Assembly: GCF_021513275.1 (NCBI RefSeq) | Contig: NZ_CP090978.1 | Span: forward strand, 124,001 to 188,000 | Direction of reading: 5' to 3' | Source of the DNA: Paenibacillus hexagrammi | Lineage (GTDB): Bacteria; Bacillota; Bacilli; Paenibacillales; NBRC-103111 | Length of the DNA: 64,000 nt | Position numbers and translations under genes: made by a program | Notes under the pieces: generated by a model | Databases searched by the model: none | What the model was told of the DNA's origin: nothing | Seen by the model: the letters and a program-made list of their open reading frames with translations, nothing else | In this document: in pieces, positions 1 to 64,000 of the stretch | Layout: the number at the start of each line of letters is the position of its first letter | Numbering within the stretch: position 1 is the first letter of the stretch

Positions 1-1088
1 GTCCTCATATCGTCAACGAAGCCTGAGAACTCGTGAACGGGGATAAAGTATTCCTGAAGAAGGTCATTCTTTTCCGGTTGCGTATACTCCATAAAGGCAG
101 ATTCGGAACGCATCGCATTATTACGGCTGACGGAGCTGCCTTGTTGCTTGGAGAAAATGGGTTCTTGTAAGTTCCAGAACACGTTTTTCCCCCAAGAGAA
201 GGAGCGATTGATGTTAAACATTAGCTTCGTCAAGGTAACCCACTCTTCTCGAGTTTTGAGCTGATCATGACCTTGCAAGGGGACATTGCGATCGATTTGA
301 TAATTGATCGCGTACATATCGGTAAGAAAGCTCTCTGGAGCCACGGAAATTCGCGCGATATGCATGTGAATGTCGGGGTTGGCTTTAACCTGATTCATAA
401 AGTAGGCAGGATATTCATCAACGTTCGTTTTGTCTACTTTCGTGGTGTACATTTCATTATCCGTAAGTGTTAGGGTGACATCCAAAATAATTCCGAATAA
501 CCCGTACCCGCCAAGAGCTAGCGGAAACAAGTCCGCATTTTCCGTCCGGCTTACCCGCTTGATTTGGCCGTCTGCAGTCAACAAATGAAACGACTCTACG
601 CTCTTGATCATCGAACCGTTACGTATGTCCCGGCCGTGGGCGTTAATGCTGATCGATCCTCCGACGGTAAAAATATTTTGGGATTGCATCGTTTTAATCG
701 CTAACCCGTATGGATTAATCGCATTCTGAATATCATTCCAGGTGGCACCTGCTTGAACCTGAATCTTTTTAGCATTCGGATCGATAAACAAGATTTTATT
801 AAAAGAAGTCATATCAATGACAATGCCGTCTTTATAATACGTATGCCCGCCTTGGCTATGACGCTGCCCGGAAATCGATATCGTCAAATGTTTTTGCTTG
901 GCTTCCTTAATAAGCGATACAAGCTGCTCAATTTCTTGTCCTTTGACTACTCGTTCTACTTTTATTGGATGCAGACGACTGTAATCGGTTATCGTGTATG
1001 GATCTTGGTCGGGGGAATTCGTATGAATGAATTCAAGCATGCATAGCGCTGCAAGAATCGATAACGCGATTCCTTTTTTCATTTGCAT
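1..1088 (-). CDS. FAD-dependent oxidoreductase, VAO/gulonolactone-oxidase type (3' end beyond window)
   Basis: The minus strand is open from about 1088 to the window edge, so the C-terminus is missing. Translation starts MQMKKGIALSILAALCM, a hydrophobic N-terminal anchor or signal segment. It continues with ISGQRHSQGGH, the FAD-binding_4 motif whose His is the usual covalent flavin attachment site. GATWNDIQNAI and FTVGGSISINAHGRD then follow, typical of the PP-loop/FAD domain of L-gulonolactone and related oxidases (B. subtilis YitY-like). A C-terminal substrate domain appears to begin before the edge. The start is uncertain: ATG 1088 and ATG 1082 sit 16 or more bases from the AGGAG, whereas TTG 1094 sits about 10 bases from it. 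The family oxidises sugar-acid lactones or alcohols with O2; the substrate here is unknown. Confidence 0.8.
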   Translation of the reverse strand, partial: MQMKKGIALSILAALCMLEFIHTNSPDQDPYTITDYSRLHPIKVERVVKGQEIEQLVSLIKEAKQKHLTISISGQRHSQGGHTYYKDGIVIDMTSFNKILFIDPNAKKIQVQAGATWNDIQNAINPYGLAIKTMQSQNIFTVGGSISINAHGRDIRNGSMIKSVESFHLLTADGQIKRVSRTENADLFPLALGGYGLFGIILDVTLTLTDNEMYTTKVDKTNVDEYPAYFMNQVKANPDIHMHIARISVAPESFLTDMYAINYQIDRNVPLQGHDQLKTREEWVTLTKLMFNINRSFSWGKNVFWNLQEPIFSKQQGSSVSRNNAMRSESAFMEYTQPEKNDLLQEYFIPVHEFSGFVDDMR

Positions 1089-1294
1089 AGCCAACGAGAT
1101 GCTGCTCCTTTCTCCTGTGAAACGATGATATTCAATTCGCCGCTATAGGGAGATATCCTTTTCGTAGAGGGATGCAGTTATGGAGATCGATCTGAACCGT
1201 GTCTTTCATTTATTGTGATAAATTATGGATAAATAATAGGTTTAGGTTAAACCAATTCATAGGGAGATTCAAAAATTACGCAGGAGGGATCGAA

Positions 1295-1381
1295 ATGAAA
1301 ATAGAAGTATATAGAACGCAAACATCAGAAAAGAATGACTGGGCACCAGGATGGGAGGCCATCAATGGAAGGAATAATTAG
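1295..1381 (+). CDS. 28-aa ORF overlapping the start of the acetyltransferase
   Basis: A strong AGGAGG lies 7 bases before this ATG and begins a 28-codon reading (starts MKIEVYRTQTSEKNDW). It stops 17 bases inside the following acetyltransferase gene in another frame. The overlap would couple translation of the two. No family was recognised. It may be a leader peptide, or the remnant of an upstream gene whose ribosome entry site is still used. Confidence 0.35.
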   Translation: MKIEVYRTQTSEKNDWAPGWEAINGRNN

Positions 1382-1838
1382 AAAGGCTCTACCTGCAGAG
1401 GCGGATACCCTAAGCGATATTGCCTTTAGGTCAAAAGCATATTGGGGGTATGACTCGGCATACATGTTGCTTGCTAAGAACGATTTAACTATAAAGGTAG
1501 AAAACATTTCGGGGAGTTGGGTTTTCGTTATCGAAGCCCAGAACAGAATTAAAGGTTTTTATGAGTTAAGGGGAAGCTCAAATGATGAAGCGGAATTATG
1601 TTGGTTATTTGTTGATCCGAATGCAATTAAGTCGGGCTACGGGAAACGCTTGATGAAACACGCTATACAAGTAGCGATGGATAACGGCTTTCCATATATT
1701 CGAATAAAGAGTGATCCGAATGCTGTGGGATTTTATGAAGGATTCGGGGCAGTAGTAATTGGAGAAGCTTCTTCGACTGTGCGACCTGATTGGAAGCTCC
1801 CCATTATGAGGATGCATCTTAAGCAGACCTCACGTTAA
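1365..1838 (+). CDS. GNAT family N-acetyltransferase
   Basis: A 157-residue single-domain GNAT protein that transfers an acetyl group from acetyl-CoA to an unknown amine. The N-terminus (IRKALPAEADTLSDIAFRSK, then YWGYD) and the acetyl-CoA loop region (ELCWLFVDPNAIKSGYGKRL, with the Q/RxxGxG-like SGYGKRL) fit the fold, as does the late SDPNAVGFYEGFGA segment with its usual Phe-Tyr near the active site. ATG 1365 was chosen because GGGAGG lies 6 bases upstream; an ATG at 1335 has no such site. The gene follows a short overlapping ORF and ends before a strong terminator. The substrate cannot be told from sequence. Confidence 0.85.
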   Translation: MEGIIRKALPAEADTLSDIAFRSKAYWGYDSAYMLLAKNDLTIKVENISGSWVFVIEAQNRIKGFYELRGSSNDEAELCWLFVDPNAIKSGYGKRLMKHAIQVAMDNGFPYIRIKSDPNAVGFYEGFGAVVIGEASSTVRPDWKLPIMRMHLKQTSR

Positions 1839-1858
1839 AGATACGATATCGCTACATA

Positions 1859-1906
1859 AAACAGCGGCAGTTCAGGACGTTTGTTGGTCCATGGCTGCCG
1901 CTGTTT
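1859..1906. terminator. Bidirectional intrinsic terminator
   Basis: Perfect arms AAACAGCGGCAG (1859-1870) and CTGCCGCTGTTT (1895-1906) enclose a 24-base loop. The hairpin sits between the convergent acetyltransferase and the small peptide gene and can serve both. Confidence 0.8.
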
Positions 1907-1950
1907 GAATGACTGGATGTCAGTCGTATATTCATTTGGTAAACGCGTGA

Positions 1951-2142
1951 TTAACCTATCCGACCGCGAGCTGCTCTTGATTTGGAATAATCAGAGACGG
2001 GTATCCGTGGGCCTTTATTCACAGTGACGCCACCTTTAGTTTCCTGCATCTCTTTGTTAGAGAGTTCTTGCTCAAGATCGTTTATCTCGATTACTTTTTC
2101 TGTCTTGTGGTCTTGCTCAACCGTCTTTTTATCTTCTGACAA
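1951..2142 (-). CDS. Orphan small peptide with a double-glycine-type leader
   Basis: A 63-residue peptide. Start TTG 2142 is chosen because GGAGGAGG sits 8 bases upstream; the alternative GTG at 2151 overlaps that site. The N-terminal part is acidic and helical-looking, and leads into LSNKEMQETKGG. This matches the LSxxEL-x-x-I-x-GG consensus of leaders cut by C39 peptidase/ABC exporters. The predicted product after GG is a basic 25-residue tail (VTVNKGPRIPVSDYSK, then SRAARGRIG) without Cys and with few Ser/Thr, so not an obvious lanthipeptide. No maturation enzyme or C39 exporter is adjacent. It could be a bacteriocin, a signal peptide or an unrelated small protein. Confidence 0.55.
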   Translation of the reverse strand: MSEDKKTVEQDHKTEKVIEINDLEQELSNKEMQETKGGVTVNKGPRIPVSDYSKSRAARGRIG

Positions 2143-2277
2143 TGTAAGCACCTCCTCCGAAATGGTATGAATATAATTTTAGCATAAGAAGAATCTTTCG
2201 AAATAACCCAAACGGGGTATTTTAAAAGGGAGCGAAATAACGTTTGGGGGTCTGGGCATACACAGGAGAGAATGCCC

Positions 2278-2313
2278 AAAAAACCACTAGCGATATGGTT
2301 CGCTAGCGGTTTC
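2278..2313 (-). terminator. Intrinsic terminator of the SLH protein gene
   Basis: AACCACTAGCGA and TTCGCTAGCGGTT pair around a 5-base loop. On the minus strand the stem is followed by TTTTTT, just downstream of the SLH gene stop at 2346. Confidence 0.85.
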
Positions 2314-2345
2314 CGAAAACTTAATTAAACTACAAATCAAGTGAA

Positions 2346-4205
2346 TTACTTTAAGCTCTCTAATGCTTTTTTGATAGAGGGGCTCAAGCTATAAGTCTTA
2401 ATGATGGTTTCGATGGCTTCAGCACGCGTTGCTCCGCTGTTTGGGGCGAACGTATGATCACTCGTACCGTCAAAGATGCCCAAAGCAGTTGTCTTCTTGA
2501 TTGCCTCTGTACCGTAGGCTCCATCTAGATCAGTAAATTGAACCTTCGATGTATCTTTTTTAAGGATATATGCATTCAAAACACGAGTGATCATGAGGGC
2601 CATTTCTTGACGGGAGATGGTCTGTTCCGGTCGGATCGTACCGTCCTCATATCCAGTTAATACCCCAACAGCTACTAGTTTCTTGAGGTTATTCGTAGAC
2701 CAGTGACCGTTAATATCGCTAAATGCTGCGAAATCTTCCTCTTTGAAAGTTACTTTTCGCGAAGCCATACCAACAAAAGCACGGTCGATCATCGCTGCAA
2801 ATTCAGCACGTGTGATCTGATCATCCGGCTCGAAGCCTCCGTCAGGATATCCATTAAGAACGCCAAGCTTTGTTAGCTTTTCAACGGAAGGGAGAGACCA
2901 GTGTCGGTCAACGTCATTATACTTCAGCGCAACTAGGTTACCGCCTTTGCTGAGTATTTGAGCCGTTCTAGCTTCAACTCCAGTGATCACATTACTGTCA
3001 CTATTCACAACACGACTTCTGAAAATATCGTTAGGGTCTTGGTATTCGTCTGAGCCCACTGTTGTTGGCGCAGGCTCTAGCGCTTTAGAACCATCTTCTG
3101 TTTTGGTATCTTCTGGATCTGTTGGCACTGGTGATGGGGCAGATTCAGATGATGAATGTTTCTTTTTAGGGGGCTGCTCGCCATAAACATACAACGTGAT
3201 CGTTCCTGCATTGTAGCTTTGACCCGAAGGTACGGAAACACTTTTGTAGCTGTCCACGTATCCATAGGCACTTGCTGTAACCGTCTGAGTCCCCGATGGA
3301 ACGTTACTTAAGGTGAATGCACCTTCAGCATTGGTAGTCGTGCTCTTTTGACCGATTTTAACAGTAGCGCCATAGACCCAGCCGGTTACTTCACCATACA
3401 CGCGGCCAGTAACCGTGCCGGTTGTTTGGCCACCATTTCCTAGTACAGTATGTACGTAGACCTCGGAGACACTATTAACCGTACCATTTCTTCTATCACC
3501 GTAATATTTAGCTGTGAGCGGATGGTCTCCAGGTGCTAGATTGGTTGCATTAAAGCTAGCTCTCGCATATCCATTTGAAATACCTTGCGGCTCCATGGCA
3601 AGCGTAGCTAATTCGGTGTCGCCATCCATCAGCACTACAGCGCCGGAAATCTCTCCAGAAGTCCGGGGATTTGTTTCTGTTTTGATACTAATATACACAG
3701 GTACCCCGTACATGGAGGGGTTATTATAAGTTTCTACTGTTGTCACAGTTGGTCTTGCTGTAGTAGGTGCTACATCCGTGGCTACTGTTTGTGTAATTGC
3801 GCTAGATGTGGTACTAGGGCCGTACGAGCCGTTTCCGCTATATTCAGCTGTAATTTGATGATCTCCGACAGTCAGGCCTTTCGCAGCGAAATAAGCTTCA
3901 TTAAAATGACCTGGATCTCCGCTTATGGAAGCTGTGCCTAGCACAGTATTTCCTTCCTTAAATGTCACTGTACCTGTTACATCACCCCAAGCATGAGGCG
4001 ATATTGTCGCCATAAAGGTAGCAGGTTCTCCATCTAAGGATGGACTGCCTATGCTTGAGATGCTAATTGTTGTACTGATAAGTGCAGGTGTTGAAGTATC
4101 GTCTGTTGGTGGTGTGGCAGCGGTTGCGATGGCCGCCGGTACAGAACTAAACATCAATGCTGTTACTAGTACAGCGCTGAACTGTCTTTTAAAATTTGAA
4201 AACAT
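2346..4205 (-). CDS. Exported SLH-domain protein with Ig-like and carboxypeptidase-regulatory-like domains
   Basis: A roughly 619-residue surface protein. The N-terminal signal peptide (SNFKRQFSAVLVTALMFSS) ends near an ATAATPP cleavage region. Two Ig-like/Big_3-type domains follow at about 40-135 and 145-255 (TGTVTFKEGNTVLGTASIS; AEYSGNGSYGPST). A CarboxypepD-reg-like beta domain lies at about 262-345 (TTTNAEGAFTLSNVPSGTQT), then a Ser/Pro/Glu-rich linker. Three SLH domains close the protein at about 425-615, with TRAEFAAMIDRAF, SRQEMALMITRVL and TRAEAIETIIKTY. SLH domains hold proteins to pyruvylated secondary cell wall polymer. ATG 4205 follows AAAGGAAAT; ATG 4226 is possible but lacks a site. 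A 6-bp hairpin (4235-4253) lies in the leader. Function beyond wall attachment is unknown. Confidence 0.88.
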   Translation of the reverse strand: MFSNFKRQFSAVLVTALMFSSVPAAIATAATPPTDDTSTPALISTTISISSIGSPSLDGEPATFMATISPHAWGDVTGTVTFKEGNTVLGTASISGDPGHFNEAYFAAKGLTVGDHQITAEYSGNGSYGPSTTSSAITQTVATDVAPTTARPTVTTVETYNNPSMYGVPVYISIKTETNPRTSGEISGAVVLMDGDTELATLAMEPQGISNGYARASFNATNLAPGDHPLTAKYYGDRRNGTVNSVSEVYVHTVLGNGGQTTGTVTGRVYGEVTGWVYGATVKIGQKSTTTNAEGAFTLSNVPSGTQTVTASAYGYVDSYKSVSVPSGQSYNAGTITLYVYGEQPPKKKHSSSESAPSPVPTDPEDTKTEDGSKALEPAPTTVGSDEYQDPNDIFRSRVVNSDSNVITGVEARTAQILSKGGNLVALKYNDVDRHWSLPSVEKLTKLGVLNGYPDGGFEPDDQITRAEFAAMIDRAFVGMASRKVTFKEEDFAAFSDINGHWSTNNLKKLVAVGVLTGYEDGTIRPEQTISRQEMALMITRVLNAYILKKDTSKVQFTDLDGAYGTEAIKKTTALGIFDGTSDHTFAPNSGATRAEAIETIIKTYSLSPSIKKALESLK

Positions 4206-5083
4206 TCCACATACATTTCCTTTCATGATGAATTGCTCGGTTTGTTGCCGAGCCTTCTAAGTTGGTCCCTGAATTGACTACGGGCTCCTTTCTATTAGGA
4301 ATAGTTGAAACGCAACAGAATATAGTATCGTCATCATATGTCGAAATTTGAATATCAAACTCGAAAAAAGTCGAATAATAACAAGGTGCTGTCTTTTAAG
4401 AATTAGCCGGCATTTGTTGGCCTATGGTTTATTCGAAGCAACAGAACCTTGGTAAGAGGTCAAATAACTAGCCATTTTTTGTAATATTAAAACAACATTT
4501 TTAAATGCTGTTTTTTTCTTGTACGTTCTATTTTTATAGAGTTATAATAGTCCCAAAGGCAGTTCTTTGGGTGTAGAACTTAAGGCATAGATTAGATGAA
4601 TTGGAGGTAAATTGTATATTGATAGTTTTTTAATGAACAGAATGAATTCTTTTCTGCTTCCTGCATAGTTTAGAATGATTAGCAATCTACCCCAAAAGCT
4701 ATCGCCGATAAAATCATTCGTGGTGCAAGTCCAAATTTAGTAATTTCCTTCATCGTATGTCCCGCTCTCAAATCCCTCCAGACTAGTTAACTCCTTCAAA
4801 GAATATGGGAAATGAATAACAATTTTATGGATGAAAGCAAAAAAAGTAAACGAATTATCTAAGCATTAAATTCCACAGCAGTACTTAAACATCTACGACT
4901 TCCCTAACTAGAATTCTGCTTGTTAGTTTCCTTTTTGGCGTTCTCTACTAGATTTATGAATATTTATTCTGAGAAAATCCAGTCCTTAAGCCAAGGTAAA
5001 GGCAAGAAGGCCTTGGATGTATTCATGATGTGAAAAATTTTTTTGCTGTCTAAAATGTGTGATATTTGCTGTGAGGTGGAGAG
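4206..5083. other. AT-rich 880-bp divergent intergenic region between two SLH genes
   Basis: No substantial gene was found. The region holds a leader hairpin for the minus SLH gene, a plus-strand promoter (4519-4548) with a CCCAAAG/CTTTGGG hairpin at 4552-4571, and an 18-codon mini-ORF at 4612-4668 with GGAGGT. A CCAAGG/CCTTGG hairpin lies at 4991-5016, 70 bases before the giant gene. A 24-codon minus reading at 4679-4753 could be a gene remnant. Confidence 0.6.
4519..4548 (+). promoter_or_regulatory. Sigma-A-type promoter implying a ~530-nt leader for the giant SLH gene
   Basis: TTGTAC (4519-4524) and TATAAT (4543-4548) are separated by 18 bases. Transcription would begin near 4555 and run 530 bases to the start at 5084, through the hairpins and mini-ORF described for the intergenic region. 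Confidence 0.5.
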
Positions 5084-8000
5084 ATGTTTAAGAGATTCCC
5101 TGCAATAATAGTATTTTTGCTTGTGTTTACTTTGCTACAGCCTATATGGGGTGTACAGAAGGCGCAAGCAAGTGGAGAAGTAGTGAGGTACGCCAATAAG
5201 GATGTATTTATTGATAATACTTTCACATACCCAGGGGGGTACAGTGCGGCACAGTTCGTTCCAGGTGGAACAGATATTAAAGTGAACGCTGTGGGTCCTG
5301 ATAATGAATTTGATAATCAGAAGACAGCTATTAATTTTGACCAATTGAATAACGGTATGCCGTCTACAATTACTTCGGTGACGTTAAGGGTCTTCATTCC
5401 TTATGTATCTGTTATTCAGAATTCTGCTACGAAGCAAGAGGTTAATGTAACTGTTGATGCATCAGACAATACATCTTGGTCAGTAGATCTCGGGGGTAAT
5501 CCAGCGAACTTTCCGACAAATAATAATGATGTTCTGTTAAATTCACTTCCAGAAAAACGTGTTGCATACGACACAGGTGCCATTGATGCATCTACTGTAG
5601 ATACAACTTCTATAGGCTGTATACCAGATACAAATACTAACGCCCCACTTTTAGGATGCTTGAATTTTGATGTGACAGATTATGTAAAGGATAGAATCAT
5701 AAACAAACATGTTTCAGATATTACCTTCTTGTTGACAGGGATTCCTCAAAACTCATCGCAAAAAAAGAAAGCATATTTTACGATATATCCATACGAAAAT
5801 GCAACCTATAAGCCGCAATTAATTATTGCAGGCGTGACGGATACGACGCCTCCTGTTGTCACTGGGGTGACAGAAGGTAGTAGCTACAGTAACAACAGGA
5901 CAATCACATTTGATGAGGGTACGGCGACATTGGACGGCTCGCCGTTTACAGGCGGCAGCGTGGTGAGTTCGGAAGGAGCCCATACTCTAGTCGTAACGGA
6001 TGCGGCAGGCAATACGACAACGGTGAACTTTACGATCGACAAGACAGCTCCGATTGTCACTGGAGTAACGAACAGCGGATTGTATAACGTGGATAAAACC
6101 ATCACGTTTAATGAAGGCACAGCCACATTGGATGGCTCAGCGTTTACGAGCGGCAGCACGGTGAGTGCGGAAGGCGCGCACACGCTGATCGTAACGGATG
6201 CGGCAAGCAACGTAACGACAGTGAACTTTACGCTCGATAAGACTGCGCCGACGGTAACGGGAGCGTCGAACGGCGGAAGTTATAACACCGATCGCACAAT
6301 CTCATTCAGTGATGGAACAGCGACGCTGGATGGTTCAGCGTTCACAAGCGGTGGTACAGTGAGCGCAGAAGGCTCTCATACGCTGGTCGCAACGGATGCA
6401 GCGGGTAACAGTGCGACGATCACGTTTACGATCGACAAGACAGCGCCAGTCGTCACGGGCGTAACGGACAGTGGCTTGTATAACGTGGATAAAACCATCA
6501 CGTTTAATGAAGGCACAGCGACGCTGGATGGCTCGGCATTTACGAGCGGCAGCACGGTGAGCGCGGAAGGTGCGCACACACTGATCGTAACGGATGCGGC
6601 AAGCAACGTAACAACAGTGATCTTTACGATCGATAAGACGGCGCCGACGGTAACAGGAGCATCGAACGGGGGGAGCTACAACACCGATCGCACAATCTCA
6701 TTCAGTGACGGAACGGCGACGCTGGATGGTTCAGCGTTCACAAGCGGCAGTGTAGTGAGCGCAGAAGGCTCTCATACGCTGATTGTGACGGATGGAGCGA
6801 ATAACAGTGCGACGATCACGTTTACGATCGACAAGACAGCACCTGTCGTCACGGGCGTATCGGACAGTGGATTGTATAACGTGGATAAAACCATCACATT
6901 TAATGAAGGAACAGCGACGCTAGATGGCTCAGCATTTACGAGTAGCAGCACGGTGAGCGCGGAAGGCGCTCACACGCTGATCGTAACGGATGCGGCAAGC
7001 AACGTAACGACAGTGAACTTTACGATCGATAAGACAGCGCCGATGGTAACGGGAGCGTCGAACGGCGGAAGTTATAACACCGATCGCACAATCTCATTCA
7101 GTGATGGAACAGCGACGCTGGATGGTTCAGCGTTCACAAGCGGAGGTACAGTGAGCGCAGAAGGCTCTCATACGTTGGTCGCAACAGATGCAGCGGGTAA
7201 CAGTGCGACGATCACGTTTACGATCGACAAGACAGCGCCAGTCGTCACGGGCGTAACGGACAGTGGCTTGTATAACGTGGATAAAACCATCACGTTTAAT
7301 GAAGGCACAGCGACGCTGGATGGCTCAGCGTTTACGAGTGGCAGCACGGTGAGCGCGGAAGGCGCGCACACGCTGATTGTAACGGACGCGGCAGGCAACA
7401 CGACGACGGTGAACTTTACAATCGACGTGACAGGGCCGACGGTAACAGGAGTGACAGACGGAGGAATCTACAACACGGATCGTACGGTTACACTGAGTGA
7501 CGGTACGGCGACGTTAAATGGTTCAGCATTTGCTAGCGGAGACGCAGTAAGTGCAGAAGGTGATTACACGCTGGTCGCAACAGATGCGGTGGGTAACAGC
7601 GCGACGATCACGTTTACGATCGACAAGACAGCACCTGTCGTCACGGGCGTAACGGACAGTGGCTTGTATAACGTGGATAAAACCATCACGTTTAATGAAG
7701 GCACAGCGACGCTGGATGGCTCAGCGTTTACGAGTAGCAGCACAGTGAGCGCGGAAGGCGCGCACACGCTGATTGTAACGGACGCGGCAGGCAACACGAC
7801 GACGGTGAACTTTACAATCGACGTGACAGGGCCGACGGTAACTGGTGTATCGAACGGAGGAAGCTACAATACGGATCGTACGGTTACACTGAGTGACGGA
7901 ACGGCGACGTTAAATGGTTCAGCATTTGCAAGCGGAGACGCAGTAAGTGCAGAAGGTGATTACACGCTGATCGCAACAGATGCGGCGGGTAACAGCACGG

Positions 8001-11000
8001 CGATTACGTTTACGATCGACAAAACGGCTCCGGTCGTCACGGGCGTAGCGGACAGTGGCTTGTATAACGTGGATAAAACCATCACGTTTAATGAAGGGAC
8101 AGCGACGCTGGATGGCTCAGCGTTTACGAGTAGCAGCACAGTGAGCGCGGAAGGTGTGCACACGCTGATCGTAACGGACGCGGCAGGCAACACATCGACG
8201 GTAAACTTTACGATCGATAAGACGGCGCCGACGGTAACTGGTGTATCGAACGGAGGAAGCTACAACACGGATCGTACGATTACACTGAGTGACGGAACGG
8301 CGACGTTAAATGGTTCAGCATTTGCAAGCGGAGACGTAGTAAGTGCAGAAGGCGACTACACGTTGGTCGCAACAGATGCGGCGGGTAACAGCGCGACGAT
8401 CACGTTTACGATCGACAAGACAGCACCTGTCGTCACTGGCGTAACGGACAGTGGCTTGTATAACGTGGATAAAACCATCACGTTTAATGAAGGGACAGCG
8501 ACGCTGGATGGCTCAGCGTTTGCGAGTAGCAGCACAGTGAGCGCGGAAGGTGCGCACACGCTGATCGTAACGGACGCGGCAGGCAACACATCGACGGTAA
8601 ACTTTACGATCGATAAGACGGCGCCGACGGTAACTGGTGTATCGAACGGAGGAAGCTACAACACGGATCGTACGATTACACTGAGTGACGGAACGGCGAC
8701 GTTAAATGGTTCAGCATTTGCAAGCGGAGACGCAGCAAGTGCAGAAGGCGACTACACGCTGGTCGTAACAGATGCAGCGGGTAACAGCACGACGATTACG
8801 TTTACGATCGACAAGACAGCACCTGTCGTCACTGGAGTAACGGACAGTGGCTTGTATAACGTGGATAAAACCATCACGTTTAATGAAGGGACAGCGACGC
8901 TGGATGGCTCAGCGTTTACGAGTGGCAGCACGGTGAGCACGGAAGGCGCGCACACGCTGGTCGTTACGGACGCGGCAGGCAACACGACGACGGTAAACTT
9001 AACGATCGATAAGACGGCACCGACGGTAACTGGTGTATCGAACGGAGGAAGCTACAACACGGATCGTACGATTACACTGAGTGACGGAACGGCGACGTTA
9101 AATGGTTCAGCATTTGCAAGCGGAGACGCAGCAAGTGCAGAAGGCGACTACACGCTGGTCGTAACAGATGCAGCGGGTAACAGCACGACGATTACGTTTA
9201 CGATCGACAAGACAGCACCTGTCGTCGCGGGCGTAACGGACAGTGGATTGTATAACGTGGATAAATCCATCACGTTTAATGAAGGCACAGCGACGCTGGA
9301 TGGCTCAGCGTTTACGAGTAGCAGCACAGTGAGCACGGAAGGCGCGCACACGCTGGTCGTTACGGACGCGGCAGGCAACACGACGACGGTAAACTTAACG
9401 ATCGATAAGACGGCACCGACGGTAACTGGTGTATCGAACGGAGGAAGCTACAACACGGATCGTACGATTACACTGAGTGACGGAACGGCGACGTTAAATG
9501 GTTCAGCATTTGCAAGCGGAGACGCAGCAAGTGCAGAAGGCGACTACACGCTGGTCGTAACAGATGCAGCGGGTAACAGCACGACGATTACGTTTACGAT
9601 CGACAAGACAGCACCTGTCGTCGCGGGCGTAACGGACAGTGGATTGTATAACGTGGATAAATCCATCACGTTTAATGAAGGGACAGCGACGCTGGATGGC
9701 TCAGCGTTTACGAGTAGCAGCACAGTGAGCGCGGAAGGCGCGCACACGCTGATCGTAACGGATGCGGCAAGCAATGCGACGTCGGTAAACTTTACGATCG
9801 ATAAGACGAAGCCGACGGTAACCGGTGTGGTTTACGATTCAAGCTATAACAGTGATGTAACGATCACGTTTAGCGATGGACCAGCGACGTTGGACGGTTC
9901 AGCGTTTGCAAGCGGAAGTACAGTGAGCACAGAAGGCTCTCATACGCTGGTTGTGACGGATGCGGCAGGCAACAGCACGACGGTCACGTTTACGATCGAC
10001 AAGACGGCTCCGGCTGTTGACGGAGTTACGGATAGTGGATTGTACAACGTAGATAAAACGATCACGTTCAATAAAGGTACAGCGACGCTGGATGGCTTGC
10101 CATTCACAAGCGGCAGCACCGTGAGCGCGGAAGGTGCCCACACGTTGATTGTTACAGATGCAGCAGGCAACACGACGACGATCAACTTTGAGATTGATAA
10201 GACAGCTCCAACAGTAACAGGGTTTGTTTATGAATCAGGTTACTACAATAGTGACCTAACCCTCGAGTTTAACGAAGGTACCGCAGATCTTAACGGTAAC
10301 CCTTTTACAAGCGGCAGCACCGTGAGCGCAGAGGGCACGTATACGTTGATCGTAACGGACATGGCGGGTAATAGCACAACGAACACCTTTACGATCGACA
10401 AGACGGCGCCGTTGGTCACCGGAGTGTCAGAGAATGGGCTTTACAATGTGGATCAAACGATCTCATTTAATGAAGGCACAGCAACGCTGGATGGATCGCC
10501 ATTCACAAATGGCAATGCGGTGAATGTGGAAGGTGAACATACATTAATCGTAAAGGATGCAGCAGAAAACTCCACGACCATAAATTTCAAGATCGATAAG
10601 TCTGTCCCAACAGTAACAGGAGTCGTATACGGCGGAAGCTATAACCACGACGTTACGATCACATTTATGGATACAACTGATACAATTACAGCTACATTGG
10701 ATGGCTCATCATTTACAAGCGGCAGCACCGTGAGTGCCGAAGGCACACATACCCTGATCGTGACTGACGCAGCGAGCAACAGCACGACAGTTGCTTTTGA
10801 AATTGATAAAAAAGCACCGGTGGTGACAGGTGTTGCTGAGCAAGAGTCGTATAGAGAAGCAACGATTACTTTTAATGAAGGTACAGCTACTTTAGACGAT
10901 GCTCCTTTCACAAGCGGAACCACAATCACTCAAAAAGGCTGGCATACACTCGTTGTGACCGATGCGGCTGGCAACAGCACAACGGTTACGTTCAGGATTA

Positions 11001-12355
11001 AAAACTCATCGGGCGGCTCAGGTTCCTCTGGAAACGGATCTGATAACGGCAACAACGGAAACAACGGAAACAACGGCAACAACGGAAACAATGGAAACAA
11101 CGACTCGGTTGAAATTATCGTTAACGGCGTTCCACAGGGCCAGTTGGCTACAGCGAAAAGTACCACCAATGAAGCCGGAAGAAAAGTCACCACGATTACA
11201 GTAGATGAAGAGAAATTAAACGAGAAGCTCAAGCACGAAGGAAAAAAATCTACTGTGAAAATTGTTTTCACGAAGGATTCCGATCAAGTATTCGGGGTTC
11301 TCAACGGTCAAATGGTCAAAAACATGGAGAATCAAGAGGCAATTCTACAGGTTGATACCGGCAGCGCATCTTACTCGATCCCCGCAGAAGAAATCAAGAT
11401 TGATAAGATTTCATCCAAGCTTGGCAGTCAGGTGGCACTAAAGGATATCGAAGTAAAAGTAGAAATAAACAATTTATCTTTGAGTACGCCTATCGTAGTC
11501 AACATGAATAGAAAGAACGGCGGCTTGACGATTATTGCTCCTCCAGTAGAATTTAAGCTTACGGGCAGCTACAAGGGCAAGCAGGTAGAGATAAGTGAAT
11601 TCAATGCTTTCGTGGAGAGGACCATCGAGATTCCGGATGGTGTGGATCCGAAAAAGATAACAACAGGTGTTGTCGCAATGCCCGACGGGACACTCGTTCA
11701 TGTACCAACCAAGGTTATCCATACAAATGGGAAGTATTATGCCGTCATTAACAGCTTGACCAACAGTGTTTATTCCGTCATTTACAATAACAAAACATTT
11801 GCTGACGTAGAGCAGCATTGGTCGAAAGCAGATGTCGATGACATGGCGTCCAGACTGGTGATCAACGGCGTAGATGATACGCATTTTAATCCGGATCAAG
11901 AAATCACCCGGGCTGAATTTACAGCAATCATTGTACGTTCACTTGGACTGCGACAGTCTCATGAAGCTCCTGCATTTACGGATGTGACACCAAACGATTG
12001 GTTCTACACGGCAGTATCCATTGCACAGGAATATGGCCTCATTCAAGGATACAGCGTGTCGGAATTCGGTCCTAATCAATCTATTACTCGTCAGGAAGCC
12101 ATGGTTATTATGCAAAGGGCGCTTCAGATCGCAGGTAAATCCAACGGATTAACGGAAGATCGGGTAAATGCTCAACTTAGTCAGTTTAGTGACCAGAATG
12201 AATTTGTAGATTGGGCAAAAAGCGCGGCGGCGCTATGTGCCCAGCTGGGTATCGTTGAAGGCAGTAGCGGGCTTGCACGCCCAACCGACAATATCACCCG
12301 GGCGGAAAGTGCAGCCTTAGTTAAAAGAATGCTGCAAGCAGCTGAATTAATCTAA
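5084..12355 (+). CDS. Giant SLH-anchored surface protein with 26 tandem Ig-like repeats
   Basis: A 2423-residue exported protein. Domains in order: signal peptide 1-30 (FPAIIVFLLVFTLLQPIWG); a beta-rich DNRLRE-like domain at about 35-250; 26 Ig-like modules of about 66 residues at about 255-1970, each with a VTGV-x-x-SGLYN or VTGVSNGGSYN opening and a closing FTIDKTAP; a Gly/Asn-rich hinge of NGN repeats near 1990-2007; a unique domain at 2007-2230; and three SLH domains at about 2238-2420 (TRAEFTAIIVRSL, TRQEAMVIMQRAL, TRAESAALVKRML). The start has GAGGTGGAGAG directly upstream. The protein is expected to project from the wall as a long stalk, as adhesins do. Ligand unknown. Cys is almost absent. 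The modules alternate between two types at the DNA level (see repeat). Confidence 0.92.
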   Translation: MFKRFPAIIVFLLVFTLLQPIWGVQKAQASGEVVRYANKDVFIDNTFTYPGGYSAAQFVPGGTDIKVNAVGPDNEFDNQKTAINFDQLNNGMPSTITSVTLRVFIPYVSVIQNSATKQEVNVTVDASDNTSWSVDLGGNPANFPTNNNDVLLNSLPEKRVAYDTGAIDASTVDTTSIGCIPDTNTNAPLLGCLNFDVTDYVKDRIINKHVSDITFLLTGIPQNSSQKKKAYFTIYPYENATYKPQLIIAGVTDTTPPVVTGVTEGSSYSNNRTITFDEGTATLDGSPFTGGSVVSSEGAHTLVVTDAAGNTTTVNFTIDKTAPIVTGVTNSGLYNVDKTITFNEGTATLDGSAFTSGSTVSAEGAHTLIVTDAASNVTTVNFTLDKTAPTVTGASNGGSYNTDRTISFSDGTATLDGSAFTSGGTVSAEGSHTLVATDAAGNSATITFTIDKTAPVVTGVTDSGLYNVDKTITFNEGTATLDGSAFTSGSTVSAEGAHTLIVTDAASNVTTVIFTIDKTAPTVTGASNGGSYNTDRTISFSDGTATLDGSAFTSGSVVSAEGSHTLIVTDGANNSATITFTIDKTAPVVTGVSDSGLYNVDKTITFNEGTATLDGSAFTSSSTVSAEGAHTLIVTDAASNVTTVNFTIDKTAPMVTGASNGGSYNTDRTISFSDGTATLDGSAFTSGGTVSAEGSHTLVATDAAGNSATITFTIDKTAPVVTGVTDSGLYNVDKTITFNEGTATLDGSAFTSGSTVSAEGAHTLIVTDAAGNTTTVNFTIDVTGPTVTGVTDGGIYNTDRTVTLSDGTATLNGSAFASGDAVSAEGDYTLVATDAVGNSATITFTIDKTAPVVTGVTDSGLYNVDKTITFNEGTATLDGSAFTSSSTVSAEGAHTLIVTDAAGNTTTVNFTIDVTGPTVTGVSNGGSYNTDRTVTLSDGTATLNGSAFASGDAVSAEGDYTLIATDAAGNSTAITFTIDKTAPVVTGVADSGLYNVDKTITFNEGTATLDGSAFTSSSTVSAEGVHTLIVTDAAGNTSTVNFTIDKTAPTVTGVSNGGSYNTDRTITLSDGTATLNGSAFASGDVVSAEGDYTLVATDAAGNSATITFTIDKTAPVVTGVTDSGLYNVDKTITFNEGTATLDGSAFASSSTVSAEGAHTLIVTDAAGNTSTVNFTIDKTAPTVTGVSNGGSYNTDRTITLSDGTATLNGSAFASGDAASAEGDYTLVVTDAAGNSTTITFTIDKTAPVVTGVTDSGLYNVDKTITFNEGTATLDGSAFTSGSTVSTEGAHTLVVTDAAGNTTTVNLTIDKTAPTVTGVSNGGSYNTDRTITLSDGTATLNGSAFASGDAASAEGDYTLVVTDAAGNSTTITFTIDKTAPVVAGVTDSGLYNVDKSITFNEGTATLDGSAFTSSSTVSTEGAHTLVVTDAAGNTTTVNLTIDKTAPTVTGVSNGGSYNTDRTITLSDGTATLNGSAFASGDAASAEGDYTLVVTDAAGNSTTITFTIDKTAPVVAGVTDSGLYNVDKSITFNEGTATLDGSAFTSSSTVSAEGAHTLIVTDAASNATSVNFTIDKTKPTVTGVVYDSSYNSDVTITFSDGPATLDGSAFASGSTVSTEGSHTLVVTDAAGNSTTVTFTIDKTAPAVDGVTDSGLYNVDKTITFNKGTATLDGLPFTSGSTVSAEGAHTLIVTDAAGNTTTINFEIDKTAPTVTGFVYESGYYNSDLTLEFNEGTADLNGNPFTSGSTVSAEGTYTLIVTDMAGNSTTNTFTIDKTAPLVTGVSENGLYNVDQTISFNEGTATLDGSPFTNGNAVNVEGEHTLIVKDAAENSTTINFKIDKSVPTVTGVVYGGSYNHDVTITFMDTTDTITATLDGSSFTSGSTVSAEGTHTLIVTDAASNSTTVAFEIDKKAPVVTGVAEQESYREATITFNEGTATLDDAPFTSGTTITQKGWHTLVVTDAAGNSTTVTFRIKNSSGGSGSSGNGSDNGNNGNNGNNGNNGNNGNNDSVEIIVNGVPQGQLATAKSTTNEAGRKVTTITVDEEKLNEKLKHEGKKSTVKIVFTKDSDQVFGVLNGQMVKNMENQEAILQVDTGSASYSIPAEEIKIDKISSKLGSQVALKDIEVKVEINNLSLSTPIVVNMNRKNGGLTIIAPPVEFKLTGSYKGKQVEISEFNAFVERTIEIPDGVDPKKITTGVVAMPDGTLVHVPTKVIHTNGKYYAVINSLTNSVYSVIYNNKTFADVEQHWSKADVDDMASRLVINGVDDTHFNPDQEITRAEFTAIIVRSLGLRQSHEAPAFTDVTPNDWFYTAVSIAQEYGLIQGYSVSEFGPNQSITRQEAMVIMQRALQIAGKSNGLTEDRVNAQLSQFSDQNEFVDWAKSAAALCAQLGIVEGSSGLARPTDNITRAESAALVKRMLQAAELI
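5850..11000 (+). repeat. Tandem 198-bp Ig module array with 396-bp A-B higher-order period
   Basis: Twenty-six consecutive 198-bp units can be counted. Odd and even units differ (LYNVDKTITFNEGT versus SYNTDRTITLSDGT), so the true period is 396 bp. Units around 8640-9830 are nearly identical at the base level, whereas units before 6060 and after 9830 have diverged. This is the pattern expected from unequal crossing-over in the middle of an array. Antisense open frames recur at exactly 396 bp for the same reason and are not genes. Confidence 0.93.
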
Positions 12356-12360
12356 CATGA

Positions 12361-12412
12361 ATCGTGTAAAAACTGGGGGATGTGTGTAATTTCCGGTTTT
12401 TACACGATTTTG
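12361..12412 (+). terminator. Intrinsic terminator of the giant SLH gene
   Basis: ATCGTGTAAAAAC (12361-12373) pairs perfectly with GTTTTTACACGAT (12396-12408), followed by TTTTG. It begins six bases after the stop codon. Confidence 0.9.
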
Positions 12413-12527
12413 TTTGTATTCAGATAATTGACAACTTTCGCGCTTTCCATCAATATGAATGTAGGACTTTGGCATTAATTACCTGCTACTATTGTCTAGC
12501 AAATCAAGTGAATGAGAGGGAGACCCT

Positions 12528-12992
12528 ATGCTTCGATTGGAGCCAGCCACAGCGGGCGATGAGTTATTTCTGTACGAGTTGTACGCAGAATCTAGGCGGG
12601 AAGAGCTAAGTGCTCTGGCTTGGGACGGAGCACAGCAGCATGCATTTTTGCGGATGCAATTTGACACTCAGCAGCGTTCTTATCGCGCACAGTACACGGA
12701 TCTGCAGCAGCAGGTGATATACAGAGGTACTGAAAGGCTTGGTCAGATATCCAGTGCTGTAACCTCACAAGCGATTGTTCTGGTCGATATTATTCTTCTG
12801 CCGGCTTATCGCAATCAAGGAATTGGTACCCGATTGATTACCGACCTGCAAGAGAAATCCAGAGAGATTAGCAAAGAGATGCGCCTGCATGTCCTCCAGC
12901 ACAATCCAGCGCAGCACCTGTATGCCCGTCTAGGGTTTCAGATGGATGGAGAGCGCTTTCCTTATCTTTCTATGGTTTGGAATGACAGGTAG
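12528..12992 (+). CDS. GNAT family N-acetyltransferase, first gene of the collar operon
   Basis: A 154-residue GNAT enzyme. The acetyl-CoA-binding segment is VDIILLPAYRNQGIGTRLI, with a textbook RNQGIG loop. The C-terminal PAQHLYARLGFQMDGERFPY segment gives the usual Tyr and beta-bulge. GAGAGGGAGACCC precedes the ATG. It is the first of five same-strand genes ending at the terminator at 15073. Acetyltransferases next to collar-domain proteins suggest modification of the product or a shared stress role, but the substrate is unknown. Confidence 0.85.
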   Translation: MLRLEPATAGDELFLYELYAESRREELSALAWDGAQQHAFLRMQFDTQQRSYRAQYTDLQQQVIYRGTERLGQISSAVTSQAIVLVDIILLPAYRNQGIGTRLITDLQEKSREISKEMRLHVLQHNPAQHLYARLGFQMDGERFPYLSMVWNDR

Positions 12993-13040
12993 CGGAGAGA
13001 TGATCCGGAATCCATACCTTGAGAAGGGAGGCAGTGTTGA

Positions 13041-13337
13041 ATGATATCTTTGTCCGCGGCCGTCAATTTGCGAGGCAGCAGCTTCCAGCTAGTTGGACCG
13101 CAGGGAGAGCCTCTGACTTTGCAGTTAACGGAAGTTGAGGACAGGGGCACGAATGATTGGGTGGAACAATTTTCCCTATTGTTCAGAGGTCCGCTAGCCG
13201 CTCCACTTCAGCAGAATTTGTACGGCCTTCAACACGAGACATTAGGCGCGGTCGATTGGATGCTTGTTCCGGTTGGCAAAGATACGGAGGGTTATACGTA
13301 CGAGGCTGTATTTAACTTGCTTAAACAGGGGGAGTAA
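13041..13337 (+). CDS. DUF6916-like small protein
   Basis: A 98-residue all-beta-looking protein with GSSFQLVGPQGEPLTLQLTE and FSLLFRGPLAAPLQQNLYGL. This resembles the DUF6916 family, which is often encoded beside tail-collar proteins. AGGGAGG lies 9 bases before the ATG. It is cytoplasmic by sequence, with no signal peptide. Function unknown. Its position directly before three collar paralogues suggests it acts with them, perhaps as a partner or chaperone. Confidence 0.7.
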   Translation: MISLSAAVNLRGSSFQLVGPQGEPLTLQLTEVEDRGTNDWVEQFSLLFRGPLAAPLQQNLYGLQHETLGAVDWMLVPVGKDTEGYTYEAVFNLLKQGE

Positions 13338-13430
13338 GCTGCCAAAGACTGTCGATAAAGAAAACGAATTTGTTGACAAGCTTGCAGGCAGTGAGCTGTC
13401 CCATTCTACGGTTATGAGAGGAGCAGTGTT

Positions 13431-13940
13431 ATGAGTGATCAATATGTAGGAGAAATTCGCATGTTTAGTGGCACCTATGCCCCTGTGGGATGGGTAATGT
13501 GCAATGGCCAGCTGCTGAATATTAATGAGTATCAGGCGTTATTTGCTTTAATTGGGACTACTTACGGCGGGGACGGCCAAACCACATTTGCTGTGCCTGA
13601 TCTTAGAGGAAGACTTCCCATTCACATGGGCAATGGATACACGCTTGGGCAAATGGCAGGGACGGAGAAGGTCACATTAGTTTCAGATCAAATGCCTGTC
13701 CATACGCACATTCCTAATGCTTCCAACGTAACGGGGACATCTGCAAGCCCTGCGAACGCCTTTTGGGCGACGAGCTCTGCTAGCAACGTGACGCCGTACT
13801 CTACGACAGCGCCTAACACGGCAATGAATCCGGCAGCAATCAGCTCCGTAGGGGGCAATCAGTCTCATGATAACATGATGCCGTTTTTGACGGTAACCTT
13901 CATGATTGCTACTGAGGGCGTTTTTCCAAGCCAATATTAA
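13431..13940 (+). CDS. Phage tail collar domain protein (microcystin-dependent-protein type), copy 1
   Basis: A 169-residue protein of the COG4675/Collar family. The N-terminal signature YVGEIRMFSGTYAPVGWVMC is followed by NGQLLNINEYQALFALIGTT, YGGDGQTTFAVPDLRGRLPI and the GQMAGTEKVTLVSDQMPVHT segment. It ends in a Gly/Asn/Ser-rich portion and NMMPFLTVTFMI. GAGGAG lies 7 bases upstream. First of three tandem paralogues. In phages such domains form tail-fibre tips; stand-alone copies also occur in bacteria outside prophages, with unknown role. No other phage gene is near. Confidence 0.88.
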   Translation: MSDQYVGEIRMFSGTYAPVGWVMCNGQLLNINEYQALFALIGTTYGGDGQTTFAVPDLRGRLPIHMGNGYTLGQMAGTEKVTLVSDQMPVHTHIPNASNVTGTSASPANAFWATSSASNVTPYSTTAPNTAMNPAAISSVGGNQSHDNMMPFLTVTFMIATEGVFPSQY

Positions 13941-13962
13941 TTGAGAACAAGGAGGGAGTACC

Positions 13963-14463
13963 ATGGAACCGTTTTTGGCTGAAATCCGGGCATTTTCATT
14001 TAATTTCGCACCTAAAGGCTGGGCCATGTGCAATGGGCAGTTACTGCCTATCCAGCAAAATACGGCATTGTTTTCACTCATCGGCACGACATACGGAGGA
14101 GATGGCAGAACGACCTTCGCTCTTCCAAACCTGCAGGGCAAGGTAGTGATTCACAGAAGCAGTAGTGTGCCTTATGGAACAAATAGCGGCGAAGCTGCCC
14201 ATACGTTGACGGTTAATGAAATGCCGATGCATACGCACCAAGCAACCGGCGGCTCCGATACGGCAATTTCCTTTAAGCCAACTGGTGCAACATGGGGGAC
14301 GAATTCAAACGACTATAATCTGTATCAAGCTACAGCCAATGATGTAATGAGTGCTTCCAGCTTATCAGTAAGCGGCGGCAGCCAACCGCATAGTAACATG
14401 CAGCCGTATACGACATTAAACTACTGTATCGCATTAACGGGAATCTTCCCGCCAAGAAGCTAA
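13963..14463 (+). CDS. Phage tail collar domain protein, copy 2
   Basis: A 166-residue paralogue of its neighbours with the same order of motifs: FLAEIRAFSFNFAPKGWAMC, NGQLLPIQQNTALFSLIGTT, YGGDGRTTFALPNLQGKVVI, then an EMPMHTHQ histidine pair and the closing NMQPYTTLNYCIALTGIFPP. It starts 22 bases after copy 1 behind AAGGAGGGAG. The variable region between the HTH motif and the final strand differs most between copies, as expected for a tip or binding segment. Confidence 0.88.
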   Translation: MEPFLAEIRAFSFNFAPKGWAMCNGQLLPIQQNTALFSLIGTTYGGDGRTTFALPNLQGKVVIHRSSSVPYGTNSGEAAHTLTVNEMPMHTHQATGGSDTAISFKPTGATWGTNSNDYNLYQATANDVMSASSLSVSGGSQPHSNMQPYTTLNYCIALTGIFPPRS

Positions 14464-14482
14464 CTAGGGGGAATGAAGGTTT

Positions 14483-15001
14483 ATGGATCCTTATCTTGGA
14501 GAAATTCGCATATTTGCAGGTAATTACGCACCAAGTGGATGGGCGCTGTGTGATGGAAGTCTGCTGCCTGTTTCACAGAATCCGGCACTTTTCTCGATTA
14601 TTGGAGCTATATACGGTGGAAACGGTACTACAACTTTTGCGCTGCCAGATTTCCGCGGAGCCGCTCCGGTGCATCAAGGCACAGGTCCTGGACTAACGCC
14701 TCGTACAGTCGGAGAATTGGGCGGATCGGCGACAGTAACGCTTGACGAGACGCAGATTCCAAATCATACCCACGCAATCAATGCGGAACTCACGCCGACT
14801 GGAGCTAGTCCAACACAAGCGGTGTGGGCAAGCTCAGCTGCAGGGAGAGGACAAGCGATATATTCCATGAATATCGATACTCCGCTAAGCCCGTTGGCGC
14901 TGGGAGTTACGGGCGCGTCGCAGCCTCATAATAACATGCAGCCCTTTGTTGCGATGAACTTCATTATTTGCTTGGAAGGCAATTATCCGCCTAAGCCATA
15001 A
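14483..15001 (+). CDS. Phage tail collar domain protein, copy 3
   Basis: A 172-residue paralogue: YLGEIRIFAGNYAPSGWALC, DGSLLPVSQNPALFSIIGAI, YGGNGTTTFALPDFRGAAPV, QIPNHTHAI, and NNMQPFVAMNFIICLEGNYP at the C-terminus. It starts 19 bases after copy 2 behind GGGGGAATGAAGG and is the last gene of the operon, before the terminator at 15010-15073. The three copies have diverged well, so this is not a recent duplication. Confidence 0.88.
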   Translation: MDPYLGEIRIFAGNYAPSGWALCDGSLLPVSQNPALFSIIGAIYGGNGTTTFALPDFRGAAPVHQGTGPGLTPRTVGELGGSATVTLDETQIPNHTHAINAELTPTGASPTQAVWASSAAGRGQAIYSMNIDTPLSPLALGVTGASQPHNNMQPFVAMNFIICLEGNYPPKP

Positions 15002-15009
15002 AGATATCA

Positions 15010-15073
15010 AAAACACTCTTTAGCACCAACATCGAGGCGATTCATGACTCGGATGAGGGCTAAAGAGTGTTTT
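15010..15073 (+). terminator. Terminator after the collar operon
   Basis: AAAACACTCTTTAGC (15010-15024) pairs perfectly with GCTAAAGAGTGTTTT (15059-15073). The loop is 34 bases. The 3' arm ends in T4 followed by C and TT. Confidence 0.85.
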
Positions 15074-15160
15074 CTTATGGACAGCAAATTAGTTGGATGT
15101 TGAAAGGGGAAAGTGTTCTCTTGCAATGGTCTGCGGATTGTCTGGATTACGGGTTCTAGG

Positions 15161-15442
15161 CTACCTCATCAAGCTCCTCGCCATATTCTCCAACGCAGCA
15201 TCCCGGATCGGATCATTCTCTTCATGCAGAATATGGATAAGATATTCCTCGCCAGGCCGATAGGCTTTGAAGATTTCATGTTCTTTGTCGATCAGCATCA
15301 CATCATGACCGCAATCCCGCAGACACTGTTCATAATCTAGCAAGCTAGGCTGTTGATTTTCTTCCAAGAAGAAGATACCTCTTAATATTGAACTATGGTC
15401 CTTGTGGATAACCTTGAAGTGTACGGAAATTTCCTTTTTCAT
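15161..15442 (-). CDS. Hypothetical protein of 93 aa
   Basis: Small soluble, acidic protein (MKKEISVHFKVIHKDHSSIL; HDVMLIDKEHEIFKAYRPGE). No signal peptide, membrane segment or family was recognised. ATG 15442 is taken with GGAG 12 bases upstream; the TTG 12 bases earlier is too close to that site. It stands alone, with the collar operon converging on it and the Fnr-controlled doxX region diverging from it. HEEN and DPIRDAALENMARSL give an acidic helical C-terminus. Confidence 0.55.
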   Translation of the reverse strand: MKKEISVHFKVIHKDHSSILRGIFFLEENQQPSLLDYEQCLRDCGHDVMLIDKEHEIFKAYRPGEEYLIHILHEENDPIRDAALENMARSLMR

Positions 15443-15684
15443 AAACAGATTCAACTCCTGTGTTAAAATGGGGGCTCCCCGGCCCGCAAAGTGCCTGAAG
15501 TTTCCACGAATGCAAAGTTTCGCTTTGAGGGGTCTTACGTAGCTTTATCTTAACGGAACCGAAGGAGCTGCTGCTGTGACATTTCATACAGGTGAATGCC
15601 TGCCTTTCTGATGATAGGGGATAGCATCGGTATAGATGAGCATAGGCCTTGCTTCATAAAAGTTATCTTAAAAAACCATCTTCA
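15443..15684. other. Intergenic region before doxX
   Basis: No gene was recognised. A GC-rich stretch around 15470-15530 may belong to an older leader. The last part carries the doxX promoter and its Fnr site. Confidence 0.4.
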
Positions 15685-15727
15685 TGTGATTTATTTCACA
15701 TACAGACGAATTTATCGGAGGTACAAT
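15685..15727 (+). promoter_or_regulatory. Fnr box and -10 element of doxX
   Basis: TGTGATTTATTTCACA (15685-15700) is a perfect TGTGA-N6-TCACA palindrome. TACAAT at 15722-15727 implies a start near 15734, which puts the box centre at -41.5, the class II activation position. Confidence 0.85.
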
Positions 15728-15758
15728 AAAGCCATAAAGAACAGAGGAGATGGTTCAC

Positions 15759-16284
15759 ATGATGAAATGGTTAAGAGAAAACAATTACGCAGCAATTATT
15801 TTGACGATGGTCCGGCTGTATGTTGGCTGGGAGTGGATGGTGGCGGGCTGGCACAAGATTACCGGAGAGAAGGCCTTTGATGCAACAGGATTCCTGAAGG
15901 GCGCTATCACCAAGCCGGTGCTGGAGACTGGAACGACAGACATGGTGTACGGCAACTATGTAGCTTTCCTGAAAAATTTCGCGCTGCCTCACGTCGGTGT
16001 CTTCAATGTTATGGTCCCATGGGGCGAGCTGCTTGTCGGTCTTGGTCTGATCCTTGGCGCATTAACGACAACAGCGATCTTCTTCGGCTTGTTGATGAAC
16101 TTCATGTACATGTTTGCCGGTACGGTTAGCACGAACCCATGGTTAACGTTCCTCGGATTTTTTCATCATTGCGGCAGGCGCGAATGCCGGTAAATTTGGC
16201 GTGGACCACTTGATTTTGCCTTACCTTCACAAGTGGTTTGATAAAGCAGTTGAAAGATTTCATGCCAAACCAAGACTGAGATAA
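15759..16284 (+). CDS. DoxX-family membrane protein, one frameshift
   Basis: Integral membrane protein of the DoxX family, about 175 residues if the frame is restored. MKWLRENNYAAIILTMVRLY, GWEWMVAGWHKITGEKAF and NVMVPWGELLVGLGLILGAL show the family's helices and conserved G-W-W-G pattern. The observed frame stops at 16193 (FFHHCGRRECR). Removing one T from the run at 16158-16163 continues into FFIIAAGANAGKFGVDHLIL, the expected fourth helix, and ends at 16284. ATG 15759 lies 9 bases after GAGGAG. It is controlled by an Fnr box. DoxX proteins are linked to respiratory quinone or thiol metabolism; the exact role is unknown. Confidence 0.82.
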
Positions 16285-16316
16285 AGAGGAACCAATGGAT
16301 GAAAAATAAACATGGA

Positions 16317-16366
16317 GCGCCTGCTTCGTTCTACTCATTGCTGAGGAGAGGGAGCAGGTGTTTTTG
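16317..16366 (+). terminator. Terminator after doxX
   Basis: GCGCCTGCT (from 16317) pairs with AGCAGGTGT, which ends in TTTTTG at about 16361-16366. Confidence 0.7.
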
Positions 16367-16466
16367 CTTTCGGCTGCTTGCTGTACTTCTGTGATTTGAT
16401 AATTATAGAACGTCTATCTCTAAGCCCAGTATACGGAGCATGTATCTTTCGCAAGCAACGTGGAGG

Positions 16467-16542
16467 TGTGATTTATATCACAGTATCCCCATTAGTCCGT
16501 GTGACATTCTTCACTTACACGCTCCGTCATTCGTCCTAAATT
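16467..16542 (+). promoter_or_regulatory. Two Fnr boxes and -10 element of mobA
   Basis: TGTGATTTATATCACA (16467-16482) and TGTGACATTCTTCACT (16500-16515) are spaced 33 bp centre to centre. TAAATT (16537-16542) implies a start near 16549, putting the second box at -41.5 and the first at about -74.5. Confidence 0.8.
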
Positions 16543-16572
16543 GGATGTATACGAATCAGAAAAGGAGAAGTG

Positions 16573-17175
16573 ATGACCATGCTTTCAGGAGTTATTTTGG
16601 CGGGTGGAGAGAATCGCCGGATGAATGGAGAACTGAAGGCGCTGCTTCCATTTGCCGGTCGACCGTTGATTGTGCGGCAGATGGAGCGGATGAGTGAAGT
16701 ATGCGATGAACTTATTGTTGTGACGAACGATCCAAGGCCTTATTTGCCTATCGTAGACCGATCCGTCCGGATTATTTCCGATTTTTTCGAAGGTCACGGA
16801 CCGCTTGGCGGCTTGCATGCCGCATTGTCTTTGGCCAAGTATTCCTCCGTGTGGGCGGTTGGCTGCGACATGCCGTTCATCTCCAGCAAAGCGGCCGAGC
16901 TCTTGCTAAACAGGAAGCTGGATGGATTTGAGGCAGCGGTTCCCCTTGTGGCAGGGGAGCTATATCCGCTGCATGGCATCTATGATCGTGCATGCGCTGC
17001 CGCGATCGAGCCGCTTCTGCGCCAGGGCGAAAGCAAGCTTTCTGTGCTGCTGAGGCACATGTTTTGGTGTGAGCTGGGGGATCAATTTTTATATGAAAAT
17101 GGTGTGGATCTCAGCTTTGTGTCCAGCATCAAGACCTTGGCAGATTACGAAGCTATGAAGCTGAAGGCTGTGTAA
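16573..17175 (+). CDS. mobA: Molybdenum cofactor guanylyltransferase
   Basis: About 200 residues. MobA attaches GMP from GTP to molybdopterin to make the bis-MGD cofactor used by NasC-type nitrate reductases. The nucleotide-binding signature SGVILAGGENRRMNGELKAL is complete (LAGGxSxRMGxxK class). FEGHGPLGGLHAALS and VGCDMPFISSKAAELL carry the conserved GPLxGI-like and CDxPF motifs; the Asp of CDMPF binds metal. ATG 16573 is 5 bases after AAAGGAG; GTG 16570 and ATG 16579 are alternatives. It is monocistronic with two Fnr boxes, which matches demand for cofactor by the molybdoenzyme at 43.5 kb. Confidence 0.92.
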   Translation: MTMLSGVILAGGENRRMNGELKALLPFAGRPLIVRQMERMSEVCDELIVVTNDPRPYLPIVDRSVRIISDFFEGHGPLGGLHAALSLAKYSSVWAVGCDMPFISSKAAELLLNRKLDGFEAAVPLVAGELYPLHGIYDRACAAAIEPLLRQGESKLSVLLRHMFWCELGDQFLYENGVDLSFVSSIKTLADYEAMKLKAV

Positions 17176-17208
17176 TGTAACGAGTTGTTCAGGATTTGAG
17201 TGTGAAGC

Positions 17209-17252
17209 TGTGAGGAAGATCACAGTGGACGGAGCAGATGATGCCGTACAAT
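17209..17252 (+). promoter_or_regulatory. Fnr box and -10 element of the ba3 oxidase operon
   Basis: TGTGAGGAAGATCACA (17209-17224) and TACAAT (17247-17252) give a start near 17258 with the box at -41.5. Confidence 0.82.
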
Positions 17253-17292
17253 GGTCTCAAATAATGGATCAGATTTGCAGGAGGTGACCGGT

Positions 17293-17448
17293 ATGAACAG
17301 CCAGAGAAGAGTATCACAAGGGACAGATCGGGAAAACGGGGACAAAGAGCCGGTACTCAGCGGTACGTTTGCAGCGGTGCTGCTGTTGGGGCTATTTTTA
17401 GTGGGGAGTTGGGGAGCCGTGTTTATCCTGTTTCTATCCAGGCAATAA
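17293..17448 (+). CDS. Cytochrome c oxidase subunit IIa, ba3 type
   Basis: A 51-residue single-span membrane protein. A polar N-terminus is followed by SGTFAAVLLLGLFLVGSWGA and VFILFLSRQ, the layout of the small subunit IIa of ba3-type oxidases. ATG 17293 is chosen with AGGAGGTGACC upstream; an in-frame start at 17251 has no site. It is the first gene of a three-gene oxidase operon. The subunit packs against subunit I and replaces a helix missing from the short subunit II. Confidence 0.8.
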   Translation: MNSQRRVSQGTDRENGDKEPVLSGTFAAVLLLGLFLVGSWGAVFILFLSRQ

Positions 17449-17489
17449 GGCAATAAGCAAAGATCAGCTTGAAAGAAGGTGGGGGTTCT

Positions 17490-17960
17490 ATGCATATTCA
17501 TAAACTTGAAAAAATTTGGCTTACGATCGGCATTACGATGTTATTTGTCTTTTTAGCCATACTTGGCGTATCCGCGTTTGCGATGGGTGTCAAACCGCCT
17601 AGTGAGCACCATCACCAACTGGATCCGGCCAAGGTACAGGAGACGGCGCCTTTTGATAACCCGGGACTCCATCAAATTGGTGACAATGAATATGAAGCCG
17701 TCATGACGGCGTTCACGTTCGGCTATGCTCCCGACAAGATGGAAATCCCTCTCGGAGCTACGGTGAATTTTACGGTCACAAGTCAGGATGTTGTGCACGG
17801 GTTCGCGATTCCCGGAACGAATGTGAACATGATGATTGTCCCCGGTGAGGTTAGCCATGTCACTCATACATTTACAAAGCCAGGTGAGTACTTAATTCTC
17901 TGCAATGAATATTGCGGCGGAGCTCACGAATACATGAAAACGACGATTACGGTGAGATAA
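17490..17960 (+). CDS. Cytochrome c oxidase subunit II (CuA), ba3 type
   Basis: A 156-residue membrane-anchored cupredoxin. One N-terminal helix (IWLTIGITMLFVFLAILGVS) is followed by the extracellular domain. The CuA ligand set is visible: VVHGFAI for the first His and CNEYCGGAHEYM for Cys-x3-Cys-x3-His-x2-Met. The short length and single anchor are typical of ba3 oxidases, in contrast to the two-helix aa3 subunit. ATG 17490 follows GAAGGTGGGGG. It accepts electrons from a cytochrome c and passes them to subunit I. Confidence 0.92.
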   Translation: MHIHKLEKIWLTIGITMLFVFLAILGVSAFAMGVKPPSEHHHQLDPAKVQETAPFDNPGLHQIGDNEYEAVMTAFTFGYAPDKMEIPLGATVNFTVTSQDVVHGFAIPGTNVNMMIVPGEVSHVTHTFTKPGEYLILCNEYCGGAHEYMKTTITVR

Positions 17961-17990
17961 CGTATATTCGAAGAAAGGCAGGGGGTCACA

Positions 17991-19655
17991 GTGAATTTGG
18001 ATTTAAACCGAACAAACCATCATCGATTCGATCTGAAGGACGGCAAGCTGGTCGTTGCCCATATCCTTGTCGCATTTATCGCGCTGCTGATTGGTGGCAT
18101 CGCCGGTCTGCTGCAGACTATGGTCAAGAGCGGAACCGTCAAGCTTCCTTACGGGATCGGATATTACGAGCTGCTGACAGCACATGGCATACTGATGGCG
18201 ATCGTCTTTACCACATATTTTATTATAGGCTTCCTCTATTCCGGTGTTTCTTATACACTGGGCGGCAAGCTGCTGCCGATTGTCCATCGGATGAGTTGGC
18301 TCGGGTTTGCTTTCATGACGGCAGGAACTGTGCTAGGTGTCATCATGGTTCTAACAGGAAAAGCCAGCGTACTGTATACCTTCTACGCTCCTCTGAAGGC
18401 TTCGCCCTACTTTTACATCGGATTAGCCTTGTTGGTGGTCGGAAGCTGGATTAGCGGCTGGGGTATCTTCTGGCAGTATAAATATTGGAAGCAAACGCAT
18501 CAGGGCAAGCTGACTCCTTTATTCGCTTTTATGTCTGTTGTTACTTTTTTGATGTGGCAAATCGCCACCATCGGTGTAGCTGCTGAGGTACTCATTCAAT
18601 TGATTCCTTGGTCTTTCGGCTGGGTGGAAACCATCAATGTAATGCTGAGCCGCACGCTGTTCTGGTATTTCGGACATCCGCTTGTTTATTTTTGGCTCAT
18701 GCCTGCGTATATCTGCTGGTATGTCATTATTCCAAAGATCATCGGAGGCAAAATCTACAGCGACGCGCTGGCTAGACTTTCCTTCATTCTGCTGCTGCTG
18801 TTCTCGATTCCGGTAGGCTTCCATCATCAATTGATGGAGCCAGGCATCAGCTCGTTTTGGAAGTACTTGCAGGTCGTGTTGACGTTCATGGTTGTGATTC
18901 CATCTCTCATGACGGCGTTCTCCCTGTTCGCAACCTTCGAATTGAACGGCCGTGCCAAAGGAGCCAAAGGCTTGTTCGGCTGGGTAAAAGTCATGCCTTG
19001 GAAGGACGTGCGCTTCTTCGCTCCTTTCATGGGGATGCTGATCTTTATTCCGGCAGGGGCCGGGGGACTTATCAATGCTAGTAACCAAATGAACGCTGTT
19101 GTGCACAATACGCTTTGGGTAACCGGTCACTTTCACTTAACGGTGGCAACCAGTGTGGCGCTTACGTTCTTTGGTATCACCTATTGGCTGCTGCCAGTAG
19201 TAACAGGACGCGTTTTGACCCCACGGATGAATAAACTGGGTATCATTCAAACGATCATTTGGTGTGTCGGCATGTTCTTTATGTCCGGTGCGATGCATCT
19301 GGTAGGTCTTTTCGGAGCTCCGCGAAGAACGGCATTTACGACGTACGAAGGCAATGCCGATGCGGCTGCCTGGATGCCGTATTATGTGTTCATGGCAATT
19401 GGAGGCACGGTTCTCTTCATCGGCGTACTGCTCATGGTATACAACGTGTTCGCGCTGCTTCGCGCCCCGAAAGGCGTGGAGGAATATCCGCTCGGTGAGG
19501 CGATGGAATCGGCGGAAGCAACGCCAGCTTATTTGGACCATTGGCGCCTATGGATCAGTTTGTCTGTATTGCTCATTCTAGTGGCGTATACGATTCCGCT
19601 GATGGATATGATCACCAGCACGACACCAGGTTCGAAGGGCTTTATCACGTGGTAA
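17991..19655 (+). CDS. Cytochrome c oxidase subunit I, ba3 type
   Basis: A 554-residue polytopic heme-copper oxidase subunit. Expected heme and CuB regions are seen: YELLTAHGILMAIVFTTYF (low-spin heme His), SRTLFWYFGHPLVYFWLMPA (CuB His and cross-link region), GFHHQLMEPGISS (the CuB His pair) and TLWVTGHFHLTVATS (both hemes). The proton path matches class B oxidases, which work at low oxygen. The start is GTG 17991 behind AGGCAGGGGG. Third gene of the Fnr-controlled operon; ends before the terminator at 19668. Confidence 0.93.
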   Translation: MNLDLNRTNHHRFDLKDGKLVVAHILVAFIALLIGGIAGLLQTMVKSGTVKLPYGIGYYELLTAHGILMAIVFTTYFIIGFLYSGVSYTLGGKLLPIVHRMSWLGFAFMTAGTVLGVIMVLTGKASVLYTFYAPLKASPYFYIGLALLVVGSWISGWGIFWQYKYWKQTHQGKLTPLFAFMSVVTFLMWQIATIGVAAEVLIQLIPWSFGWVETINVMLSRTLFWYFGHPLVYFWLMPAYICWYVIIPKIIGGKIYSDALARLSFILLLLFSIPVGFHHQLMEPGISSFWKYLQVVLTFMVVIPSLMTAFSLFATFELNGRAKGAKGLFGWVKVMPWKDVRFFAPFMGMLIFIPAGAGGLINASNQMNAVVHNTLWVTGHFHLTVATSVALTFFGITYWLLPVVTGRVLTPRMNKLGIIQTIIWCVGMFFMSGAMHLVGLFGAPRRTAFTTYEGNADAAAWMPYYVFMAIGGTVLFIGVLLMVYNVFALLRAPKGVEEYPLGEAMESAEATPAYLDHWRLWISLSVLLILVAYTIPLMDMITSTTPGSKGFITW

Positions 19656-19667
19656 AAAGTGAATAAA

Positions 19668-19705
19668 AAGGCGGCAGAATTCAAGATTTGGAGCTGTCGC
19701 CTTCT
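19668..19705 (+). terminator. Terminator of the ba3 oxidase operon
   Basis: AAGGCGGCAG (19668-19677) pairs with CTGTCGCCTT (19694-19703), followed by CTCTT. Confidence 0.75.
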
Positions 19706-19717
19706 CTTCCATAATGA

Positions 19718-19735
19718 TTGTGAAAACATTCACAA
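19718..19735. promoter_or_regulatory. Rex operator upstream of adhE
   Basis: TTGTGAAAACATTCACAA is a perfect match to the Rex consensus TTGTGAA-N4-TTCACAA. Rex represses fermentation genes until NADH rises. The site sits 33 bp before the Fnr box of adhE. Confidence 0.85.
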
Positions 19736-19760
19736 TATGGTCAATAAAATAGGAGTGGGC

Positions 19761-19803
19761 TGTGATTTTTCTCATAGTTGGAAAGCTGGAATCGGCTTAA
19801 GCT
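19761..19803 (+). promoter_or_regulatory. Fnr box and weak -10 element of adhE
   Basis: TGTGATTTTTCTCATA (19761-19776) has one mismatch in the right arm. TAAGCT (19798-19803) would place it at -41.5. The weak -10 fits an activator-dependent promoter. Confidence 0.72.
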
Positions 19804-19861
19804 AAAAGCATGAACTCGCAGACAAAGACAGCACGGAACCCTATGAAGGAGTGGATGATCA

Positions 19862-22471
19862 ATGGCGATGAAGGAAGCGAAAGTAAACGAACAATTGACG
19901 GCTCAAGAAGAGGTCAATCAGTTGGTGGCACGGGCTAGGCAGGCTCAGCAGCAATTTCTGAAATTGGATCAGGAGAAGGTTGACTATATTGTGCAGCAGA
20001 TGGCGCTGGCCGGCGTGGATCGGCACATGTCTCTTGCTAAGCTGGCTGTAGAAGAAACCGGACGCGGCGTGTACGAGGATAAAATCACGAAGAATCTGTT
20101 CGCAACCGAGTACATCTATCACAGTATCAAAAACAATAAAACCGTTGGGGTTATCGAAGAAAATCATTATGAAAATTACCAAATGGTTGCCGAGCCAGTT
20201 GGGATTATCGCAGGGGTTACACCGGTAACCAACCCTACTTCCACAACCATGTTCAAGTCACTGATCGCAACGAAAACGCGCAACCCGATCATCTTCGCCT
20301 TCCATCCATCCGCCCAGCAATCCAGCGCGGCAGCAGCGGCAACACTGCTTGAAGCGGCCGTGAAAGCCGGGGCGCCTGAGCACTGCATTCAGTGGGTCGT
20401 GCATCCATCTGTAGAAGCCACGCAGCTCCTGATGAACCACCCGGATGTGGCGCTGGTGCTCGCGACAGGGGGCTCCTCCATGGTGAAGGCGGCCTATAGC
20501 ACAGGCAAGCCGGCATTGGGCGTAGGCCCCGGTAACGTGCCTTGCTTCATTGAAAGATCAGCCAACCTGCAGCAGGCCGTGAACGACTTGATCTTGTCCA
20601 AAACCTTTGACAACGGCATGATCTGCGCCTCCGAGCAGGCTGTCATTATCGAAGAGGCAGTGTTTGCAGATACACGCAAGCTTATGGCGGACCAAGGCTG
20701 CTACTTCTTGAACAAGGAAGAGACAGCGGCTGTCTCCAAGCTCGTCATTAACTCTGACAAATGCGCGGTGAACGCCGTCATTGTCGGTCAATCCGCTGTC
20801 AAGATTGCTGAAATGGCTGGCATTACGGTTCCAGCTGGAACGAAGATTCTTGTAGCAGAGCTAGGCGGTGTAGGCGAGGCGTTTCCTTTATCTGCCGAAA
20901 AATTAAGCCCTGTACTGGCCTGCTACAAAGTGAAAAATGCGGAGCAGGGCATCGATCGAGCGGTCGAAGTGGTCAAATTCGGCGGCATGGGGCATTCCTC
21001 CGTCGTTCATTCCCAGAATGAAGAGGTCATTCGAGCTTTTTCCAACAAGCTGCAAACCGGACGCATTATCGTCAATTCCCCTTCTACACACGGGGCGATT
21101 GGGGATATCTACAATACAAACCTGCCGTCTCTGACGCTGGGCTGCGGCTCCTATGGACATAACTCCACGACTTCGAACGTAAGTGCGGTCAACCTGATTA
21201 ACGTGAAGCGGGTGGCTTACCGGACCGTGAATATGCAGTGGTTTAAAATACCGCCAAAAATCTATTTCGAAAAGGGCGCTACGCAGTACCTGGAGAAAAT
21301 GCCCGACATTACGCGCGTCATGATTGTCACCGATCCGATGATGGTGAAGCTCGGCTATGTAGAGCGAGTGGAGTACTACCTGCGCAAGCGGAAGCTTCCG
21401 GTGTATATTGAAGTGTTCTCCGATGTGGAGCCCGATCCTTCGGTGGACACGGTGGAACGCGGCCGTGCACAAATGGCAGGCTTCCAACCGGACTGCATCA
21501 TTGCCCTGGGCGGCGGATCCCCTATGGACGCAGCTAAAGCGATGTGGCTGTTCTATGAGTATCCGGATACGAGCTTCGATGCGCTGAAGCAAAAATTTAT
21601 GGACATCCGCAAACGGGTGTACAAATATCCGCGTCTGGGACGCAAAGCCAAGTTCGTCGCGATTCCGACGACATCAGGCACAGGCTCGGAAGTGACTTCA
21701 TTCGCCGTCATCACTGACAAACAAAAAGGCAATACCAAGTATCCGCTTGCCGATTACGAGCTGACACCGGCCGTAGCGATCATTGATCCGGATTATGTAT
21801 ACAGCCTGCCAAAAACGGCCGTAGCCGATACCGGTATGGACGTTCTCACACATGCGATTGAGGCTTATGTCTCGGTAATGGCGAATGATTATTCCGACGG
21901 CTTGGCGATGAAGGCCATCCAGCTGGTGTTCCAGAATCTTGAGAAGTCGTTCGCGACCGCTGACCCGATTGCTAGAGAGAAGATGCATAACGCTTCGACC
22001 ATTGCCGGTATGGCTTTCGCCAACGCCTTCCTGGGCATTAACCACAGCTTGGCGCACAAATGGGGCGGCGAATATCATACGGCGCACGGCCGTACGAATG
22101 CGATTCTCATGCCGCATGTCATCCGCTACAATGCGCAGAAGCCAACGAAGTTCACTTCGTTCCCGAAATACGATCATTTTGTGGCTGATCAGCGCTATGC
22201 TGAGATTGCCCGCATGCTGGGGCTGCCTGCTAGAACAACCGAAGAAGGCGTGAACAGCTTAATCGAAGCGATTCGCAAGCTGAACCGGACACTCGGTATT
22301 CCGGAGAAGTTCCAAGATCTAGGCTTTCAAGCCGAACAGTTCGAAACACGCGTCGAATATCTGGCGGACCGGGCTTTCGAGGACCAATGTACAACCGCGA
22401 ATCCGCGCATGCCGCTTGTTACAGAGCTGGCGGACATCTACCGGAACGCTTTTTACGGTAAGTTTGAGTAA
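19862..22471 (+). CDS. adhE: Bifunctional acetaldehyde-CoA/alcohol dehydrogenase
   Basis: 869 residues, the usual AdhE length. The N-terminal aldehyde dehydrogenase (to about 440) reduces acetyl-CoA to acetaldehyde; its catalytic Cys lies in NGMICASEQAVI near residue 256, after the cofactor segment GGSSMVKAAY. The C-terminal iron-dependent alcohol dehydrogenase (about 455-865) makes ethanol. It shows IALGGGSPMDAAKAMW, the IPTTSGTGSEVTSFAVI loop and the metal-binding HSLAHKWGGEYHTAHG. It regenerates two NAD+ per acetyl-CoA. Rex and Fnr sites precede it and pflB follows 24 bases after the stop, so the two are probably cotranscribed. Intact. Confidence 0.95.
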   Translation: MAMKEAKVNEQLTAQEEVNQLVARARQAQQQFLKLDQEKVDYIVQQMALAGVDRHMSLAKLAVEETGRGVYEDKITKNLFATEYIYHSIKNNKTVGVIEENHYENYQMVAEPVGIIAGVTPVTNPTSTTMFKSLIATKTRNPIIFAFHPSAQQSSAAAAATLLEAAVKAGAPEHCIQWVVHPSVEATQLLMNHPDVALVLATGGSSMVKAAYSTGKPALGVGPGNVPCFIERSANLQQAVNDLILSKTFDNGMICASEQAVIIEEAVFADTRKLMADQGCYFLNKEETAAVSKLVINSDKCAVNAVIVGQSAVKIAEMAGITVPAGTKILVAELGGVGEAFPLSAEKLSPVLACYKVKNAEQGIDRAVEVVKFGGMGHSSVVHSQNEEVIRAFSNKLQTGRIIVNSPSTHGAIGDIYNTNLPSLTLGCGSYGHNSTTSNVSAVNLINVKRVAYRTVNMQWFKIPPKIYFEKGATQYLEKMPDITRVMIVTDPMMVKLGYVERVEYYLRKRKLPVYIEVFSDVEPDPSVDTVERGRAQMAGFQPDCIIALGGGSPMDAAKAMWLFYEYPDTSFDALKQKFMDIRKRVYKYPRLGRKAKFVAIPTTSGTGSEVTSFAVITDKQKGNTKYPLADYELTPAVAIIDPDYVYSLPKTAVADTGMDVLTHAIEAYVSVMANDYSDGLAMKAIQLVFQNLEKSFATADPIAREKMHNASTIAGMAFANAFLGINHSLAHKWGGEYHTAHGRTNAILMPHVIRYNAQKPTKFTSFPKYDHFVADQRYAEIARMLGLPARTTEEGVNSLIEAIRKLNRTLGIPEKFQDLGFQAEQFETRVEYLADRAFEDQCTTANPRMPLVTELADIYRNAFYGKFE

Positions 22472-22495
22472 GTTACATTCAGGAGGGTTGCCGTT

Positions 22496-24749
22496 ATGGC
22501 CATACAAGAATCAGATGTAAAGATGGGAAGCTGGAGAGGCTTTACCAGCGGAAAATGGGCGAAAAGCGTAGATGTGAAAGATTTTATCGATAAAAATATG
22601 ACTGTCTATGTTGGGGATCATTCCTTCCTCGCCGGTCCTACGGAAGCGACTACCGAGCTGTGGCGGATGATCAGCGTGCTGACGGCTCAGGAAAGAGCGA
22701 ACGGAGGTGTACTGGACGTAGATGTGAACACCATTTCTACGATTACAGCACATGCTCCCGGTTACATCGACAAAAATAAAGAGAAGATCGTCGGTTTGCA
22801 AACCGACGCCCCGCTGAAGCGCTCCGTTCAGCCCTTCGGGGGATCCGCATGGTTGTTGATGCGTGTGAGGCTTATGGCTATAAGCTTCCGCAAGAAATCG
22901 TGCAATTGTTTACGGACATCCGTAAGACGCATAATCAGGGCGTATTTGATGCCTACACTACAGAGATGAAGACCGCGCGTAAAGCGGCCATTATTACCGG
23001 CCTGCCGGATGCTTACGGCCGCGGCCGTATTATCGGAGATTACCGGCGCGTCGCTCTCTATGGTATCGATAAGCTCATCGAGGCGAAGAAGAACGACCTC
23101 CTCCAGTTGGAGGTCGATTCGATCACGGAAGATGTGATCAGGCTTCGAGAGGAGCTGTCGGAGCAGATCCGCAGCTTGGGCGAGCTGAAGCAAATGGCGA
23201 AGGCCTATGGTTATGATCTGTCCGCACCTGCAGCAAATGCTGCAGAGGCAGTGCAGTGGTTGTATTTTGCCTACCTGGCTGCCATTAAAGAACAGAACGG
23301 TGCCGCGATGAGCTTGGGCCGTGTGTCCAGCTTCCTGGACATTTATATCGAGCGGGACCTGAAGGAAGGCACACTGACAGAGGAAGCCGCACAGGAGCTG
23401 ATTGACCATTTTGTCATGAAGCTGCGGATCGTCAAATTCCTTCGCACACCGGACTACAATGAACTGTTCAGCGGAGACCCTACCTGGGTGACGGAGTCGA
23501 TTGGCGGTATGGGCCTGACTGTAAAGCGCGTGTGACCAAAAATTCATTCCGCTTTCTGCATACCCTCTACAATCTCGGACCGGCTCCTGAGCCGAACCTC
23601 ACGGTGCTGTGGTCGACCCAATTGCCGGAAGGCTTCAAGAAGTACTGCGCCAAGGTTTCGGCGGAGACCAGCTCAATCCAGTACGAGAATGATGATCTGA
23701 TGCGCCCTTATTACGGAGACGACTACGGTATTGCGTGCTGCGTATCGGCCATGCGCATTGGTAAGCAGATGCAGTTCTTCGGCGCCCGCGCCAACTTGGC
23801 CAAAGCACTGCTCTATGCCATTAACGGCGGTGTCGACGAGAAGCTGGGCATCCAAGTGGCGCCTGAGCTGACTCCGATCACATCGGAGGTGCTGAACTAC
23901 GAAGAGGTGACGGAGAAATTCGACATCATCATGGAGTGGCTGGCGAAGCTCTACGTCAACACGCTGAACGTCATCCACTACATGCACGACAAGTACTGCT
24001 ACGAACGTCTGGAAATGGCGCTGCACGATCGTGAAATTCTCCGTACGATGGCTACCGGTATTGCCGGTCTATCGGTTGTGGCGGATTCGCTCAGTGCGAT
24101 CAAGTACGCGAAGGTTCGTCCGATCCGCAATGAGAAGGGGATTGCCGTAGATTTTGAAATTGAAGGCGAGTACCCGCAGTATGGCAATAATGACGAGCGC
24201 GTGGATGCGATCGCCGTTCAATTAACCGAAACGTTCATGAACAAGATCCGCAAGCATAAGACGTATCGGAATGCGACACCAACCATGTCGGTGCTGACCA
24301 TTACCTCGAACGTCGTGTACGGGAAGAAGACAGGCAGCACACCTGACGGACGTAAAGCCGGAGAGCCGTTCGCGCCGGGAGCGAACCCGATGCATGGCCG
24401 CGACCGCAAAGGAGCGTTAGCTTCGCTAGCATCCGTGGCTAAAATCCCTTACGAGCATTGTCTGGACGGGATTTCGAACACGTTCTCGATCGTGCCGAAG
24501 GCGCTTGGACGGGAAGAGGAAGCGCGTATCACCAATCTCGTGGCCATGCTGGACAGCTATATGGCTAATCAAGGCCATCACCTTAATATCAACGTGTTTG
24601 ATCGGGCTCAACTGCTGGATGCGATGGAGCATCCGGAGCAGTACCCGCAGCTTACCATTCGCGTCTCGGGCTATGCTGTTAACTTTATCAAGCTGACTCG
24701 CGAACAGCAGCTGGATGTCATTCACCGTACGTTCCACGGAACGATGTAA
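22496..24749 (+). CDS. pflB: Pyruvate formate-lyase, two frameshifts
   Basis: Glycyl-radical enzyme that cleaves pyruvate with CoA to acetyl-CoA and formate. About 751 residues when both breaks are repaired. Break 1 is at the G-run 22838-22842: five G are seen and six restore [16 protein letters not shown]. Break 2 is near 23513-23520: one missing base restores GGMGLD then [19 protein letters not shown]. Catalytic features are intact: GIACCVSAM (paired Cys near 413-414) and RVSGYAV (radical Gly near 724). As written the gene is in three pieces, with readings ending at 22969, 23535 and 24749. Everything else is well conserved, so sequence error is likelier than true loss. Confidence 0.9.
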
Positions 24750-24784
24750 GTTAGAAAGCTTCTATATAGATAGAATCAACATTC

Positions 24785-24835
24785 AACGTGATATCAAAGT
24801 GGCAGCACTCAGATAAGTCACTCGGATATCACGTT
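24785..24835 (+). promoter_or_regulatory. Long hairpin between pflB and pflA
   Basis: AACGTGATATC (24785-24795) pairs perfectly with GATATCACGTT (24825-24835), and AGTG/CACT extends the stem inside. No T-run follows, so it is not a simple terminator. It may stabilise the pflB 3' end or reduce pflA expression. Confidence 0.6.
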
Positions 24836-24852
24836 AGAGAGGGGGCAGACCG

Positions 24853-25599
24853 ATGAAAGGACGCATACATTCCTTCGACACCTTTGGCACCGTTGACGGT
24901 CCGGGCATCCGTTTTGTCCTCTTCATGCAAGGGTGCATGCTGCAGTGCAAGTATTGCCATAATCCCGATTCCTGGGAGATGAATGCAGGCAGACAAATGG
25001 ATGTAGAGGAAATACTGAGTGAAATCGAGCCGTTTCTTGAATATTACCGCCGTTCGGGCGGGGGCATTACGGTAACGGGAGGGGAGCCTACACTGCAGGC
25101 TCCGTTCCTGGCCCGCCTGTTTGCCGAGTGCAAACGGCGTTGGGGGCTGCACACGGTGCTGGACTCCAATGGCTTCTGCGAGCCAAGCCATGCGCGTGAG
25201 CTGCTGGAGGTCACCGATCTGGTGCTGCTCGACTTGAAGCAGCTGAATCCGCAGCGGCATATTGAGCTTACCGCGCAGCCGAACGACCGGATCAAGCGCT
25301 TCGCGGAGCATCTGAGCGAGATCGGCAAGCCTGTGTGGATCCGGCATGTGCTTGTGCCGGGCTGGACGGACAGCTATCAGGATTTATCCGAGCTGGGGAA
25401 ATTCATTGGCTCACTTAGCAATATAGAGAAGTTGGAGCTGCTGCCTTATCACCGCATGGGCGTCTACAAGTGGCAGCAGATGGGCAAGGAGTATCCGCTG
25501 GATCAATGCCCGGAGCCGACGGAACGGGACGTGGCCAGAGCGCGGATGATCATTGATCAGGGCATACAGGCAGCGCAGAATGAGCATGAAACAGTGTGA
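24853..25599 (+). CDS. pflA: Pyruvate formate-lyase activating enzyme, radical SAM
   Basis: 248 residues. The radical SAM motif is Cys28-x3-Cys32-x2-Cys35 (GCMLQCKYCHNPDSW), binding one [4Fe-4S] cluster. GGITVTGGEPTLQAPFLARL is the SAM-binding GGE motif. The TFGTVDGPGIRFVLFMQGC opening is typical of PflA. It abstracts H from the PFL glycine to make the radical. GAGGGGG lies 7 bases before the ATG. It follows pflB by about 100 bases that contain a strong hairpin. Confidence 0.95.
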   Translation: MKGRIHSFDTFGTVDGPGIRFVLFMQGCMLQCKYCHNPDSWEMNAGRQMDVEEILSEIEPFLEYYRRSGGGITVTGGEPTLQAPFLARLFAECKRRWGLHTVLDSNGFCEPSHARELLEVTDLVLLDLKQLNPQRHIELTAQPNDRIKRFAEHLSEIGKPVWIRHVLVPGWTDSYQDLSELGKFIGSLSNIEKLELLPYHRMGVYKWQQMGKEYPLDQCPEPTERDVARARMIIDQGIQAAQNEHETV

Positions 25600-25708
25600 A
25601 ATGGTGTAAAACGGTATATCGTTGAGAAACGCTGTTAGATGTCATTGAAAGACCGTGAAAACCCGTAAAATTCCGTGAAATTTTATAACACCCTGAAGCG
25701 CCCTGCTA

Positions 25709-25955
25709 AAATGGTAAGAACCTCAAAGCTAAATAATTTGAAATTCATACCGCCCGGTCGCTACTTGGGCGGATACTTGTCTTTCTATTGAAGGCTTTTG
25801 TCCTGTCAGGGGGTTAATGTACGCTCGCTTTTATCCAGTTGAAGAGAAGGGGGACGAACACCCGAGACAACAAACCGTCTGGCGTGAGGGGTTATGCCAG
25901 CAATCGGGAAGTCCTAATCCACTCGGCAGGGGGTACGAATGAACACGCTGCCAAC
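25709..25955 (+). ncRNA. Candidate structured RNA downstream of pflA
   Basis: A gene-free stretch rich in nested complementary segments. CCGCCC/GGGCGG pair at 25750-25755/25767-25772. A multibranch follows: GGAC/GTCC (25852-25855/25911-25914), CCCGA/TCGGG (25861-25865/25904-25908), GAC/GTC (25866-25868/25877-25879) and CTGGC/GCCAG (25879-25883/25896-25900). GGCAG/CTGCC (25925-25929/25948-25952) pair last. An extended -10 TGCTAAAAT ends at 25714. I do not recognise the class. Strand and boundaries are inferred. Confidence 0.35.
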
Positions 25956-25971
25956 ATGCAGCTTTGTGCGA

Positions 25972-26004
25972 ACAACAAATAGTGCCGGCGCAATCACCGG
26001 CACT
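25972..26004 (-). terminator. Terminator of the small Fnr-controlled gene
   Basis: AGTGCCGG (25981-25988) and CCGGCACT (25997-26004) pair. On the minus strand the stem is followed by ATTTGTTGTT. Confidence 0.7.
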
Positions 26005-26031
26005 ACTCATAAACAGCTAGACAGGAACGTG

Positions 26032-26262
26032 TCACAGCAGGTATTCCTCCTGAAGTCCAATGCGGTGCAAATATTCAATGTGCTCCGCTTTCGAATGTTC
26101 TTCTCCTACAGGCTCCTGCTTCTCAGCCGTGGCATCCTCATTAAGAATCGTCAACCCGCCTGCGCGTTCCGCGAATACCTGCCCATATTCACAGCAATAT
26201 TCATCACGTAGTAAATCCTCCAGATTCTTGGTTGCAATCTTAGCCGGGATCGTCATAATCAT
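26032..26262 (-). CDS. Small acidic protein under an Fnr box, function unknown
   Basis: 76 residues starting MIMTIPAKIATKNLEDLLRD, then a CCEYGQVFAERAGG segment with adjacent Cys, an acidic middle and EHIEYLHRIGLQEEYLL. ATG 26262 sits behind AGGAGAGGAGAG. It is a monocistronic gene with its own Fnr box at -41.5 and its own terminator, so it is probably a real anaerobic protein. The Cys pair and acidic patches could bind metal. No family recognised. Confidence 0.65.
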   Translation of the reverse strand: MIMTIPAKIATKNLEDLLRDEYCCEYGQVFAERAGGLTILNEDATAEKQEPVGEEHSKAEHIEYLHRIGLQEEYLL

Positions 26263-26284
26263 CTCTCCTCTCCTTCTTGATTTC

Positions 26285-26327
26285 ATCATACTCTTTTCCT
26301 ACGGTTCTTCATGTGATAAATTTCACA
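26285..26327 (-). promoter_or_regulatory. Fnr box and -10 element of the small minus-strand gene
   Basis: TGTGATAAATTTCACA (26312-26327) is a near-perfect palindrome. On the minus strand TATGAT (26290-26285) implies a start near 26278 with the box centre at -41.5. Confidence 0.82.
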
Positions 26328-26399
26328 ATACTGACATTTAAAGATTGAGGGTTGTTTGGACGCATACAACTCAAAAATGGCGCAGTTGAAAGCAATTGG

Positions 26400-26445
26400 T
26401 GTGATGTATCGCACAGCGGCATTCCTTTTACAGAGCTATACTGAA
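26400..26445 (+). promoter_or_regulatory. Fnr box and -10 region of the hemerythrin-hpf operon
   Basis: TGTGATGTATCGCACA (26400-26415) is followed by a TATACT -10 element near 26440, again about 41.5 bp from the box centre to the implied start. Confidence 0.78.
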
Positions 26446-26487
26446 GACATCAAGCTTGAAGAGTGAAGAACTTGGGAGGGAAGCGAC

Positions 26488-27030
26488 ATGGAAGTACATG
26501 CTGAAAGCTACTGCATGGGCCTCGCATCATCCAACCCGGATGTGCTATCTTTAGCAACCGATCGCCTGAAGGAAGAGCACCAGCAATTGCGCCAGCAATT
26601 GAGATTATTGGAAGCCAGCGCCAAGGAAGTGATGATGCTTGATGACGGAGTGAAAGGACTGCAGCTACTAGGGCAGCTGAGAGGACTGACGGCTCAGTTA
26701 ATGGACGAACTGGAGCGTCATGCTCAGTGGGAGGACCGGGAGCTATTTCCTTTCCTTATGAATTATTTCCGCCGGGAATCGGCACCGTCTATCCTGCCTT
26801 CCTTCTGGGTGCTCGAGAAAGACCATCAGCTAGGCGTTTCGTTCATTCAATCCTTTCATGAGGCCGTTATCGAGCTGTCACCTTTAATTGTAAAAAAACG
26901 TCTGGGCGAAGCGGCTTCCCATCTGGTGCAGGCCTGCTTGATCCTGAATGACCATATTACGATGGAAGAACAAATGATTCTTCCTCTAACGGAGCAAGTA
27001 TTAACGGATCTTGAATTATTTTTCTCATAG
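26488..27030 (+). CDS. Hemerythrin HHE-domain protein
   Basis: 180 residues, all helical, with two H-x3-E-type hemerythrin half-motifs: KEEHQQLRQQL; ERHAQWEDRELFPFL; VLEKDHQLGVSF; LNDHITMEEQMILPL. These His and Glu residues would bind a di-iron centre. Such proteins sense or store O2 or handle NO and iron in low-oxygen cells. ATG 26488 is 7 bases after GGAGGG. It is cotranscribed with hpf 11 bases downstream and preceded by an Fnr box. A paralogue lies at 41740. Confidence 0.85.
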   Translation: MEVHAESYCMGLASSNPDVLSLATDRLKEEHQQLRQQLRLLEASAKEVMMLDDGVKGLQLLGQLRGLTAQLMDELERHAQWEDRELFPFLMNYFRRESAPSILPSFWVLEKDHQLGVSFIQSFHEAVIELSPLIVKKRLGEAASHLVQACLILNDHITMEEQMILPLTEQVLTDLELFFS

Positions 27031-27041
27031 GGGATGAGGTT

Positions 27042-27578
27042 ATGCAAGTAATCGTTCATGGAAAACATCTTACCGTCACTTCTGCTCTTCACGAATACGT
27101 GGAACGCAAGCTGGGACGTCTCGATACGTGGTTCGAAGATACCTGCGAGCTGCATGTTACGCTTTCTCTTCAAGGCCATAAACAGCTTCACGTCGTGGAG
27201 GCGACAGTCGTTGGCAGCGGAGTTGTGCTGCGGGCAGAAGAAAAACGAAGCGATATGTATGCTTCTATCGATGTGGTTGCAGATAAGCTGGAAAGACAGG
27301 CGCGCAAGCTGAAGGATAAGATCAAGCACAAACTCCGTCATTCCGGCGTACTAGAAGAAGCGGAGTTCTTCAGCGATGATCAGGAAACGAACGAACCCAA
27401 GTTTGAGGTAGCCCGAATCAAAACCATTCCTCACAAGCCGGAGGACATTGAGGAAGCCATTCTTCAAATGAACCTGCTTGATCACAATTTTCATTTGTTT
27501 TTCAACAGTGATTCCAATAAGACGGAGCTGGTATACCGCCGCAGCGACGGCACCTACGGCTTAATCACAACAGCGTAG
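27042..27578 (+). CDS. hpf: Ribosome hibernation promoting factor, long form
   Basis: 178 residues. The N-terminal RaiA/YfiA domain (IVHGKHLTVTSALHEYVERK; basic KLERQARKLKDKIKHKLRH) sits in the decoding centre of resting ribosomes. A linker leads to the C-terminal dimerisation domain (about 120-178: IKTIPHKPEDIEEAILQMNL, HNFHLFFN, YGLITT) that joins two 70S particles into 100S. It is placed behind the hemerythrin gene under an Fnr box, so translation would be shut down when oxygen runs out. Also called raiA in annotation. Confidence 0.93.
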   Translation: MQVIVHGKHLTVTSALHEYVERKLGRLDTWFEDTCELHVTLSLQGHKQLHVVEATVVGSGVVLRAEEKRSDMYASIDVVADKLERQARKLKDKIKHKLRHSGVLEEAEFFSDDQETNEPKFEVARIKTIPHKPEDIEEAILQMNLLDHNFHLFFNSDSNKTELVYRRSDGTYGLITTA

Positions 27579-27597
27579 AAACAGCCGATGAACGTAC

Positions 27598-27640
27598 AGA
27601 CAGTCTTCCCGTGAATGGGCGAGGCTGTCTTTTCTTTTCT
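27598..27640 (+). terminator. Terminator of the hemerythrin-hpf operon
   Basis: GACAGTC and GGCTGTC arms flank a loop around 27607-27622, followed by TTTTCTTTTC. Confidence 0.75.
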
Positions 27641-27660
27641 TCATATTTGACAACAATCAG

Positions 27661-27703
27661 TGTGATGTTTCTCACTTCGGTATTCTTCTGCTCGCTATAT
27701 GAT
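27661..27703 (+). promoter_or_regulatory. Fnr box and -10 element of nirBD
   Basis: TGTGATGTTTCTCACT (27661-27676) and TATGAT (27698-27703) place the box at -41.5 from a start near 27710. Confidence 0.83.
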
Positions 27704-27749
27704 AGGACTATAAGCTCTTTCAGTTCGCTTTACGAGGAGGACAATAAAG

Positions 27750-30191
27750 ATGGGTATGGAGATGACAAATAGAGAAAAGCTGGTGCTGATCGGTAACGGT
27801 GTGGCCGGCATGAACACCATTGAACAGATCATGAAGCTGGACCCGGATAAGTATGAAATAACGGTGATCGGCAAGGAGCCGCACCCTAACTATAATCGGA
27901 TTCAGTTGTCTTACTTATTGGAAGGAAGCAAGACGTTTGATGAAATGATTTTGAACGATTATTCCTGGTATGAGCGTAATGGTGTTACCTTGTGCGCAGG
28001 TATTGCAGCTGAGAGGATCGACTTAGCTTCGAAGTTTGTTCACATGAGTGACGGAACTACCGTCAGCTATGATCGATTACTTATCGCAACAGGCTCCAAG
28101 CCGTTCATGCTGCCTATACCAGGCATAGATAAAGAAGGTATTGTCGGATTTCGAGATGTGCAGGACTGTGAACGGATGAAGGCAGCGGCAAGCACCTGCA
28201 GGAAGGCAGCGGTAATTGGTGGCGGGCTGCTGGGACTCGAGGCGGCAAAGGGACTTCTGAAGCTAGGGATGGAAGTGACGGTCGTGCACCTGTTCTCCGA
28301 TCTGATGGAGCGGCAGCTGGACACGACGGCTTCCACCATGCTGAGAGCTGAGCTGGAAGGCCAGGGCTTGCGTTTTCTGATGAATAAGAAGACGGTCGAA
28401 ATTAGCGGCGATGAACGAGTTAAGAGCTTACGTTTTGAAGACGGCACCGAGCTGGAAACGGATTTTCTTGTGATGGCGGCCGGTATTGTGCCCGATACTG
28501 CGCTCGCGCGTGAATGCGGCTTGGAGACGGCCAGAGGGATCATCGTGAACGATTACATGCAAACGAGTGATACGCATGTGTATGCGGTAGGCGAGTGCAA
28601 CCAGCATCGCGGTGTGAGCTATGGTTTGGTTGCGCCGCTGTTCGAGCAGGGCAGCGTACTTGCGAAGCATCTGTGCGGTGTGCCTACGGAGCCGTACCAA
28701 GGCTCGGTTGTCTCGACCAAGCTGAAAATATCCGGCGTTGATGTCTTTTCCGCAGGTGAGTTCCAGGATGCGCCCGGTCTTGACGTGATTCGCACACAAG
28801 ACAATTGGAGCAAAACGTACAAGAAGGTTCTGCTCCGCGACAATCGCATTGTCGGCTGTGTTTTGTTCGGTGACGTTCACGATTCCGCACAGCTGTTTAA
28901 ATGGGTCAAGGCGGAAGAGGCGATGACCCGCGAGATTCATGAGCAGCTTACAGGTTCCGCACATATTGAGGGAGCCGATCCGCTGGCTTTTGTCACCGCG
29001 ATGCCTGCTGACGAAATTGTGTGCGGATGTAACGGTGTAACCAAAGGCATGATCGTTCAAGCCATCACTGATCAGGGGCTTAGCACGGTGGACGAAATCA
29101 AGGCCTGCACGGGAGCAAGCCGTTCATGCGGAGGCTGTAAGCCGATGGTGGAGCAAATTCTTGCTCTCACGCTTGGGGATCGGTACGAAGGCAGCAAGAA
29201 CGCAGTAGAGACGCTTTGCGGATGTACGACCCACAGCCGGGAGGATGTCATCGCGGCCATTCGGGATAAGCGGTTGACGCATGTGCGGGAAGTCATGAAC
29301 GTGCTGGAGTGGCACAATCCGGAGGGTTGTACGAAGTGCCGCCCTGCGATCAATTATTACATCGGCATGGTCTGGCCGGAAGTATTCGAGGATGAGAAGG
29401 ACTCACGGTTTGTGAACGAGAGGCTGCATGCCAACATCCAGAAGGACGGCACATATTCAGTTGTTCCTCGTATGTACGGCGGTGTTACGACACCTGAACA
29501 GCTGCGTAAGATCGCTGATGTCGCCGACAAGTATGAGGTGAAGATGGTCAAGGTGACGGGCGGACAGCGACTAGATCTATTAGGTGTGAAAAAAGAGGAT
29601 CTCCCCCACGTCTGGGAGGAGCTGGGCATGCCTTCAGGCTATGCTTACGCCAAGGCGATCCGTACGGTGAAAACCTGCGTCGGCTCGACATTTTGCCGAT
29701 TCGGTACACAAGATTCGATCAGCATGGGAATCCTGCTGGAGAAGAAATTCGAACGTCTCTGGATGCCCGCCAAATTCAAAATGGCGGTGAACGGCTGCCC
29801 GCGCAACTGTGCTGAGGCGGAGATCAAGGACTTTGGCATCATCGGCAACGATGGCGGCTGGGAGATCTATGTTGGCGGTAACGGCGGCGTGAAGCTGCGA
29901 GCGGCAGACCTGCTGTGCAAAGTGAAGACAGACGAAGAGCTGATCGAGCTGGCGGGCGCGTTTATCCAATTTTACCGGGAAACCGGGAAATACGGCGAGC
30001 GCACCTCAGATTGGATTGAGCGGATCGGCTTGCAAGCGATTATCCAGGAAATCGTGGACAATCTCGAGCGCCGGAAAGAGCTTGTTGAACGGATCGAGCA
30101 GGCGCTGCAAGGGCTGCATGACCCATGGAAGGAAGTCGTCGAGCAGGAAGGTCTGCAGCATCAGCTATATGAAACACTTCAAGTGAAGTAA
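27750..30191 (+). CDS. nirB: NADH-dependent nitrite reductase, large subunit
   Basis: 813 residues, the normal size for this cytoplasmic enzyme that reduces nitrite to ammonium with NADH. An FAD/NAD domain lies at 5-300 (LVLIGNGVAGMNTIEQIM; AAVIGGGLLGLEAAKGLL). Two BFD-like Cys segments follow near 425-540 (VCGCNGVTKGMI, ASRSCGGC; LCGCTTHSRED). A ferredoxin-like half domain precedes the siroheme-[4Fe-4S] domain, whose ligands are TCVGSTFCRFGTQ (near 647) and NGCPRNCAEAE (near 682). GGAGGACAATAAAG precedes the ATG. It is controlled by an Fnr box, so it is probably used to dump electrons and detoxify nitrite rather than for nitrogen supply only. Confidence 0.95.
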   Translation: MGMEMTNREKLVLIGNGVAGMNTIEQIMKLDPDKYEITVIGKEPHPNYNRIQLSYLLEGSKTFDEMILNDYSWYERNGVTLCAGIAAERIDLASKFVHMSDGTTVSYDRLLIATGSKPFMLPIPGIDKEGIVGFRDVQDCERMKAAASTCRKAAVIGGGLLGLEAAKGLLKLGMEVTVVHLFSDLMERQLDTTASTMLRAELEGQGLRFLMNKKTVEISGDERVKSLRFEDGTELETDFLVMAAGIVPDTALARECGLETARGIIVNDYMQTSDTHVYAVGECNQHRGVSYGLVAPLFEQGSVLAKHLCGVPTEPYQGSVVSTKLKISGVDVFSAGEFQDAPGLDVIRTQDNWSKTYKKVLLRDNRIVGCVLFGDVHDSAQLFKWVKAEEAMTREIHEQLTGSAHIEGADPLAFVTAMPADEIVCGCNGVTKGMIVQAITDQGLSTVDEIKACTGASRSCGGCKPMVEQILALTLGDRYEGSKNAVETLCGCTTHSREDVIAAIRDKRLTHVREVMNVLEWHNPEGCTKCRPAINYYIGMVWPEVFEDEKDSRFVNERLHANIQKDGTYSVVPRMYGGVTTPEQLRKIADVADKYEVKMVKVTGGQRLDLLGVKKEDLPHVWEELGMPSGYAYAKAIRTVKTCVGSTFCRFGTQDSISMGILLEKKFERLWMPAKFKMAVNGCPRNCAEAEIKDFGIIGNDGGWEIYVGGNGGVKLRAADLLCKVKTDEELIELAGAFIQFYRETGKYGERTSDWIERIGLQAIIQEIVDNLERRKELVERIEQALQGLHDPWKEVVEQEGLQHQLYETLQVK

Positions 30192-30203
30192 GGGGGAAAC
30201 GGT

Positions 30204-30569
30204 ATGGAGATTGTGAAAATAGAGAATCAGGTGAGCTACCATTCTGTGGGTAATGTGGAGGATTTCCCTCTGCATCTGGGCAAAGTCGTCCACATCGAGG
30301 GCGGTCCCGAGATTGCGGTTTTTCGGGTAGCGGAACGTACGCTGTACGCTTTGGAGAATCGGACCGGCCATAAGAAAGGCGGTCCTTTAGCGGAAGGACT
30401 CGTCAGCGGCGAGTACGTCTACTGTCCGCTTCGCGATTGCAAAATCAGCCTGCTGACCGGAGAGGTTCAACTGCCGGACACCGGACGAGTGAGCGTGTAT
30501 CCTTTGCGGCTAGATGGCGATGTTGTGCTGGTGGGGGAGAGGGCAGCTAACGAAGCTTCCGAAGGTTAG
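30204..30569 (+). CDS. nirD: Nitrite reductase small subunit, Rieske-like fold
   Basis: 121 residues. The Rieske-fold small subunit of NirBD. The cluster ligands are absent: where a Rieske protein has CxH and CxxH this one has ENRTGHKKGG and YCPLRDCKISLL. This is common in NirD, which does not need a cluster. It starts 12 bases after nirB behind AGGGGGAAACGG and is surely cotranscribed. The terminator follows at 30668. Confidence 0.92.
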   Translation: MEIVKIENQVSYHSVGNVEDFPLHLGKVVHIEGGPEIAVFRVAERTLYALENRTGHKKGGPLAEGLVSGEYVYCPLRDCKISLLTGEVQLPDTGRVSVYPLRLDGDVVLVGERAANEASEG

Positions 30570-30667
30570 GAATAGACAAGGCTAGAAGTACTTCGAAGCC
30601 CCGATCTGGAACAGCTGTAGGAGAAAATCTACGGAATCTTAAAATGGACCGAACTATATCGACAAGC

Positions 30668-30696
30668 TGCTGCCACTTGATAAGTGGCGGCTTTTT
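30668..30696 (+). terminator. Terminator downstream of nirBD
   Basis: GCTGCCACTT and AAGTGGCGGC form a stem with a short loop, followed by TTTTTT. Confidence 0.85.
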
Positions 30697-30766
30697 TGCG
30701 TTTGCGGGAATCGATTTTATTCATGATATAATGGAAATAAATGTATGTAATTGGAAGGGGATGTCG

Positions 30767-31249
30767 GTGAGGCTTCAGTTGATAAAAACTATAGGGTATT
30801 TATTAGTTGTGTTCTTTGCAGCATGTTTTCTGTACAAGGTCACACTGTTTTGGAATCCAATTGGATTACAGAGGCAAACCATGACATTCCTTAGTGCGGT
30901 TCAAGAGCAAAATTATGAGAAAGCAGCAGCAATGTTGGGGTGGGAAGGAGAGAAAACAGAAGGGAACCAAGTGAGCGCATGGGCTCGGTTAGCCGGGGAG
31001 GTAGGGGTTCGGCTCATTTCCTTCAATAATGTTCATGCGGAGTTTGATGATGGTTGTTATTGTACGGGTCATGCAAATCTGGTTTTCGAGATCGACGGGG
31101 AACCCCTGGAGGTCAGAGCTATACTTACTTTCGGAAAATGGGGTAAGCCTAAACAAATTTGTGCGATCACGCCTTCGGATATGCGTAGTAGGTCGATCCC
31201 TCAGTTGGCAGCATGGAACTTGTTAGCCTGCGGAAATGGTTCATTTTAA
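30767..31249 (+). CDS. Membrane-anchored protein of 160 aa with a DUF4878-like layout
   Basis: An N-terminal hydrophobic segment (TIGYLLVVFFAACFLYKVTL) is followed by an exposed alpha/beta domain (FLSAVQEQNYEKAAAMLGWE). That pattern resembles DUF4878/NTF2-like extracytoplasmic proteins. GTG 30767 is chosen, 7 bases after GGAAGGGG; the ATG at 30761 is too close to it. It contains YCTGHANLVFEIDGEPLEVR. No operon partner. Role unknown. Confidence 0.6.
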   Translation: MRLQLIKTIGYLLVVFFAACFLYKVTLFWNPIGLQRQTMTFLSAVQEQNYEKAAAMLGWEGEKTEGNQVSAWARLAGEVGVRLISFNNVHAEFDDGCYCTGHANLVFEIDGEPLEVRAILTFGKWGKPKQICAITPSDMRSRSIPQLAAWNLLACGNGSF

Positions 31250-31293
31250 TGAGAAGCTTCGTTCATTTTTCAAAATAGAAAGGGTTTGATCAT

Positions 31294-31406
31294 ATGCACA
31301 TCGGAGTGGATTTAGATAACACAATTCTTGATGCAACCACGCCCCATTTATATTACTATAATTTATTCATGATGTAGGAGAATTGATCGAGCATGTATTC
31401 AAATAA
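31294..31406 (+). pseudogene. Internally deleted HAD-superfamily hydrolase
   Basis: The start MHIGVDLDNTILDATTPHLY has the HAD DxDxT nucleophile motif (DLDNT), behind AGAAAGGG. After 28 codons the frame stops. The next frame carries FIHDVGELIEHVFK and a stop at 31406, which looks like the tail of the same family. About two hundred residues are missing, so this is a deletion remnant, not a sequencing slip. Confidence 0.6.
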
Positions 31407-31444
31407 TGGAGGTATGGGTTCGCATGATGACGCAGGAAAATCAT

Positions 31445-32580
31445 ATGAAATTTATACTGGCACCAGACTCGTTCAAGGAGAGCATGACCGCCAGGCAGGC
31501 GGCTCAGGCCATGGAACGCGGAATCCGCAAGGTGTTTCCTGAAGCGGAATGCGTCCTCGTTCCGATGGCCGACGGAGGAGAAGGAACGGTGGAGTCACTG
31601 GTCGATTATACGAACGGCTCCATGGTATCCGTCGAAATCATGGGTCCTCTTGGCGACAGGATTACAGCATCATACGGACTCTCTGGAGACGGTCAGACGG
31701 CGATTATGGAGATGGCGAGTGCCAGCGGCATTGGTTTGGTTAAAAAAGAGAAGCGAAATCCTCTGATCACCACGACCTTTGGAACCGGCGAAATGATCAG
31801 GCACGCGCTCGATCGAGGAGTTAAACGAATGATTATGGGGATCGGCGGCAGTGTGACCAACGATGGGGGGCCGGCATGCTGCAGGCGCTGGGTGTTTCAT
31901 TCCGTGATTCGAAGGGTAGGGAACTGCCCTTTGGAGGAGGGGCGCTCGGAGAACTGGAAACCATAGATGTCAGCGGACTGGATGGCAGACTTCAGGATGT
32001 AATTTTTGAAGTCGCTTGCGACGTCACCAACCCCCTGACCGGTCCTAACGGAGCATCGGCTGTATTCGGGCCACAAAAAGGGGCGACACCGGAGATGGTC
32101 GCAGCTCTCGAGCAGAGTCTTGTCCATTTTGCAAAGAAAATGAACGAGTTTCTCGGTATCGACATCGCCTCGGCGCCCGGCGCGGGTGCGGCAGGGGGGC
32201 TTGGAGCTGGGCTGATGGCGTTCTTGAAAGCTGAACTGAAGAAAGGCGTCGATCTGGTCATAGAGTATACCGGGCTGGAGCAGAAAATCGTGGGAGCCGA
32301 CTACGTATTTACCGGTGAGGGCAGTATCGATGGACAAACACTTTTCGGAAAAACGCCGTTGGGCGTCGCTTCCGTCGCATCTACCCACGATGTACCTGTG
32401 ATTGCTTTTGCGGGCCGGGTTGGCGAAGGAGTGGAACCGCTGTACGATCGTGGATTTACGGCGATAATCGGAATTTTGCGGGAGTCCTCATCACTGGAGC
32501 AGGCGCTCTCAGCAGGTTCTGAGAATCTCTCCTACGCTGTCTACAACGTTTGCCGCCTTCTTCAGCGGAGGAATAAGTAA
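31445..32580 (+). CDS. Glycerate kinase, one frameshift
   Basis: About 378 residues when repaired. It phosphorylates glycerate with ATP (GlxK/GarK family). The N-terminus is MKFILAPDSFKESMTARQAA. PMADGGEGTVESLV and ACDVTNPLTGPNGASAVFGP, KGATPEMV and DYVFTGEGSIDGQTLFGKTP are family hallmarks. The frame breaks at the G-run 31865-31870: six G are seen and seven restore SVTNDGGAGMLQALGVSF. As written it is split into readings ending at 31966 and 32580. ATG 31445 follows CAGGAAAATCAT. Terminator at 32755. Confidence 0.88.
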
Positions 32581-32754
32581 GGGTCTGTGTAACAGCAAGT
32601 TTTTTCGGAAAATCTCGCTGTAGGCTTGGAAAGGCTCTTTGTCGAGATGGGTTTGGATGTGCTGTCTGCCTTTAGCCGCTCGACTTCGGCTTTGCGTCGG
32701 GTGAGTTGCTCGTGCTGAACCTCCCGAAATAGACGATAAATGCCAAAAACAAAA

Positions 32755-32792
32755 GACATCCGCTCTGTAAACTGAAAGCGGATGTCCTTTTT
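32755..32792. terminator. Bidirectional terminator between glycerate kinase and the MFS gene
   Basis: GACATCCGCT (32755-32764) and AGCGGATGTC (32777-32786) pair perfectly. CTTTTTTT follows on the plus strand and TTTTGTTTTTGG on the minus strand. Confidence 0.9.
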
Positions 32793-32869
32793 TTAATCTC
32801 CATTAGCGATCGATGGCAAGAGAAAGCAAAATCTTCAGTGGCCTCGTTGCACGGTGGGCTTCTTTTCTT

Positions 32870-34343
32870 TCACGATCGACGAACACCGTTTCGCCCAGCC
32901 AGCATCAATGCCAGCGGCAGGATGAGCACAGTGGCGGCGGCCAGCACATACAGGCAAATGTTAAACGCGTCGGGATAGGCGGAGACCGACCCGGTATGTG
33001 CTCCAAGAGCGCTAAGCCAAACGATGCCGATCAGGGCGATTCCGATCGTAGAGGCGATCTGTATGCTGGTTGTCATGACACCGGATGCGGAGCCGATGTC
33101 CGTTGTGCGGATTTTCGCCAAAACGATATTAGTCAGTGGCGCGGCGACGAAGCCTTGACCGATACCGAGTGCAGCTAAAGCCGGGATCCATACGCCGATA
33201 TCGGAAGAGACTCCGGTCGTTCGGACCGCCCAGCTAAGCAGCAGGTAACCTGCTGTCGTCAAGATGGAACCGACGGTCAGCACATGGGCTCCAAGCTTCG
33301 CGGCGACTCGGGAAGAGAACAGCGATGCGAGGAAATAGCCCATTCCCATCGACCCAATTACAAGACCTGCTTGCAGAGCCGAGAAATGAAGTCCAAGCTG
33401 AAGCATGTAGGCGGTGACAAGGAAGAAGGCGCCCTGCGATGACATCAATAGCAGTACGACGAGAATGCCGAACGTGAACACCTTATGTCTAAAGAGATCG
33501 ACATTCATAAATGGGAGCCGACCGCGGCGCAACAGCCGCCGTTCGTACCAGGCGAACAAAACCAGCACAGGGGCCGACAAGAGCAAACTGACGACGAGGC
33601 CGGAGGGCCATCCTTCACGCTGTCCCTGCACGAGCGGATAGACGAGCATCAGCAGGCCGGCCGCAGCGAGTGCGGCTCCAATCCAATCCAGTCTGGCGCG
33701 GTCCGGCGAGCTGGACTCCGGAATAAACGGAATCAGGGCCAATATCAGAGCCCCGAGCAGGACGCTGATCAGGAACACCGTTCTCCAATCCAGATCCCAC
33801 AAATGCATGCGGAGAAGCAGCCCGCCGATGATCTGCCCGGCCGTCGCTGCGATTCCCTGGGTAGCACCATATATGCCGAAGATCGTACCTCGACGTTCCG
33901 GAGTATAATTGGCTTGAATAAGAGATAAAACCTGCGGCATAAACAGAGCGGCGCCGACGCCTTGCAAAACACGCGACGCAATGAGCATCGTAACGTGGCT
34001 AGATAAGCCGCATAACAGAGAAGCGATTGTGAATAAGGCCACTCCGATGAACAGCATTCTGCGGCGTCCAAACCGATCACCCAGCCGGGCGCCGATAATC
34101 AGCAGAACGGCGAACGTTAGCGTGTACCCGGTGAGAATGAATTGTACATCGGCGAAGCTGGCCCCGAGCCCTTTCTGGATCGAAGGCGTGGCTACGTTCA
34201 CGATGAACGCATTCGATACTGCCATAAATACAGGCAAAAGCAGAGCCGGCAGCATTAGACGCGATCTGCGTCCGTCTCCCTTCGGAGACGGGATCACGAG
34301 ACCGGGCCAACTGGGCGGAAGCGTCCGAAAGTGTATTGGGCAT
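32870..34343 (-). CDS. MFS multidrug exporter, DHA2-type, probable frameshift near the N-terminus
   Basis: About 490 residues with roughly 14 helices. Conserved elements: SNAFIVNVATPSIQKGLGAS, GARLGDRFGRRRMLFIG (MFS motif A), LIASRVLQGVGAALFMPQVL (motif C-like) and TSIQIASTIGIALIGIVWLS. The best start, ATG 34343 with AAAGGGGA 8 bases upstream (MPNTLSDASAQL), is one frame off the transporter. One extra base near 34270-34285 would join SEGRR to SRLMLPALLLPVFMAVSN. The transporter frame itself has no start with a ribosome site. It is divergent from a TetR regulator with twin operators between them, the usual drug-pump arrangement. Confidence 0.85.
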
Positions 34344-34407
34344 AGAAAGTTCCCCTTTCTCACTACTCGCTCGATTGACTGGAGGCGAGAGGATTTCATA
34401 TAATGGA

Positions 34408-34459
34408 TGAGACAGATCTGTCTCATCACGATAAAATGATACAGACAGATCTGTCTCAT
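34408..34459. promoter_or_regulatory. Twin TetR operators between MFS and tetR genes
   Basis: GAGACAGATCTGTCTC is a perfect palindrome inside 34408-34429, and ACAGATCTGT with CTCAT repeats at 34443-34459. The two copies, about 34 bp apart, lie between the divergent genes. Confidence 0.88.
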
Positions 34460-34504
34460 GTCAATACACCTTTTTCCAAATTCATATAGAGATGGGGGTC
34501 TGGG

Positions 34505-35083
34505 ATGAACAAAGAATCGGCTAGAGATCGTATACTGAGGGTCGCCTCTGAATTGTTTTACATGGAGGGAATACGGGCGGTTGGTATTGATCGAATTATT
34601 AAGGAATCCGGCGTAGCCAAGGCAAGCTTCTATCGAAGTTTCGCGACGAAAGATGACCTGATGGTTGCTTATCTCGAATCTAGGGATGAACTGAAAGTAG
34701 AAAAACTGGAGAAGATGAGGCAGATGTATCCGAGCTCCCCTAAGGAACAGCTCGACGCCCTCATTCGCGATGTGACCGAACAGATGAAGACGCCGAATTA
34801 CCGGGGGTGTCCGTTTTTGAATGCGGCGGTCGAATTCCCGGATCCTGATCACCCCGCCCACGTCAAATTGTTGGGCATTCAGCGGAGCTTCTGGTCTAGG
34901 GTTAAAGAGCTTGCAGGGGAAGGCGGGGCACGACAGCCTGAGGAGCTGACTGCGCAGCTGAGGATGTTGTATGACGGATTCGTCATGAAGAGATACTTGG
35001 ATAAGTCCGATTTTGATCCGGACTATTTCCGGAATGCTGCGGAGCTGCTCTTAGAGAAGCAGCTCGACAACCATCGCGGATAA
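34505..35083 (+). CDS. TetR/AcrR family transcriptional regulator
   Basis: 192 residues. The N-terminal DNA-binding domain is RDRILRVASELFYMEGIRAV, then GIDRIIKESGVAKASFYRSF, the classic TetR helix-turn-helix. The variable ligand domain contains RGCPFLNAAVEFPDPDHPAH, a pattern seen in regulators of DHA2 exporters. GGGGG lies 6 bases before the ATG. It is expected to repress itself and the exporter through the twin operators. Confidence 0.9.
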   Translation: MNKESARDRILRVASELFYMEGIRAVGIDRIIKESGVAKASFYRSFATKDDLMVAYLESRDELKVEKLEKMRQMYPSSPKEQLDALIRDVTEQMKTPNYRGCPFLNAAVEFPDPDHPAHVKLLGIQRSFWSRVKELAGEGGARQPEELTAQLRMLYDGFVMKRYLDKSDFDPDYFRNAAELLLEKQLDNHRG

Positions 35084-35421
35084 CGGGCGATATTCATCTC
35101 GCGAGCAATCTTACGCTTAAAGATCATTCCCCTGTTGAAAAGCGAGTACCTGCATGTTGACGTCGATGTATCCGAGCCGTCCGCGCAATTCGGCAGGCAT
35201 TCCGGCTAATATGGTGACGGTGGAGATCCTTCGGTACCATAAAGTTTTCGTGTGGATACGATAGTTGAAAAAGCGAATCAACGAAAGGGCCATCTCGTAA
35301 AAGGATGGCCTTAAAACTTGCCGTTACATACATCGCGGGGAACCGTATTACAAGTGACGCATATAAATTCTAGACTATGTTGAGATTAATCGTCCAACAA
35401 AGAATATTGTTTTTTTTGGAA
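35084..35421. other. Intergenic stretch between tetR and marR
   Basis: No convincing gene. A 36-codon reading at about 35155-35265 (MLTSMYPSRPRNSAGIPANM) has no ribosome site and no known family. The hairpin AAGGGCCATC/GATGGCCTT at 35286-35312 may end tetR transcription. Confidence 0.5.
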
Positions 35422-35463
35422 TTGACAAAATAAAACAACCAATTTATAGTGTAGACATCTACA
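35422..35463 (+). promoter_or_regulatory. Promoter and operator of the MarR-AKR-NmrA operon
   Basis: TTGACA (35422-35427), 17 bases, TATAGT (35445-35450): an excellent sigma-A promoter. The inverted repeat TGTAGA-CA-TCTACA (35450-35463) overlaps its start region and is a likely operator for the MarR protein. Confidence 0.8.
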
Positions 35464-35482
35464 TAATGTGAGGGAAAAATAT

Positions 35483-35938
35483 ATGCCAAGTGTTTTCGAA
35501 ATGTACCCCTATAGCCTATACATTAAACTTATCGCACAACGGGTCCGGGAAATCATCGATCAGCTTCTGAAAGATCATGGTTTGAACAGTTCACAAGCGA
35601 TTCTCCTGTCTCATATTCATCAATCCATAGAGGAGCACATCGAAATCAACCGGAAGTTTCTTGAGAAAACGATGGCACTTAGCGGTCCCTCTGTGACCAA
35701 TCTATTAAACGGTCTGGAGAAATCCGGTTTTATCACGCGCAGAAGCAATCCTGCCGACGGACGCAACCTCCGGATTGAAATCACTAATAAAGCCAAACAA
35801 TTTCTTACTGAGAGGAGTGATGCCTTCTCGAAATCCGAAGAATTGATCACACAAGGGATGTCTGATGCCGAAAAAGCCATGTTTGCTTCTCTGCTGATCC
35901 GTGCTTTTGAGAATGTCGAGAAACAGCTTTCGAAGTGA
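35483..35938 (+). CDS. MarR family transcriptional regulator
   Basis: 151 residues with a winged helix: NSSQAILLSHIHQSIEEHIE, RKFLEKTMALSGPSVTNLLN as recognition region, and SGFITRRSNPADGRNLRIEI as wing. Start ATG 35483 follows GAGGGAAAAATAT. It leads an operon with an aldo/keto reductase and an NmrA-type reductase, so it probably senses an electrophile or quinone. The operator at the promoter suggests autorepression. Confidence 0.88.
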   Translation: MPSVFEMYPYSLYIKLIAQRVREIIDQLLKDHGLNSSQAILLSHIHQSIEEHIEINRKFLEKTMALSGPSVTNLLNGLEKSGFITRRSNPADGRNLRIEITNKAKQFLTERSDAFSKSEELITQGMSDAEKAMFASLLIRAFENVEKQLSK

Positions 35939-36024
35939 TGAAGTTACCGGCGGCTGTTAATCTTTTTTTAAACAATTAGGTAGATGGCTACATGATTTAA
36001 TATTAATAAGTTTAGGAGCTGGTC

Positions 36025-37008
36025 GTGTTGAATAATCGGCATAACGTACTGAAGCTTTCCAGAATCGGACTCGGCTGCGCTCATTTGTCAAATGTCAATG
36101 AAGCTGTCAAATGTGCTGGTATTGCCGCCATTCATGCCGCTTTTGATAGTGGAATCAATCATCTCAACACAGGGGATTTTTACGGCGCAGGCCGAAGCGA
36201 GATGGTTATCGCCGAAGCACTAAAGGGGTACAAAAGGGATGACTATTTTATATCGCTGAAGTTCGGGGCATTGAATACGCCGGACGGCTCCTTGTACGGA
36301 CTGGACGTCTCCCCTCATCATGTTAAGAACTACCTCGCCTATTCGCTCAAACGCCTCAATCTTGACTATATTGATCTTTATCAGCCCGCAAGAATCGATC
36401 TGGGTATCCCTGTTGAAGAAACGATCGGCGCCATTTCCGAACTGGTTAAGGCCGGCTATGTCAGGCAGATCGGAGTCAGCCAGGTTGACGCAGAGACGTT
36501 GAGAAGGGCACATGCCACGCATCCGATCAGCTGGGTGGAAGTCGAATACTCACTTTTTAACCGAAGCATCGAGAAATATATTATGCCGACTTCGAGGGAA
36601 CTGGGTATCGGCGTTATTGCTTTTGGGGCGTTGGCTCATGGTCTTCTTGCCGGTCATTGGACAAACGAGCGAATCCAAAGGAGCAAAGGCGGCTACGTTC
36701 CGTTGTTTTATGAAGAGAATATTGAAAAAAACGTTGTTTTGGCTCATAAATTGGGTGAGATCGCCGTAAAAAAACAAATGACGTTATCCCAATTGGCGCT
36801 TGCCTGGATGTTATCCAAAGGAGATGACATCATACCGCTTATCGGTACCGTATCGACGGCTCATCTTCAAGAAGCTTTGCAGTCACTTGATATTCATCTG
36901 ACTGAAGATGATGTCATGGAAATTGAAGATGCGATCCCAGAGCAGGAGATCGCCGGCGCTTCTTTTCCAAATATGCAATTTAGAAACGGTAAGACTGTTC
37001 GCGTATAA
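36025..37008 (+). CDS. Aldo/keto reductase
   Basis: 327 residues, TIM-barrel NADPH oxidoreductase. AFDSGINHLNTGDFYGAGRS carries the catalytic Asp/Tyr region in altered form: the usual DTAxxYG reads NTGDFYG. KFGALNTPDG supplies the Lys, and LKRLNLDYIDLYQPARIDLG the AKR signature, with QPAR where HR/HxxD is usual. GTG 36025 is 6 bases after AGGAG. Second gene of the MarR operon. It probably reduces aldehydes or ketones; the substrate is unknown. Confidence 0.85.
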   Translation: MLNNRHNVLKLSRIGLGCAHLSNVNEAVKCAGIAAIHAAFDSGINHLNTGDFYGAGRSEMVIAEALKGYKRDDYFISLKFGALNTPDGSLYGLDVSPHHVKNYLAYSLKRLNLDYIDLYQPARIDLGIPVEETIGAISELVKAGYVRQIGVSQVDAETLRRAHATHPISWVEVEYSLFNRSIEKYIMPTSRELGIGVIAFGALAHGLLAGHWTNERIQRSKGGYVPLFYEENIEKNVVLAHKLGEIAVKKQMTLSQLALAWMLSKGDDIIPLIGTVSTAHLQEALQSLDIHLTEDDVMEIEDAIPEQEIAGASFPNMQFRNGKTVRV

Positions 37009-37043
37009 ACACGATCACACATAAAGAAGGGATGTTGTAAGTT

Positions 37044-37922
37044 ATGATTATCGTTACCGGAGCTAACGGGAAATTGGGGCGGGCCGTGGTAGAGCAGTTA
37101 CTTAAGCGTGTTCCTGCTGAGCAGATCGGTGTCAGCGTCCGTGAACCGAATCAGGCACAAGAGCTTCGGGAATGTGGAGTTCGTGTCCGTCGGGGCGACT
37201 TTGACGATGCCGGGACTCTGCACCATGCCTTTGAGGGGGCGTCGCAGGTTCTCATCGTTTCGTCCGGCATTATGGGCGAAGCTGAAATCCCGCATGGTAT
37301 TCAGCAGCATCTAACCGCGATTGACACGGCAAAGAAGGCAGGGGCTAGTCGGGTGCTATACACTAGTCACATGGGTTCTTCCCCAACATCACACTTCGCC
37401 CCCATGATTCACCATGCGGCCACCGAAAAACTACTGGAGGATTCAGGAGTTGCCTTCACGTCGCTCCGTAATGGCTATTACGCCTCAATGGCACTAATGA
37501 TGATCGATGGAGCAATAAGAACAGGGGAATTGATCGCTCCAGTGGACGGTCCAGTTGCCTGGACTGCCCACTCCGACTTAGCCGAAGCTGCAGCGGCGAT
37601 CATAAGTGAGCAGAAATGGTATGGTATGACCCCCAATCTAACGGGACCCGAAGCCATTGACATGGAGGGAATTGCGACAATTGCATCCGAAGTCTTGGGG
37701 CGGAATATCCGTCGAACTATTGTGTCAGACGAAGAGTTTAGGGAGCGCATGCTGTCTCAGGGTGTGCCGGAAGCGAGTATAAATATGCGGATGGGGATGT
37801 TTCTAGCTAGCCGTCAGGGTGATTTCGCTCAAGTCGATCCTGCTCTGGCTCATTTGATCGGCAGGTCCCCGAAAAGTTTCGGAGAGGTCTTGAAAGAGTC
37901 GATTACTCATAAGCAAGGTTGA
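37044..37922 (+). CDS. NmrA/QOR2-like NAD(P)-dependent reductase
   Basis: 292 residues, atypical short-chain dehydrogenase. Rossmann loop MIIVTGANGKLGRAVVEQLL, then SVREPNQAQEL for cofactor choice, and SRVLYTSHMGSSP. The active-site region resembles quinone oxidoreductase YtfG (ATEKLLEDSGVAFTSLRNGY). It likely reduces quinones or related electrophiles with NADPH. Last gene of the MarR operon. The terminator follows at 37970. Confidence 0.85.
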   Translation: MIIVTGANGKLGRAVVEQLLKRVPAEQIGVSVREPNQAQELRECGVRVRRGDFDDAGTLHHAFEGASQVLIVSSGIMGEAEIPHGIQQHLTAIDTAKKAGASRVLYTSHMGSSPTSHFAPMIHHAATEKLLEDSGVAFTSLRNGYYASMALMMIDGAIRTGELIAPVDGPVAWTAHSDLAEAAAAIISEQKWYGMTPNLTGPEAIDMEGIATIASEVLGRNIRRTIVSDEEFRERMLSQGVPEASINMRMGMFLASRQGDFAQVDPALAHLIGRSPKSFGEVLKESITHKQG

Positions 37923-37969
37923 TTGCATGAAAAATGCGAAGTGGGTCTCCTGCGTTCAATTGGTGCTCC

Positions 37970-37998
37970 AGACTGTCGACAAAATGTCGGCAGTCTTT
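37970..37998 (+). terminator. Terminator after the NmrA-type gene
   Basis: AGACTG...CAGTCT with an inner CGAC/GTCG stem and loop AAAAT, followed by TTGTC. A moderate U-tract only. Confidence 0.6.
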
Positions 37999-38213
37999 GT
38001 CTATTTACAATTCTCGATCATTTTTCGCCGATCCCCCGTTATGGAGAACCGTATCATCGATAGTGGTAAAGCGACGAGTGGGGGTTGTGATTAATATGAA
38101 TGAGCTCATTACAAATGCTCGTGTTGATTCATATGTGCTGCTGCATATGATATAATAAGGCTATATTTGCGTTAGATTGAACCCAAAGTAATTACGCTGG
38201 GAGCGTGAAGGAT

Positions 38214-38411
38214 ATGAGCGTAACTAAGGAAACACTGTATAAACTCATCTCAGATATTCCTCCGCAGGACATGGAAGAAGTTGCGGACTTTATCGGATAC
38301 TTGAAAATGAAGAGGGAAAACATCATGCTGAGAGAGCTTAGTCAAGCAGCCGAGAGCAGCTTGGATTTTTGGCATAACGATATCGACGACGAGGTTTGGA
38401 ACGATGCTTAG
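38214..38411 (+). CDS. Antitoxin of a type II toxin-antitoxin pair (DUF2281/MazE-like)
   Basis: 65 residues: MSVTKETLYKLISDIPPQDM, EEVADFIGYLKMKRE, then an acidic tail (SLDFWHNDIDDEVWNDA) typical of the segment that wraps the toxin. ATG 38214 is preferred, with GGGAG and GAAGG upstream. The last 8 bases overlap the toxin gene. An extended -10 TGATATAAT at 38148-38156 is the likely promoter, which the antitoxin or complex should repress. Confidence 0.82.
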   Translation: MSVTKETLYKLISDIPPQDMEEVADFIGYLKMKRENIMLRELSQAAESSLDFWHNDIDDEVWNDA

Positions 38412-38751
38412 TCAAGGCGATATCGTGCTGATTCCCATCCCTTTCAGTGATCTGACCTCGCAAAAAAGAAGACCTGTTTTGGTTTTATCAAACAGTGACT
38501 ATAATCAGCGATACCAAGACGTTATCGTTGCGGCTATTACATCTAATGTTGCAGATCGTGAGTATCAGGTTATCATAACCAATGAAGACATGACTGAAGG
38601 CGAGCTTAAAGTCATCTCAGCAGTTCGTGCGGATAAAATATATACGCTGTCACAGTCTATTGTGATCAAGAAATTCGGGAAGTTGCAACCTGTAGTGTTG
38701 TTGAATGTAAAAAAACAAATTGATAGCTGGTCTGCAGAGAAAGCCCTCTAA
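38404..38751 (+). CDS. MazF/PemK-type toxin endoribonuclease
   Basis: 115 residues. SQGDIVLIPIPFSDLTSQKR and RPVLVLSNSDYN are the PemK/MazF signature, with the conserved RP and the Ser/Thr after the loop. VIVAAITSN and SAVRADKIYTLSQS complete the fold. The enzyme cuts mRNA at short motifs and is held inactive by its antitoxin. The ATG overlaps the antitoxin stop. Terminator follows at 38740-38776. Confidence 0.88.
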   Translation: MLSQGDIVLIPIPFSDLTSQKRRPVLVLSNSDYNQRYQDVIVAAITSNVADREYQVIITNEDMTEGELKVISAVRADKIYTLSQSIVIKKFGKLQPVVLLNVKKQIDSWSAEKAL

Positions 38752-38776
38752 AATAGTCTACTATGGGGGCTTTTTG
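38740..38776 (+). terminator. Terminator of the toxin-antitoxin pair
   Basis: AAAGCCC (38740-38746) and GGGCTTT (38767-38773) pair; TTG follows. The 5' arm overlaps the last toxin codons. Confidence 0.75.
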
Positions 38777-38846
38777 TTGTTTTAAGACTATAATGCGTTA
38801 ATGCTTTACCACAGAGATAAGGTAGAGATTAAGGGGGTTATTATAG

Positions 38847-39233
38847 GTGGGTAATTACGTTTGCAATCGGTCGAAGAATATTGATTTAAAAATGAGTAAT
38901 GGAGGTTTTACTGTATTTCTTACGGTTTTGGGATTGAGTGGTTCTATTTTAGCTACTACAACAAAAGAAAAAGAATTAATATTATGGCTCTTGGAACACG
39001 ATATTGAAGTAAGAGGTCTTGGGTGCGGTGGTTTTGATATCGAGGATATCCCTTGGGAGTATGCGAATTATGAGAATGAAAAATATTTCCTAATAAAGGT
39101 TATAGAAGGTGCAAAATCCAAGCTGGGGTGGGATACATTAGATTACACACCAAATGAAGAAATAATATTTTCCAACTTGGATAAATTTATTGAACTTGTT
39201 TCAAATTATAGGCCAGCAAATGCCGTGTGTTAG
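38847..39233 (+). CDS. Hypothetical protein of 128 aa
   Basis: GTG start with GGGGG 9 bases upstream. Reads like a small soluble alpha/beta protein: IDLKMSNGGFTVFLTVLGLS, EKELILWLLEHDIEVRGLGC, DIEDIPWEYANYENEK, IFSNLDKFIELVSN. AT-rich compared with its neighbours, as are many transferred or immunity-type genes. No family recognised; an immunity-protein role is only a guess. Confidence 0.55.
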   Translation: MGNYVCNRSKNIDLKMSNGGFTVFLTVLGLSGSILATTTKEKELILWLLEHDIEVRGLGCGGFDIEDIPWEYANYENEKYFLIKVIEGAKSKLGWDTLDYTPNEEIIFSNLDKFIELVSNYRPANAVC

Positions 39234-39318
39234 TACGTATGTTGAAGAGACATTAAGGAAAAGTGATGAATGAGCGTTATCGTAGAAATTATCAAATAAG
39301 TCGTATCTAGCATGTATG

Positions 39319-39367
39319 AGATCGCCCTACCCGGCCAGACTGGCCAGGTGGTTAGCGATCTTTTTTC
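39319..39367 (+). terminator. Terminator after the hypothetical gene
   Basis: ATCGC...GCGAT outer arms, with CTACC/GGTGG and GGCCAG/CTGGCC inner arms, then TTTTTT from 39361. Confidence 0.85.
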
Positions 39368-39420
39368 ACGTATTAGCATATAGCCGCACTAAGGAGTGTG
39401 TATGGTTATCTTCAGATAAT

Positions 39421-39442
39421 TTTTGTTGCAAATACAACAAAA
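39421..39442. promoter_or_regulatory. Operator before the second MarR gene
   Basis: TTTTGTTG and CAACAAAA form a perfect 8-bp inverted repeat around CAAATA, 53 bases before the MarR start. Likely autoregulatory site. Confidence 0.75.
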
Positions 39443-39494
39443 ATCTAATAAGATCTTGTTACCAATTCAATATTCAATAAATGGAGCTGCATCT

Positions 39495-40534
<1,040 letters not shown>

Positions 40535-40544
40535 TGTACAGCCC

Positions 40545-41580
40545 CTACATCCGATGCCTGCTCACCGTCCAGCGCTCCCAGAAGGCTAAATCCGGCTCGA
40601 TCAGCGGACGGCTTAGTCGGCGGATACGCTCCTGCAGCAGCACCCAGGTCAGCAGACCGGCCATCAGGAAGACAGCCGCGATTTGGAGCGGGCTTTGAAT
40701 ATGAGCAAAGATTCCCGTTGCGATGGCGGTCTTTGTAATGATGGCATGAAGCAGGAATACATACACAGTGTGGTTGCCCCATTCGGTCATAGTGGCTCTT
40801 CTCAGGGGAACCAGACTGAGGAAGCACAAGGAAGCAAAGACCTCAAGTACGTAAACGCCCAATCGGTAGATACCGGCATACCAGGCGGTGAATCCCAACT
40901 CGCGGAATGTAAAGCTACTGTAAAGCCATTTGGGGTCGATCGGATGCACGTATGCGAATAGTAGCAACGCAGCGGTGCCTACTGCGCCTGCCCATTTTAT
41001 TTTGGCCGCTAATGCAGTTGGAAGCATTTCTGACCGAAAATAGTAGCCTGCTAGAAAGAATGGGAAGAAGACAAAGGTTCTCGAAAAGCTCAGCCATGCT
41101 CCGATAAAAGGAGCGTAACCGACGGCGATTCCCATTAGGACGGACACGATGAAAGGATGCTTTATTTTCGCAAAGATCAGTAGAAGCAGTTTCCAGCAGA
41201 AGTGGCTGAACAGGAACCAGAGCAGTGAGTAAGGCATGAAGAACGAGTACCGGACGCCCGGTGCATGAAAGATAAGCACATCGAGCAGGGAGTACAAGCT
41301 CTGAAACACGAGATAGTGGTAGAAGATATGCTGCAAGCTTGATCCCGGGGATGTCGAGGTGAAAGCTTTTGGAGAAATAGCCAGTCACCATGGCGAACAT
41401 CGGAATATGAAACGTGTAAATGCCCAGATATAAGGTATGCAGGGCTGTATGTTGATGAATCAATGGCTCGATGAAGTTGGCAATGACAACAAGCAGAATC
41501 AGTAGAAATTTAGCGTTCAGCATGTACGCATCCGAATCGGAAGAGCTCTTCTCTATAGGATTCACGGTAAAGACCTCCAT
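40545..41580 (-). CDS. Membrane acyltransferase (acyltransferase 3 family), one frameshift
   Basis: About 344 residues and 9-10 helices when joined. The N-terminal piece (AKFLLILLVVIANFIEPLIH, FHIPMFAMVTGYFSKSFHLD) has the family's FHxPxF/GYF pattern. The rest (HIFYHYLVFQSLYSLLDVLI; SFSRTFVFFPFFLAGYYFRS; WGNHTVYVFLLHAII) is one frame over. Removing one base at the AA at 41335-41336 restores GIKLQHIF. The enzyme transfers acyl groups to sugars or wall polymers. A half-matching Fnr box at -41.5 with TACACT suggests anaerobic expression. The start has a weak ribosome site. Confidence 0.8.
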
Positions 41581-41602
41581 CTCAGTTAGTTGGACCCCTA
41601 CT

Positions 41603-41645
41603 AGTGTAAATCCCCCGCGTACCTCATGCAGTGATGTAAATCACG
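41603..41645 (-). promoter_or_regulatory. Fnr-like box of the acyltransferase gene
   Basis: AGTGATGTAAATCACG (41630-41645) has good inner arms. On the minus strand TACACT (41608-41603) gives -41.5 spacing. Confidence 0.5.
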
Positions 41646-41662
41646 AAATCAACATCGCGGCC

Positions 41663-41705
41663 TGTGATGGATCTCACAGTGCAAACGGCAAGGAAGACTT
41701 ACAAT
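41663..41705 (+). promoter_or_regulatory. Fnr box and -10 element of the second hemerythrin gene
   Basis: TGTGATGGATCTCACA (41663-41678) and TACAAT (41700-41705) imply a start near 41712, with the box at -41.5. Confidence 0.85.
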
Positions 41706-41739
41706 GGTGCCATTAGCAGACTGGAGGAGGCATTCTACC

Positions 41740-42264
41740 ATGATCATGGATATGGAATATTCGTATGAAGAAGCGCATAGCGCTCGCTTTCAGCAAGTGT
41801 TGGAACGGTTGAAGCAGGAGCATGTTGCGTTAAAAAGAGAGCTGGAGCACGTTCAGGAACTAACCGGTCATATGGCAGCCAAGCTGGGCACCGAAGAAGC
41901 AAGAAAGCTCTTGAGAGAGATCAAGCAGGAGATGGAGACGCTGTTGTGTAAGCTGGAAGAGCATGAGGAGTGGGAAGAGGCGGAAGTGCTGCCCGTGCTG
42001 GCCGGGTATGCTTCCCAGGGATTGGAGCCTAGCTTTTTGACATCAGCTTGGGTCTTGGAGGAGGAGCACAAGCAGACGGAGCGATTCGTACGCTCGTTTC
42101 TGGCCTATGCGGAACAGTGTGAGACGGCAAGCCTGCCTAAGTTGAAGAAGGCTGTCTCGCTGCTCTGTGTGGCATGCTCCGTTGTGGAGGATCATCTGCT
42201 AGCGGAAGAAGAGACGGTGCTGCCGGTTGCGGAGGAAATTTTGAACGAGTGTCAGGACGAATAA
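41740..42264 (+). CDS. Hemerythrin HHE-domain protein, paralogue
   Basis: 174 residues, homologous to the protein at 26488: LKQEHVALKRELEHV, KLEEHEEWEEAEVLPVL, WVLEEEHKQTERF and VEDHLLAEEETVLPV. Metal-binding His and Glu are kept. ATG 41740 lies 9 bases after GGAGGAGG. Monocistronic, with an Fnr box upstream and a strong terminator downstream. It probably binds O2, NO or iron during oxygen limitation, at the edge of the nitrate-reduction block. Confidence 0.85.
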   Translation: MIMDMEYSYEEAHSARFQQVLERLKQEHVALKRELEHVQELTGHMAAKLGTEEARKLLREIKQEMETLLCKLEEHEEWEEAEVLPVLAGYASQGLEPSFLTSAWVLEEEHKQTERFVRSFLAYAEQCETASLPKLKKAVSLLCVACSVVEDHLLAEEETVLPVAEEILNECQDE

Positions 42265-42299
42265 TTGAACAGATGCGCGCTGCGCCGCGGTTTTATGAT

Positions 42300-42346
42300 A
42301 ATGGCTTTCTCTAGATCTGAGTGGATCTGGAGAGAGCCATTTTGTT
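42300..42346 (+). terminator. Strong terminator after hemerythrin 2
   Basis: AATGGCTTTCTCTAGATC (42300-42317) pairs with GATCTGGAGAGAGCCATT (42324-42341) with one mismatch; TTGTT follows. Confidence 0.9.
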
Positions 42347-42409
42347 ATGGCTCGAATCATCTACGTTTTATACCTCAGCCACACTACTTCCAAATTTATC
42401 CGCGCCCAC

Positions 42410-42456
42410 AGTGATTTTCCCTCACAGTGCGGTACCGCCTCCCCATGGTTTAATAC
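42410..42456 (+). promoter_or_regulatory. Variant Fnr box before the nitrate-reduction operon
   Basis: AGTGA-TTTTCCC-TCACA (42410-42426) has both arms but a 7-base spacer instead of 6. A TTTAAT/TAATAC -10 lies at 42449-42456. The extra base falls in a C-run, where this sequence often shows indels. Confidence 0.6.
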
Positions 42457-42493
42457 ATACAGATGATCAATCAGCGAAGGAGCAATGATAAGT

Positions 42494-43534
42494 ATGGATC
42501 GAGCATTCGCATCAAAATTCGCCAAAAGCGTGTTCCTCACCGTATGCGGGTTAGTCATATTGATGGGCATCGGATCAAGAATGTTTACGCATGTTGATTT
42601 GGCTTTGTATGGATACATGGTAGGCACGGTTGTGTTCGTATGCGGGTTCTTTTACCGCTTTATCGCGTGGGGAGAGCGTCCCCCGACCAAGATTATTTTG
42701 AAAAAAGGCATCAAGCTGTTGTTTCGCAAAAGCACTCCTCAGACAGCCACAGAGCATCTGCTCACGTACCGGTTCATCTGGAACCGCGGCTGGTATCGCT
42801 GGACGCAGCACGTGCTGCTGGGATGGGGCTGTGTGCTATCGGCATTCGTCACCTTCCCTCTCGTATTCGGTTGGATGTACTTCACGATGAGCGAGAACGG
42901 AACCTACACGGTTGTGGGCTTTGGCATCAACATCATGAAAATCAAGGCGGACGGCATGCTCGGATTTCTGTTCTACAACGCTTTGAACATTACGGCTTTC
43001 ATGGTCATCGGCGGTGTATGTATGGCGCTGTACCGCAGAATCAAGAACATGCAGGCGAGAGCTGAGCAGACGCTGATTTATGATTTTCTTCCTTTATATA
43101 TGCTGCTGTTTGTCAGTGTTACGGGGCTAGCGCTCACCTTCTGCAACATCTTCCTGCATGGCTACGGCCATCCGGTTGTGACGCTGATTCATCAATGGTC
43201 AGTGATCGTGACGCTCATCTATATTCCTTTCGGTAAATTGGCGCATATCCCGTTCCGTCCCATGAGCGTGTTAGCAAGAAATTACCGTCAGCATTACGCA
43301 GAGCAAGCGACCAAAAGCTGCAAGGTATGCGGCAACGGCTTCGTCTCGGTGGAGCAGTCCAATGACGTAATCAACGTGCTGAAGGTTAACGATATCGAAT
43401 TCAAGACCGAAGAAGGCTTCCATTTGGCTGAACTGTGTCTGCCATGCCGCCGCAAATACAGAATGTCTCGCTTTACCGGAATTCCGACTCACCAGATTCG
43501 CGTCAAGGAGGCCAACCAGAATGCCAAAGGATAA
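42494..43534 (+). CDS. Membrane cytochrome b-like subunit with a C-terminal CxxC/CxxC domain
   Basis: About 346 residues and five or more helices. It has His residues that could bind two hemes (TQHVLLGWG; IFLHGYGHPVVTLIHQWSV; FGKLAHIPFRP), as in NarI-type quinol oxidases. The cytoplasmic C-terminus carries CKVCGNG and CLPCRRK, a possible zinc or iron site facing the molybdoenzyme. It is the first gene of the operon, overlapping the NasC-type gene by 14 bases. It is inferred to oxidise menaquinol for nitrate reduction. ATG 42494 is preferred; ATG 42485 is only 2-3 bases after AGGAG. Confidence 0.72.
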   Translation: MDRAFASKFAKSVFLTVCGLVILMGIGSRMFTHVDLALYGYMVGTVVFVCGFFYRFIAWGERPPTKIILKKGIKLLFRKSTPQTATEHLLTYRFIWNRGWYRWTQHVLLGWGCVLSAFVTFPLVFGWMYFTMSENGTYTVVGFGINIMKIKADGMLGFLFYNALNITAFMVIGGVCMALYRRIKNMQARAEQTLIYDFLPLYMLLFVSVTGLALTFCNIFLHGYGHPVVTLIHQWSVIVTLIYIPFGKLAHIPFRPMSVLARNYRQHYAEQATKSCKVCGNGFVSVEQSNDVINVLKVNDIEFKTEEGFHLAELCLPCRRKYRMSRFTGIPTHQIRVKEANQNAKG

Positions 43535-45696
43535 ATTTTTTAAAGTCATCGCTAATAAAAACCATCCGAATGAAGAGCTGGTTCCCACACACTGCTCCTA
43601 CTGCGGGATGCAATGCGGGATGAACCTTCGTGTAGATAAATCAACGAATACCATTATCGGCGTTGAGCCGAGATATGACTGGCCCGTTACCCTAGGCAAA
43701 ATGTGTCCGAAAGGCGTAACCGCCTATCAACAGACCAATCACGATGACCGCTTGCTGCGCCCGTTGATCCGTGATGACGCTTCGCTCAAAGGAACGAAGG
43801 AGGGTTTCCGGGAAGCCAGCTGGGAAGAGGCATACGACCTGATCGTGAAAAGATTTCAAGAGCTGCAGCACAAGCACGGCAAGGATTCGCTGTCCGTATT
43901 CAGCGGCGTTTCGATGACGAATGAGAAATGCTACCTGACCGGCAAATTTGCCCCGGGTTGCTCTGCAAACGCGCTACATCGACTACAACGGCAGGTTCTG
44001 TATGTCCAGTGCCGCTGCAGGCTTCCTCCGCAGTCTTGGCGTAGACAGAGGCTCGACGCTGCCATGGACGGATTTGCACGAGACGGATTGCTTGTTTATT
44101 GCCGGCAGCAACACGGCTGAATGCCACCCAACCTCGATGTTTCGGGTATGGGAAGTGCAGAACCGGGGCGGCTACCTGATCGTAGCAGATCCCCGTGAGA
44201 CGCCGATTGCCCGCCGTGCGGACGTCCATCTGGATTTGCGACCGGGTACGGACTTGGCGCTGGCCAACTGCATGGTCAACCTGCTGATTCAAAACGGGTA
44301 TGCCGACGAGAAATTTGTAGCCGACCACACCAACGGCTTTGAAGAGTTAAAAGAGGTTGTGAAGGAATTCACACCTGAATATACGAGCGAAATCACTGGC
44401 GTCGCCGCTGAAAAGCTGATCCGCGCTGCCGAAATTTACGGCAAAGCGCCCAATGCCATCGTCATGTTTGCCCGGGGCATCGAGCAGCAGCATAAAGGAG
44501 CGGATAATGTATCGGCTTACACGAATATGTGCCTCGTTACCGGCAAGATTGGCCGTCCGAAGGCGGGCGTGGCGACTTTCACCGGACAAGGCAATGGCCA
44601 GGGCGGAAGAGAACACGGACAGAAGTCCGACCTGCTTCCTGGTTACCGCAAGCTGACGAATCCCAAGCATGTGGAGGAAGTGTGCAAGGTATGGGGCATC
44701 ACCCCTGAAGAGATGCCTCAGCCCGGCGTATCGGCATATGAGATGTTCGAGCTGATGGAGCAGCAGACGATTCGCGGCTTGTACCTGCTCTGCTCGAACC
44801 CGGCGGTATCTGCGCCGAATCAGAATTATGTGCGCGCAGCGCTCAAGAAGCTCGACTTCATGGTGTGCGCCGACATTTACTTATCGGAATCGGCTGAATT
44901 CGCTGATGTTGTGCTGCCATCGGTCACCTGGTCCGAGGACGAAGGGACGGTAACGAATCTCGAAGGACGGATTATTAAAATCAACAAGGCGCAGGAGCCG
45001 ATCGGCGAATCGAAGCCTGACTGGCTCATCGAGGTTGAGCTGGCGGAGCGCCTTGGACGGGGACAGTACTTCCGGTATCTGAAGAGCGCCAGGGACGTAG
45101 CTGACGAGTTCCGCCTCGCTCGTTCCAAAGGCGGTTACGCCGATTACTACGGCGCAACCTGGGAGAAGATCGAGAAGCAAGACGGCGTCTTCTGGCCGTG
45201 CCGCAGTGAGGAAGACCCGGGAACGCCGCATATGTTCCTCGATCACAAGTTCTACCACCCAGACGGCAAGGCCAAGCTGTGCGCGCTGCCTTACAGACCG
45301 CCGGCCGAGGAGCCCTGCGAGCAGTATCCGCTGCGCCTGACGACAGGCCGGGTTGTATATCACTATCTGTCCGGGAACCAGACGAGAAGAATTCCTTTTC
45401 TGCGGGACATGTGCCCGGAGCCTTATGTGGAGGTTCACCCTGAAACAGCGGCTAAGTACAACATTCAGCATGATGAAGTCGTCCGGCTGTTCACTCGCCG
45501 CGGCGAGGCTTTCTATAAAGTGAAAATCATCGAAGCGATTCGCAAAGATACGGTGTTTGTACCGTATCATTTCGGACACGAGCAATCCATTAATCTGCTC
45601 ACGATCCCGGCGCTGGACCCGATGTCCCGCATGCCGGAATTCAAAGCCTGCGCAGCTCAAATTGAAAAGCAACCGGAGAGGATGAGCACCCGATGA
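43521..45696 (+). CDS. nasC: NasC-type molybdopterin nitrate reductase, one frameshift
   Basis: About 725 residues when repaired. The N-terminal [4Fe-4S] ligands are Cys25-x2-Cys28-x3-Cys32 and Cys62 (THCSYCGMQCGM; KMCPKGV). The bis-MGD region includes GRPKAGVATFTGQGNGQGGR followed by EHGQK, almost the B. subtilis NasC sequence. The C-terminal LTTGRVVYHYLSGNQTRR binds the second pterin. The frame breaks at CCCC 43951-43954: three C restore GKFARVALQTRYIDYNG. As written it gives readings ending at 44120 and 45696. No TAT signal, so it is cytoplasmic. NasC normally works in assimilation. Here a cytochrome b, ferredoxin and Rieske protein flank it, suggesting respiratory use. Confidence 0.87.
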
Positions 45697-46257
45697 AACA
45701 GCATCTCTATATTGAAATGGACAACTGCATCGGCTGCCGCAGCTGCCTGGCTGCCTGCACGCAGTGCGGAGGCCATGACGAAAGAAACCGCAATTACGTG
45801 TACGAGGTAGATCCTTTCGTGTCACGGCAGACCATCCCCGCTGATGTGTCTGCACTGCGTGATCGGCTTGCGCTCGGAGCTGTCCGGCTCAAGCGATCCA
45901 AATTACAGAAGAGGGTGCCGTTCTCTCGGCGCTAGTTGAGAAGTGTATCGGCTGCCAGAACTGCACGATCGCTTGCCCTTATGGTATTCCAAAATTCAGA
46001 TGAAGAACAGAATTTGATGTATAAATGCGATTTGTGCTACGACCGTACCAAGGAGGGTATTCCTCCCCATGTGCGCCTCCGTTTGCCCGACGAATACGCT
46101 GCAATGGTTAACGGACGAAGAACTCGCAGCCAAGAAAGCCGCCCATCAGTTAGGCAAATGGACGGCCAGTCATCAGCCGTTTGACCCGCTCGAAGGGGAA
46201 ACGAATGTGAAGATCAGCCTGCCGGGCATTCTGCAAGGCAAGCAAAAGTTATTCTAA
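45693..46257 (+). CDS. Polyferredoxin electron-transfer subunit (NrfC/DmsB-like), four frameshifts
   Basis: About 188 residues when repaired. The intended reading has four Cys clusters: DNCIGCRSCLAACTQCGG; MCLHC then CARSCPAQAI; KCIGCQNCTIACPYGIPKF; CDLCYDR then MCASVCPTNTLQ. Single-base breaks lie at CCCC 45836-45839, GTGATCGG 45859-45866, TTCAGATG 45996-46002 and CCCC 46065-46068. The ATG overlaps the nasC stop (ATGA). Every Cys is retained across the breaks, which argues against long decay. It would pass electrons from the membrane subunits to NasC. Confidence 0.78.
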
Positions 46258-46281
46258 TTTACCGAAGGCGAGGTGACCTGT

Positions 46282-46878
46282 ATGCCACAGGAAAAGGAAC
46301 TGGGACAAGGACAAGGACATCAACGAGAACATCTACAAGAACATCAACAAGGCCATAAGCGCGACAACAATCACAGTCCCTTTCAGGAAGATAATTATAC
46401 GCATAATATTCGCAAGAACGATGAGAGAAAGCTGGATCGCCGCGGATTTATGAAGACGCTGGTAGGAGCGGCGGGCGTGTTCGCCGTTTCCACGCTCCCT
46501 TGGGGAACTTTGGCTGCACGGGAGCTTACAGGTCTTAAGAAGAAAGCATACCCGAAGCTCAAGATCGCCGATATCCGTTCCCTCCAGGTTGGGGACGCAG
46601 TGGAGTTTGCGTATCCGGGCGAGCATGATTCGGCGCTGCTGATCAGGCTCGGTGACAATGAATATAAAGCGTACCAAAATGCCTGCACGCATCTCAAATG
46701 CCCCGTGTTCTGGAGCAAGGAGCAGGATGAGATGGTGTGCCCCTGCCATCACGGTATCTTCGATGCAAGAACCGGCATTCCAACAGCCGGACCTCCAAAG
46801 CGCCCTCTGCCCGAGGTGCTGCTGAAGCAGGAAAGCGGCGCGATTTATGCGATAGGAGTGAAGCGTTATGAAGCGTAG
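46282..46878 (+). CDS. TAT-exported Rieske iron-sulfur protein with His/Gln-rich N-terminus
   Basis: 198 residues. The first 50 are rich in His, Gln and Asp (GQGQGHQREHLQEHQQGHKR). A TAT signal follows (DRRGFMKTLVGAAGVFAVST). The Rieske ligands are ACTHLKC (near 134) and CPCHHGIFD (near 154), complete CxH/CxxH for a [2Fe-2S] cluster. This is the fold of bc-complex iron-sulfur subunits, placed outside the membrane. ATG 46282 lies 8 bases after GGCGAGG. With the cytochrome b it would form a quinol-oxidising pair, as in haloarchaeal NarBC. The long His-rich stretch before a TAT signal is unusual. Confidence 0.85.
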   Translation: MPQEKELGQGQGHQREHLQEHQQGHKRDNNHSPFQEDNYTHNIRKNDERKLDRRGFMKTLVGAAGVFAVSTLPWGTLAARELTGLKKKAYPKLKIADIRSLQVGDAVEFAYPGEHDSALLIRLGDNEYKAYQNACTHLKCPVFWSKEQDEMVCPCHHGIFDARTGIPTAGPPKRPLPEVLLKQESGAIYAIGVKRYEA

Positions 46879-47056
46879 CTACCTAGGTGTTCTTCTGCTG
46901 TGCGTCGTGCTGTTTCTCAACATTATCTGCACCCAGAAGGCAGTAAATGCCTATTATTTTGAACACTATCGCACCGTCATTTTCTATGCTGTCTGCAATG
47001 CTATGCTGTTTCCAATCGCCTTATGGATCTATCAACGGGAGCGTGATGTTCAATGA
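46868..47056 (+). CDS. Small two-helix membrane protein
   Basis: 62 residues: SYLGVLLLCVVLFLNIICTQ and VIFYAVCNAMLFPIALWIYQ are two membrane spans. It overlaps the Rieske gene by 11 bases and the NarK gene by 4, so it is translated as part of the operon. No family known. Its place suggests a small subunit or assembly factor of the membrane complex. Confidence 0.65.
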   Translation: MKRSYLGVLLLCVVLFLNIICTQKAVNAYYFEHYRTVIFYAVCNAMLFPIALWIYQRERDVQ

Positions 47057-48588
47057 ATACGATCAAAAAAATACAATTACCGCTGCAAACGGTCAGTCTC
47101 ATAGCCGGATTCATGGTATGGGTCATCCTTTCATCCCTAATGCCGTTTATTAAAGAAACGATTCATCTCACAGCAACGCAGCTTACTTGGGTTACAGCGG
47201 TTCCCGTTCTGATCGGTTCTGTAATGAGGATTCCCATCGGGTACTGGACCAATCGGTACGGTGCACGCAAGCTGTTCGCGATTAGCTTCGTGATTCTGCT
47301 TGCGCCTATATATTGGGTCAGCCAGGCGGATTCCTTCATGGATCTAATCATCGGTGGTCTTTTCCTTGGTATCGGCGGAGCGGTATTTTCCGTAGGCGTA
47401 ACATCATTGCCGAAATATTACCCAAAAGAACGGCACGGCTTTGTGAACGGAATCTACGGCGTCGGTAACCTGGGAACTGCGATTTCTACGTTTGGAGCGC
47501 CGATTGTTGCGAACCAAATTGGTTGGTCCAAAACAGTTCTGGTATACAGCGTGCTGGTGGTTGTCATGGCGGCATTGAATTTTTTTGCCGGAGACCGCAA
47601 AGAACCGTCGGTTAAAGCTTCTCTTGTTGAACAGATCAAAGGAGTAGCCGGAAACTCGAAGCTTTGGTTCTTATGCTTATTCTACTTCCTGACCTTTGGC
47701 TCTTTCGTAGCCTTTACGGTGTACTTACCGAATTTCATGGTCAGCAGCTTTCACCTATCCAAGGTAGATGCGGGCATGCGCACAGCAGGATTCATTGCTC
47801 TCGCCACAGCGATGCGTCCAATCGGTGGATACCTGGGAGATAAATTCAATCCTTTTAAAATATTGATGTTCTTGTTTGCCGGTTTTACAGCAGCCGGAGT
47901 GCTGCTATCCTTCGCCCCTTCCATGACCTGGTATACCGTGGGCTGTTTGACCATCGCTGTATGCGCGGGAACGGGTAACGGCACGGTTTTCAAGCTGGTC
48001 CCTATGTACTTTACGAAACAAGCAGGTATTGCCAACGGTATTATTTCCGCCATGGGAGGCCTCGGAGGCTTCTTCCCGCCGCTAATGCTCACGTTCCTGT
48101 TCAAGCTGACAGGTCACTATGCCATCGGTTTCATGGCGTTATCCGAAGTGGCGCTGGCGAGCTTAATCCTCATCATCTGGATGTATTATCAGGAGAAGCT
48201 GGGTTTATCGTCCAAAATTATTGAGAACACTGTAGAAGGTATCATGGTTACGGACTTAAGCGGTAATATCCGCTCGGTCAATGCGGCCTTTACCGAGCTG
48301 ACCGGCTATGAAGCGAATGAAGTGGTTGGTTTAACGCCAAGCGTGCTGAAGTCCGGAAAGCAGGACCGCGTCTTTTACGATACGATGTGGGATACGCTGC
48401 GCGGGCAAGGCTTCTGGCAGGGTGAGATTTGGAATCGCAAAAAAAGCGGCGAGATTTATCTGGAATGGCTGACCATAAGCGCAGTAAGAAATGACGCTGG
48501 AGACGTGGTGTACTACGCGGGCATGTTCAGCGATATTACCAAGCAAAGAGGCTTACAGCAGGAAGGAAGATGGACCGATGCCGTGTGA
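47053..48588 (+). CDS. narK: NarK-type nitrate/nitrite transporter fused to a PAS domain
   Basis: 511 residues. Residues 1-390 form a 12-helix MFS carrier of the NarK family: SVMRIPIGYWTNRYGARKLF, the nitrate signature-like GGLFLGIGGAVFSVGVTSLP and GNGTVFKLVPMYF. Residues about 395-505 form a PAS domain (IIENTVEGIMVTDLSGNIRS, NAAFTELTGYEANEVVG, FYAGMFSDITKQ-like end). No kinase, GGDEF or HTH follows; the protein ends at a start overlap with the next gene. Carrier-PAS fusion is unusual. The PAS could gate transport or dock with a sensor. It closes the nitrate-reduction part of the operon. Confidence 0.88.
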   Translation: MNTIKKIQLPLQTVSLIAGFMVWVILSSLMPFIKETIHLTATQLTWVTAVPVLIGSVMRIPIGYWTNRYGARKLFAISFVILLAPIYWVSQADSFMDLIIGGLFLGIGGAVFSVGVTSLPKYYPKERHGFVNGIYGVGNLGTAISTFGAPIVANQIGWSKTVLVYSVLVVVMAALNFFAGDRKEPSVKASLVEQIKGVAGNSKLWFLCLFYFLTFGSFVAFTVYLPNFMVSSFHLSKVDAGMRTAGFIALATAMRPIGGYLGDKFNPFKILMFLFAGFTAAGVLLSFAPSMTWYTVGCLTIAVCAGTGNGTVFKLVPMYFTKQAGIANGIISAMGGLGGFFPPLMLTFLFKLTGHYAIGFMALSEVALASLILIIWMYYQEKLGLSSKIIENTVEGIMVTDLSGNIRSVNAAFTELTGYEANEVVGLTPSVLKSGKQDRVFYDTMWDTLRGQGFWQGEIWNRKKSGEIYLEWLTISAVRNDAGDVVYYAGMFSDITKQRGLQQEGRWTDAV

Positions 48589-48916
48589 ATTCTCCTTGGA
48601 TCTCTGCTTCATTCGTGAGCATGCGCCTGAACCTTTCCAAGATGTAATCGAGGGGGAACTTCGGAAGCTATTCGCCGGACGCGGAACCTGGTATATCGAT
48701 TGCCGAAAAGAAGCTGGGCTAGACATTGCCGTAGCTGAGGTCAAAGGCTTGGCGGCTTGGGAATCGGAGGAAGAGGTTTTGCGGTATATCGAGGATTTCA
48801 GAGAGAGCAGCCGTGATACAGTGCCGGTGCAGGACTGCTGGGACCATCTTCAAGGCTACCAAGTGCAGGTGACTCCAAAAATTGATGCGGGCTGCTGCCG
48901 CTTACAGAAGAGGTGA
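48578..48916 (+). CDS. Hypothetical cytoplasmic protein of 112 aa
   Basis: Starts MPCEFSLDLCFIREHAPEPF and ends DAGCCRLQKR. It has five Cys and an acidic helix (SEEEVLRYIEDFRE). ATG 48578 overlaps the narK end by 11 bases and follows AGGAAGGA, so it is part of the operon. No family recognised. Two Cys at each end could bind metal. Possibly a maturation factor for the molybdoenzyme complex, as NarJ-type chaperones are missing here; this is inference. Confidence 0.6.
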   Translation: MPCEFSLDLCFIREHAPEPFQDVIEGELRKLFAGRGTWYIDCRKEAGLDIAVAEVKGLAAWESEEEVLRYIEDFRESSRDTVPVQDCWDHLQGYQVQVTPKIDAGCCRLQKR

Positions 48917-48921
48917 AGGCG

Positions 48922-49209
48922 ATGAAATGGGAAGAAGAGCTGTCGTGCTGGCTAGGCACTCCAATTGAGGTTCATATCGAGGATCAAGCAGGACATGATC
49001 CTATCGCGCCGCCGAAGAAGATGACGTTAGGAAAAATTCGTATGACCGACGACAATTACCTGCAAATCTACATGAATGAACACCAGTTTCTCGCGATTCC
49101 TCTTAAAGGTGAGGAGCATACGAGCTATGTGACATCGGAAGAGGGGGCTGTTCTTCATGCCTCCGACCTCGAGGCGCAGCTTGTGTACAAAGTTCATTTT
49201 GGCGTTTAG
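48922..49209 (+). CDS. Hypothetical cytoplasmic protein of 95 aa
   Basis: MKWEEELSCWLGTPIEVHIE, then TLGKIRMTDDNYLQIYMNEH and HASDLEAQLVYKVHFGV: a small beta-rich acidic protein. ATG 48922 is 8 bases after GAGG and 5 bases after the previous stop, so translation is coupled. No family known. Last closely spaced gene of the nitrate operon. Confidence 0.6.
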   Translation: MKWEEELSCWLGTPIEVHIEDQAGHDPIAPPKKMTLGKIRMTDDNYLQIYMNEHQFLAIPLKGEEHTSYVTSEEGAVLHASDLEAQLVYKVHFGV

Positions 49210-49387
49210 GAGAGAGGCAGCAGTTTCCCCGTATAGCTCTCTTTCCCCGACTTAACACTTACGCTTGCATGAGATAACCGTCTCCAGCCTTCTTCAGGCC
49301 GTTGGCGGTTTTGCTGTTTTAACACGGTGCGGGTCGGGATAATTCAGCGATTTCGGGCGAAAATAGGAGCATAAGGAGGCTGAAGCT

Positions 49388-49615
49388 ATGGATTGCGATC
49401 AGAAAGACATGCAGTGCGGGATGGATGCCGCGGCACTTAAAGAGGTTTTGGAAAAGACGCTCGAGACGGAAACGGAGCTCCTTCGCACGTATACGATCAC
49501 TTCGGAGAGAGTGCATGGGAATGAGCAGCTCAAAGACAGGCTGCAAAACTTCGCCGAGGGGAATGCCAAGCGCTCCCGGCAGCTGCTGGATGAGCTTAAG
49601 CAGCTGAAGCAGTAG
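49388..49615 (+). CDS. Hypothetical helical protein of 75 aa
   Basis: MDCDQKDMQCGMDAAALKEV then a long amphipathic helix rich in Glu, Leu and Lys (LEKTLETETELLRTYTITSE; RQLLDELKQLKQ). GGAGG lies 8 bases before the ATG. It could be a ferritin-like or coiled-coil peptide. It sits between the nitrate operon and the insertion element. No function assigned. Confidence 0.55.
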   Translation: MDCDQKDMQCGMDAAALKEVLEKTLETETELLRTYTITSERVHGNEQLKDRLQNFAEGNAKRSRQLLDELKQLKQ

Positions 49616-49818
49616 CGGCCACGGCGGGTTGGCGAACCTGGTGGCTGGCAATTGGCCGCGCTGGCCTGGATGCTCTCCTCCCCCCATAATAGGAAAGAGG
49701 GTGTCCCAAAAGTCATTAAATGACTGAGGGACGCCCTCTTTTTTTGTACAACAAAAAGAAACCTACCTTTGGTAAAATGGAAGTACCACCAACCATTCAC
49801 ATAAAGGAGAGGTTTCTT

Positions 49819-51387
49819 TTGTACATTCAATATACCATGGATCAACTTTGCCTGCCAATGGATTTAGAAGAGGACATTCCCGCAAATCACCTCGTTCGCG
49901 TGGTAAACGCTGCCGTCAACCGTCTCGACGACGCTGTCTTCGACGCGGCTTACCCCGGAGGCGGACGAGATAGCTATCACCCCAAGATGTTAACCAAAAT
50001 CATCATCTATGCGTACACACAACGCATCTACTCCTCTCGCCAGATTGCCAAGGCTGTCCGTGAAAACATCATGTTTATGTGGATCGCAGGCAGGCAGCGC
50101 CCAGACTTTCGTACCATCAACCGCTTTCGTTCGGAACGAATGAAAACTGTACTGGAGACTGTGTTTACGGCCGTTCTTCAATTCCTCGCAGAGGAGAACT
50201 ATGTGCAGTTGGAGCATTACTTTGTGGACGGCACGAAGATCGAAGCCAATGCCAACCGCTATACGTTTGTTTGGGGAAAGGCTGTCGTGAAGCACAAGGC
50301 CAAGCTCCAGGAGAAAGTCCAGACCTTGTTCGCTGCCATTGAAGAAGCCGAGAGGCAAGAAGAAGGAGCACATGAGGGCAGGGATCTTCACGAGCTGGGA
50401 GAGTCATCTGCCATCACAAGTGAAAAGCTGGAACATGCCGTCAAGCAGTTGGAAGAGCGCCTGCAGGAGAAGCCTAAAGATAAACCGCTAAAAAAGGCGG
50501 TGCGTGCGCTCCGCAAGGACTTGCTTCCGCGCCTCCAAAAGTATGAGGCACATGAGATCATCTTAGGAAATCGAAACAGCTACAGCAAAACGGACCATGA
50601 CGCCACATTTATGCGAATGAAAGAAGACCACATGCGAAATGGCCAGCTCAAGCCGGGTTACAACGTACAGATTGGCACTGAAAATCAATTCATTCTCGGC
50701 TACAGCGTTCACCAGCGTCCGACCGATACGCGCTGCCTCATCCCTCATCTGGAGAAAGTAAAATCACAGTTCGGCAAGCTGCCACACACCGTCATCGCAG
50801 ATGCAGGCTATGGCGGCGAGGAGAATTATGACTATTTGGAGCAGAACGAAGTCGAAGCCATTGTGAAGTACAGCACGTACCATCGCGAAAAAAGCAAGGC
50901 ATGGCAAAAGGACATTAGCAAGATCGACAACTGGTCCTACAACAGCGAGCACGATACGTGGACATGCGCAGCGGGACAAACGCTCCATTTTCGTCGGGTG
51001 AGTAAGGAAAAAACGGAAAGTGGGTATGAAATCGAATACCGACATTACCGAAGCACCAGCTGTGAGGAATGCCCGCTGAAGCCGCAATGTACGAAAGCCC
51101 AAGGTAACCGTGAGGTCAAAGTCAGTATGAAGTACTTGCGGTTAAAGGGCCAAGCAAGGCAAAAGCTCCGCAGCGAAGAAGGCTATGCCCTGGCTGTAAG
51201 GCGCATGATCGAGCCAGAGCCCGTGTTTGGTGATATGAAGCACAACCGAGGATTTAAAAGATTTCTGCTTCGTGGCTTACCAAAAGTAAGTCTGGAGGTC
51301 GGATGGCTTTCCCTTGCCCACAATCTACTTAAGAAAGCTGCAATAGATGCTAAAAACCAAGGAGCTATGCGAGAACAGGCCGCATAG
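49819..51387 (+). CDS. IS1182-type transposase
   Basis: About 522 residues from TTG 49819, which lies 6 bases after AAGGAGAGG. The N-terminal domain is DIPANHLVRVVNAAVNRLDD and AAYPGGGRDSYHPKMLTKII. The DDE_Tnp_1 catalytic part has YFVDGTKIEANANRYTFVWG, HTVIADAGYGGEENYDYLEQ and the final MIEPEPVFGDMKHNRGFKRF, the three acidic positions. CEECPLKPQC is the Cys-rich segment usual in the family. The frame is intact and the element may still be active. Confidence 0.93.
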   Translation: MYIQYTMDQLCLPMDLEEDIPANHLVRVVNAAVNRLDDAVFDAAYPGGGRDSYHPKMLTKIIIYAYTQRIYSSRQIAKAVRENIMFMWIAGRQRPDFRTINRFRSERMKTVLETVFTAVLQFLAEENYVQLEHYFVDGTKIEANANRYTFVWGKAVVKHKAKLQEKVQTLFAAIEEAERQEEGAHEGRDLHELGESSAITSEKLEHAVKQLEERLQEKPKDKPLKKAVRALRKDLLPRLQKYEAHEIILGNRNSYSKTDHDATFMRMKEDHMRNGQLKPGYNVQIGTENQFILGYSVHQRPTDTRCLIPHLEKVKSQFGKLPHTVIADAGYGGEENYDYLEQNEVEAIVKYSTYHREKSKAWQKDISKIDNWSYNSEHDTWTCAAGQTLHFRRVSKEKTESGYEIEYRHYRSTSCEECPLKPQCTKAQGNREVKVSMKYLRLKGQARQKLRSEEGYALAVRRMIEPEPVFGDMKHNRGFKRFLLRGLPKVSLEVGWLSLAHNLLKKAAIDAKNQGAMREQAA

Positions 51388-51402
51388 CTCCTTGGTTTTT
51401 GC
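51356..51402 (+). terminator. Terminator of the transposase gene
   Basis: CCAAGGAGCTATGCG and CGCATAGCTCCTTGG pair around a 9-base loop, then TTTTTG. The stop codon lies in the 3' arm. Confidence 0.85.
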
Positions 51403-51684
51403 AAATGTCATTTTATTTTGTTCCTGAGGGTGTCTCCAAGTTTACTTTTGGGACACCCTCTCGACAAGTTGATAAAGCTAAATGGAGGGCTCAGTAGTTT
51501 TCGGAGAAGCGTAGCGGGCACCTTTGACAGTTTTGTTATCACCTTAGATGGCTTTATTTCAATGGAAAATAACAAAATGTCAACAGTGCTCGGAGAAAAG
51601 CTGCTGAAGCTCGCAATGATCCTGCTTTATCATTAAGCTCAAGCCTCATTACCGTGAATACGGATAAGGAGGGTTTTCATATAC

Positions 51685-52436
51685 CTACATTCGGCAGATA
51701 TCTACAGGGCAATTCTCGCAATGGCAAATATCACGCAGATAAGTTGCATCCTTAATGACGATCATCCCATTGTGATAATCCACCGCATCTTCTTTTTCAT
51801 ATCGCTAAGCATCCGATTGACGTTCTCGCGCGTGGAGCCGATCATGTCGGCCATTTCGGAATTGTTGATTTTATAGTTAATCAGCGTGTGCTCTCCCTGC
51901 GGAACGCCGTAGGAGTTGCTCAGTCGGATCAACAGGGAGCAGAGCGCACCTGGCTTGCCGTACATCATCAAATCGCGAAACTTCGTTTCTGTCATCCGGT
52001 GCATCAGACCCATCCATCTCATGAACTCAATGGCCAGATCCCCGTGCTGCCAGAGCAGCACTTCCAGGTCTTTACGGAGAATGACGCCTACCTCGCAATC
52101 GGAGGTGACCTCCGCGCTGAAGCTTTGCACAGAATCCTGGAAAGGGTCGATTTGACCGAACAAATCTCCCGCTTGATGCAGATATAGGATAAAGCTTTTG
52201 CCCGTTTCCGCCATCTTCGTAATCCGAACCCCGCCCTTGATCACGTAATAGAGCCGGTCCGCCGCATCACCTTCCCAGAATAGATGGTCGCCTTTTTTGG
52301 CTTGCTTAACGTACATGCTGCTTTTCAATTTATCGAAATTCGTTTCCGAGAAAAATGCCTGAATCCCTTTTTGAGCACTGGCTTCTGCCTTCGCGCAAAC
52401 TTGTTTATCGTTTTGAGTCGAACAATTTGTGGCCAT
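51685..52436 (-). CDS. fnr: Fnr-type Crp family regulator, one frameshift before the iron-sulfur motif
   Basis: As read, 224 residues ending at 51762. Cyclic-nucleotide-like beta barrel at about 35-150 (KKGDHLFWEGDAADRLYYVI; GDLFGQIDPFQDS) and a winged helix with recognition segment EMADMIGSTRENVNRML. One extra A in the run complementary to 51793-51797 continues the frame through MKKEDAVDYHNGMIVIKDAT to CHCENCPVDIC, the C-terminal cysteine cluster of Bacillus-type Fnr, ending at 51685. The oxygen-sensing [4Fe-4S] site would thus be complete. The mature protein activates genes at TGTGA-N6-TCACA boxes found throughout the window. The IS element lies just beyond its 3' end. Confidence 0.9.
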
Positions 52437-52523
52437 GGGACCAACTCCTTAGCGTTTCTTGTTGATTTCATCATAAAGTGTTTTGCTGGTTTTGGTTATC
52501 GGGAGTTCCACTGATCTTTTGGA

Positions 52524-52586
52524 GGGAATATTCCCTATACCGCTGTGAGGAAAATCACACATAAATGCCGGCAAGTGTTCTAAACT
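52524..52586. promoter_or_regulatory. Fnr box in the divergent fnr-nreA region
   Basis: TGTGAGGAAAATCACA (52544-52559). Toward nreA, TAAACT (52581-52586) gives -41.5 activation. Toward fnr, TATAGG just beside the box suggests repression of fnr itself. The palindrome GGGAATATTCCC (52524-52535) adjoins. Confidence 0.7.
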
Positions 52587-52647
52587 CATGTACCAACTCC
52601 GCATAAGGCTAGTTTTATTGGGGCATTTGCCGTCCCTGGTAGGGGAA

Positions 52648-52750
52648 AAGGCCGAAGCAAGCCAGAATAAGCCGATTTATTCGGCCTTCCTCCCTGACAA
52701 GAAAATCAGGGTATTCCCTGACATACAGCAAGGGAGGGATCGTCTACAAT
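52648..52750 (+). promoter_or_regulatory. nreA promoter region with an NreC-like palindrome and leader hairpin
   Basis: TACAAT (52745-52750) gives a start near 52757. TCAGGG-TATT-CCCTGA (52706-52721) is a perfect palindrome at about -43, close to the staphylococcal NreC motif TAGGG-N4-CCCTA. A 9-bp stem AAGGCCGAA/TTCGGCCTT (52648-52688) lies upstream. Confidence 0.6.
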
Positions 52751-52770
52751 AGATTTGAGGAGATTCATTC

Positions 52771-53262
52771 ATGGACTCTTACAGATTGGAAGTGGCGAAA
52801 ATGGCAAATAATCAGGCGGAGCTAACAGACTATCTGGACCAGCTAAGACGCTTATCCTCCAGCGATTTCGCCGCGCTGGCTTCTTTCATAGATCCTCTAT
52901 CCCCTAAGCGTTGGAATTATGCCTGGGGCAATACGAATGAACGTTACTTACAAATGATGATCAAACCGGGACAGGGTTTAGGCGGAACGGCACTTCGCAC
53001 ATGCAGATGGGTGAAGCTCGATGATACAACTTCTAACGCAGCTAAGGCGAGAGGCGAATGTCCTCTTATGCTGGCCGAGCGTTTACAAGCGGCGGCCGCT
53101 TTTCCGATCAAGGAAGAAGGAAGCTTGGAGATTCTAGGGCTTCTTTACATCGGCAAGCGTAACCATTCCAGGTACGAAGATAATGAAACGAAGCCCATTC
53201 AGGAAAATATCGGTAAGCTGTTGCGTTATATGCAGGAGGATATCAAGAAAATCGCGAAATGA
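52771..53262 (+). CDS. nreA: NreA-like GAF-domain nitrate sensor
   Basis: 163 residues. A GAF domain like Staphylococcus NreA, which binds nitrate and inhibits the NreB kinase when nitrate is absent. Shared pattern: SSDFAALASFIDPLSPKRWN, YAWGNTNERYLQMMIKPGQG, LGGTALRTCRW, ECPLMLAERLQAAAAFPIKE. GAGGAG lies 8 bases before the ATG. It heads nreA-nreC-nreB. Confidence 0.85.
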   Translation: MDSYRLEVAKMANNQAELTDYLDQLRRLSSSDFAALASFIDPLSPKRWNYAWGNTNERYLQMMIKPGQGLGGTALRTCRWVKLDDTTSNAAKARGECPLMLAERLQAAAAFPIKEEGSLEILGLLYIGKRNHSRYEDNETKPIQENIGKLLRYMQEDIKKIAK

Positions 53263-53343
53263 GTTCCATGACTGGAATTCATTTTTTTTGTTATGATGAT
53301 ACTAAGATAAGCAGCGGGGATAGGCTGCTAGGGGAGGCTAGAT

Positions 53344-53997
53344 ATGCTGAAGATACTGGTCGTAGATGATCATGCAGTGGTAAGATCGGGACTTATGATG
53401 CTGCTTCATGGCAAGCATGACATGGAGGTCGTCGGCGAGGCTGCAGGTGGTGAAGAAGGTATTCAAGCCGCGCAGCTGCTGAAGCCGGACGTTGTGCTCA
53501 TGGATTTGAGCATGCCCCCCGGTATAGACGGACTAACGGCGGCGGAGAGACTGAGGCAGCTGATGCCCGATCTGGCGATCCTTATTTTAACGATGCACGA
53601 TGATGACGAGTATCTGTTCAGAGCCATCCATGTCGGGGCATCGGGTTACATATTGAAGAGTGCGCCGCATGATGAGCTGCTGACAGCAATCCGTTCCGTT
53701 GCAGCCGGCAATGCTTACTTGTATCCAACGGCGACCAAGCGGCTCATGAATGAATATATGGAAAGAATGAAGAATGGGGAGCATACGGATACCTATGAGG
53801 CGCTGTCCGAGCGGGAGAGAGAAATTCTTGCCCTTATTGCGAAGGGCTTTTCTAATAAAGAAATTGCCGAACAGCTGATCATTAGTGTAAAAACGGTGGA
53901 ATCCCATAAAAGCAACGTCATGGAAAAGCTGGGGCTTCGGACTAGACCGGAGCTGGTGAAATACGCCGCGAAGAAGGGGCTGCTGAACTTTGAATAA
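53344..53997 (+). CDS. nreC: NreC-like LuxR-type response regulator
   Basis: 217 residues. Receiver domain 1-120 with phospho-acceptor Asp54 (DVVLMDLSMPPG), the DD pair at 8-9, Thr and Lys104-type region (ILTMHDDDEY; GYILKSAP). LuxR helix-turn-helix at 150-210 (LSEREREILALIAKGFSNKE, IAEQLIISVKTVESHKSNV). GGGAGG lies 6 bases before the ATG. It should bind GGG-N4-CCC palindromes before nreA and the formate/nitrite channel. It overlaps nreB by 8 bases. Confidence 0.88.
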   Translation: MLKILVVDDHAVVRSGLMMLLHGKHDMEVVGEAAGGEEGIQAAQLLKPDVVLMDLSMPPGIDGLTAAERLRQLMPDLAILILTMHDDDEYLFRAIHVGASGYILKSAPHDELLTAIRSVAAGNAYLYPTATKRLMNEYMERMKNGEHTDTYEALSEREREILALIAKGFSNKEIAEQLIISVKTVESHKSNVMEKLGLRTRPELVKYAAKKGLLNFE

Positions 53998-55096
53998 GGA
54001 TCAGGAACCAATATATCCTGAGGTCATTGGAGAGAACGTTGCACAGCTCCTGTCGCGATTAGACGAACAAATCTCAGACGCCGATGTGCTGCAGGATCTG
54101 AAGCAATCGCTGAAACAGCTGTCAGATGTGAAGTTTGCTCTTGATGAATCCTCCATTGTGGCTGTTACCGATGCCAAGGGAAAGATCCAGTATGTGAACG
54201 ATAAGTTTTGCGAAATATCGAAGTACCCCCGTGGGGAGCTCCTCGGGCAGGATCACCGGATTATTAATTCTTCCTACCATGATAAAGAATTCATGTCCGA
54301 TTTATGGAGAACGATATCCTCGGGCCGGGTTTGGCGCGGAGAGATCAAGAATAAAGCCAGGAATGGAACCTACTACTGGGTGGATACGACCATTGTTCCT
54401 TTCGTGGATGAACAAGGGAAACCTTATCAGTATTTGGCGATTCGTAACGAAGTGACGCAGCTTAAGCGTGCGGAGGAAGAGCTGAAGCTTTTGATGGCAC
54501 AGGTATTGCAGATTCAGGAGGAAGAACGGAGGAAGTTCTCGCGCGAGCTGCACGATGGTATCGGGCAGAGCTTGTTCTCGCTGCTCATTCAGATGGATCG
54601 GCTGATTGGTGAAAATCCGCAATCCGAATTGGGTGATCTCCGCCAGCATGTCTCCTCGATCATCGAAGAAGTTCGCAGTCTGGCATGGCAAATTCGTCCG
54701 TCCGTTCTGGATGACCTGGGCGTCGTTCCTGCGATTCGCACCTACATTGAAAACTATACGAACCATTACGGTATCGCGGTCAAGCTGGAGAACAGCCTGC
54801 GCAAGCGGTTGGGTGCTGTAGAGGAAACAACGATTTACAGGGTCATACAGGAGGCACTTACGAACATCGCCAAGTATGCGGATGTCTCCGAAGCGGAGGT
54901 TGCCGTACGGGATATGCAGTCGTATATTGAAGTGCAAATCAGAGATCAAGGCAAGGGCTTCGAAAGGTCGGGCAGTGCAAAAGGAGTCGGGCTGCTTAGC
55001 ATGGAAGAGCGGGCCAAGGGCATCGGCGGCAAGCTGGATATTGCTTCAGTGCCGGGCCGGGGAACAACGGTGACTCTAACGATTCCGGCAAAATAG
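53990..55096 (+). CDS. nreB: NreB-like PAS histidine kinase lacking the Fe-S cysteines
   Basis: 368 residues, TTG start inside the nreC end. PAS domain at 50-160 (VTDAKGKIQYVNDKFCEISK; GRVWRGEIKNKARNGTYYWV). HisKA_3 region follows with the phospho-His in SRELHDGIGQSLFSLLIQMD (near 187), then an HATPase with VIQEALTNIAKYADVSEAEV and GKGFE/GVGLLSMEERAKGIGG. Cytoplasmic, no helices. Staphylococcal NreB senses O2 through four PAS cysteines; this protein has one Cys in all. It may sense something else or rely on NreA. Confidence 0.87.
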   Translation: MNKDQEPIYPEVIGENVAQLLSRLDEQISDADVLQDLKQSLKQLSDVKFALDESSIVAVTDAKGKIQYVNDKFCEISKYPRGELLGQDHRIINSSYHDKEFMSDLWRTISSGRVWRGEIKNKARNGTYYWVDTTIVPFVDEQGKPYQYLAIRNEVTQLKRAEEELKLLMAQVLQIQEEERRKFSRELHDGIGQSLFSLLIQMDRLIGENPQSELGDLRQHVSSIIEEVRSLAWQIRPSVLDDLGVVPAIRTYIENYTNHYGIAVKLENSLRKRLGAVEETTIYRVIQEALTNIAKYADVSEAEVAVRDMQSYIEVQIRDQGKGFERSGSAKGVGLLSMEERAKGIGGKLDIASVPGRGTTVTLTIPAK

Positions 55097-55139
55097 AGGG
55101 TGAGCTTCGTTAGCTAACACCGTCCAGATTAGATGTTGG

Positions 55140-55182
55140 AAGGTCTCGTCTCCACAGTAAAGTGGGGAGGAGGCCTTTTCGT
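55140..55182 (+). terminator. Terminator of the nre operon
   Basis: AAGGTCTCGTCTCCAC (55140-55155) and GTGGGGAGGAGGCCTT (55162-55177) pair with few mismatches; TTC follows. Confidence 0.8.
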
Positions 55183-55191
55183 ATTTTTCTT

Positions 55192-55255
55192 TAGGGAAAA
55201 CCCCGCATACTTTGTGATTTTTTTCACTTACAATCCTGCAAGCATCGTCTACAAT
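55192..55255 (+). promoter_or_regulatory. NreC-like and Fnr sites of the formate/nitrite channel
   Basis: TAGGG-AAAA-CCCC at 55192-55204 resembles the NreC motif. TGTGATTTTTTTCACT (55213-55228) is the Fnr box. TACAAT (55250-55255) puts the Fnr box at -41.5. Confidence 0.75.
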
Positions 55256-55324
55256 GGATCCAAAGGCGTACGAGTGTGGCATGCAAGAAGGAGAACGCGC
55301 AGTACGATAAGGGAGGGGACGGCT

Positions 55325-56188
55325 ATGGGATTCATGAAGCAGGAGGAAATATGGGAACATTCCGTAGAAGCGGGTTTGAGAAAGGTTCATCTGCCTATTC
55401 GCAGCCAGCTGGTGTTAGGATTTCTAGGCGGAGCGTATATCTCGCTCGGCTTTCTTCTGTATATACGGGTCAGCGCCGCTGTTCCCCCTGCATGGAGCGA
55501 TTTCGGAGGTGTACTCGGTGCGCTCTTCTTTCCGCTCGGGTTAATTGCCACCTTGCTCGCGGGAGGAGAGCTGCTGACCGGGAATATGATGGCCGTTGCC
55601 GCTGCCTGCTTCTCAGGCCGTCTGGGGCTGCGGCAGCTTATGCTCAATTGGCTGATCATTACGCTTGGTAATTTTGCAGGGGCATTATTCGTTGCTTATA
55701 TGTTTGGACATCAAGCGGGGCTGACCGAGCATGGCATCTATCTCGCCAAGCTGGTCAAGATTGTTCATGCCAAGACGGCGGAGCCATTCCTCCAGGCCTT
55801 AATATCGGGAATCGGCTGCAACTGGCTCGTCGGTCTTGCGGTATGGCTCTGCTATGGCGCTAAAGACGGCGCGGGCAAAATCATTGGCATCTGGTTTCCG
55901 ACGATGGCGTTCGTCGCTATCGGCTTCCAGCACGTAGTCGCCAATATGTTTATCATTCCGGCCGCAATATTTGCCGGGCAAGCGACGTGGCTGGAGTATT
56001 TGAATAACTTCGTTCCTGTATATATAGGCAATGCGCTCGGAGGTGCGCTGTTCGTTGCAGGGTTGTACCGGTTAGCGGATCGGAAGCTGTGGACAGGGGC
56101 ATCACCCAGTTCACTGAAATCCTCCTCCTCCACCAAGTCCGTTTCTCATATTCAATCCGGATCTTCCTCGTCCCATTTGCGGGAGTAA
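55325..56188 (+). CDS. Formate/nitrite transporter family channel (FocA/NirC)
   Basis: 287 residues, six helices. Family motifs: GGAYISLGFLLYIRVSAAVP, GELLTGNMMAVAAACFSGRL (the first omega loop), GIGCNWLVGLAVWLCYGAKD, FQHVVANMFIIPAAIFAGQA with the central pore His. The last 30 residues are Ser-rich and unlike the family. ATG 55325 follows GGGAGGGG. The channel passes formate, nitrite or other small anions. Being beside nre genes and NirBD partners points to nitrite; pflB in the same regulon keeps formate possible. Confidence 0.9.
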   Translation: MGFMKQEEIWEHSVEAGLRKVHLPIRSQLVLGFLGGAYISLGFLLYIRVSAAVPPAWSDFGGVLGALFFPLGLIATLLAGGELLTGNMMAVAAACFSGRLGLRQLMLNWLIITLGNFAGALFVAYMFGHQAGLTEHGIYLAKLVKIVHAKTAEPFLQALISGIGCNWLVGLAVWLCYGAKDGAGKIIGIWFPTMAFVAIGFQHVVANMFIIPAAIFAGQATWLEYLNNFVPVYIGNALGGALFVAGLYRLADRKLWTGASPSSLKSSSSTKSVSHIQSGSSSSHLRE

Positions 56189-56265
56189 GCCTTTTTGGTT
56201 GCCCAGAAGGTCAGCCCCAATACGATAATAAGAACGATGACAGCTATGATGATGGTACCTACCAT
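56152..56265 (-). CDS. Small single-span membrane protein (YtzI-like)
   Basis: 37 residues: MVGTIIIAVIVLIIVLGLTF then WATKKAYSRKWDEEDPD. AGGAG lies about 10 bases before ATG 56265. One helix followed by a charged tail resembles B. subtilis YtzI. It overlaps the 3' end of the channel gene on the opposite strand. The hydrophobic block and good ribosome site make it a plausible gene. Confidence 0.6.
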   Translation of the reverse strand: MVGTIIIAVIVLIIVLGLTFWATKKAYSRKWDEEDPD

Positions 56266-56502
56266 TGTTGCAGCACTCCTTTCTTCTAGATTCCTTGTTG
56301 AATCACCATTCTATTACTATAACGGAATAGGATGAACAATTCCAAAGCTTTTGTTGGAGAGGGAACTGAGCTAGCCGTACCAAGCTTGCTCTCCTTATAT
56401 CTTTATACGCAGAGCAGCGTCATGAGCAACCGACGAACGATCGACGACCGACCTACACACGACCGACGCACGTTCGTTGCACGAATAACCACCTCCGCTC
56501 AG
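56266..56502. other. Intergenic stretch with degenerate CGACCGAC repeats
   Basis: No gene recognised. Around 56427-56475 the sequence repeats near-copies of CGACCGAC/ACGAACG in tandem, directly before the Fnr box at 56503. Short open frames here have no ribosome sites. Confidence 0.45.
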
Positions 56503-56545
56503 TGTGATAAATCTCACGGCTGATGTCTGCGTTTGCTAGTACATT
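56503..56545 (+). promoter_or_regulatory. Fnr box and -10 element of a small RNA or leader
   Basis: TGTGATAAATCTCACG (56503-56518) and TACATT (56540-56545) give a start near 56552, with the box at -41.5. Confidence 0.78.
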
Positions 56546-56551
56546 GAGAGA

Positions 56552-56623
56552 GAAGGGAGATTACATCTCCAATTGCTGTTAGGCGATAACAACCTGTCAG
56601 AGGCAGCCGATATCGCTTTTTTT
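56552..56623 (+). ncRNA. Candidate Fnr-activated small RNA or attenuated leader
   Basis: From the predicted start, a first hairpin GGAGA/TCTCC (56556-56570) and a second stem GCGATA/TATCGC (56583-56588/56611-56616) are followed by seven T (56617-56623), an intrinsic terminator. The transcript would be about 72 nt. The next gene starts 85 bases later, so the hairpin could also be an attenuator for it. Confidence 0.5.
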
Positions 56624-56708
56624 CAAAACTAGTGAGCCTTCATTGCCTCGTTATCGACAGTCACCAGCTTTGCAACACTTTAAATGAAATTGTTGAGGAG
56701 GAGCAAGC

Positions 56709-56930
56709 ATGATTACATGTGAATGCTGCAAACGGACGGCAGGTCAGGGGGCTTTCGGGTCCAATTGGCTTTGTGAGGATTGTAGAGTCGGTGTGGTGCG
56801 TAAGAAAATAGGGAATCTTTCATCTGGCGGACATACTGCTGCAGGTAATTCTCCGCATGGGGTCCAGCCTGACAGGGAGCAAGGCACCCAGCTTAAGAAT
56901 GGTAATGGCCTCGGTATGGACAGACAGTAG
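56709..56930 (+). CDS. Small zinc-ribbon-like protein, downstream of an Fnr promoter
   Basis: 73 residues: ITCECCKRTAGQGAFGSNWL then CEDCRVGVVRKK. Two CxxC pairs (Cys4-Cys7-like and CEDC) make a compact zinc ribbon. The second half (SSGGHTAAGNSPHGVQPDRE) is low-complexity and may not be native; a frame slip near 56830 cannot be excluded. GAGGAGGAG precedes the ATG. Function unknown. Confidence 0.55.
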   Translation: MITCECCKRTAGQGAFGSNWLCEDCRVGVVRKKIGNLSSGGHTAAGNSPHGVQPDREQGTQLKNGNGLGMDRQ

Positions 56931-57129
56931 TCCTAATATGCGGCAAATGGAGCTGATGCGTGAAAGCAATTTGCCCAATGGCAAATACAGTTGATGGATA
57001 AGAGCATTGAGCGTAGAACCTCGAGCGGTTAAGAGAAGTAAATAAACCAAGGGGGCAGGGGAAGCTTGAATTCTGCATGCAGGGCGAGTAAGATGCGTAG
57101 TAAGAATGCAACAAGGACGTGAATACTCG

Positions 57130-58353
57130 ATGCTGCAAGCGAACCAGTCAACCCTCAAGCAACCCTCCTTTACAAAATATTGGGTTTCGCGAACGCTCTC
57201 TTCCACCTCATTCCAAATGCTCTCCGTCGCCATCGGATGGCAAATGTATCAGATCACCCATGATGCTTTCAGTCTGGGTCTTGTCGGTCTGGCGCAGTTC
57301 GTGCCGATGGTCCTGCTGACGCTGATCGTCGGTCAGGTCGCAGACCGCTATGACCGGCGTATGATCGTCTTTCTCTGCCAAATCATCGAAGGCATGGTCG
57401 CAGCTCTTCTGCTAATCGGCACGATCGCCGATTGGCTCGGGCGAGAGGAAATATTGGCGGCGGCTGCCATCATAGGAGCCTGCCGGGCTTTTGAAGGTCC
57501 GTCTTCATCGGCGCTGCTGCCCATGCTGGTTCCGAAGGAGCTGCTGCCCAAAGCAATAGCTTGGACCACTTCGGCAGGTCAAACTTCACAAATACTTGGC
57601 CCGACGCTCGGCGGCTTATTGTTCTCGGTTGGGCCTGTCTATGTCTACATAACGGCTGCACTGGCGCTCTTGACGGCAGGCGGCTTGAGCTTCTTCATCC
57701 GTGTCCGAACAGAGCTCACCGTGAAAAAGCCCGAGCCGGTTACTATTCAGTCCCTGTTCTCGGGACTTGTTTTTGTGCGTAAGCATCCCGTGATCCTGGG
57801 GACGATTTCGCTTGACTTATTCGCGGTACTGCTAGGAGGAGCAACAGCGCTGCTGCCCATCTTCGCTCAGGACATCCTGCACACAGGCCCTTGGGGGCTG
57901 GGTGTGATGCGCACGGCGCCGGCGGTCGGAGCCCTGATGATGTCGATGATCCTCGCGTACTTCCCGCTCAAACGGGCGTACGGACCGACCTTGTTCGGAG
58001 CGCTGGCTGTCTTCGGTCTTGCTACCATGCTCTTTGCCGTCTCGAAGCAAATCTGGCTATCCTTGATCGCCCTTCTCCTCATCGGCGCTTCGGACGTAAT
58101 CAGCGTCGTCATCCGCTCGTCTCTAGTACAATTGCAAACGCCGGATGAAATGAGAGGCAGAGTGAATGCCGTAAACTCCCTGTTTATCGGCACCTCCAAT
58201 CAGCTCGGCGAGTTTGAGTCCGGGACGCTGGCCGGCTGGGTCGGAGCCGCGAATGCCGCCTTCATAGGCGGCATTGGGACCATTGTTGTAGCTGGACTAT
58301 GGATGGTGCTGTTCCCGTCGCTGCGGCGCTTGAAGTCGCTGTCGGAGAGCTAA
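57130..58353 (+). CDS. MFS exporter (MFS_3/EntS-like)
   Basis: About 407 residues, 12 helices. SFTKYWVSRTLSSTSFQMLS is the usual N-terminus of this branch. GQVADRYDRRMIVFLCQIIE is motif A, IIGACRAFEGPSSSALLPML and VIRSSLVQLQTPDEMRGRVN are strong family markers. It exports a small molecule or siderophore-like substrate. ATG 57130 has AAGGA 12 bases upstream; ATG 57106 has none. Convergent with the peptide operon; a terminator lies between. Confidence 0.88.
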   Translation: MLQANQSTLKQPSFTKYWVSRTLSSTSFQMLSVAIGWQMYQITHDAFSLGLVGLAQFVPMVLLTLIVGQVADRYDRRMIVFLCQIIEGMVAALLLIGTIADWLGREEILAAAAIIGACRAFEGPSSSALLPMLVPKELLPKAIAWTTSAGQTSQILGPTLGGLLFSVGPVYVYITAALALLTAGGLSFFIRVRTELTVKKPEPVTIQSLFSGLVFVRKHPVILGTISLDLFAVLLGGATALLPIFAQDILHTGPWGLGVMRTAPAVGALMMSMILAYFPLKRAYGPTLFGALAVFGLATMLFAVSKQIWLSLIALLLIGASDVISVVIRSSLVQLQTPDEMRGRVNAVNSLFIGTSNQLGEFESGTLAGWVGAANAAFIGGIGTIVVAGLWMVLFPSLRRLKSLSES

Positions 58354-58383
58354 GCTGTCAATAGGCGTCAGCCGAAAACAAAA

Positions 58384-58418
58384 CAAGCCGACACCGGTTA
58401 CATACCGGCGCCAGCTTG
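58384..58418 (-). terminator. Terminator of the ABC-GNAT-peptide operon
   Basis: CAAGC...GCTTG outer and CCGG/CCGG inner arms around TTACATA. On the minus strand TTTTGTTTTC follows. It may also work weakly for the plus-strand MFS gene. Confidence 0.75.
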
Positions 58419-58478
58419 CAGCATGGTGCTATTTCCGTTGCCCAGTGCGGACATGTGCATGTTCCCATTCCGTAACAT
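58398..58478 (-). CDS. Possible 26-aa peptide at the end of the operon
   Basis: A Met/Asn/Gly-rich reading, MLRNGNMHMSALGNGNSTML then QAGAGM, begins 15 bases after the GNAT-like gene stop and ends inside the terminator loop. The ribosome site is weak (GATGAAG). It may be chance. Confidence 0.25.
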   Translation of the reverse strand: MLRNGNMHMSALGNGNSTMLQAGAGM

Positions 58479-58492
58479 ATGAGCAGCTTCAT

Positions 58493-59024
58493 CTATTTCT
58501 TATAACGACGATCCCAGCGCCGGCAGTAAGTCTCCAATGCGTGAAAAGGTACTGTATACAGCGCCAAGTCATTGACAACAGATTTCGTACCGCCTTGCAA
58601 TACGCTTAACTTGGAGAACAACCGTTCCGATTCTTTCTCAGCGGAAGCTGAGGCCCAGAACTGAATCCGCTCCACGTCCGGGTTGCCTTCCTTGATCATC
58701 TCAACTAAGGCCAGCAGCCCTTGCACGAACAGTGACGTGTGTCTGAATTCTTCTTGTATAAAAGCAACCTCTACCTGGCAGACTTCACGGTCCTCATATT
58801 CATTCGCACCCGTTCCATAAACAAAACCTGCCGCACCGACGATCTCGTAAGGCTCTTCGCTAAAAATAAGCATAGCCTTTCCAAAGACCAACGGACTGCT
58901 GACAAAGCTGAGCTTCACAGCAAACGAATACGGCAGGTTTAGTTCATGGTCATGCTCCAGCAGGTATTTCACGTATTGCAAAAAAATCCATTTCAAACAC
59001 ACAGGGACGAAATTCAAACGACAT
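58493..59024 (-). CDS. GNAT-like protein B, likely frameshifted near its start
   Basis: About 176 residues. GNAT-like core IVGAAGFVYGTGANEYEDRE, VAFIQEEFRHTSLFVQGLLA, VERIQFWASASAEKESERLF, clearly homologous to the protein at 59183. ATG 59024 overlaps the peptide stop (TAATG), and the T-run complementary to 58980-58986, shortened by one, would join MSFEFRPCVFEMDF to LQYVKYLLEHDHELNL. As read, the main frame begins at TTG 59017. Translational coupling to the peptide suggests they act together. The catalytic R/QxxGxG loop is degenerate. Confidence 0.72.
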
Positions 59025-59125
59025 TACTTAGGTTGAACCCTTAAAACGTCATTGACGATGACCAGCTTACCGAAACCACTGCCTTTTTTGATATCTTTGT
59101 TACCAAATCCGATTGGTGGAAACAT
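59024..59125 (-). CDS. 33-aa peptide between two GNAT-like genes
   Basis: Starts MFPPIGFGNKDIKKGSGFGK and ends LVIVNDVLRVQPK. GGAGGAG lies 6 bases before the ATG, one of the best ribosome sites around. GFGNKD and GFGKLV form an internal near-repeat; net basic, no Cys. Its stop overlaps the next start (TAATG). Flanked by two homologous GNAT-like proteins and preceded by an ABC exporter, it is a good candidate for a modified and exported peptide. No family recognised. Confidence 0.6.
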   Translation of the reverse strand: MFPPIGFGNKDIKKGSGFGKLVIVNDVLRVQPK

Positions 59126-59182
59126 TCCATTCTCCTCCTTTTTTTGAGATTCCATCATAGATCTTACTACCTATAGTATACC

Positions 59183-59692
59183 TCAACGATATTTCCTAAG
59201 GAACCCCTGTATTTGGTGAATTTTCACACAAAATACCGTTTCTTGTCCGACATAACCGTCTCTAGTATGACTAACTTCGGCAAATTTTGCATAGAGTCTA
59301 CAGGTGTAGGTGTTTTCTGTTAATGCGGCAAGCTGCAGGTCCTCGACTTCCGGATGATGTTCTGCGATATGATCGACCAGATAGATGAGTCCTTTTACGA
59401 AGAGGCGGGTTCCTTGATGGGCCTTGTCGGAGAGAGCCATGTCCATAAAAGCAACATGCTTGTCCTTGTACTCCTGTTCGGGAGTCCCGTGGTAATACGC
59501 ACACACGCCGATGACTTGATTGCTGTCGTCTGAACTGTAGATCAAATAACCTTGGGTGATATATAAATAAAGCAAAGTTACCGCATCTATGGTGCTGATA
59601 GAGGGATGCAGACCAAATTTGTTCGTCAGAAAAAATAAGCTGACCTTGGCGAATTCCTCATCACTTTCGCATTGTTTCACATAAATGGGCAT
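59183..59692 (-). CDS. GNAT-like protein A
   Basis: 169 residues. Core NQVIGVCAYYHGTPEQEYKD, MALSDKAHQGTRLFVKGLIY, LVDHIAEHHPEVEDLQLAAL, TENTYTCRLYAKF. HQGTRLF is a weak acetyl-CoA loop. Homologous to protein B downstream (shared IxG.., EY.D, LFV.GL, LV..I). ATG 59692 is 9 bases after GGGGGAG. It begins 31 bases after the repaired end of the ABC gene. Probably modifies the small peptide or a shared substrate; inference from position. Confidence 0.72.
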   Translation of the reverse strand: MPIYVKQCESDEEFAKVSLFFLTNKFGLHPSISTIDAVTLLYLYITQGYLIYSSDDSNQVIGVCAYYHGTPEQEYKDKHVAFMDMALSDKAHQGTRLFVKGLIYLVDHIAEHHPEVEDLQLAALTENTYTCRLYAKFAEVSHTRDGYVGQETVFCVKIHQIQGFLRKYR

Positions 59693-59723
59693 ACCCGTCA
59701 TCTCCCCCGATCTTCATACAGCC

Positions 59724-61870
59724 TCATAAACGCTTTTGCAGCGTGTCTTCCAATACTTTCAACATCTGCGGATGGTCGGCCATTAATTGATGAAAAGAAT
59801 CCCGCCTCATCGATAGCAGAACGGAAGGAACCAAGGCTCTAACCGTCGCAGTTCGCGGAATGTTCCTTAGAGTGCAATCTCGCCAAAATGGTCACCGTCC
59901 TGCAGAACCGCCACCCTTCTCTCACCTTGATCCGGAATATGCTTCACGATCTCAAACTTGCCGCGTACGATGATGTAGAAGGTATTCCCTTCTTCCCCTT
60001 CACGTACGACGGCTTCGTTTTCTTTGCAAACCTCCGTGGTAAACAGCGCAGCAATCCCTTGAAGAACGGATAGTTCGATACCCTTGAAGAAGGGCAGCTT
60101 GGCAAGCCGCTCCACATCTACCGTTGCATGAAGCCCGTCCTGGGATAGGTGAAAGCCATGCTGTTTCTCCCAAAGGGAAGTATACAGACCATTCTGCTGC
60201 AAAAGCTCCGCATGAGTACCCGATTCTGCAATTCGGCCCTCTTTAAACACATGAATCCGATCCGCTTGAACGACGGATGCTAGCCGGTGGGTGACGGAAA
60301 TGATCGTTTGTTCCCCGCGAATTCGCTGAATCAATTCATTGATCTCGGCTTCAGTAGCAGGGTCCAGTGCCGATGTCACCTCATCAAGCAGCAGCAGCTT
60401 GGGATTCCTCAATAGAGCACGGGCGATCGCTATGCGCTGCCGTTCTCCGCCAGACAGAGAGCCTCCCTCATGGTGAACCCAAGTATCATAGCCCGCAGGC
60501 CAGCTCATAATGGTTTCATGAATGTTCGCCTGCTTGGCTGCTTCAACCATATCGGCTTCTGTAGCTTCGGTTCCATCTAGCAGCAGATTGTCCCGAACCG
60601 TCGTATTGAATAAGAAGGTCTCCTGTGTCACCAGCACCGCTAGCTTTCTGAAGGATGACTCGCTAACCGTGCGCAGATCATAATCATTGATCTCTACCGT
60701 GCCTAACCCCGGGTCATAAAAACGCGATAGCAGCTGAAGCGCTGTGCTTTTGCCTGAACCGCTTGGACCGACAAAGGCTACATAGCTCCCAGCCGAAATG
60801 TGCAGGCTAACGTCACGCAACTGATCGGATTCCTCGGTGTAGCCGAAGGTAACCTGATTCATTCCGATGGAGGTTAGAGCAGGCGGTAGTTCTACTGGGG
60901 TAGACGCTTCTGAAACACTCGGCTGCTGCTCCAATATTTCTCCTACACGCTGAAAACTAATGCCTGATTCTATGAGATTGGGAATGAGGAAAGATAGATT
61001 AGAGCCAGCTTGCCCAACACTCATAAAAAGGGTGAAAAAGGCCATAAACCCGCCCACGGTCATCTGATCATGAAATATGAGATAGCCACCGAAGCCGATC
61101 ATCATCCCGTTTAAAATAAGCAGCGCTGTAAGAGGAAGCCGTTCCATGAAAGAGTTCGTCATATGCAGCTTAAAGCCAAAGCTAAACAAATCCTGAATTT
61201 GCTGGCGTGCCCGCTCTTGGAATCTTTTTTGCTGATGCAGGCCTTTAATGGTTCTATGTCCTTTGACCATCTCGTCAATCGTATTGGAGAAGCGTTCCTG
61301 GGCTTCTTTAAAATTCATATTGGCTCTCTCCGCACGTGTCTGCAGCAGCCTTGGTCCGACAAACATCAAGGTGGAACAGACAAGCATGGCCAAGGTCAGC
61401 TTCCACTGGATAGTTAGCAACATGATAAGTCCAAGCAGAACACTAAGGGATTCTTTTAAAAAGTAGGGAGAGGAGACCCGAACGACTCGTTCCATGGAAG
61501 CCATATCACTTGAAAACCGGGTGACCAAATCGCCTACTTTATAGCGCTGGTAAAACGGGAGCGACTGCTTTTGCAGGTGGAGAAACAGGTCGAGCCGAAG
61601 CTTGCGAATGACCCCGCCGCTTAGCTTGCCAAGCGAATAATCCCCAACGGCGCCGGCACAAATATTCAGTAATCCTCCAACAAGCAGAACACCTAAAATG
61701 ATCATAAACACTTGAAAGTTCTTGGGCGTAAATGCCTCATCCACCAAATATTTGAGGCTTAACGGAGCAGCCACTGAATAAGCGACCTCAATCAGAATAC
61801 TAATGATAAACAGACTGAACAGCAGCTTGTATTGGGTAAAATGGCGCAGCATCATCTTTACAAAATTCAT
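59724..61870 (-). CDS. ABC exporter with a C-terminal cyclic-nucleotide-binding-like domain, one frameshift
   Basis: About 715 residues when repaired. Residues 1-310 form a six-helix exporter domain (KLLFSLFIISILIEVAYSVA; LPFYQRYKVGDLVTRFSSDM). The ATPase has Walker A VAFVGPSGSGKSTALQLL, signature GGSLSGGERQRIAIARALL, Walker B KLLLLDEVTSALDP and the H-loop SVTHRLA. After 585 comes a Crp-like domain (NTFYIIVRGKFEIVKHI; DGDHFGEIAL). The frame stops there at 59867, but one missing base restores RNIPRTATVRALVPSVLLSM and a normal domain end at 59724. No C39 peptidase. First gene of the peptide operon. Confidence 0.88.
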
Positions 61871-61975
61871 CGTCATCTCCGCCTTCCATTATCCCTAGAT
61901 TACCTTAGATTCTTAGGGCTGTAAACGATTCAGACCCTAGCACTCTAGATTATAGAAGCCGTACTGAAAATGAAA

Positions 61976-62018
61976 ACGGACATCGCTCCGAATCGTTGCA
62001 TATCCGGCCGATGCCCGT
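61976..62018 (-). terminator. Terminator of the propeptide-like gene
   Basis: ACGGACATCG (61976-61985) pairs with CGATGCCCGT (62009-62018) with one mismatch. On the minus strand TTTTCATTTTC follows. Confidence 0.7.
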
Positions 62019-62069
62019 AGGTGGAAGCGGTTAAAAGATTGTCAAGCCTATCATTAGAAGAGGAGACGA

Positions 62070-62780
62070 TTATCGGGTTTGCAGCGATATCACGTTGCCA
62101 GTCAGCGCATGAATCATGATCGGCTGCGCAGCGGAATGAGATATTGCGCCGGAGAAGGTGACGACATAGACAAGCGGTGTGCCGCTTCTGGTGGGGAGGT
62201 AGTAGGCGGACACCTCGGGCTTGGAGTCGGTGAAAGCCGCAAGCTGATGGGGCGAAGACAAGGCTGCCCGCTGCAGGGCCTGCTGTTTCGATATGGCTGC
62301 TACCATGGGTCGGTTAAACAGCTGCTTGTTCAGGCTCGGATAGATGGTGCCGGTCAACCGTTTGACGACTCCGCGTGTATCGATTTCCATAATCAGCTCG
62401 TCCCCCCATACAGGAGTCCCGAAGAGAAGATGCTGCAGGCGGACAAAGCTCACGCCTTCCGCTGAGGTAACCACCTCCGCGATTCGCAGTTCCTTGTGGG
62501 GATCGCGAATGCCATACACGTTTTTGAGACGATCCATGAGCTCGTAGGCGATATAGGGGACCGAATGCTTCGAGGGAACTGTCAAATTGCCGATCAAAGC
62601 AGCGGGAGTGCCGGTAGCCTCATTCCATTCTATTTTCATAGCTTGTCCGGATGTGCCTTGCAGCTGCCGAAGAGCGCCTGGAGCATCCTTGGGGACTCCT
62701 GCTGCGGCGAGGAATATAGAGCTGGCGGCGACTAGGCTAGCGCCCAGCCAGTACCCCCTTTTTCTAGTAAACAATTTCAT
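62070..62780 (-). CDS. Secreted FTP/PepSY protein: stand-alone M4-protease propeptide
   Basis: 236 residues. Signal peptide 1-32 (GYWLGASLVAASSIFLAAAG). An FTP domain at 75-120 (IAYELMDRLKNVYGIRDPHK, ELRIAEV) with SFVRLQHLLFGTPVWGDELI and a PepSY domain (QALQRAALSSPHQ; GTPLVYVVTFSG; IMIHALTGNVISLQTR) match thermolysin-type propeptides. The protease part that should follow is absent: stop at 62070, then a terminator. ATG 62780 lies 7 bases after GGAGG. It may be an inhibitor or foldase acting in trans, or a truncated protease gene. Confidence 0.8.
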   Translation of the reverse strand: MKLFTRKRGYWLGASLVAASSIFLAAAGVPKDAPGALRQLQGTSGQAMKIEWNEATGTPAALIGNLTVPSKHSVPYIAYELMDRLKNVYGIRDPHKELRIAEVVTSAEGVSFVRLQHLLFGTPVWGDELIMEIDTRGVVKRLTGTIYPSLNKQLFNRPMVAAISKQQALQRAALSSPHQLAAFTDSKPEVSAYYLPTRSGTPLVYVVTFSGAISHSAAQPIMIHALTGNVISLQTR

Positions 62781-62931
62781 AGGTAACGCCTCCAACGTTT
62801 GTTACTCCTATTATTGGATTCCGCCCGCGCTTTATTCAGAGCGAACCTCTCATTTATTTGCTGGGCAATCTTTACAACAATTAGGAAAGCATGTATAGTG
62901 AAACTAGCCAACTACATAAGCGCTACATTTG

Positions 62932-62962
62932 GAGGAGCCTGTCACCATAGGGCTCTTTTTTG
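62932..62962 (+). terminator. Terminator-like hairpin in the leader of the ArsB/NhaD-type gene
   Basis: GAGCC/GGCTC stem around TGTCACCATAG followed by TTTTTT, 50 bases before the start. It may be an attenuator. Confidence 0.6.
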
Positions 62963-63011
62963 CATGTTTAGGGCATAATAACTGGAAATAATGGGAGCCA
63001 TGGAGGGAATT

Positions 63012-64000
63012 ATGGAGCATCAAGCAATACTAGCCATCGGAATTTTTCTTATTGTTTACGGCATGATTATTTCAGAAAAAATTCATCGCACCATTGTCGC
63101 GATACTTGGCGCCATCATTATGATTCTGTTTGGTATTGTGGATCAGGAAACGGCGCTGCATCACATCGATTTCAATACGCTGGGCCTACTTGTCGGTATG
63201 ATGATTATTGTAGGCATTACAGCGGAGACAGGACTTTTTAAATATGTAGCGCTCAAAGCAGCCAAGCTGGCCAAAGGCAAACCGAACCGGATTCTGATTG
63301 CCTTGGTGCTCATCACAGCGATAGGCTCAGCCTTCCTGGATAACGTGACGACCGTGCTGCTCATGGTTCCGGTGACGTTCAGCATTACCAGACAGCTGCG
63401 TGTGAATCCCGTTCCCTTCCTGATGACGCAGATTGTCGCGTCCAATGTGGGAGGGACGGCGACGCTAATCGGCGACCCGCCGAACATTATGATTGGCAGC
63501 GCTGTGAAAGAGCTGACGTTCATGGCTTTTATCAATAATTTAACGCCAATTATCCTCATCATCGTTCTTGTGTACCTGCCTATATTTATCTGGATGTTCA
63601 AGAAGCAAATTCAATCCAAGCCAGAGCTTCAGCAAAGCATTATGGAAATGGATGAGAAAGCGATGATTACGGATCACAAGCTGCTCAGAAAGTGCCTGTT
63701 CGTACTGGGCTTAACGATCCTAGGTTTTTTCCTGCATCAAGCCTTCCATCTGGAATCGGCAACTGTAGCGTTAAGCGGTGCTTTTCTGCTTCTGCTTGTA
63801 ACCGGAGAGCATATGCTGGAAAAAGCGTTCCACAGCGTTGAATGGGTAACGATCTTCTTCTTCGTCGGATTGTTCGTACTGGTTTCGGGCCTTGTCGAGA
63901 CAGGCGTCATTGCGAAGCTGGCCGCGGCAGCTATTGAGCTTACCGGCGGCAATGTGGCGACCAGCTCCATGCTCATTCTGTGGCTGAGCGCGATTGCCTC
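63012..64000 (+). CDS. ArsB/NhaD-type ion transporter (3' end beyond window)
   Basis: At least 330 residues of a polytopic membrane protein of the ion transporter superfamily. HQAILAIGIFLIVYGMIISE, DFNTLGLLVGMMIIVGITAE, GSAFLDNVTTVLLMVPVTFS and GGTATLIGDPPNIMIGSAVK are the hallmark loops of ArsB/YbiR/NhaD proteins. GGAGGGAATT precedes ATG 63012. The substrate may be arsenite, Na+/H+ or an anion; not decidable here. The window ends within the last helices. Confidence 0.87.
   Translation, partial: MEHQAILAIGIFLIVYGMIISEKIHRTIVAILGAIIMILFGIVDQETALHHIDFNTLGLLVGMMIIVGITAETGLFKYVALKAAKLAKGKPNRILIALVLITAIGSAFLDNVTTVLLMVPVTFSITRQLRVNPVPFLMTQIVASNVGGTATLIGDPPNIMIGSAVKELTFMAFINNLTPIILIIVLVYLPIFIWMFKKQIQSKPELQQSIMEMDEKAMITDHKLLRKCLFVLGLTILGFFLHQAFHLESATVALSGAFLLLLVTGEHMLEKAFHSVEWVTIFFFVGLFVLVSGLVETGVIAKLAAAAIELTGGNVATSSMLILWLSAIA

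Follow-up and report, generated by a model that had tools for sequence, protein, structure and literature searches.

Which kind of enzyme is formed when a NasC-like molybdoenzyme is encoded among genes for a cytochrome b, a ferredoxin, a Rieske protein and a NarK transporter? The question is raised by an operon within 64,000 nucleotides of Paenibacillus hexagrammi DNA (contig NZ_CP090978.1, positions 124,001 to 188,000; termed the window), in which a sequence-only reading had seen an unusual quinol-wired respiratory nitrate reductase. We found that the core of this idea was well supported as a reading of sequence data, by conservation, gene context, regulatory sites, the rarity of narG in genomes with the operon and the case of Bacillus sp. 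DNRA2, and that the naming of the catalytic subunit as NasC did not.

Gene order and state of the window copy

The open reading frames of the window form an operon in the order proposed, with overlapping ends: 14 nt between the cytochrome b and molybdoenzyme genes, 4 nt between those of the molybdoenzyme and the ferredoxin, 11 nt between Rieske and the 62-aa protein, and 4 nt between the latter and narK.

42485..43534, + strand: NarI-like cytochrome b subunit (structure, profile and alignment comparisons)
43521..45696, + strand: molybdopterin (MopB) catalytic subunit, NasC/Fdh lineage; frame broken near 43951
45693..46257, + strand: four-[4Fe-4S] ferredoxin subunit; frame broken, four small length differences
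46273..46878, + strand: Rieske protein with TAT motif RRGFMK (profiles and motifs)
46868..47056, + strand: conserved 62-aa protein with two hydrophobic segments (conservation, position)
47053..48588, + strand: NarK-type nitrate/nitrite transporter with a C-terminal PAS domain (profiles)

The 62-aa membrane protein was missing from the earlier gene list; it is the positional equivalent of a DUF6755 protein in Deinococcus and has no DUF6755 match itself. NarK does belong to the operon, but it is not a plain NarK, given its fused PAS domain.

The core order of cytochrome b, molybdoenzyme, four-cluster ferredoxin, TAT-Rieske and small membrane protein was found in 78 of the 80 best named loci, where the core genes overlap as well, and, by gene reading, on two Deinococcus plasmids. 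Since different families share this order and it recurs in a second phylum, the arrangement is more than chance, and the operon is, on sequence grounds, real and one instance of a widely conserved system.

The genes for molybdoenzyme and ferredoxin lie where they had been placed, but both are split in the record. The molybdoenzyme appears as two ORFs (43521-44120 and 43948-45696), and comparison with Paenibacillus doosanensis (82.4% DNA identity over the operon) revealed five length differences of 1 to 2 nt, one at ∼43951 and four between 45836 and 46058, in a ferredoxin gene whose frame is open in the relatives examined. It is possible, if somewhat doubtful, that this copy is dead or decaying in P. 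hexagrammi, a reading limited to the window copy that leaves the one for the family untouched: two genes are out of frame, four of the differences fall within ∼220 nt, and the Fnr-type site has one base too many (see below). However, the catalytic fragment retains 95% protein identity to P. doosanensis over 580 columns, which against 82.4% at the DNA level argues for selection until very recently, and a nasC elsewhere in the P. hexagrammi record is also split, which fits record errors. Because the window gene is split, the orthologue from locus L038 was used for family scoring.

Lineage of the catalytic subunit and features of its partners

Among NCBIfam models, NasC (NF047855, cut-off of 1,100 bits) is nearest to the catalytic subunit, yet the L038 orthologue scored 860.7 bits and the window fragments 107.7 and 731.8. 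Other operon copies were also below 1,100 bits (∼845 to 905 for unbroken type I, ∼920 to 940 for type II), and a separate NasC of the P. hexagrammi genome reached 1,189.6. In a tree built by a quick method and carrying a long-branch warning, 32 operon rows lay outside the 31-row NasC group (SH-aLRT, 100). The L038 orthologue obtained 50 bits against a cut-off of 1,084 for NarG (TIGR01580) and 331.4 against 930.55 for NapA (TIGR01706), and the catalytic subunit 152.9 against 359.05 for AioA (TIGR02693). With all scores below the cut-offs, we rejected an assignment to any of the NasC, NapA, Aio or Nar families; as judged from family scores and tree, the subunit belongs to a lineage that is sister or basal to assimilatory NasC. 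The motif YNGR[FY]CM[SA]SA, whose Cys we take to be the molybdenum ligand as in NasC, was found in 78 of 80 rows. No TAT signal with RR was seen at the N terminus in the 29 of 80 rows with an anchored start, nor in the window.

The cytochrome b is predicted to have about 6 membrane helices. Our alignment showed that H109, H236 and H254, as well as the tail cysteines C279, C282, C318 and C321, are invariant from Paenibacillus to Deinococcus. The window protein had no Pfam match, and its profile retrieved a single chance match (E of 4.6) among sequences of solved structures. Weak profile matches were obtained to QmoC (8e-8) and, for the Deinococcus homologue (6e-4, 19.9 bits) and the L228 protein (16.1 bits), to Nitrate_red_gam, below its gathering score of 22.9. 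The likeness to NarI thus comes from fold comparison together with these weak profile matches. With a model of middling quality (pLDDT 71, pTM 0.61), the top 8 PDB matches in Foldseek were NarI chains (probability 0.97 to 1.00, E 0.03 to 0.16), none of the matches reaching E 0.001. VIA gave Z scores of 9.2 to 9.7 against NarI (rmsd 5.5 to 6.3 over 174 to 187 residues) and 7.5 for the next entry, although a Z of 9 to 10 may reflect an arrangement common in helical bundles. By its model, then, the cytochrome b resembles NarI in fold.

In NarI, four His residues serve two hemes. H236 and H254 are 18 residues apart, as are H187 and H205 of NarI. The NarI set of four is incomplete in the cytochrome b, where position 119, in the place of NarI H66, is Ser or Ala; H36 may act as a substitute ligand, and is Tyr in two type II rows. 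Judging from these residues, only one of the two NarI heme sites looks complete, a weakness for any route of electrons that leads from the outer side of the membrane to the inner heme.

The tail of the cytochrome, which a simple count of charges puts in the cytoplasm, aligned with HycF (7z0s_F, residues 113 to 165) over 51 residues at 1.9 Å and 26% identity, with a Z of only 5.1. Its Cys pairs are separated by x35, against CxxC-x34-CPxC in HycF, and the coincidence of the four Cys with those of HycF (positions from PMC9474812) was deduced from the aligned ranges (offset 162-163) rather than from a residue-by-residue table. In formate hydrogenlyase, this four-Cys domain touches the ferredoxin and faces the molybdoenzyme (PMC9474812 and structure); the same paper argues against electron transfer via the metal of the domain. 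The modeled tail thus resembles a HycF-like four-Cys domain, a likeness at the level of the domain, the protein itself not being HycF. These features agree with the earlier description of a NarI-like, multi-His membrane protein bearing CxxC/CxxC.

The ferredoxin subunit (∼187 aa) is predicted to hold four [4Fe-4S] clusters. The Rieske protein is complete, as had been proposed, with a TAT motif predicting export and bc-type CTHLxC and CPCH boxes. We rejected the possibility that it or the cytochrome b belongs to a bc complex, as P. hexagrammi has separate qcr-like genes with their own Rieske protein.

Regulatory sites, neighboring genes and distribution

An Fnr-like box had been reported at 42410-42426, upstream of the cytochrome b gene. 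This site is one base too long for TGTGA-N6-TCACA, which we take to be the Fnr-type consensus, and the best properly spaced site upstream of that gene in P. hexagrammi has 4 mismatches. Many relatives carry a proper box at about -75: a site within one mismatch was found in 44 of 80 loci (0.6 expected), and 34 of 80 have none with fewer than 3 mismatches. In the window, an exact site precedes a hemerythrin-like gene that may share the regulation of the operon. The flanking features are as follows.

41663..41678, no strand assigned: exact Fnr-type site, 0 mismatches, upstream of the hemerythrin-like gene
41704..42264, + strand: hemerythrin-like protein; a similar gene, often weakly so, in 17/80 loci, outside the conserved core
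42410..42426, no strand assigned: degenerate Fnr-type site with one extra base in the spacer
48578..48916, + strand: small ORF o112, no Pfam match; similar ORF in 7/80 loci
48913..49209, + strand: small conserved ORF o98, no Pfam match; similar ORF in 47/80 loci
51762..52436, - strand: Crp/Fnr-family regulator (profile)
52771..53262, + strand: NreA-like GAF protein, 69.9 bits (NreA equivalog cut-off, 175)
53344..53997, + strand: NarL/NreC-type response regulator, below the cut-off of the families shown
53990..55096, + strand: NreB-like sensor kinase with a PAS domain and a single Cys (profile, sequence)
55133..56188, + strand: formate/nitrite (FNT) family channel, 211 bits (cut-off, 232)

NreB carries a Cys cluster, and the NreB-like kinase has a single Cys; with the low NreA score, we call these genes NreABC-like rather than NreABC. 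An NreC-like gene was found in 39 of 80 loci.

NarGHI had been noted as absent from the window, and we found none there or in the rest of the P. hexagrammi genome: NarI (PF02665) gave 0 matches at E 0.001 in both, NarG (TIGR01580) 0 matches at E 1e-50 in the genome, and a NapA search of the genome found none. A hidden or separate narGHJI operon was rejected on this basis, with the proviso that a very divergent NarI could escape, given that the cytochrome b itself goes unrecognized by PF02665. Among 392 genomes of the order, the cytochrome b was found in 47, narG in 144 and both in 4, for an expectation of 17.3, a scarcity that is partly due to ancestry. Of 49 operon genomes searched for both genes, narG was present in 1, napA in 5 others, and neither in 43. 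A sample of the class gave 40 matches, three of which contain a TAG, with the cytochrome b in 39 of 398 genomes; a sample of the whole phylum gave 2 of 398, P. hexagrammi being included each time.

Bacillus sp. DNRA2, a soil isolate, carries three such operons, one of them followed by moeA-nrfH-nrfA. In the accessible part of PMC10653820, this strain, on depletion of oxygen, reduces nitrate to nitrite and ammonium, and the authors credit it with nap. We found neither narG nor napA in its assembly, which may be incomplete. DNRA2 is thus a ready test case, as its nitrate reduction is credited to nap, yet no NapA was found.

Proposed function and alternatives

We consider it likely that the operon encodes a menaquinol:nitrate reductase for anaerobic respiration, facing the cytoplasm and built unlike Nar, Nap and Nas. 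From gene context and protein features, we infer that the subunits form a complex, that quinol is the donor and nitrate the substrate. The NarI-like cytochrome b would span the membrane, and the exported Rieske protein on the outer face would probably take electrons from menaquinol and hand them to it. Electrons would then pass from a heme on the cytoplasmic side (H109/H254) through the four-cluster ferredoxin to the NasC-lineage molybdenum subunit in the cytoplasm, the HycF-like tail holding ferredoxin and molybdoenzyme in place and the small two-helix protein serving as a structural subunit. NarK would import nitrate, and the Fnr- and NreABC-like regulators would switch the genes on in the presence of nitrate without oxygen. 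With protons released outside and consumed inside, energy would be conserved.

An exported Rieske protein sits oddly with a cytoplasmic enzyme. An outward-facing enzyme would account for the need of it: molybdoenzyme and ferredoxin would fold in the cytoplasm and be co-exported on the Rieske TAT signal, and electrons would go from quinol via cytochrome b, Rieske and ferredoxin to molybdenum, all on the outer face. Arsenite oxidase AioAB is co-exported in this way, on the TAT signal of its Rieske subunit. The TAT motif is present in 77 of 79 loci and followed by AxA in 50 of 79 rows, and AioB is both the best solved match of the Rieske protein, with bc-type proteins close behind, and its best NCBIfam profile (TIGR02694, 59.5 for a cut-off of 95.65). 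We nevertheless hold this arrangement to be unlikely, since a NarK-like gene in 66 of 80 loci (some only 24 to 28% identical) points to nitrate import and the four-Cys tail appears cytoplasmic. In addition, the Rieske protein of Deinococcus fits b6f/bc-type profiles better than that of AioB, and we noticed no TorD- or NapD-type chaperone on reading the genes of the operons.

That the enzyme draws on the quinol pool for assimilation or redox balancing, without a main respiratory role, seems to us quite improbable. The proximity to NasC among NCBIfam models is in its favor, and 22 of 50 operon genomes have no NasC passing the cut-off, so that an assimilatory part is possible there. In Bacillus bataviensis, a 729-aa NasC encoded with an iron-sulfur protein and a Rieske protein was read as assimilatory (Heylen and Keltjens 2012, PMC3475470), the cytochrome b going unmentioned in the accessible part of that paper; length and neighbors suggest that this set is probably the same operon seen in part. 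Against such a role, NasC is above cut-off in 28 of the 50 genomes, and P. hexagrammi itself has a separate NasC as well as a second cluster that reads as nirB-nirD-nasC-narK. The Fnr-type sites, the NreABC-like genes and nrfHA at one DNRA2 locus point instead to anaerobic respiration. Least probable of all is that another oxyanion is the substrate and that the nitrate genes are nearby by coincidence. In favor of this reading, the solved structures most like the catalytic subunit are those of formate dehydrogenases, with NapA ranking lower; against it, the subunit sits next to NasC in the trees, and the NarK-like, FNT, NreABC-like and, once, nrfHA neighbors concern nitrate or nitrite.

As a cytoplasm-facing menaquinol:nitrate reductase, the system would share with NarGHI a NarI-like cytochrome b, a four-cluster ferredoxin-type subunit, a molybdoenzyme, and nearby NarK and Fnr/NreABC-like regulators. 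It differs from NarGHI by a catalytic subunit of the NasC/Fdh lineage, a short ferredoxin, a cytochrome with one canonical NarI heme site and a HycF-like tail, and the addition of the Rieske and small membrane proteins; no NarJ was noticed. With NasC it shares the MopB lineage, the Cys ligand, a similar length and the lack of a visible TAT signal, but it falls outside the assimilatory clade and is tied to membrane, ferredoxin and Rieske genes. Like HycB/HycF and FdhF of formate hydrogenlyase, it combines a four-cluster ferredoxin, an Fdh-lineage molybdoenzyme and a four-Cys tail of matching spacing, although the tail is fused to cytochrome b rather than to a ferredoxin and no hydrogenase is present. 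As in AioAB, a TAT-Rieske gene adjoins that of a molybdoenzyme of the wider Fdh/NasC/Aio clade, whereas a Cys occupies the molybdenum-ligand place, the AioA cut-off is not reached, and the system has a ferredoxin and a cytochrome b in addition. A cytochrome b and a Rieske protein are also linked to a nitrate reductase in haloarchaeal NarBC with NarGH; here, in contrast, the cytochrome has a NarI-like fold and catalysis is assigned to a subunit other than NarG.

Within our literature coverage, outside which most subscription journals lie, we found no description of the system as a respiratory complex and no report of its activity, expression or complex, and the accessible text of PMC6896113, PMC11388526, PMC13199352, PMC4774088 and PMC10949509 contained nothing on the five-gene system. 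According to the accessible parts of PMC10100899 and PMC7331816, NasC/NasA subunits function exclusively in assimilation, and the latter states that the canonical four-cluster or membrane-anchor subunits do not accompany any member of the NasC/AioA/NapA clade. If our proposal is true, it contradicts both statements. The combination of NarI, HycF, ferredoxin and Rieske modules is also relevant to the exchange of redox partners among molybdoenzymes. If the proposal is right, surveys based on narG and napA miss a widespread route of nitrate respiration, present in 39/398 genomes of the class and accompanied by neither gene in 43/49 operon genomes. We see even chances that the operon defines a class of respiratory nitrate reductase of its own, distinct from Nar, Nap and Nxr. 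Such a class, spread through Bacilli and Deinococcus, would have arisen at or close to the root of the NasC lineage, and in many soil Bacilli that surveys by narG and napA would score negative it would be the chief enzyme of nitrate respiration.

Genes of the operon and their state in P. hexagrammi

Six plus-strand genes with overlapping ends occupy positions 42485 to 48588 of the window, in the order cytochrome b-like membrane protein, molybdopterin enzyme, four-cluster ferredoxin, Rieske protein, a 62-aa membrane protein, and NarK. The sequence-only reading had recognized this overlapping operon but missed the 62-aa membrane protein.

Features in and around the operon (window numbering)
Upstream of the operon: hemerythrin-like gene
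47053-48588, plus strand: NarK with a fused C-terminal PAS domain (profile search)
48578-49209, downstream of NarK: two small ORFs without a Pfam match
49720-51387: long transposase-like ORF (identity by reading)
Downstream of the operon: Crp/Fnr-type regulator gene
Downstream of the operon: NreA-NreC-NreB-like set with an FNT channel

The transposase-like ORF stands between the NarK end of the operon and the Fnr and Nre-like genes. On the minus strand, two overlapping frames at 40545-41580 look by reading like one split membrane acyltransferase gene.

The molybdoenzyme and ferredoxin genes are out of frame in the P. hexagrammi record, and comparison of the operon DNA with that of P. doosanensis revealed five differences of 1 or 2 bases. 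Since the catalytic fragment is 95% identical at the protein level (580 columns) for a DNA identity of 82.4% across the operon, selection acted on the genes until very recently. The frames are open in most relatives read; the molybdoenzyme is also split in P. sp. P25 (L046, L088; genome G224) and in L137, and contig ends cut some of the operon copies. In P. hexagrammi itself, the nasC gene of a second nas cluster is likewise split into two frames (L223, 5222-7329).

Conservation and distribution

A scan of GTDB genomes yielded 226 stretches coding for a relative, the best 80 of which were retained as named loci (L-numbers). The sequence-only reading had suggested looking for its gene order in other Paenibacillaceae. 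The genes run from cytochrome b through molybdoenzyme, ferredoxin, and Rieske to the small membrane protein in 78 of these best 80 loci, from Paenibacillus, Cohnella, Brevibacillus, many Bacillaceae, and others. The two exceptions are L129, which stops near a contig edge, and L127, with a divergent operon and a cytochrome b-Rieske-small protein remnant. In L127 (10001-11600, Paenibacillus phyllosphaerae), the operon is of type II, and the remnant, devoid of molybdoenzyme and ferredoxin, lies a few kilobases away. The divergent type II also occurs in L049, L050, and L219. L228 represents a third form, in which a Mrp-type ATPase-like protein (by reading; 11601-12344) is encoded between ferredoxin and Rieske. 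Four Deinococcus plasmids match, and the gene order is conserved in the two that were read, where the annotations are "MFS transporter," molybdopterin oxidoreductase, 4Fe-4S, Rieske, DUF6755, and then a nitrate/nitrite or MFS transporter. A 65-aa ORF without known family precedes one Deinococcus operon (L249, 7706-7903), and a gene of similar size also precedes the operon in L250. The cytochrome b was detected in 47 of 392 genomes of the order (one, G185, with a 75-residue fragment) and in 39 of 398 genomes sampled from the class, own genome counted.

By tblastn on each of the best 80 loci, a NarK-like gene was found in 66, an NreC-like gene in 39, and an NreB-like gene in 36, counts that take in weak matches (some NarK-like ones at 24 to 28% identity, some on the other strand). 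PAS similarity was seen in 50/80, a count of similarity and not of fusion per locus, and ORFs similar to the second small ORF after NarK in 47/80. The NarK-PAS transporter may double as a redox or nitrate sensor. Within 300 nt 5' of the cytochrome gene, the Fnr-type site TGTGA-N6-TCACA was exact in 26 and had at most one mismatch in 44 of the best 80 loci (0.6 expected from first-order resampled sequence), and the best site had at least three mismatches in 34, these loci being related and not independent.

Subunits of the putative complex

The nearest NCBIfam model of the catalytic subunit is NasC, as the term "NasC-type" had implied, but L038, an orthologue standing in for the split gene, scored 860.7 bits against a cutoff of 1100, which the NasC of the own genome exceeds (1189.6 bits). 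In our second tree, all 31 NasC rows formed one group (support, 100), which included none of the 32 operon rows; the trees were made by a quick method with SH-aLRT only and carry a long-branch warning, and the operon sequences may form either one clade or several basal branches.

A NarI-like membrane protein had been proposed, and the AlphaFold model of the cytochrome b (46 sequences; pLDDT, 71.4; pTM, 0.61) is consistent with it: its eight best PDB matches are NarI chains (probability, 0.97 to 1.00; E value, 0.03 to 0.16, none reaching 0.001). VIA-align gave Z scores of 9.2 to 9.7 for NarI and 7.5 for the next entry, EtfD, values that may reflect a common arrangement in helical bundles. Weak profile matches to QmoC (8e-8, 32 bits versus a cutoff of 300) and, in the Deinococcus homologue, to Nitrate_red_gam (6e-4) agree with this fold. 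H109, H236, H254, and four cysteines are invariant in six rows from Paenibacillus to Deinococcus. H236 and H254 are 18 residues apart, as are NarI H187 and H205. The position of NarI H66 is occupied by Ser or Ala, which leaves the heme site on the cytoplasmic side as the only one of canonical appearance.

Residues 275 to 328 superpose on E. coli formate hydrogenlyase HycF (1.9 Å over 51 residues, 26% identity, Z score of 5.1), with C279, C282, C318, and C321 matching HycF Cys117, Cys120, Cys155, and Cys158, as judged from the aligned ranges (PMC9474812). In the available portion of that paper, the HycF domain contacts HycB, the four-cluster ferredoxin, and is turned toward FdhF, the molybdoenzyme, and the authors argue against electron transfer via the domain's metal (PMC9474812). 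By analogy, we infer that the cytochrome b tail could have a docking role.

The Cys residues of the ferredoxin are arranged for four clusters in 78 of 79 loci, and the protein is akin to subunits of the formate-dehydrogenase, NarH, and HycB types. The Rieske protein has a TAT motif in 77/79 loci and bc-type boxes in 78/79. In bc1, a Ser and a Tyr raise the potential; here, CPCH followed by HG is found without them in 77/79 loci, and such a protein would suit menaquinol. The Deinococcus Rieske is closer to b6f-type profiles than to the AioB one.

Proposed electron route and putative role in nitrate respiration

We propose that menaquinol would be oxidized close to the outer face, with the Rieske protein as the likely first acceptor, and that electrons would cross to the inner heme and pass via the ferredoxin and the [4Fe-4S] cluster of the catalytic subunit to molybdenum, nitrate being reduced in the cytoplasm. 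A simple charge count of loops places both ends of the cytochrome b inside. On the way from the Rieske to the inner heme, the second NarI heme site is incomplete, and a step through H36 paired with H236 is a guess. The main rival to this route would have molybdoenzyme and ferredoxin exported together with the Rieske protein, as in arsenite oxidase; the best solved match of the Rieske is AioB, with bc-type Rieske proteins a close second.

A separate narGHJI operon, which by the sequence-only reading would count against this view if it explained all nitrate respiration, did not emerge: neither NarG nor NarI was found in the own genome, nor was NapA at E 1e-50. It has an above-cutoff NasC and also a second cluster, nirB-nirD-nasC-narK (nirB and nirD named by reading). 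Across the 392 genomes of the order (G000 to G391 in both searches), narG (E 1e-50) occurs in 144 and coexists with the cytochrome b in 4 (G055, G008, G021, and G025; 17.3 expected; Fisher P = 7e-6), a rarity inflated by ancestry. Among 49 operon-bearing genomes, from 50 of the 80 named loci, narG was found in one and napA in five others (own genome added for napA), and 43 showed neither. Niallia endozanthoxylica (G831; L155, L224) has narG and, judging from two NasC-profile scores in the operon range on a single contig, two operons, one of which was read.

We found no published description of such a respiratory complex in the literature searched. In the available text, two MopB superfamily papers treat NasC/NasA as exclusively assimilatory (PMC10100899, PMC7331816), the earlier one stating that canonical partner subunits are absent from all members of the NasC clade (PMC7331816). 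Heylen and Keltjens, in the portion available, link a 729-aa NasC of B. bataviensis, taken as assimilatory, to iron-sulfur and Rieske proteins, and also report narGHJI (PMC3475470). This set is probably the operon described here; if so, B. bataviensis is a further case of coexistence with narGHJI.

Bacillus sp. DNRA2, according to the available part of its description, reduces nitrate in the presence of lactate after oxygen has run out, yielding nitrite and ammonium, and is said by its authors to possess nap (PMC10653820). In its genome (G823), narG was not found, nor was NapA at a loose threshold, the best matches being formate-dehydrogenase-like and operon proteins of at most 144 bits against a cutoff of 931. 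The strain has three operons, two of type I and one of type II, and we suspect one of them to be the reported nap. At E 1e-20, none of the best 80 loci gave a match to nrfA or nrfH, so the nrf neighborhood was seen once: one DNRA2 type I operon (L220, 2019-5756) is followed by moeA, nrfH, and nrfA, which together would make a complete nitrate-to-ammonium unit.

Follow-up and report, generated by a model that had tools for sequence, protein, structure and literature searches.

A conserved small-peptide gene with paired GNAT-fold genes and an ABC exporter in Paenibacillales: a probable undescribed peptide-modification and export system

Background

A compact minus-strand operon in the genome of Paenibacillus hexagrammi raises the question of whether its genes, which encode an ABC exporter, two GNAT-like proteins and a short peptide, constitute a peptide system that has so far escaped description. 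The operon lies in a stretch of 64,000 nucleotides (contig NZ_CP090978.1, positions 124,001 to 188,000; hereafter referred to as the window), and a sequence-only reading of this DNA had proposed a small ribosomal peptide that is acylated and exported and that belongs to no known class.

Peptide systems and enzymes with GNAT folds provide the background for an assessment of this proposal. The selidamide and nostolysamide clusters (NpuA, NpuN) encode a small ribosomal peptide together with a maturase of the GNAT fold and, in most cases, an ABC transporter; of the two GNAT domains in NpuN, one has no clear CoA motif (PMC13060382). Eis and VipF contain tandem GNAT folds with catalytic residues in only one of the two (PMC4964394, PMC13060382). 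The CoA pyrophosphate loop (P-loop) of GNATs has the form Q/R-x-x-G-x-G/A, and MtAAC(2')-Ic is an active enzyme despite an atypical P-loop (PMC4964394).

Organisation of the locus

Every part of the minus-strand order claimed by the sequence-only reading (ABC exporter with a Crp-like domain, GNAT-A, 33-aa peptide, GNAT-B) was located in the window, together with the associated signals:

61949..61976 (-): candidate sigma-A-like promoter TTTTCA-16-TATAAT, 5' of the ABC gene; 10 of 12 matches in a consensus scan
59724..61876 (-): ABC exporter with a C-terminal cNMP-binding domain; ABC_membrane and ABC_tran (Pfam); without a C39 peptidase
59183..59701 (-): GNAT-A, 172 aa, with the motif N..Y....LYxK (motif-B Tyr) and with [QR]-x-x-R-x-F replacing the CoA P-loop
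59175..59180 (-): TATACT, at the site of a -10 box conserved as TATAAT 5' of the peptide in type-1 loci (see below)
59134..59140 (-): ribosome-binding site AAGGAGG of the peptide gene
59024..59125 (-): peptide gene, unannotated, 33 aa, MFPPIGFGNKDIKKGSGFGKLVIVNDVLRVQPK
58493..59024 (-): GNAT-B, about 176 aa; GNAT fold without the motif-B Tyr
58383..58419 (-): intrinsic terminator with a 16-bp stem and a T-rich tail; folding z = -4.6

The terminator closes the set as had been claimed, and the overlap of the GNAT-B start with the peptide stop was also borne out, the ATG of GNAT-B (59024-59022) overlapping the stop codon in the sequence TAATG. Sigma-A-like promoter matches are as a class no commoner than chance, so that the promoter 5' of the ABC gene is a candidate only. 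No known RNA element was matched at the locus in Rfam.

Two of the genes are interrupted in the window. The open frame of the ABC gene ends at 59867 and, as judged against relatives, the cNMP domain runs on in another frame to 59724, while GNAT-B is broken by one extra T in a run of seven (58986-58980). The phosphate-binding cassette of cNMP domains has the motif FGE..ALL...PRxAT; its halves are split over the two frames in the window and it is intact in a relative (L122, FGEIALLRNIPRTATV). Intact ABC proteins of relatives measure 708-724 aa, and GNAT-B is likewise unbroken there. On this comparison the ABC frames are evidently one gene, split by one missing base near 59867. Similar frame breaks divide two window genes unrelated to the operon, those for glycerate kinase and for molybdopterin oxidoreductase; therefore the single-base breaks in ABC and GNAT-B are most likely assembly indels, and a decaying operon or pseudogene in this genome is unlikely. 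Both breaks, as well as the occasional unlinked position of the ABC gene in other genomes, had been missed by the earlier reading.

Gene layouts and taxonomic distribution

Relatives of GNAT-A were identified in 52 of the 105 family genomes, representing 14 of 22 genera. With a broader GNAT profile, 80 of 300 genomes sampled from the order, a group of soil bacteria, were found to carry at least one GNAT gene, and a search of 398 phylum-wide genomes with the same profile gave no match besides the window's own genome. No plasmid-borne copies of the gene set were found.

The loci fall into three types. Type 1, to which the window belongs, has the order ABC, A, peptide, B, although the ABC gene is not always linked. 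Type 2 has the order B, (ABC), A, peptide, so that its peptide (for example MFPPRTGLNGKGDRKPLSFADLLKLNEQVRVSEAK) lies mostly 3' of the GNAT genes. Type-3 loci read ABC, GNAT, GNAT, with the peptide encoded by a frame of 21-31 aa on the opposite strand. The GNAT pair consists of two separate genes in the examined loci of all three types. One apparently long GNAT fusion (L139) proved to be spurious, produced by a stretch of N, and a 1182-aa neighbour considered as a possible ABC protein at another locus (L066) was rejected as an MFS-HEAT-cNMP protein.

The peptide gene

Peptides of 32-38 aa occupy the same place between GNAT-A and GNAT-B in eight other genomes among the 30 sampled from the genus, and in seven of these eight the ABC gene lies directly 5' of the A-peptide-B set. 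The window peptide as sole query matched its own genome and five of these eight, each of which carries the GNAT pair, and no genome devoid of it. The search for the peptide together with the GNAT pair, which the sequence-only reading had suggested, thus recovered the combination from eight genomes of the genus and from dozens outside it. That reading had also named, as an outcome that would count against it, a peptide frame left unconserved where the GNAT-like genes are kept; when this was examined, the frame was found to be conserved in the genus and beyond.

Type-1 loci with a peptide number 38, a count that includes a few with one GNAT gene beside the peptide (L080, L081, L118). All 56 type-1 and type-2 peptides start with ATG, and 48 of them are preceded by a Shine-Dalgarno match of at least six bases. 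Among close pairs of peptides pN/pS is 0.12 in the coding frame, whereas the two alternative frames give 1.42 and 2.27; L067 and L072 differ at 17 synonymous and no non-synonymous bases. These patterns, far beyond chance, identify the peptide as what is evidently a real, conserved gene under purifying selection.

An alternative treats the short frame as a regulatory uORF whose translation is coupled to that of GNAT-B and whose encoded residues have no function of their own; it would explain why the peptide stop overlaps the start of GNAT-B in 33 of the 38 type-1 loci. The selection seen at the amino-acid level, however, contradicts it, and no coupling is possible where the peptide lies mostly downstream (type 2) or on the opposite strand (type 3). 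In type 1, moreover, 32 of 38 loci have a TATAAT box 28-66 bases 5' of the peptide (shuffled sequences: mean 3.6, maximum 8), and therefore the peptide and GNAT-B are probably transcribed from an internal promoter of their own. The uORF, largely refuted by the layouts and the amino-acid selection, is thus scarcely credible.

The peptides of types 1 and 2 are small (30-44 aa; 21-44 aa for the relatives overall), leaderless, free of Cys and strongly conserved rather than variable, with a shared motif MxPxxP...KGSGFG...N[DE]xLR, of which N[DE]xxR near the C-terminus is present in 54 of 56 (S for N counted). Their mean net charge is near +4. Type-3 peptides are near neutral and combine a conserved N-terminus (MGDPG, MGQSGC, MGAPAC) with a variable C-terminus; in a scan of type-3 loci, 11 have a frame with a Shine-Dalgarno match of nine bases, and all of these frames begin with MG; lysine is absent from 5 of the 14 type-3 peptides listed. 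The window peptide has no match in Pfam or NCBIfam, and no leader, protease or further RiPP enzyme was found. As in RiPP clusters, a conserved ribosomal peptide gene adjoins genes for putative modifiers, here of the GNAT fold.

The GNAT-fold proteins

The structural model of GNAT-A (pLDDT 95.3) gave 572 PDB matches at E <= 0.001 and that of GNAT-B, made for a relative (pLDDT 92.1), gave 375 at the same threshold, the top ones being all or nearly all GNATs in both cases. The homology of the two proteins, also part of the original claim, extends over the whole length of the families (hhalign probability 99.9 %). Similarity to library families is weak: Acetyltransf_1 of Pfam is matched by 10 of 61 GNAT-A sequences at E <= 0.01 (best 0.00027), a match of this type is given by 8 of 60 GNAT-B sequences at E <= 0.1 (best 0.0021), and NCBIfam yields no match of note to GNAT-A.

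The key residues are divided between the families. In GNAT-A, Tyr137 and Lys139 are present in 61 of 61 sequences, Tyr132 in 59 and Asn130 in 55, and the position matching Tyr137 is Tyr in none of the 60 GNAT-B sequences. The glycines of the CoA P-loop are missing from both families and the first loop residue is kept; most GNAT-A sequences read R-x-x-R-x-F (Arg at position 4 in 55 of 61) and most GNAT-B sequences R-x-[TS]-x-[LVMI]-F. Since the P-loop glycines are missing from both proteins and the motif-B Tyr from GNAT-B as well, the plain reading of two acetyltransferases acylating a peptide appears doubtful. The missing glycines suggest that the donor may be other than acyl-CoA, or that acyl-CoA is bound in an unusual manner; their loss does not exclude CoA, because MtAAC(2')-Ic is active despite its atypical loop (PMC4964394).

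The same loss in both GNATs favours a different explanation, in which the two proteins are pseudo-enzymes that hold the peptide without any acyl transfer; the three would work inside the cell as a regulatory or signalling complex that has the exporter among its targets or partners. A small, leaderless peptide that is highly conserved and not variable in types 1 and 2 would suit such a role. The invariance of Tyr137 and Lys139 and the frequency of Asn130 in GNAT-A, however, suggest that catalysis is retained there. Further evidence on both sides of this explanation comes from the distribution of the exporter.

Co-occurrence of the peptide, the GNAT pair and the exporter

A peptide profile matched 43 of the 105 family genomes, all 43 of which carry GNAT genes (hypergeometric P about 6e-21), and none of the 53 other family genomes, which are without GNAT genes. 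The latter result is the informative part, because the profile was made from 50 type-1 and type-2 peptides that come largely from the loci later matched. Orthologues of the ABC-cNMP protein scoring at least 650 bits are present in 35 of the 105 genomes, again all with GNAT genes (P about 3e-15); as the genomes are related by descent, the P values of both comparisons overstate independence. In about a dozen of the 35 the exporter is encoded at a separate site in the genome, usually by itself and in two cases next to what is left of a GNAT gene. Another Paenibacillales family contributed 12 genomes with a B-A pair, the peptide being seen in 11, and no close ABC orthologue was found in these 12. 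Because the pair and the peptide occur there without a close exporter, the core of the gene set is the peptide and the GNAT pair, with the exporter as a frequent partner; membership of the ABC-cNMP exporter in the set is nevertheless supported by its co-occurrence.

These distributions bear on the pseudo-enzyme complex in two ways. The occurrence of pair and peptide without the exporter in some genomes is in its favour, and the cNMP domain, together with a divergent 7TMR-DISM histidine kinase and a response regulator at several loci of the other family, points to signalling. An exporter that co-occurs with the GNAT genes even when unlinked suggests instead that something leaves the cell. Taken with the retained residues of GNAT-A, this makes the signalling complex rather unlikely.

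The only meaningful Pfam domains of the exporter are ABC_membrane, ABC_tran and cNMP; a C39 peptidase domain was not found in it. From gene linkage and co-occurrence we infer that the peptide is exported. The exported peptide could alternatively be an unmodified antimicrobial, with the GNAT pair providing immunity through modification of the peptide or of its target within the producer. The mean net charge of types 1 and 2 and the linkage to an exporter agree with such self-protection, and immunity through MccE-like GNATs is a precedent from microcin C. Yet pair and peptide go together even where no exporter orthologue was found, two GNATs with divided motif-B residues exceed the needs of immunity, and the type-3 peptides are near neutral; self-protection is accordingly regarded as improbable.

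Comparison with known systems

The claim that the set matches no known class held against the resources searched: no Pfam, NCBIfam or PADLOC family corresponds to it and no matching paper was found, the literature searches on tandem GNAT, Paenibacillus and the peptide motif having covered few subscription journals. A defence system was considered and rejected, PADLOC returning only generic ATPase matches and weak partial ones on the ABC protein and nothing on GNAT or peptide.

GNAT toxins such as TacT and AtaT, and the small genes in tandem, invite comparison with a toxin-antitoxin-like module composed of a GNAT toxin, a neutralising partner and the peptide. The set is, however, without a DNA-binding antitoxin and is linked to an ABC exporter, and the missing PADLOC match for GNAT and peptide also speaks against such a module, which we consider very improbable.

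The closest likeness is to the selidamides and nostolysamides, which share with the present set a peptide, GNAT-fold genes and often an ABC exporter (PMC13060382). The present set differs in that the NHLP or Nif11 leader is absent, no lanthionine synthetase is seen nearby, the P-loop Q/R-x-x-G-x-G/A of one GNAT domain is found in neither GNAT, and the distribution is confined to Paenibacillales in the samples searched. NpuN is moreover a tandem GNAT in one protein, from which the present pair of separate genes is set apart. The gene set is therefore not filed as a member of the selidamide/NpuN-type GNAT lipopeptides.

The chemistry would resemble that of microvionin, goadvionins and lipoavitides, which are N-terminally acylated lanthipeptides (PMC13060382), if the acceptor is the N-terminal amine; unlike in those systems, no lanthionine enzyme is found among the neighbours examined and the type-1 and type-2 peptides are Cys-free. 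The set resembles Eis and VipF in having two GNAT folds with catalytic residues in only one, here GNAT-A with its motif-B Tyr, but the two folds are encoded by two genes tied to a peptide gene. The exporter shares its transmembrane and ATPase domains with MsbA-like exporters (relatives of TIGR02204 and TIGR02203), from which it differs in scoring far under the curated cut-offs and in its additional C-terminal cNMP-binding domain.

Proposed mechanism

Tentatively, and with somewhat less than even confidence, we prefer the reading in which a small ribosomal peptide is modified by GNAT-A with a non-catalytic partner, GNAT-B, and then exported by the ABC protein under cNMP control. The short, leaderless peptide would be made in the cell from a strong ribosome site of its own, with transcription in type 1 probably starting at a dedicated promoter. 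The catalytic member would be GNAT-A, and GNAT-B its non-catalytic homologue and partner, the two binding and modifying the peptide as one complex. If one chemistry serves all types, the N-terminal amine would be the likeliest acceptor, since it is the sole amine common to all the peptides, five of the 14 listed type-3 peptides having no lysine. The modified product would be exported wherever the exporter gene is present, and the C-terminal domain of the exporter would gate this step by a cyclic nucleotide. The genes, the conserved peptide frame, the joint occurrence of peptide, GNAT pair and exporter, the GNAT folds and the division of the motif-B residues are observed directly; we infer that GNAT-A is active and that the pair forms a complex acting on the peptide, and likewise the nature and position of the modification, the export and its cNMP control.

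The set is regarded as a variant of GNAT-associated peptide systems and has a fair chance of forming a separate class. A more specific version is possible, if somewhat unlikely: a leaderless class restricted to Paenibacillales, with an obligate heterodimer of an active and an inactive GNAT, a donor other than an ordinary acyl-CoA, cyclic-nucleotide-controlled export and at least three peptide families sharing one enzyme pair.

Conclusions

The gene set is probably an undescribed peptide-modification and export system. It appears to be common and, because none of the libraries searched assigns its central peptide to a family, has probably escaped both annotation and genome mining. The division of labour in paired GNAT folds, and the activity of GNATs without the CoA glycine loop, could be tested with it in a compact setting. 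If the product is exported, these loci would supply small peptides or signals from a previously untapped source, and through its cNMP domain the exporter would tie peptide export to cyclic nucleotide signalling.

Surroundings of the operon in the window

The gene located upstream of the window operon, which encodes an FTP/PepSY-like secreted protein, is outside the ABC/GNAT/peptide set.

62070-62780, minus strand, FTP/PepSY-like secreted protein

Elsewhere in the window, two further genes are each broken into a pair of frames that overlap, which points to single-base indels in this assembly.

31406-32580, plus strand, glycerate kinase
43521-45696, plus strand, molybdopterin oxidoreductase

Variation in the composition of the set

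At one locus (L066), a gene upstream of GNAT-A occupies the site held by the gene for the ABC exporter with a cNMP domain (ABC-cNMP) at other loci.

L066, 5355-8903, minus strand, 1182-aa protein

This protein, observed in one genome, combines an MFS/TLC-like transporter domain with HEAT repeats and a pair of cNMP domains, and the ABC orthologue of the same genome lies on a different contig from the GNAT-A locus. A divergent 7TMR-DISM histidine kinase and response regulator adjoin the GNAT pair and peptide in another Paenibacillales family, at several loci from which the ABC-cNMP gene is absent (L125, L136, L138 and related loci).

In two genomes, the set is divided between two loci (L081 and G038:C70; L080 and L118), one carrying GNAT-A and a peptide and the second GNAT-B and a different peptide, with the ABC accompanying the split set in one of the two cases. 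Lone GNAT-B-like genes were observed at L119, L120 and L142, in whose neighbourhoods neither GNAT-A nor the peptide was detected.

Other candidate peptide types were found at L097, L099, L100, L141, L143 and L144, examples being MSSGMKINGNSKSFDPRTSASAKNPSETSRKA, encoded on the opposite strand, and MAIKPVTFNKNEGSKIKLGSKADPKDISSNNGNTRV, located downstream.
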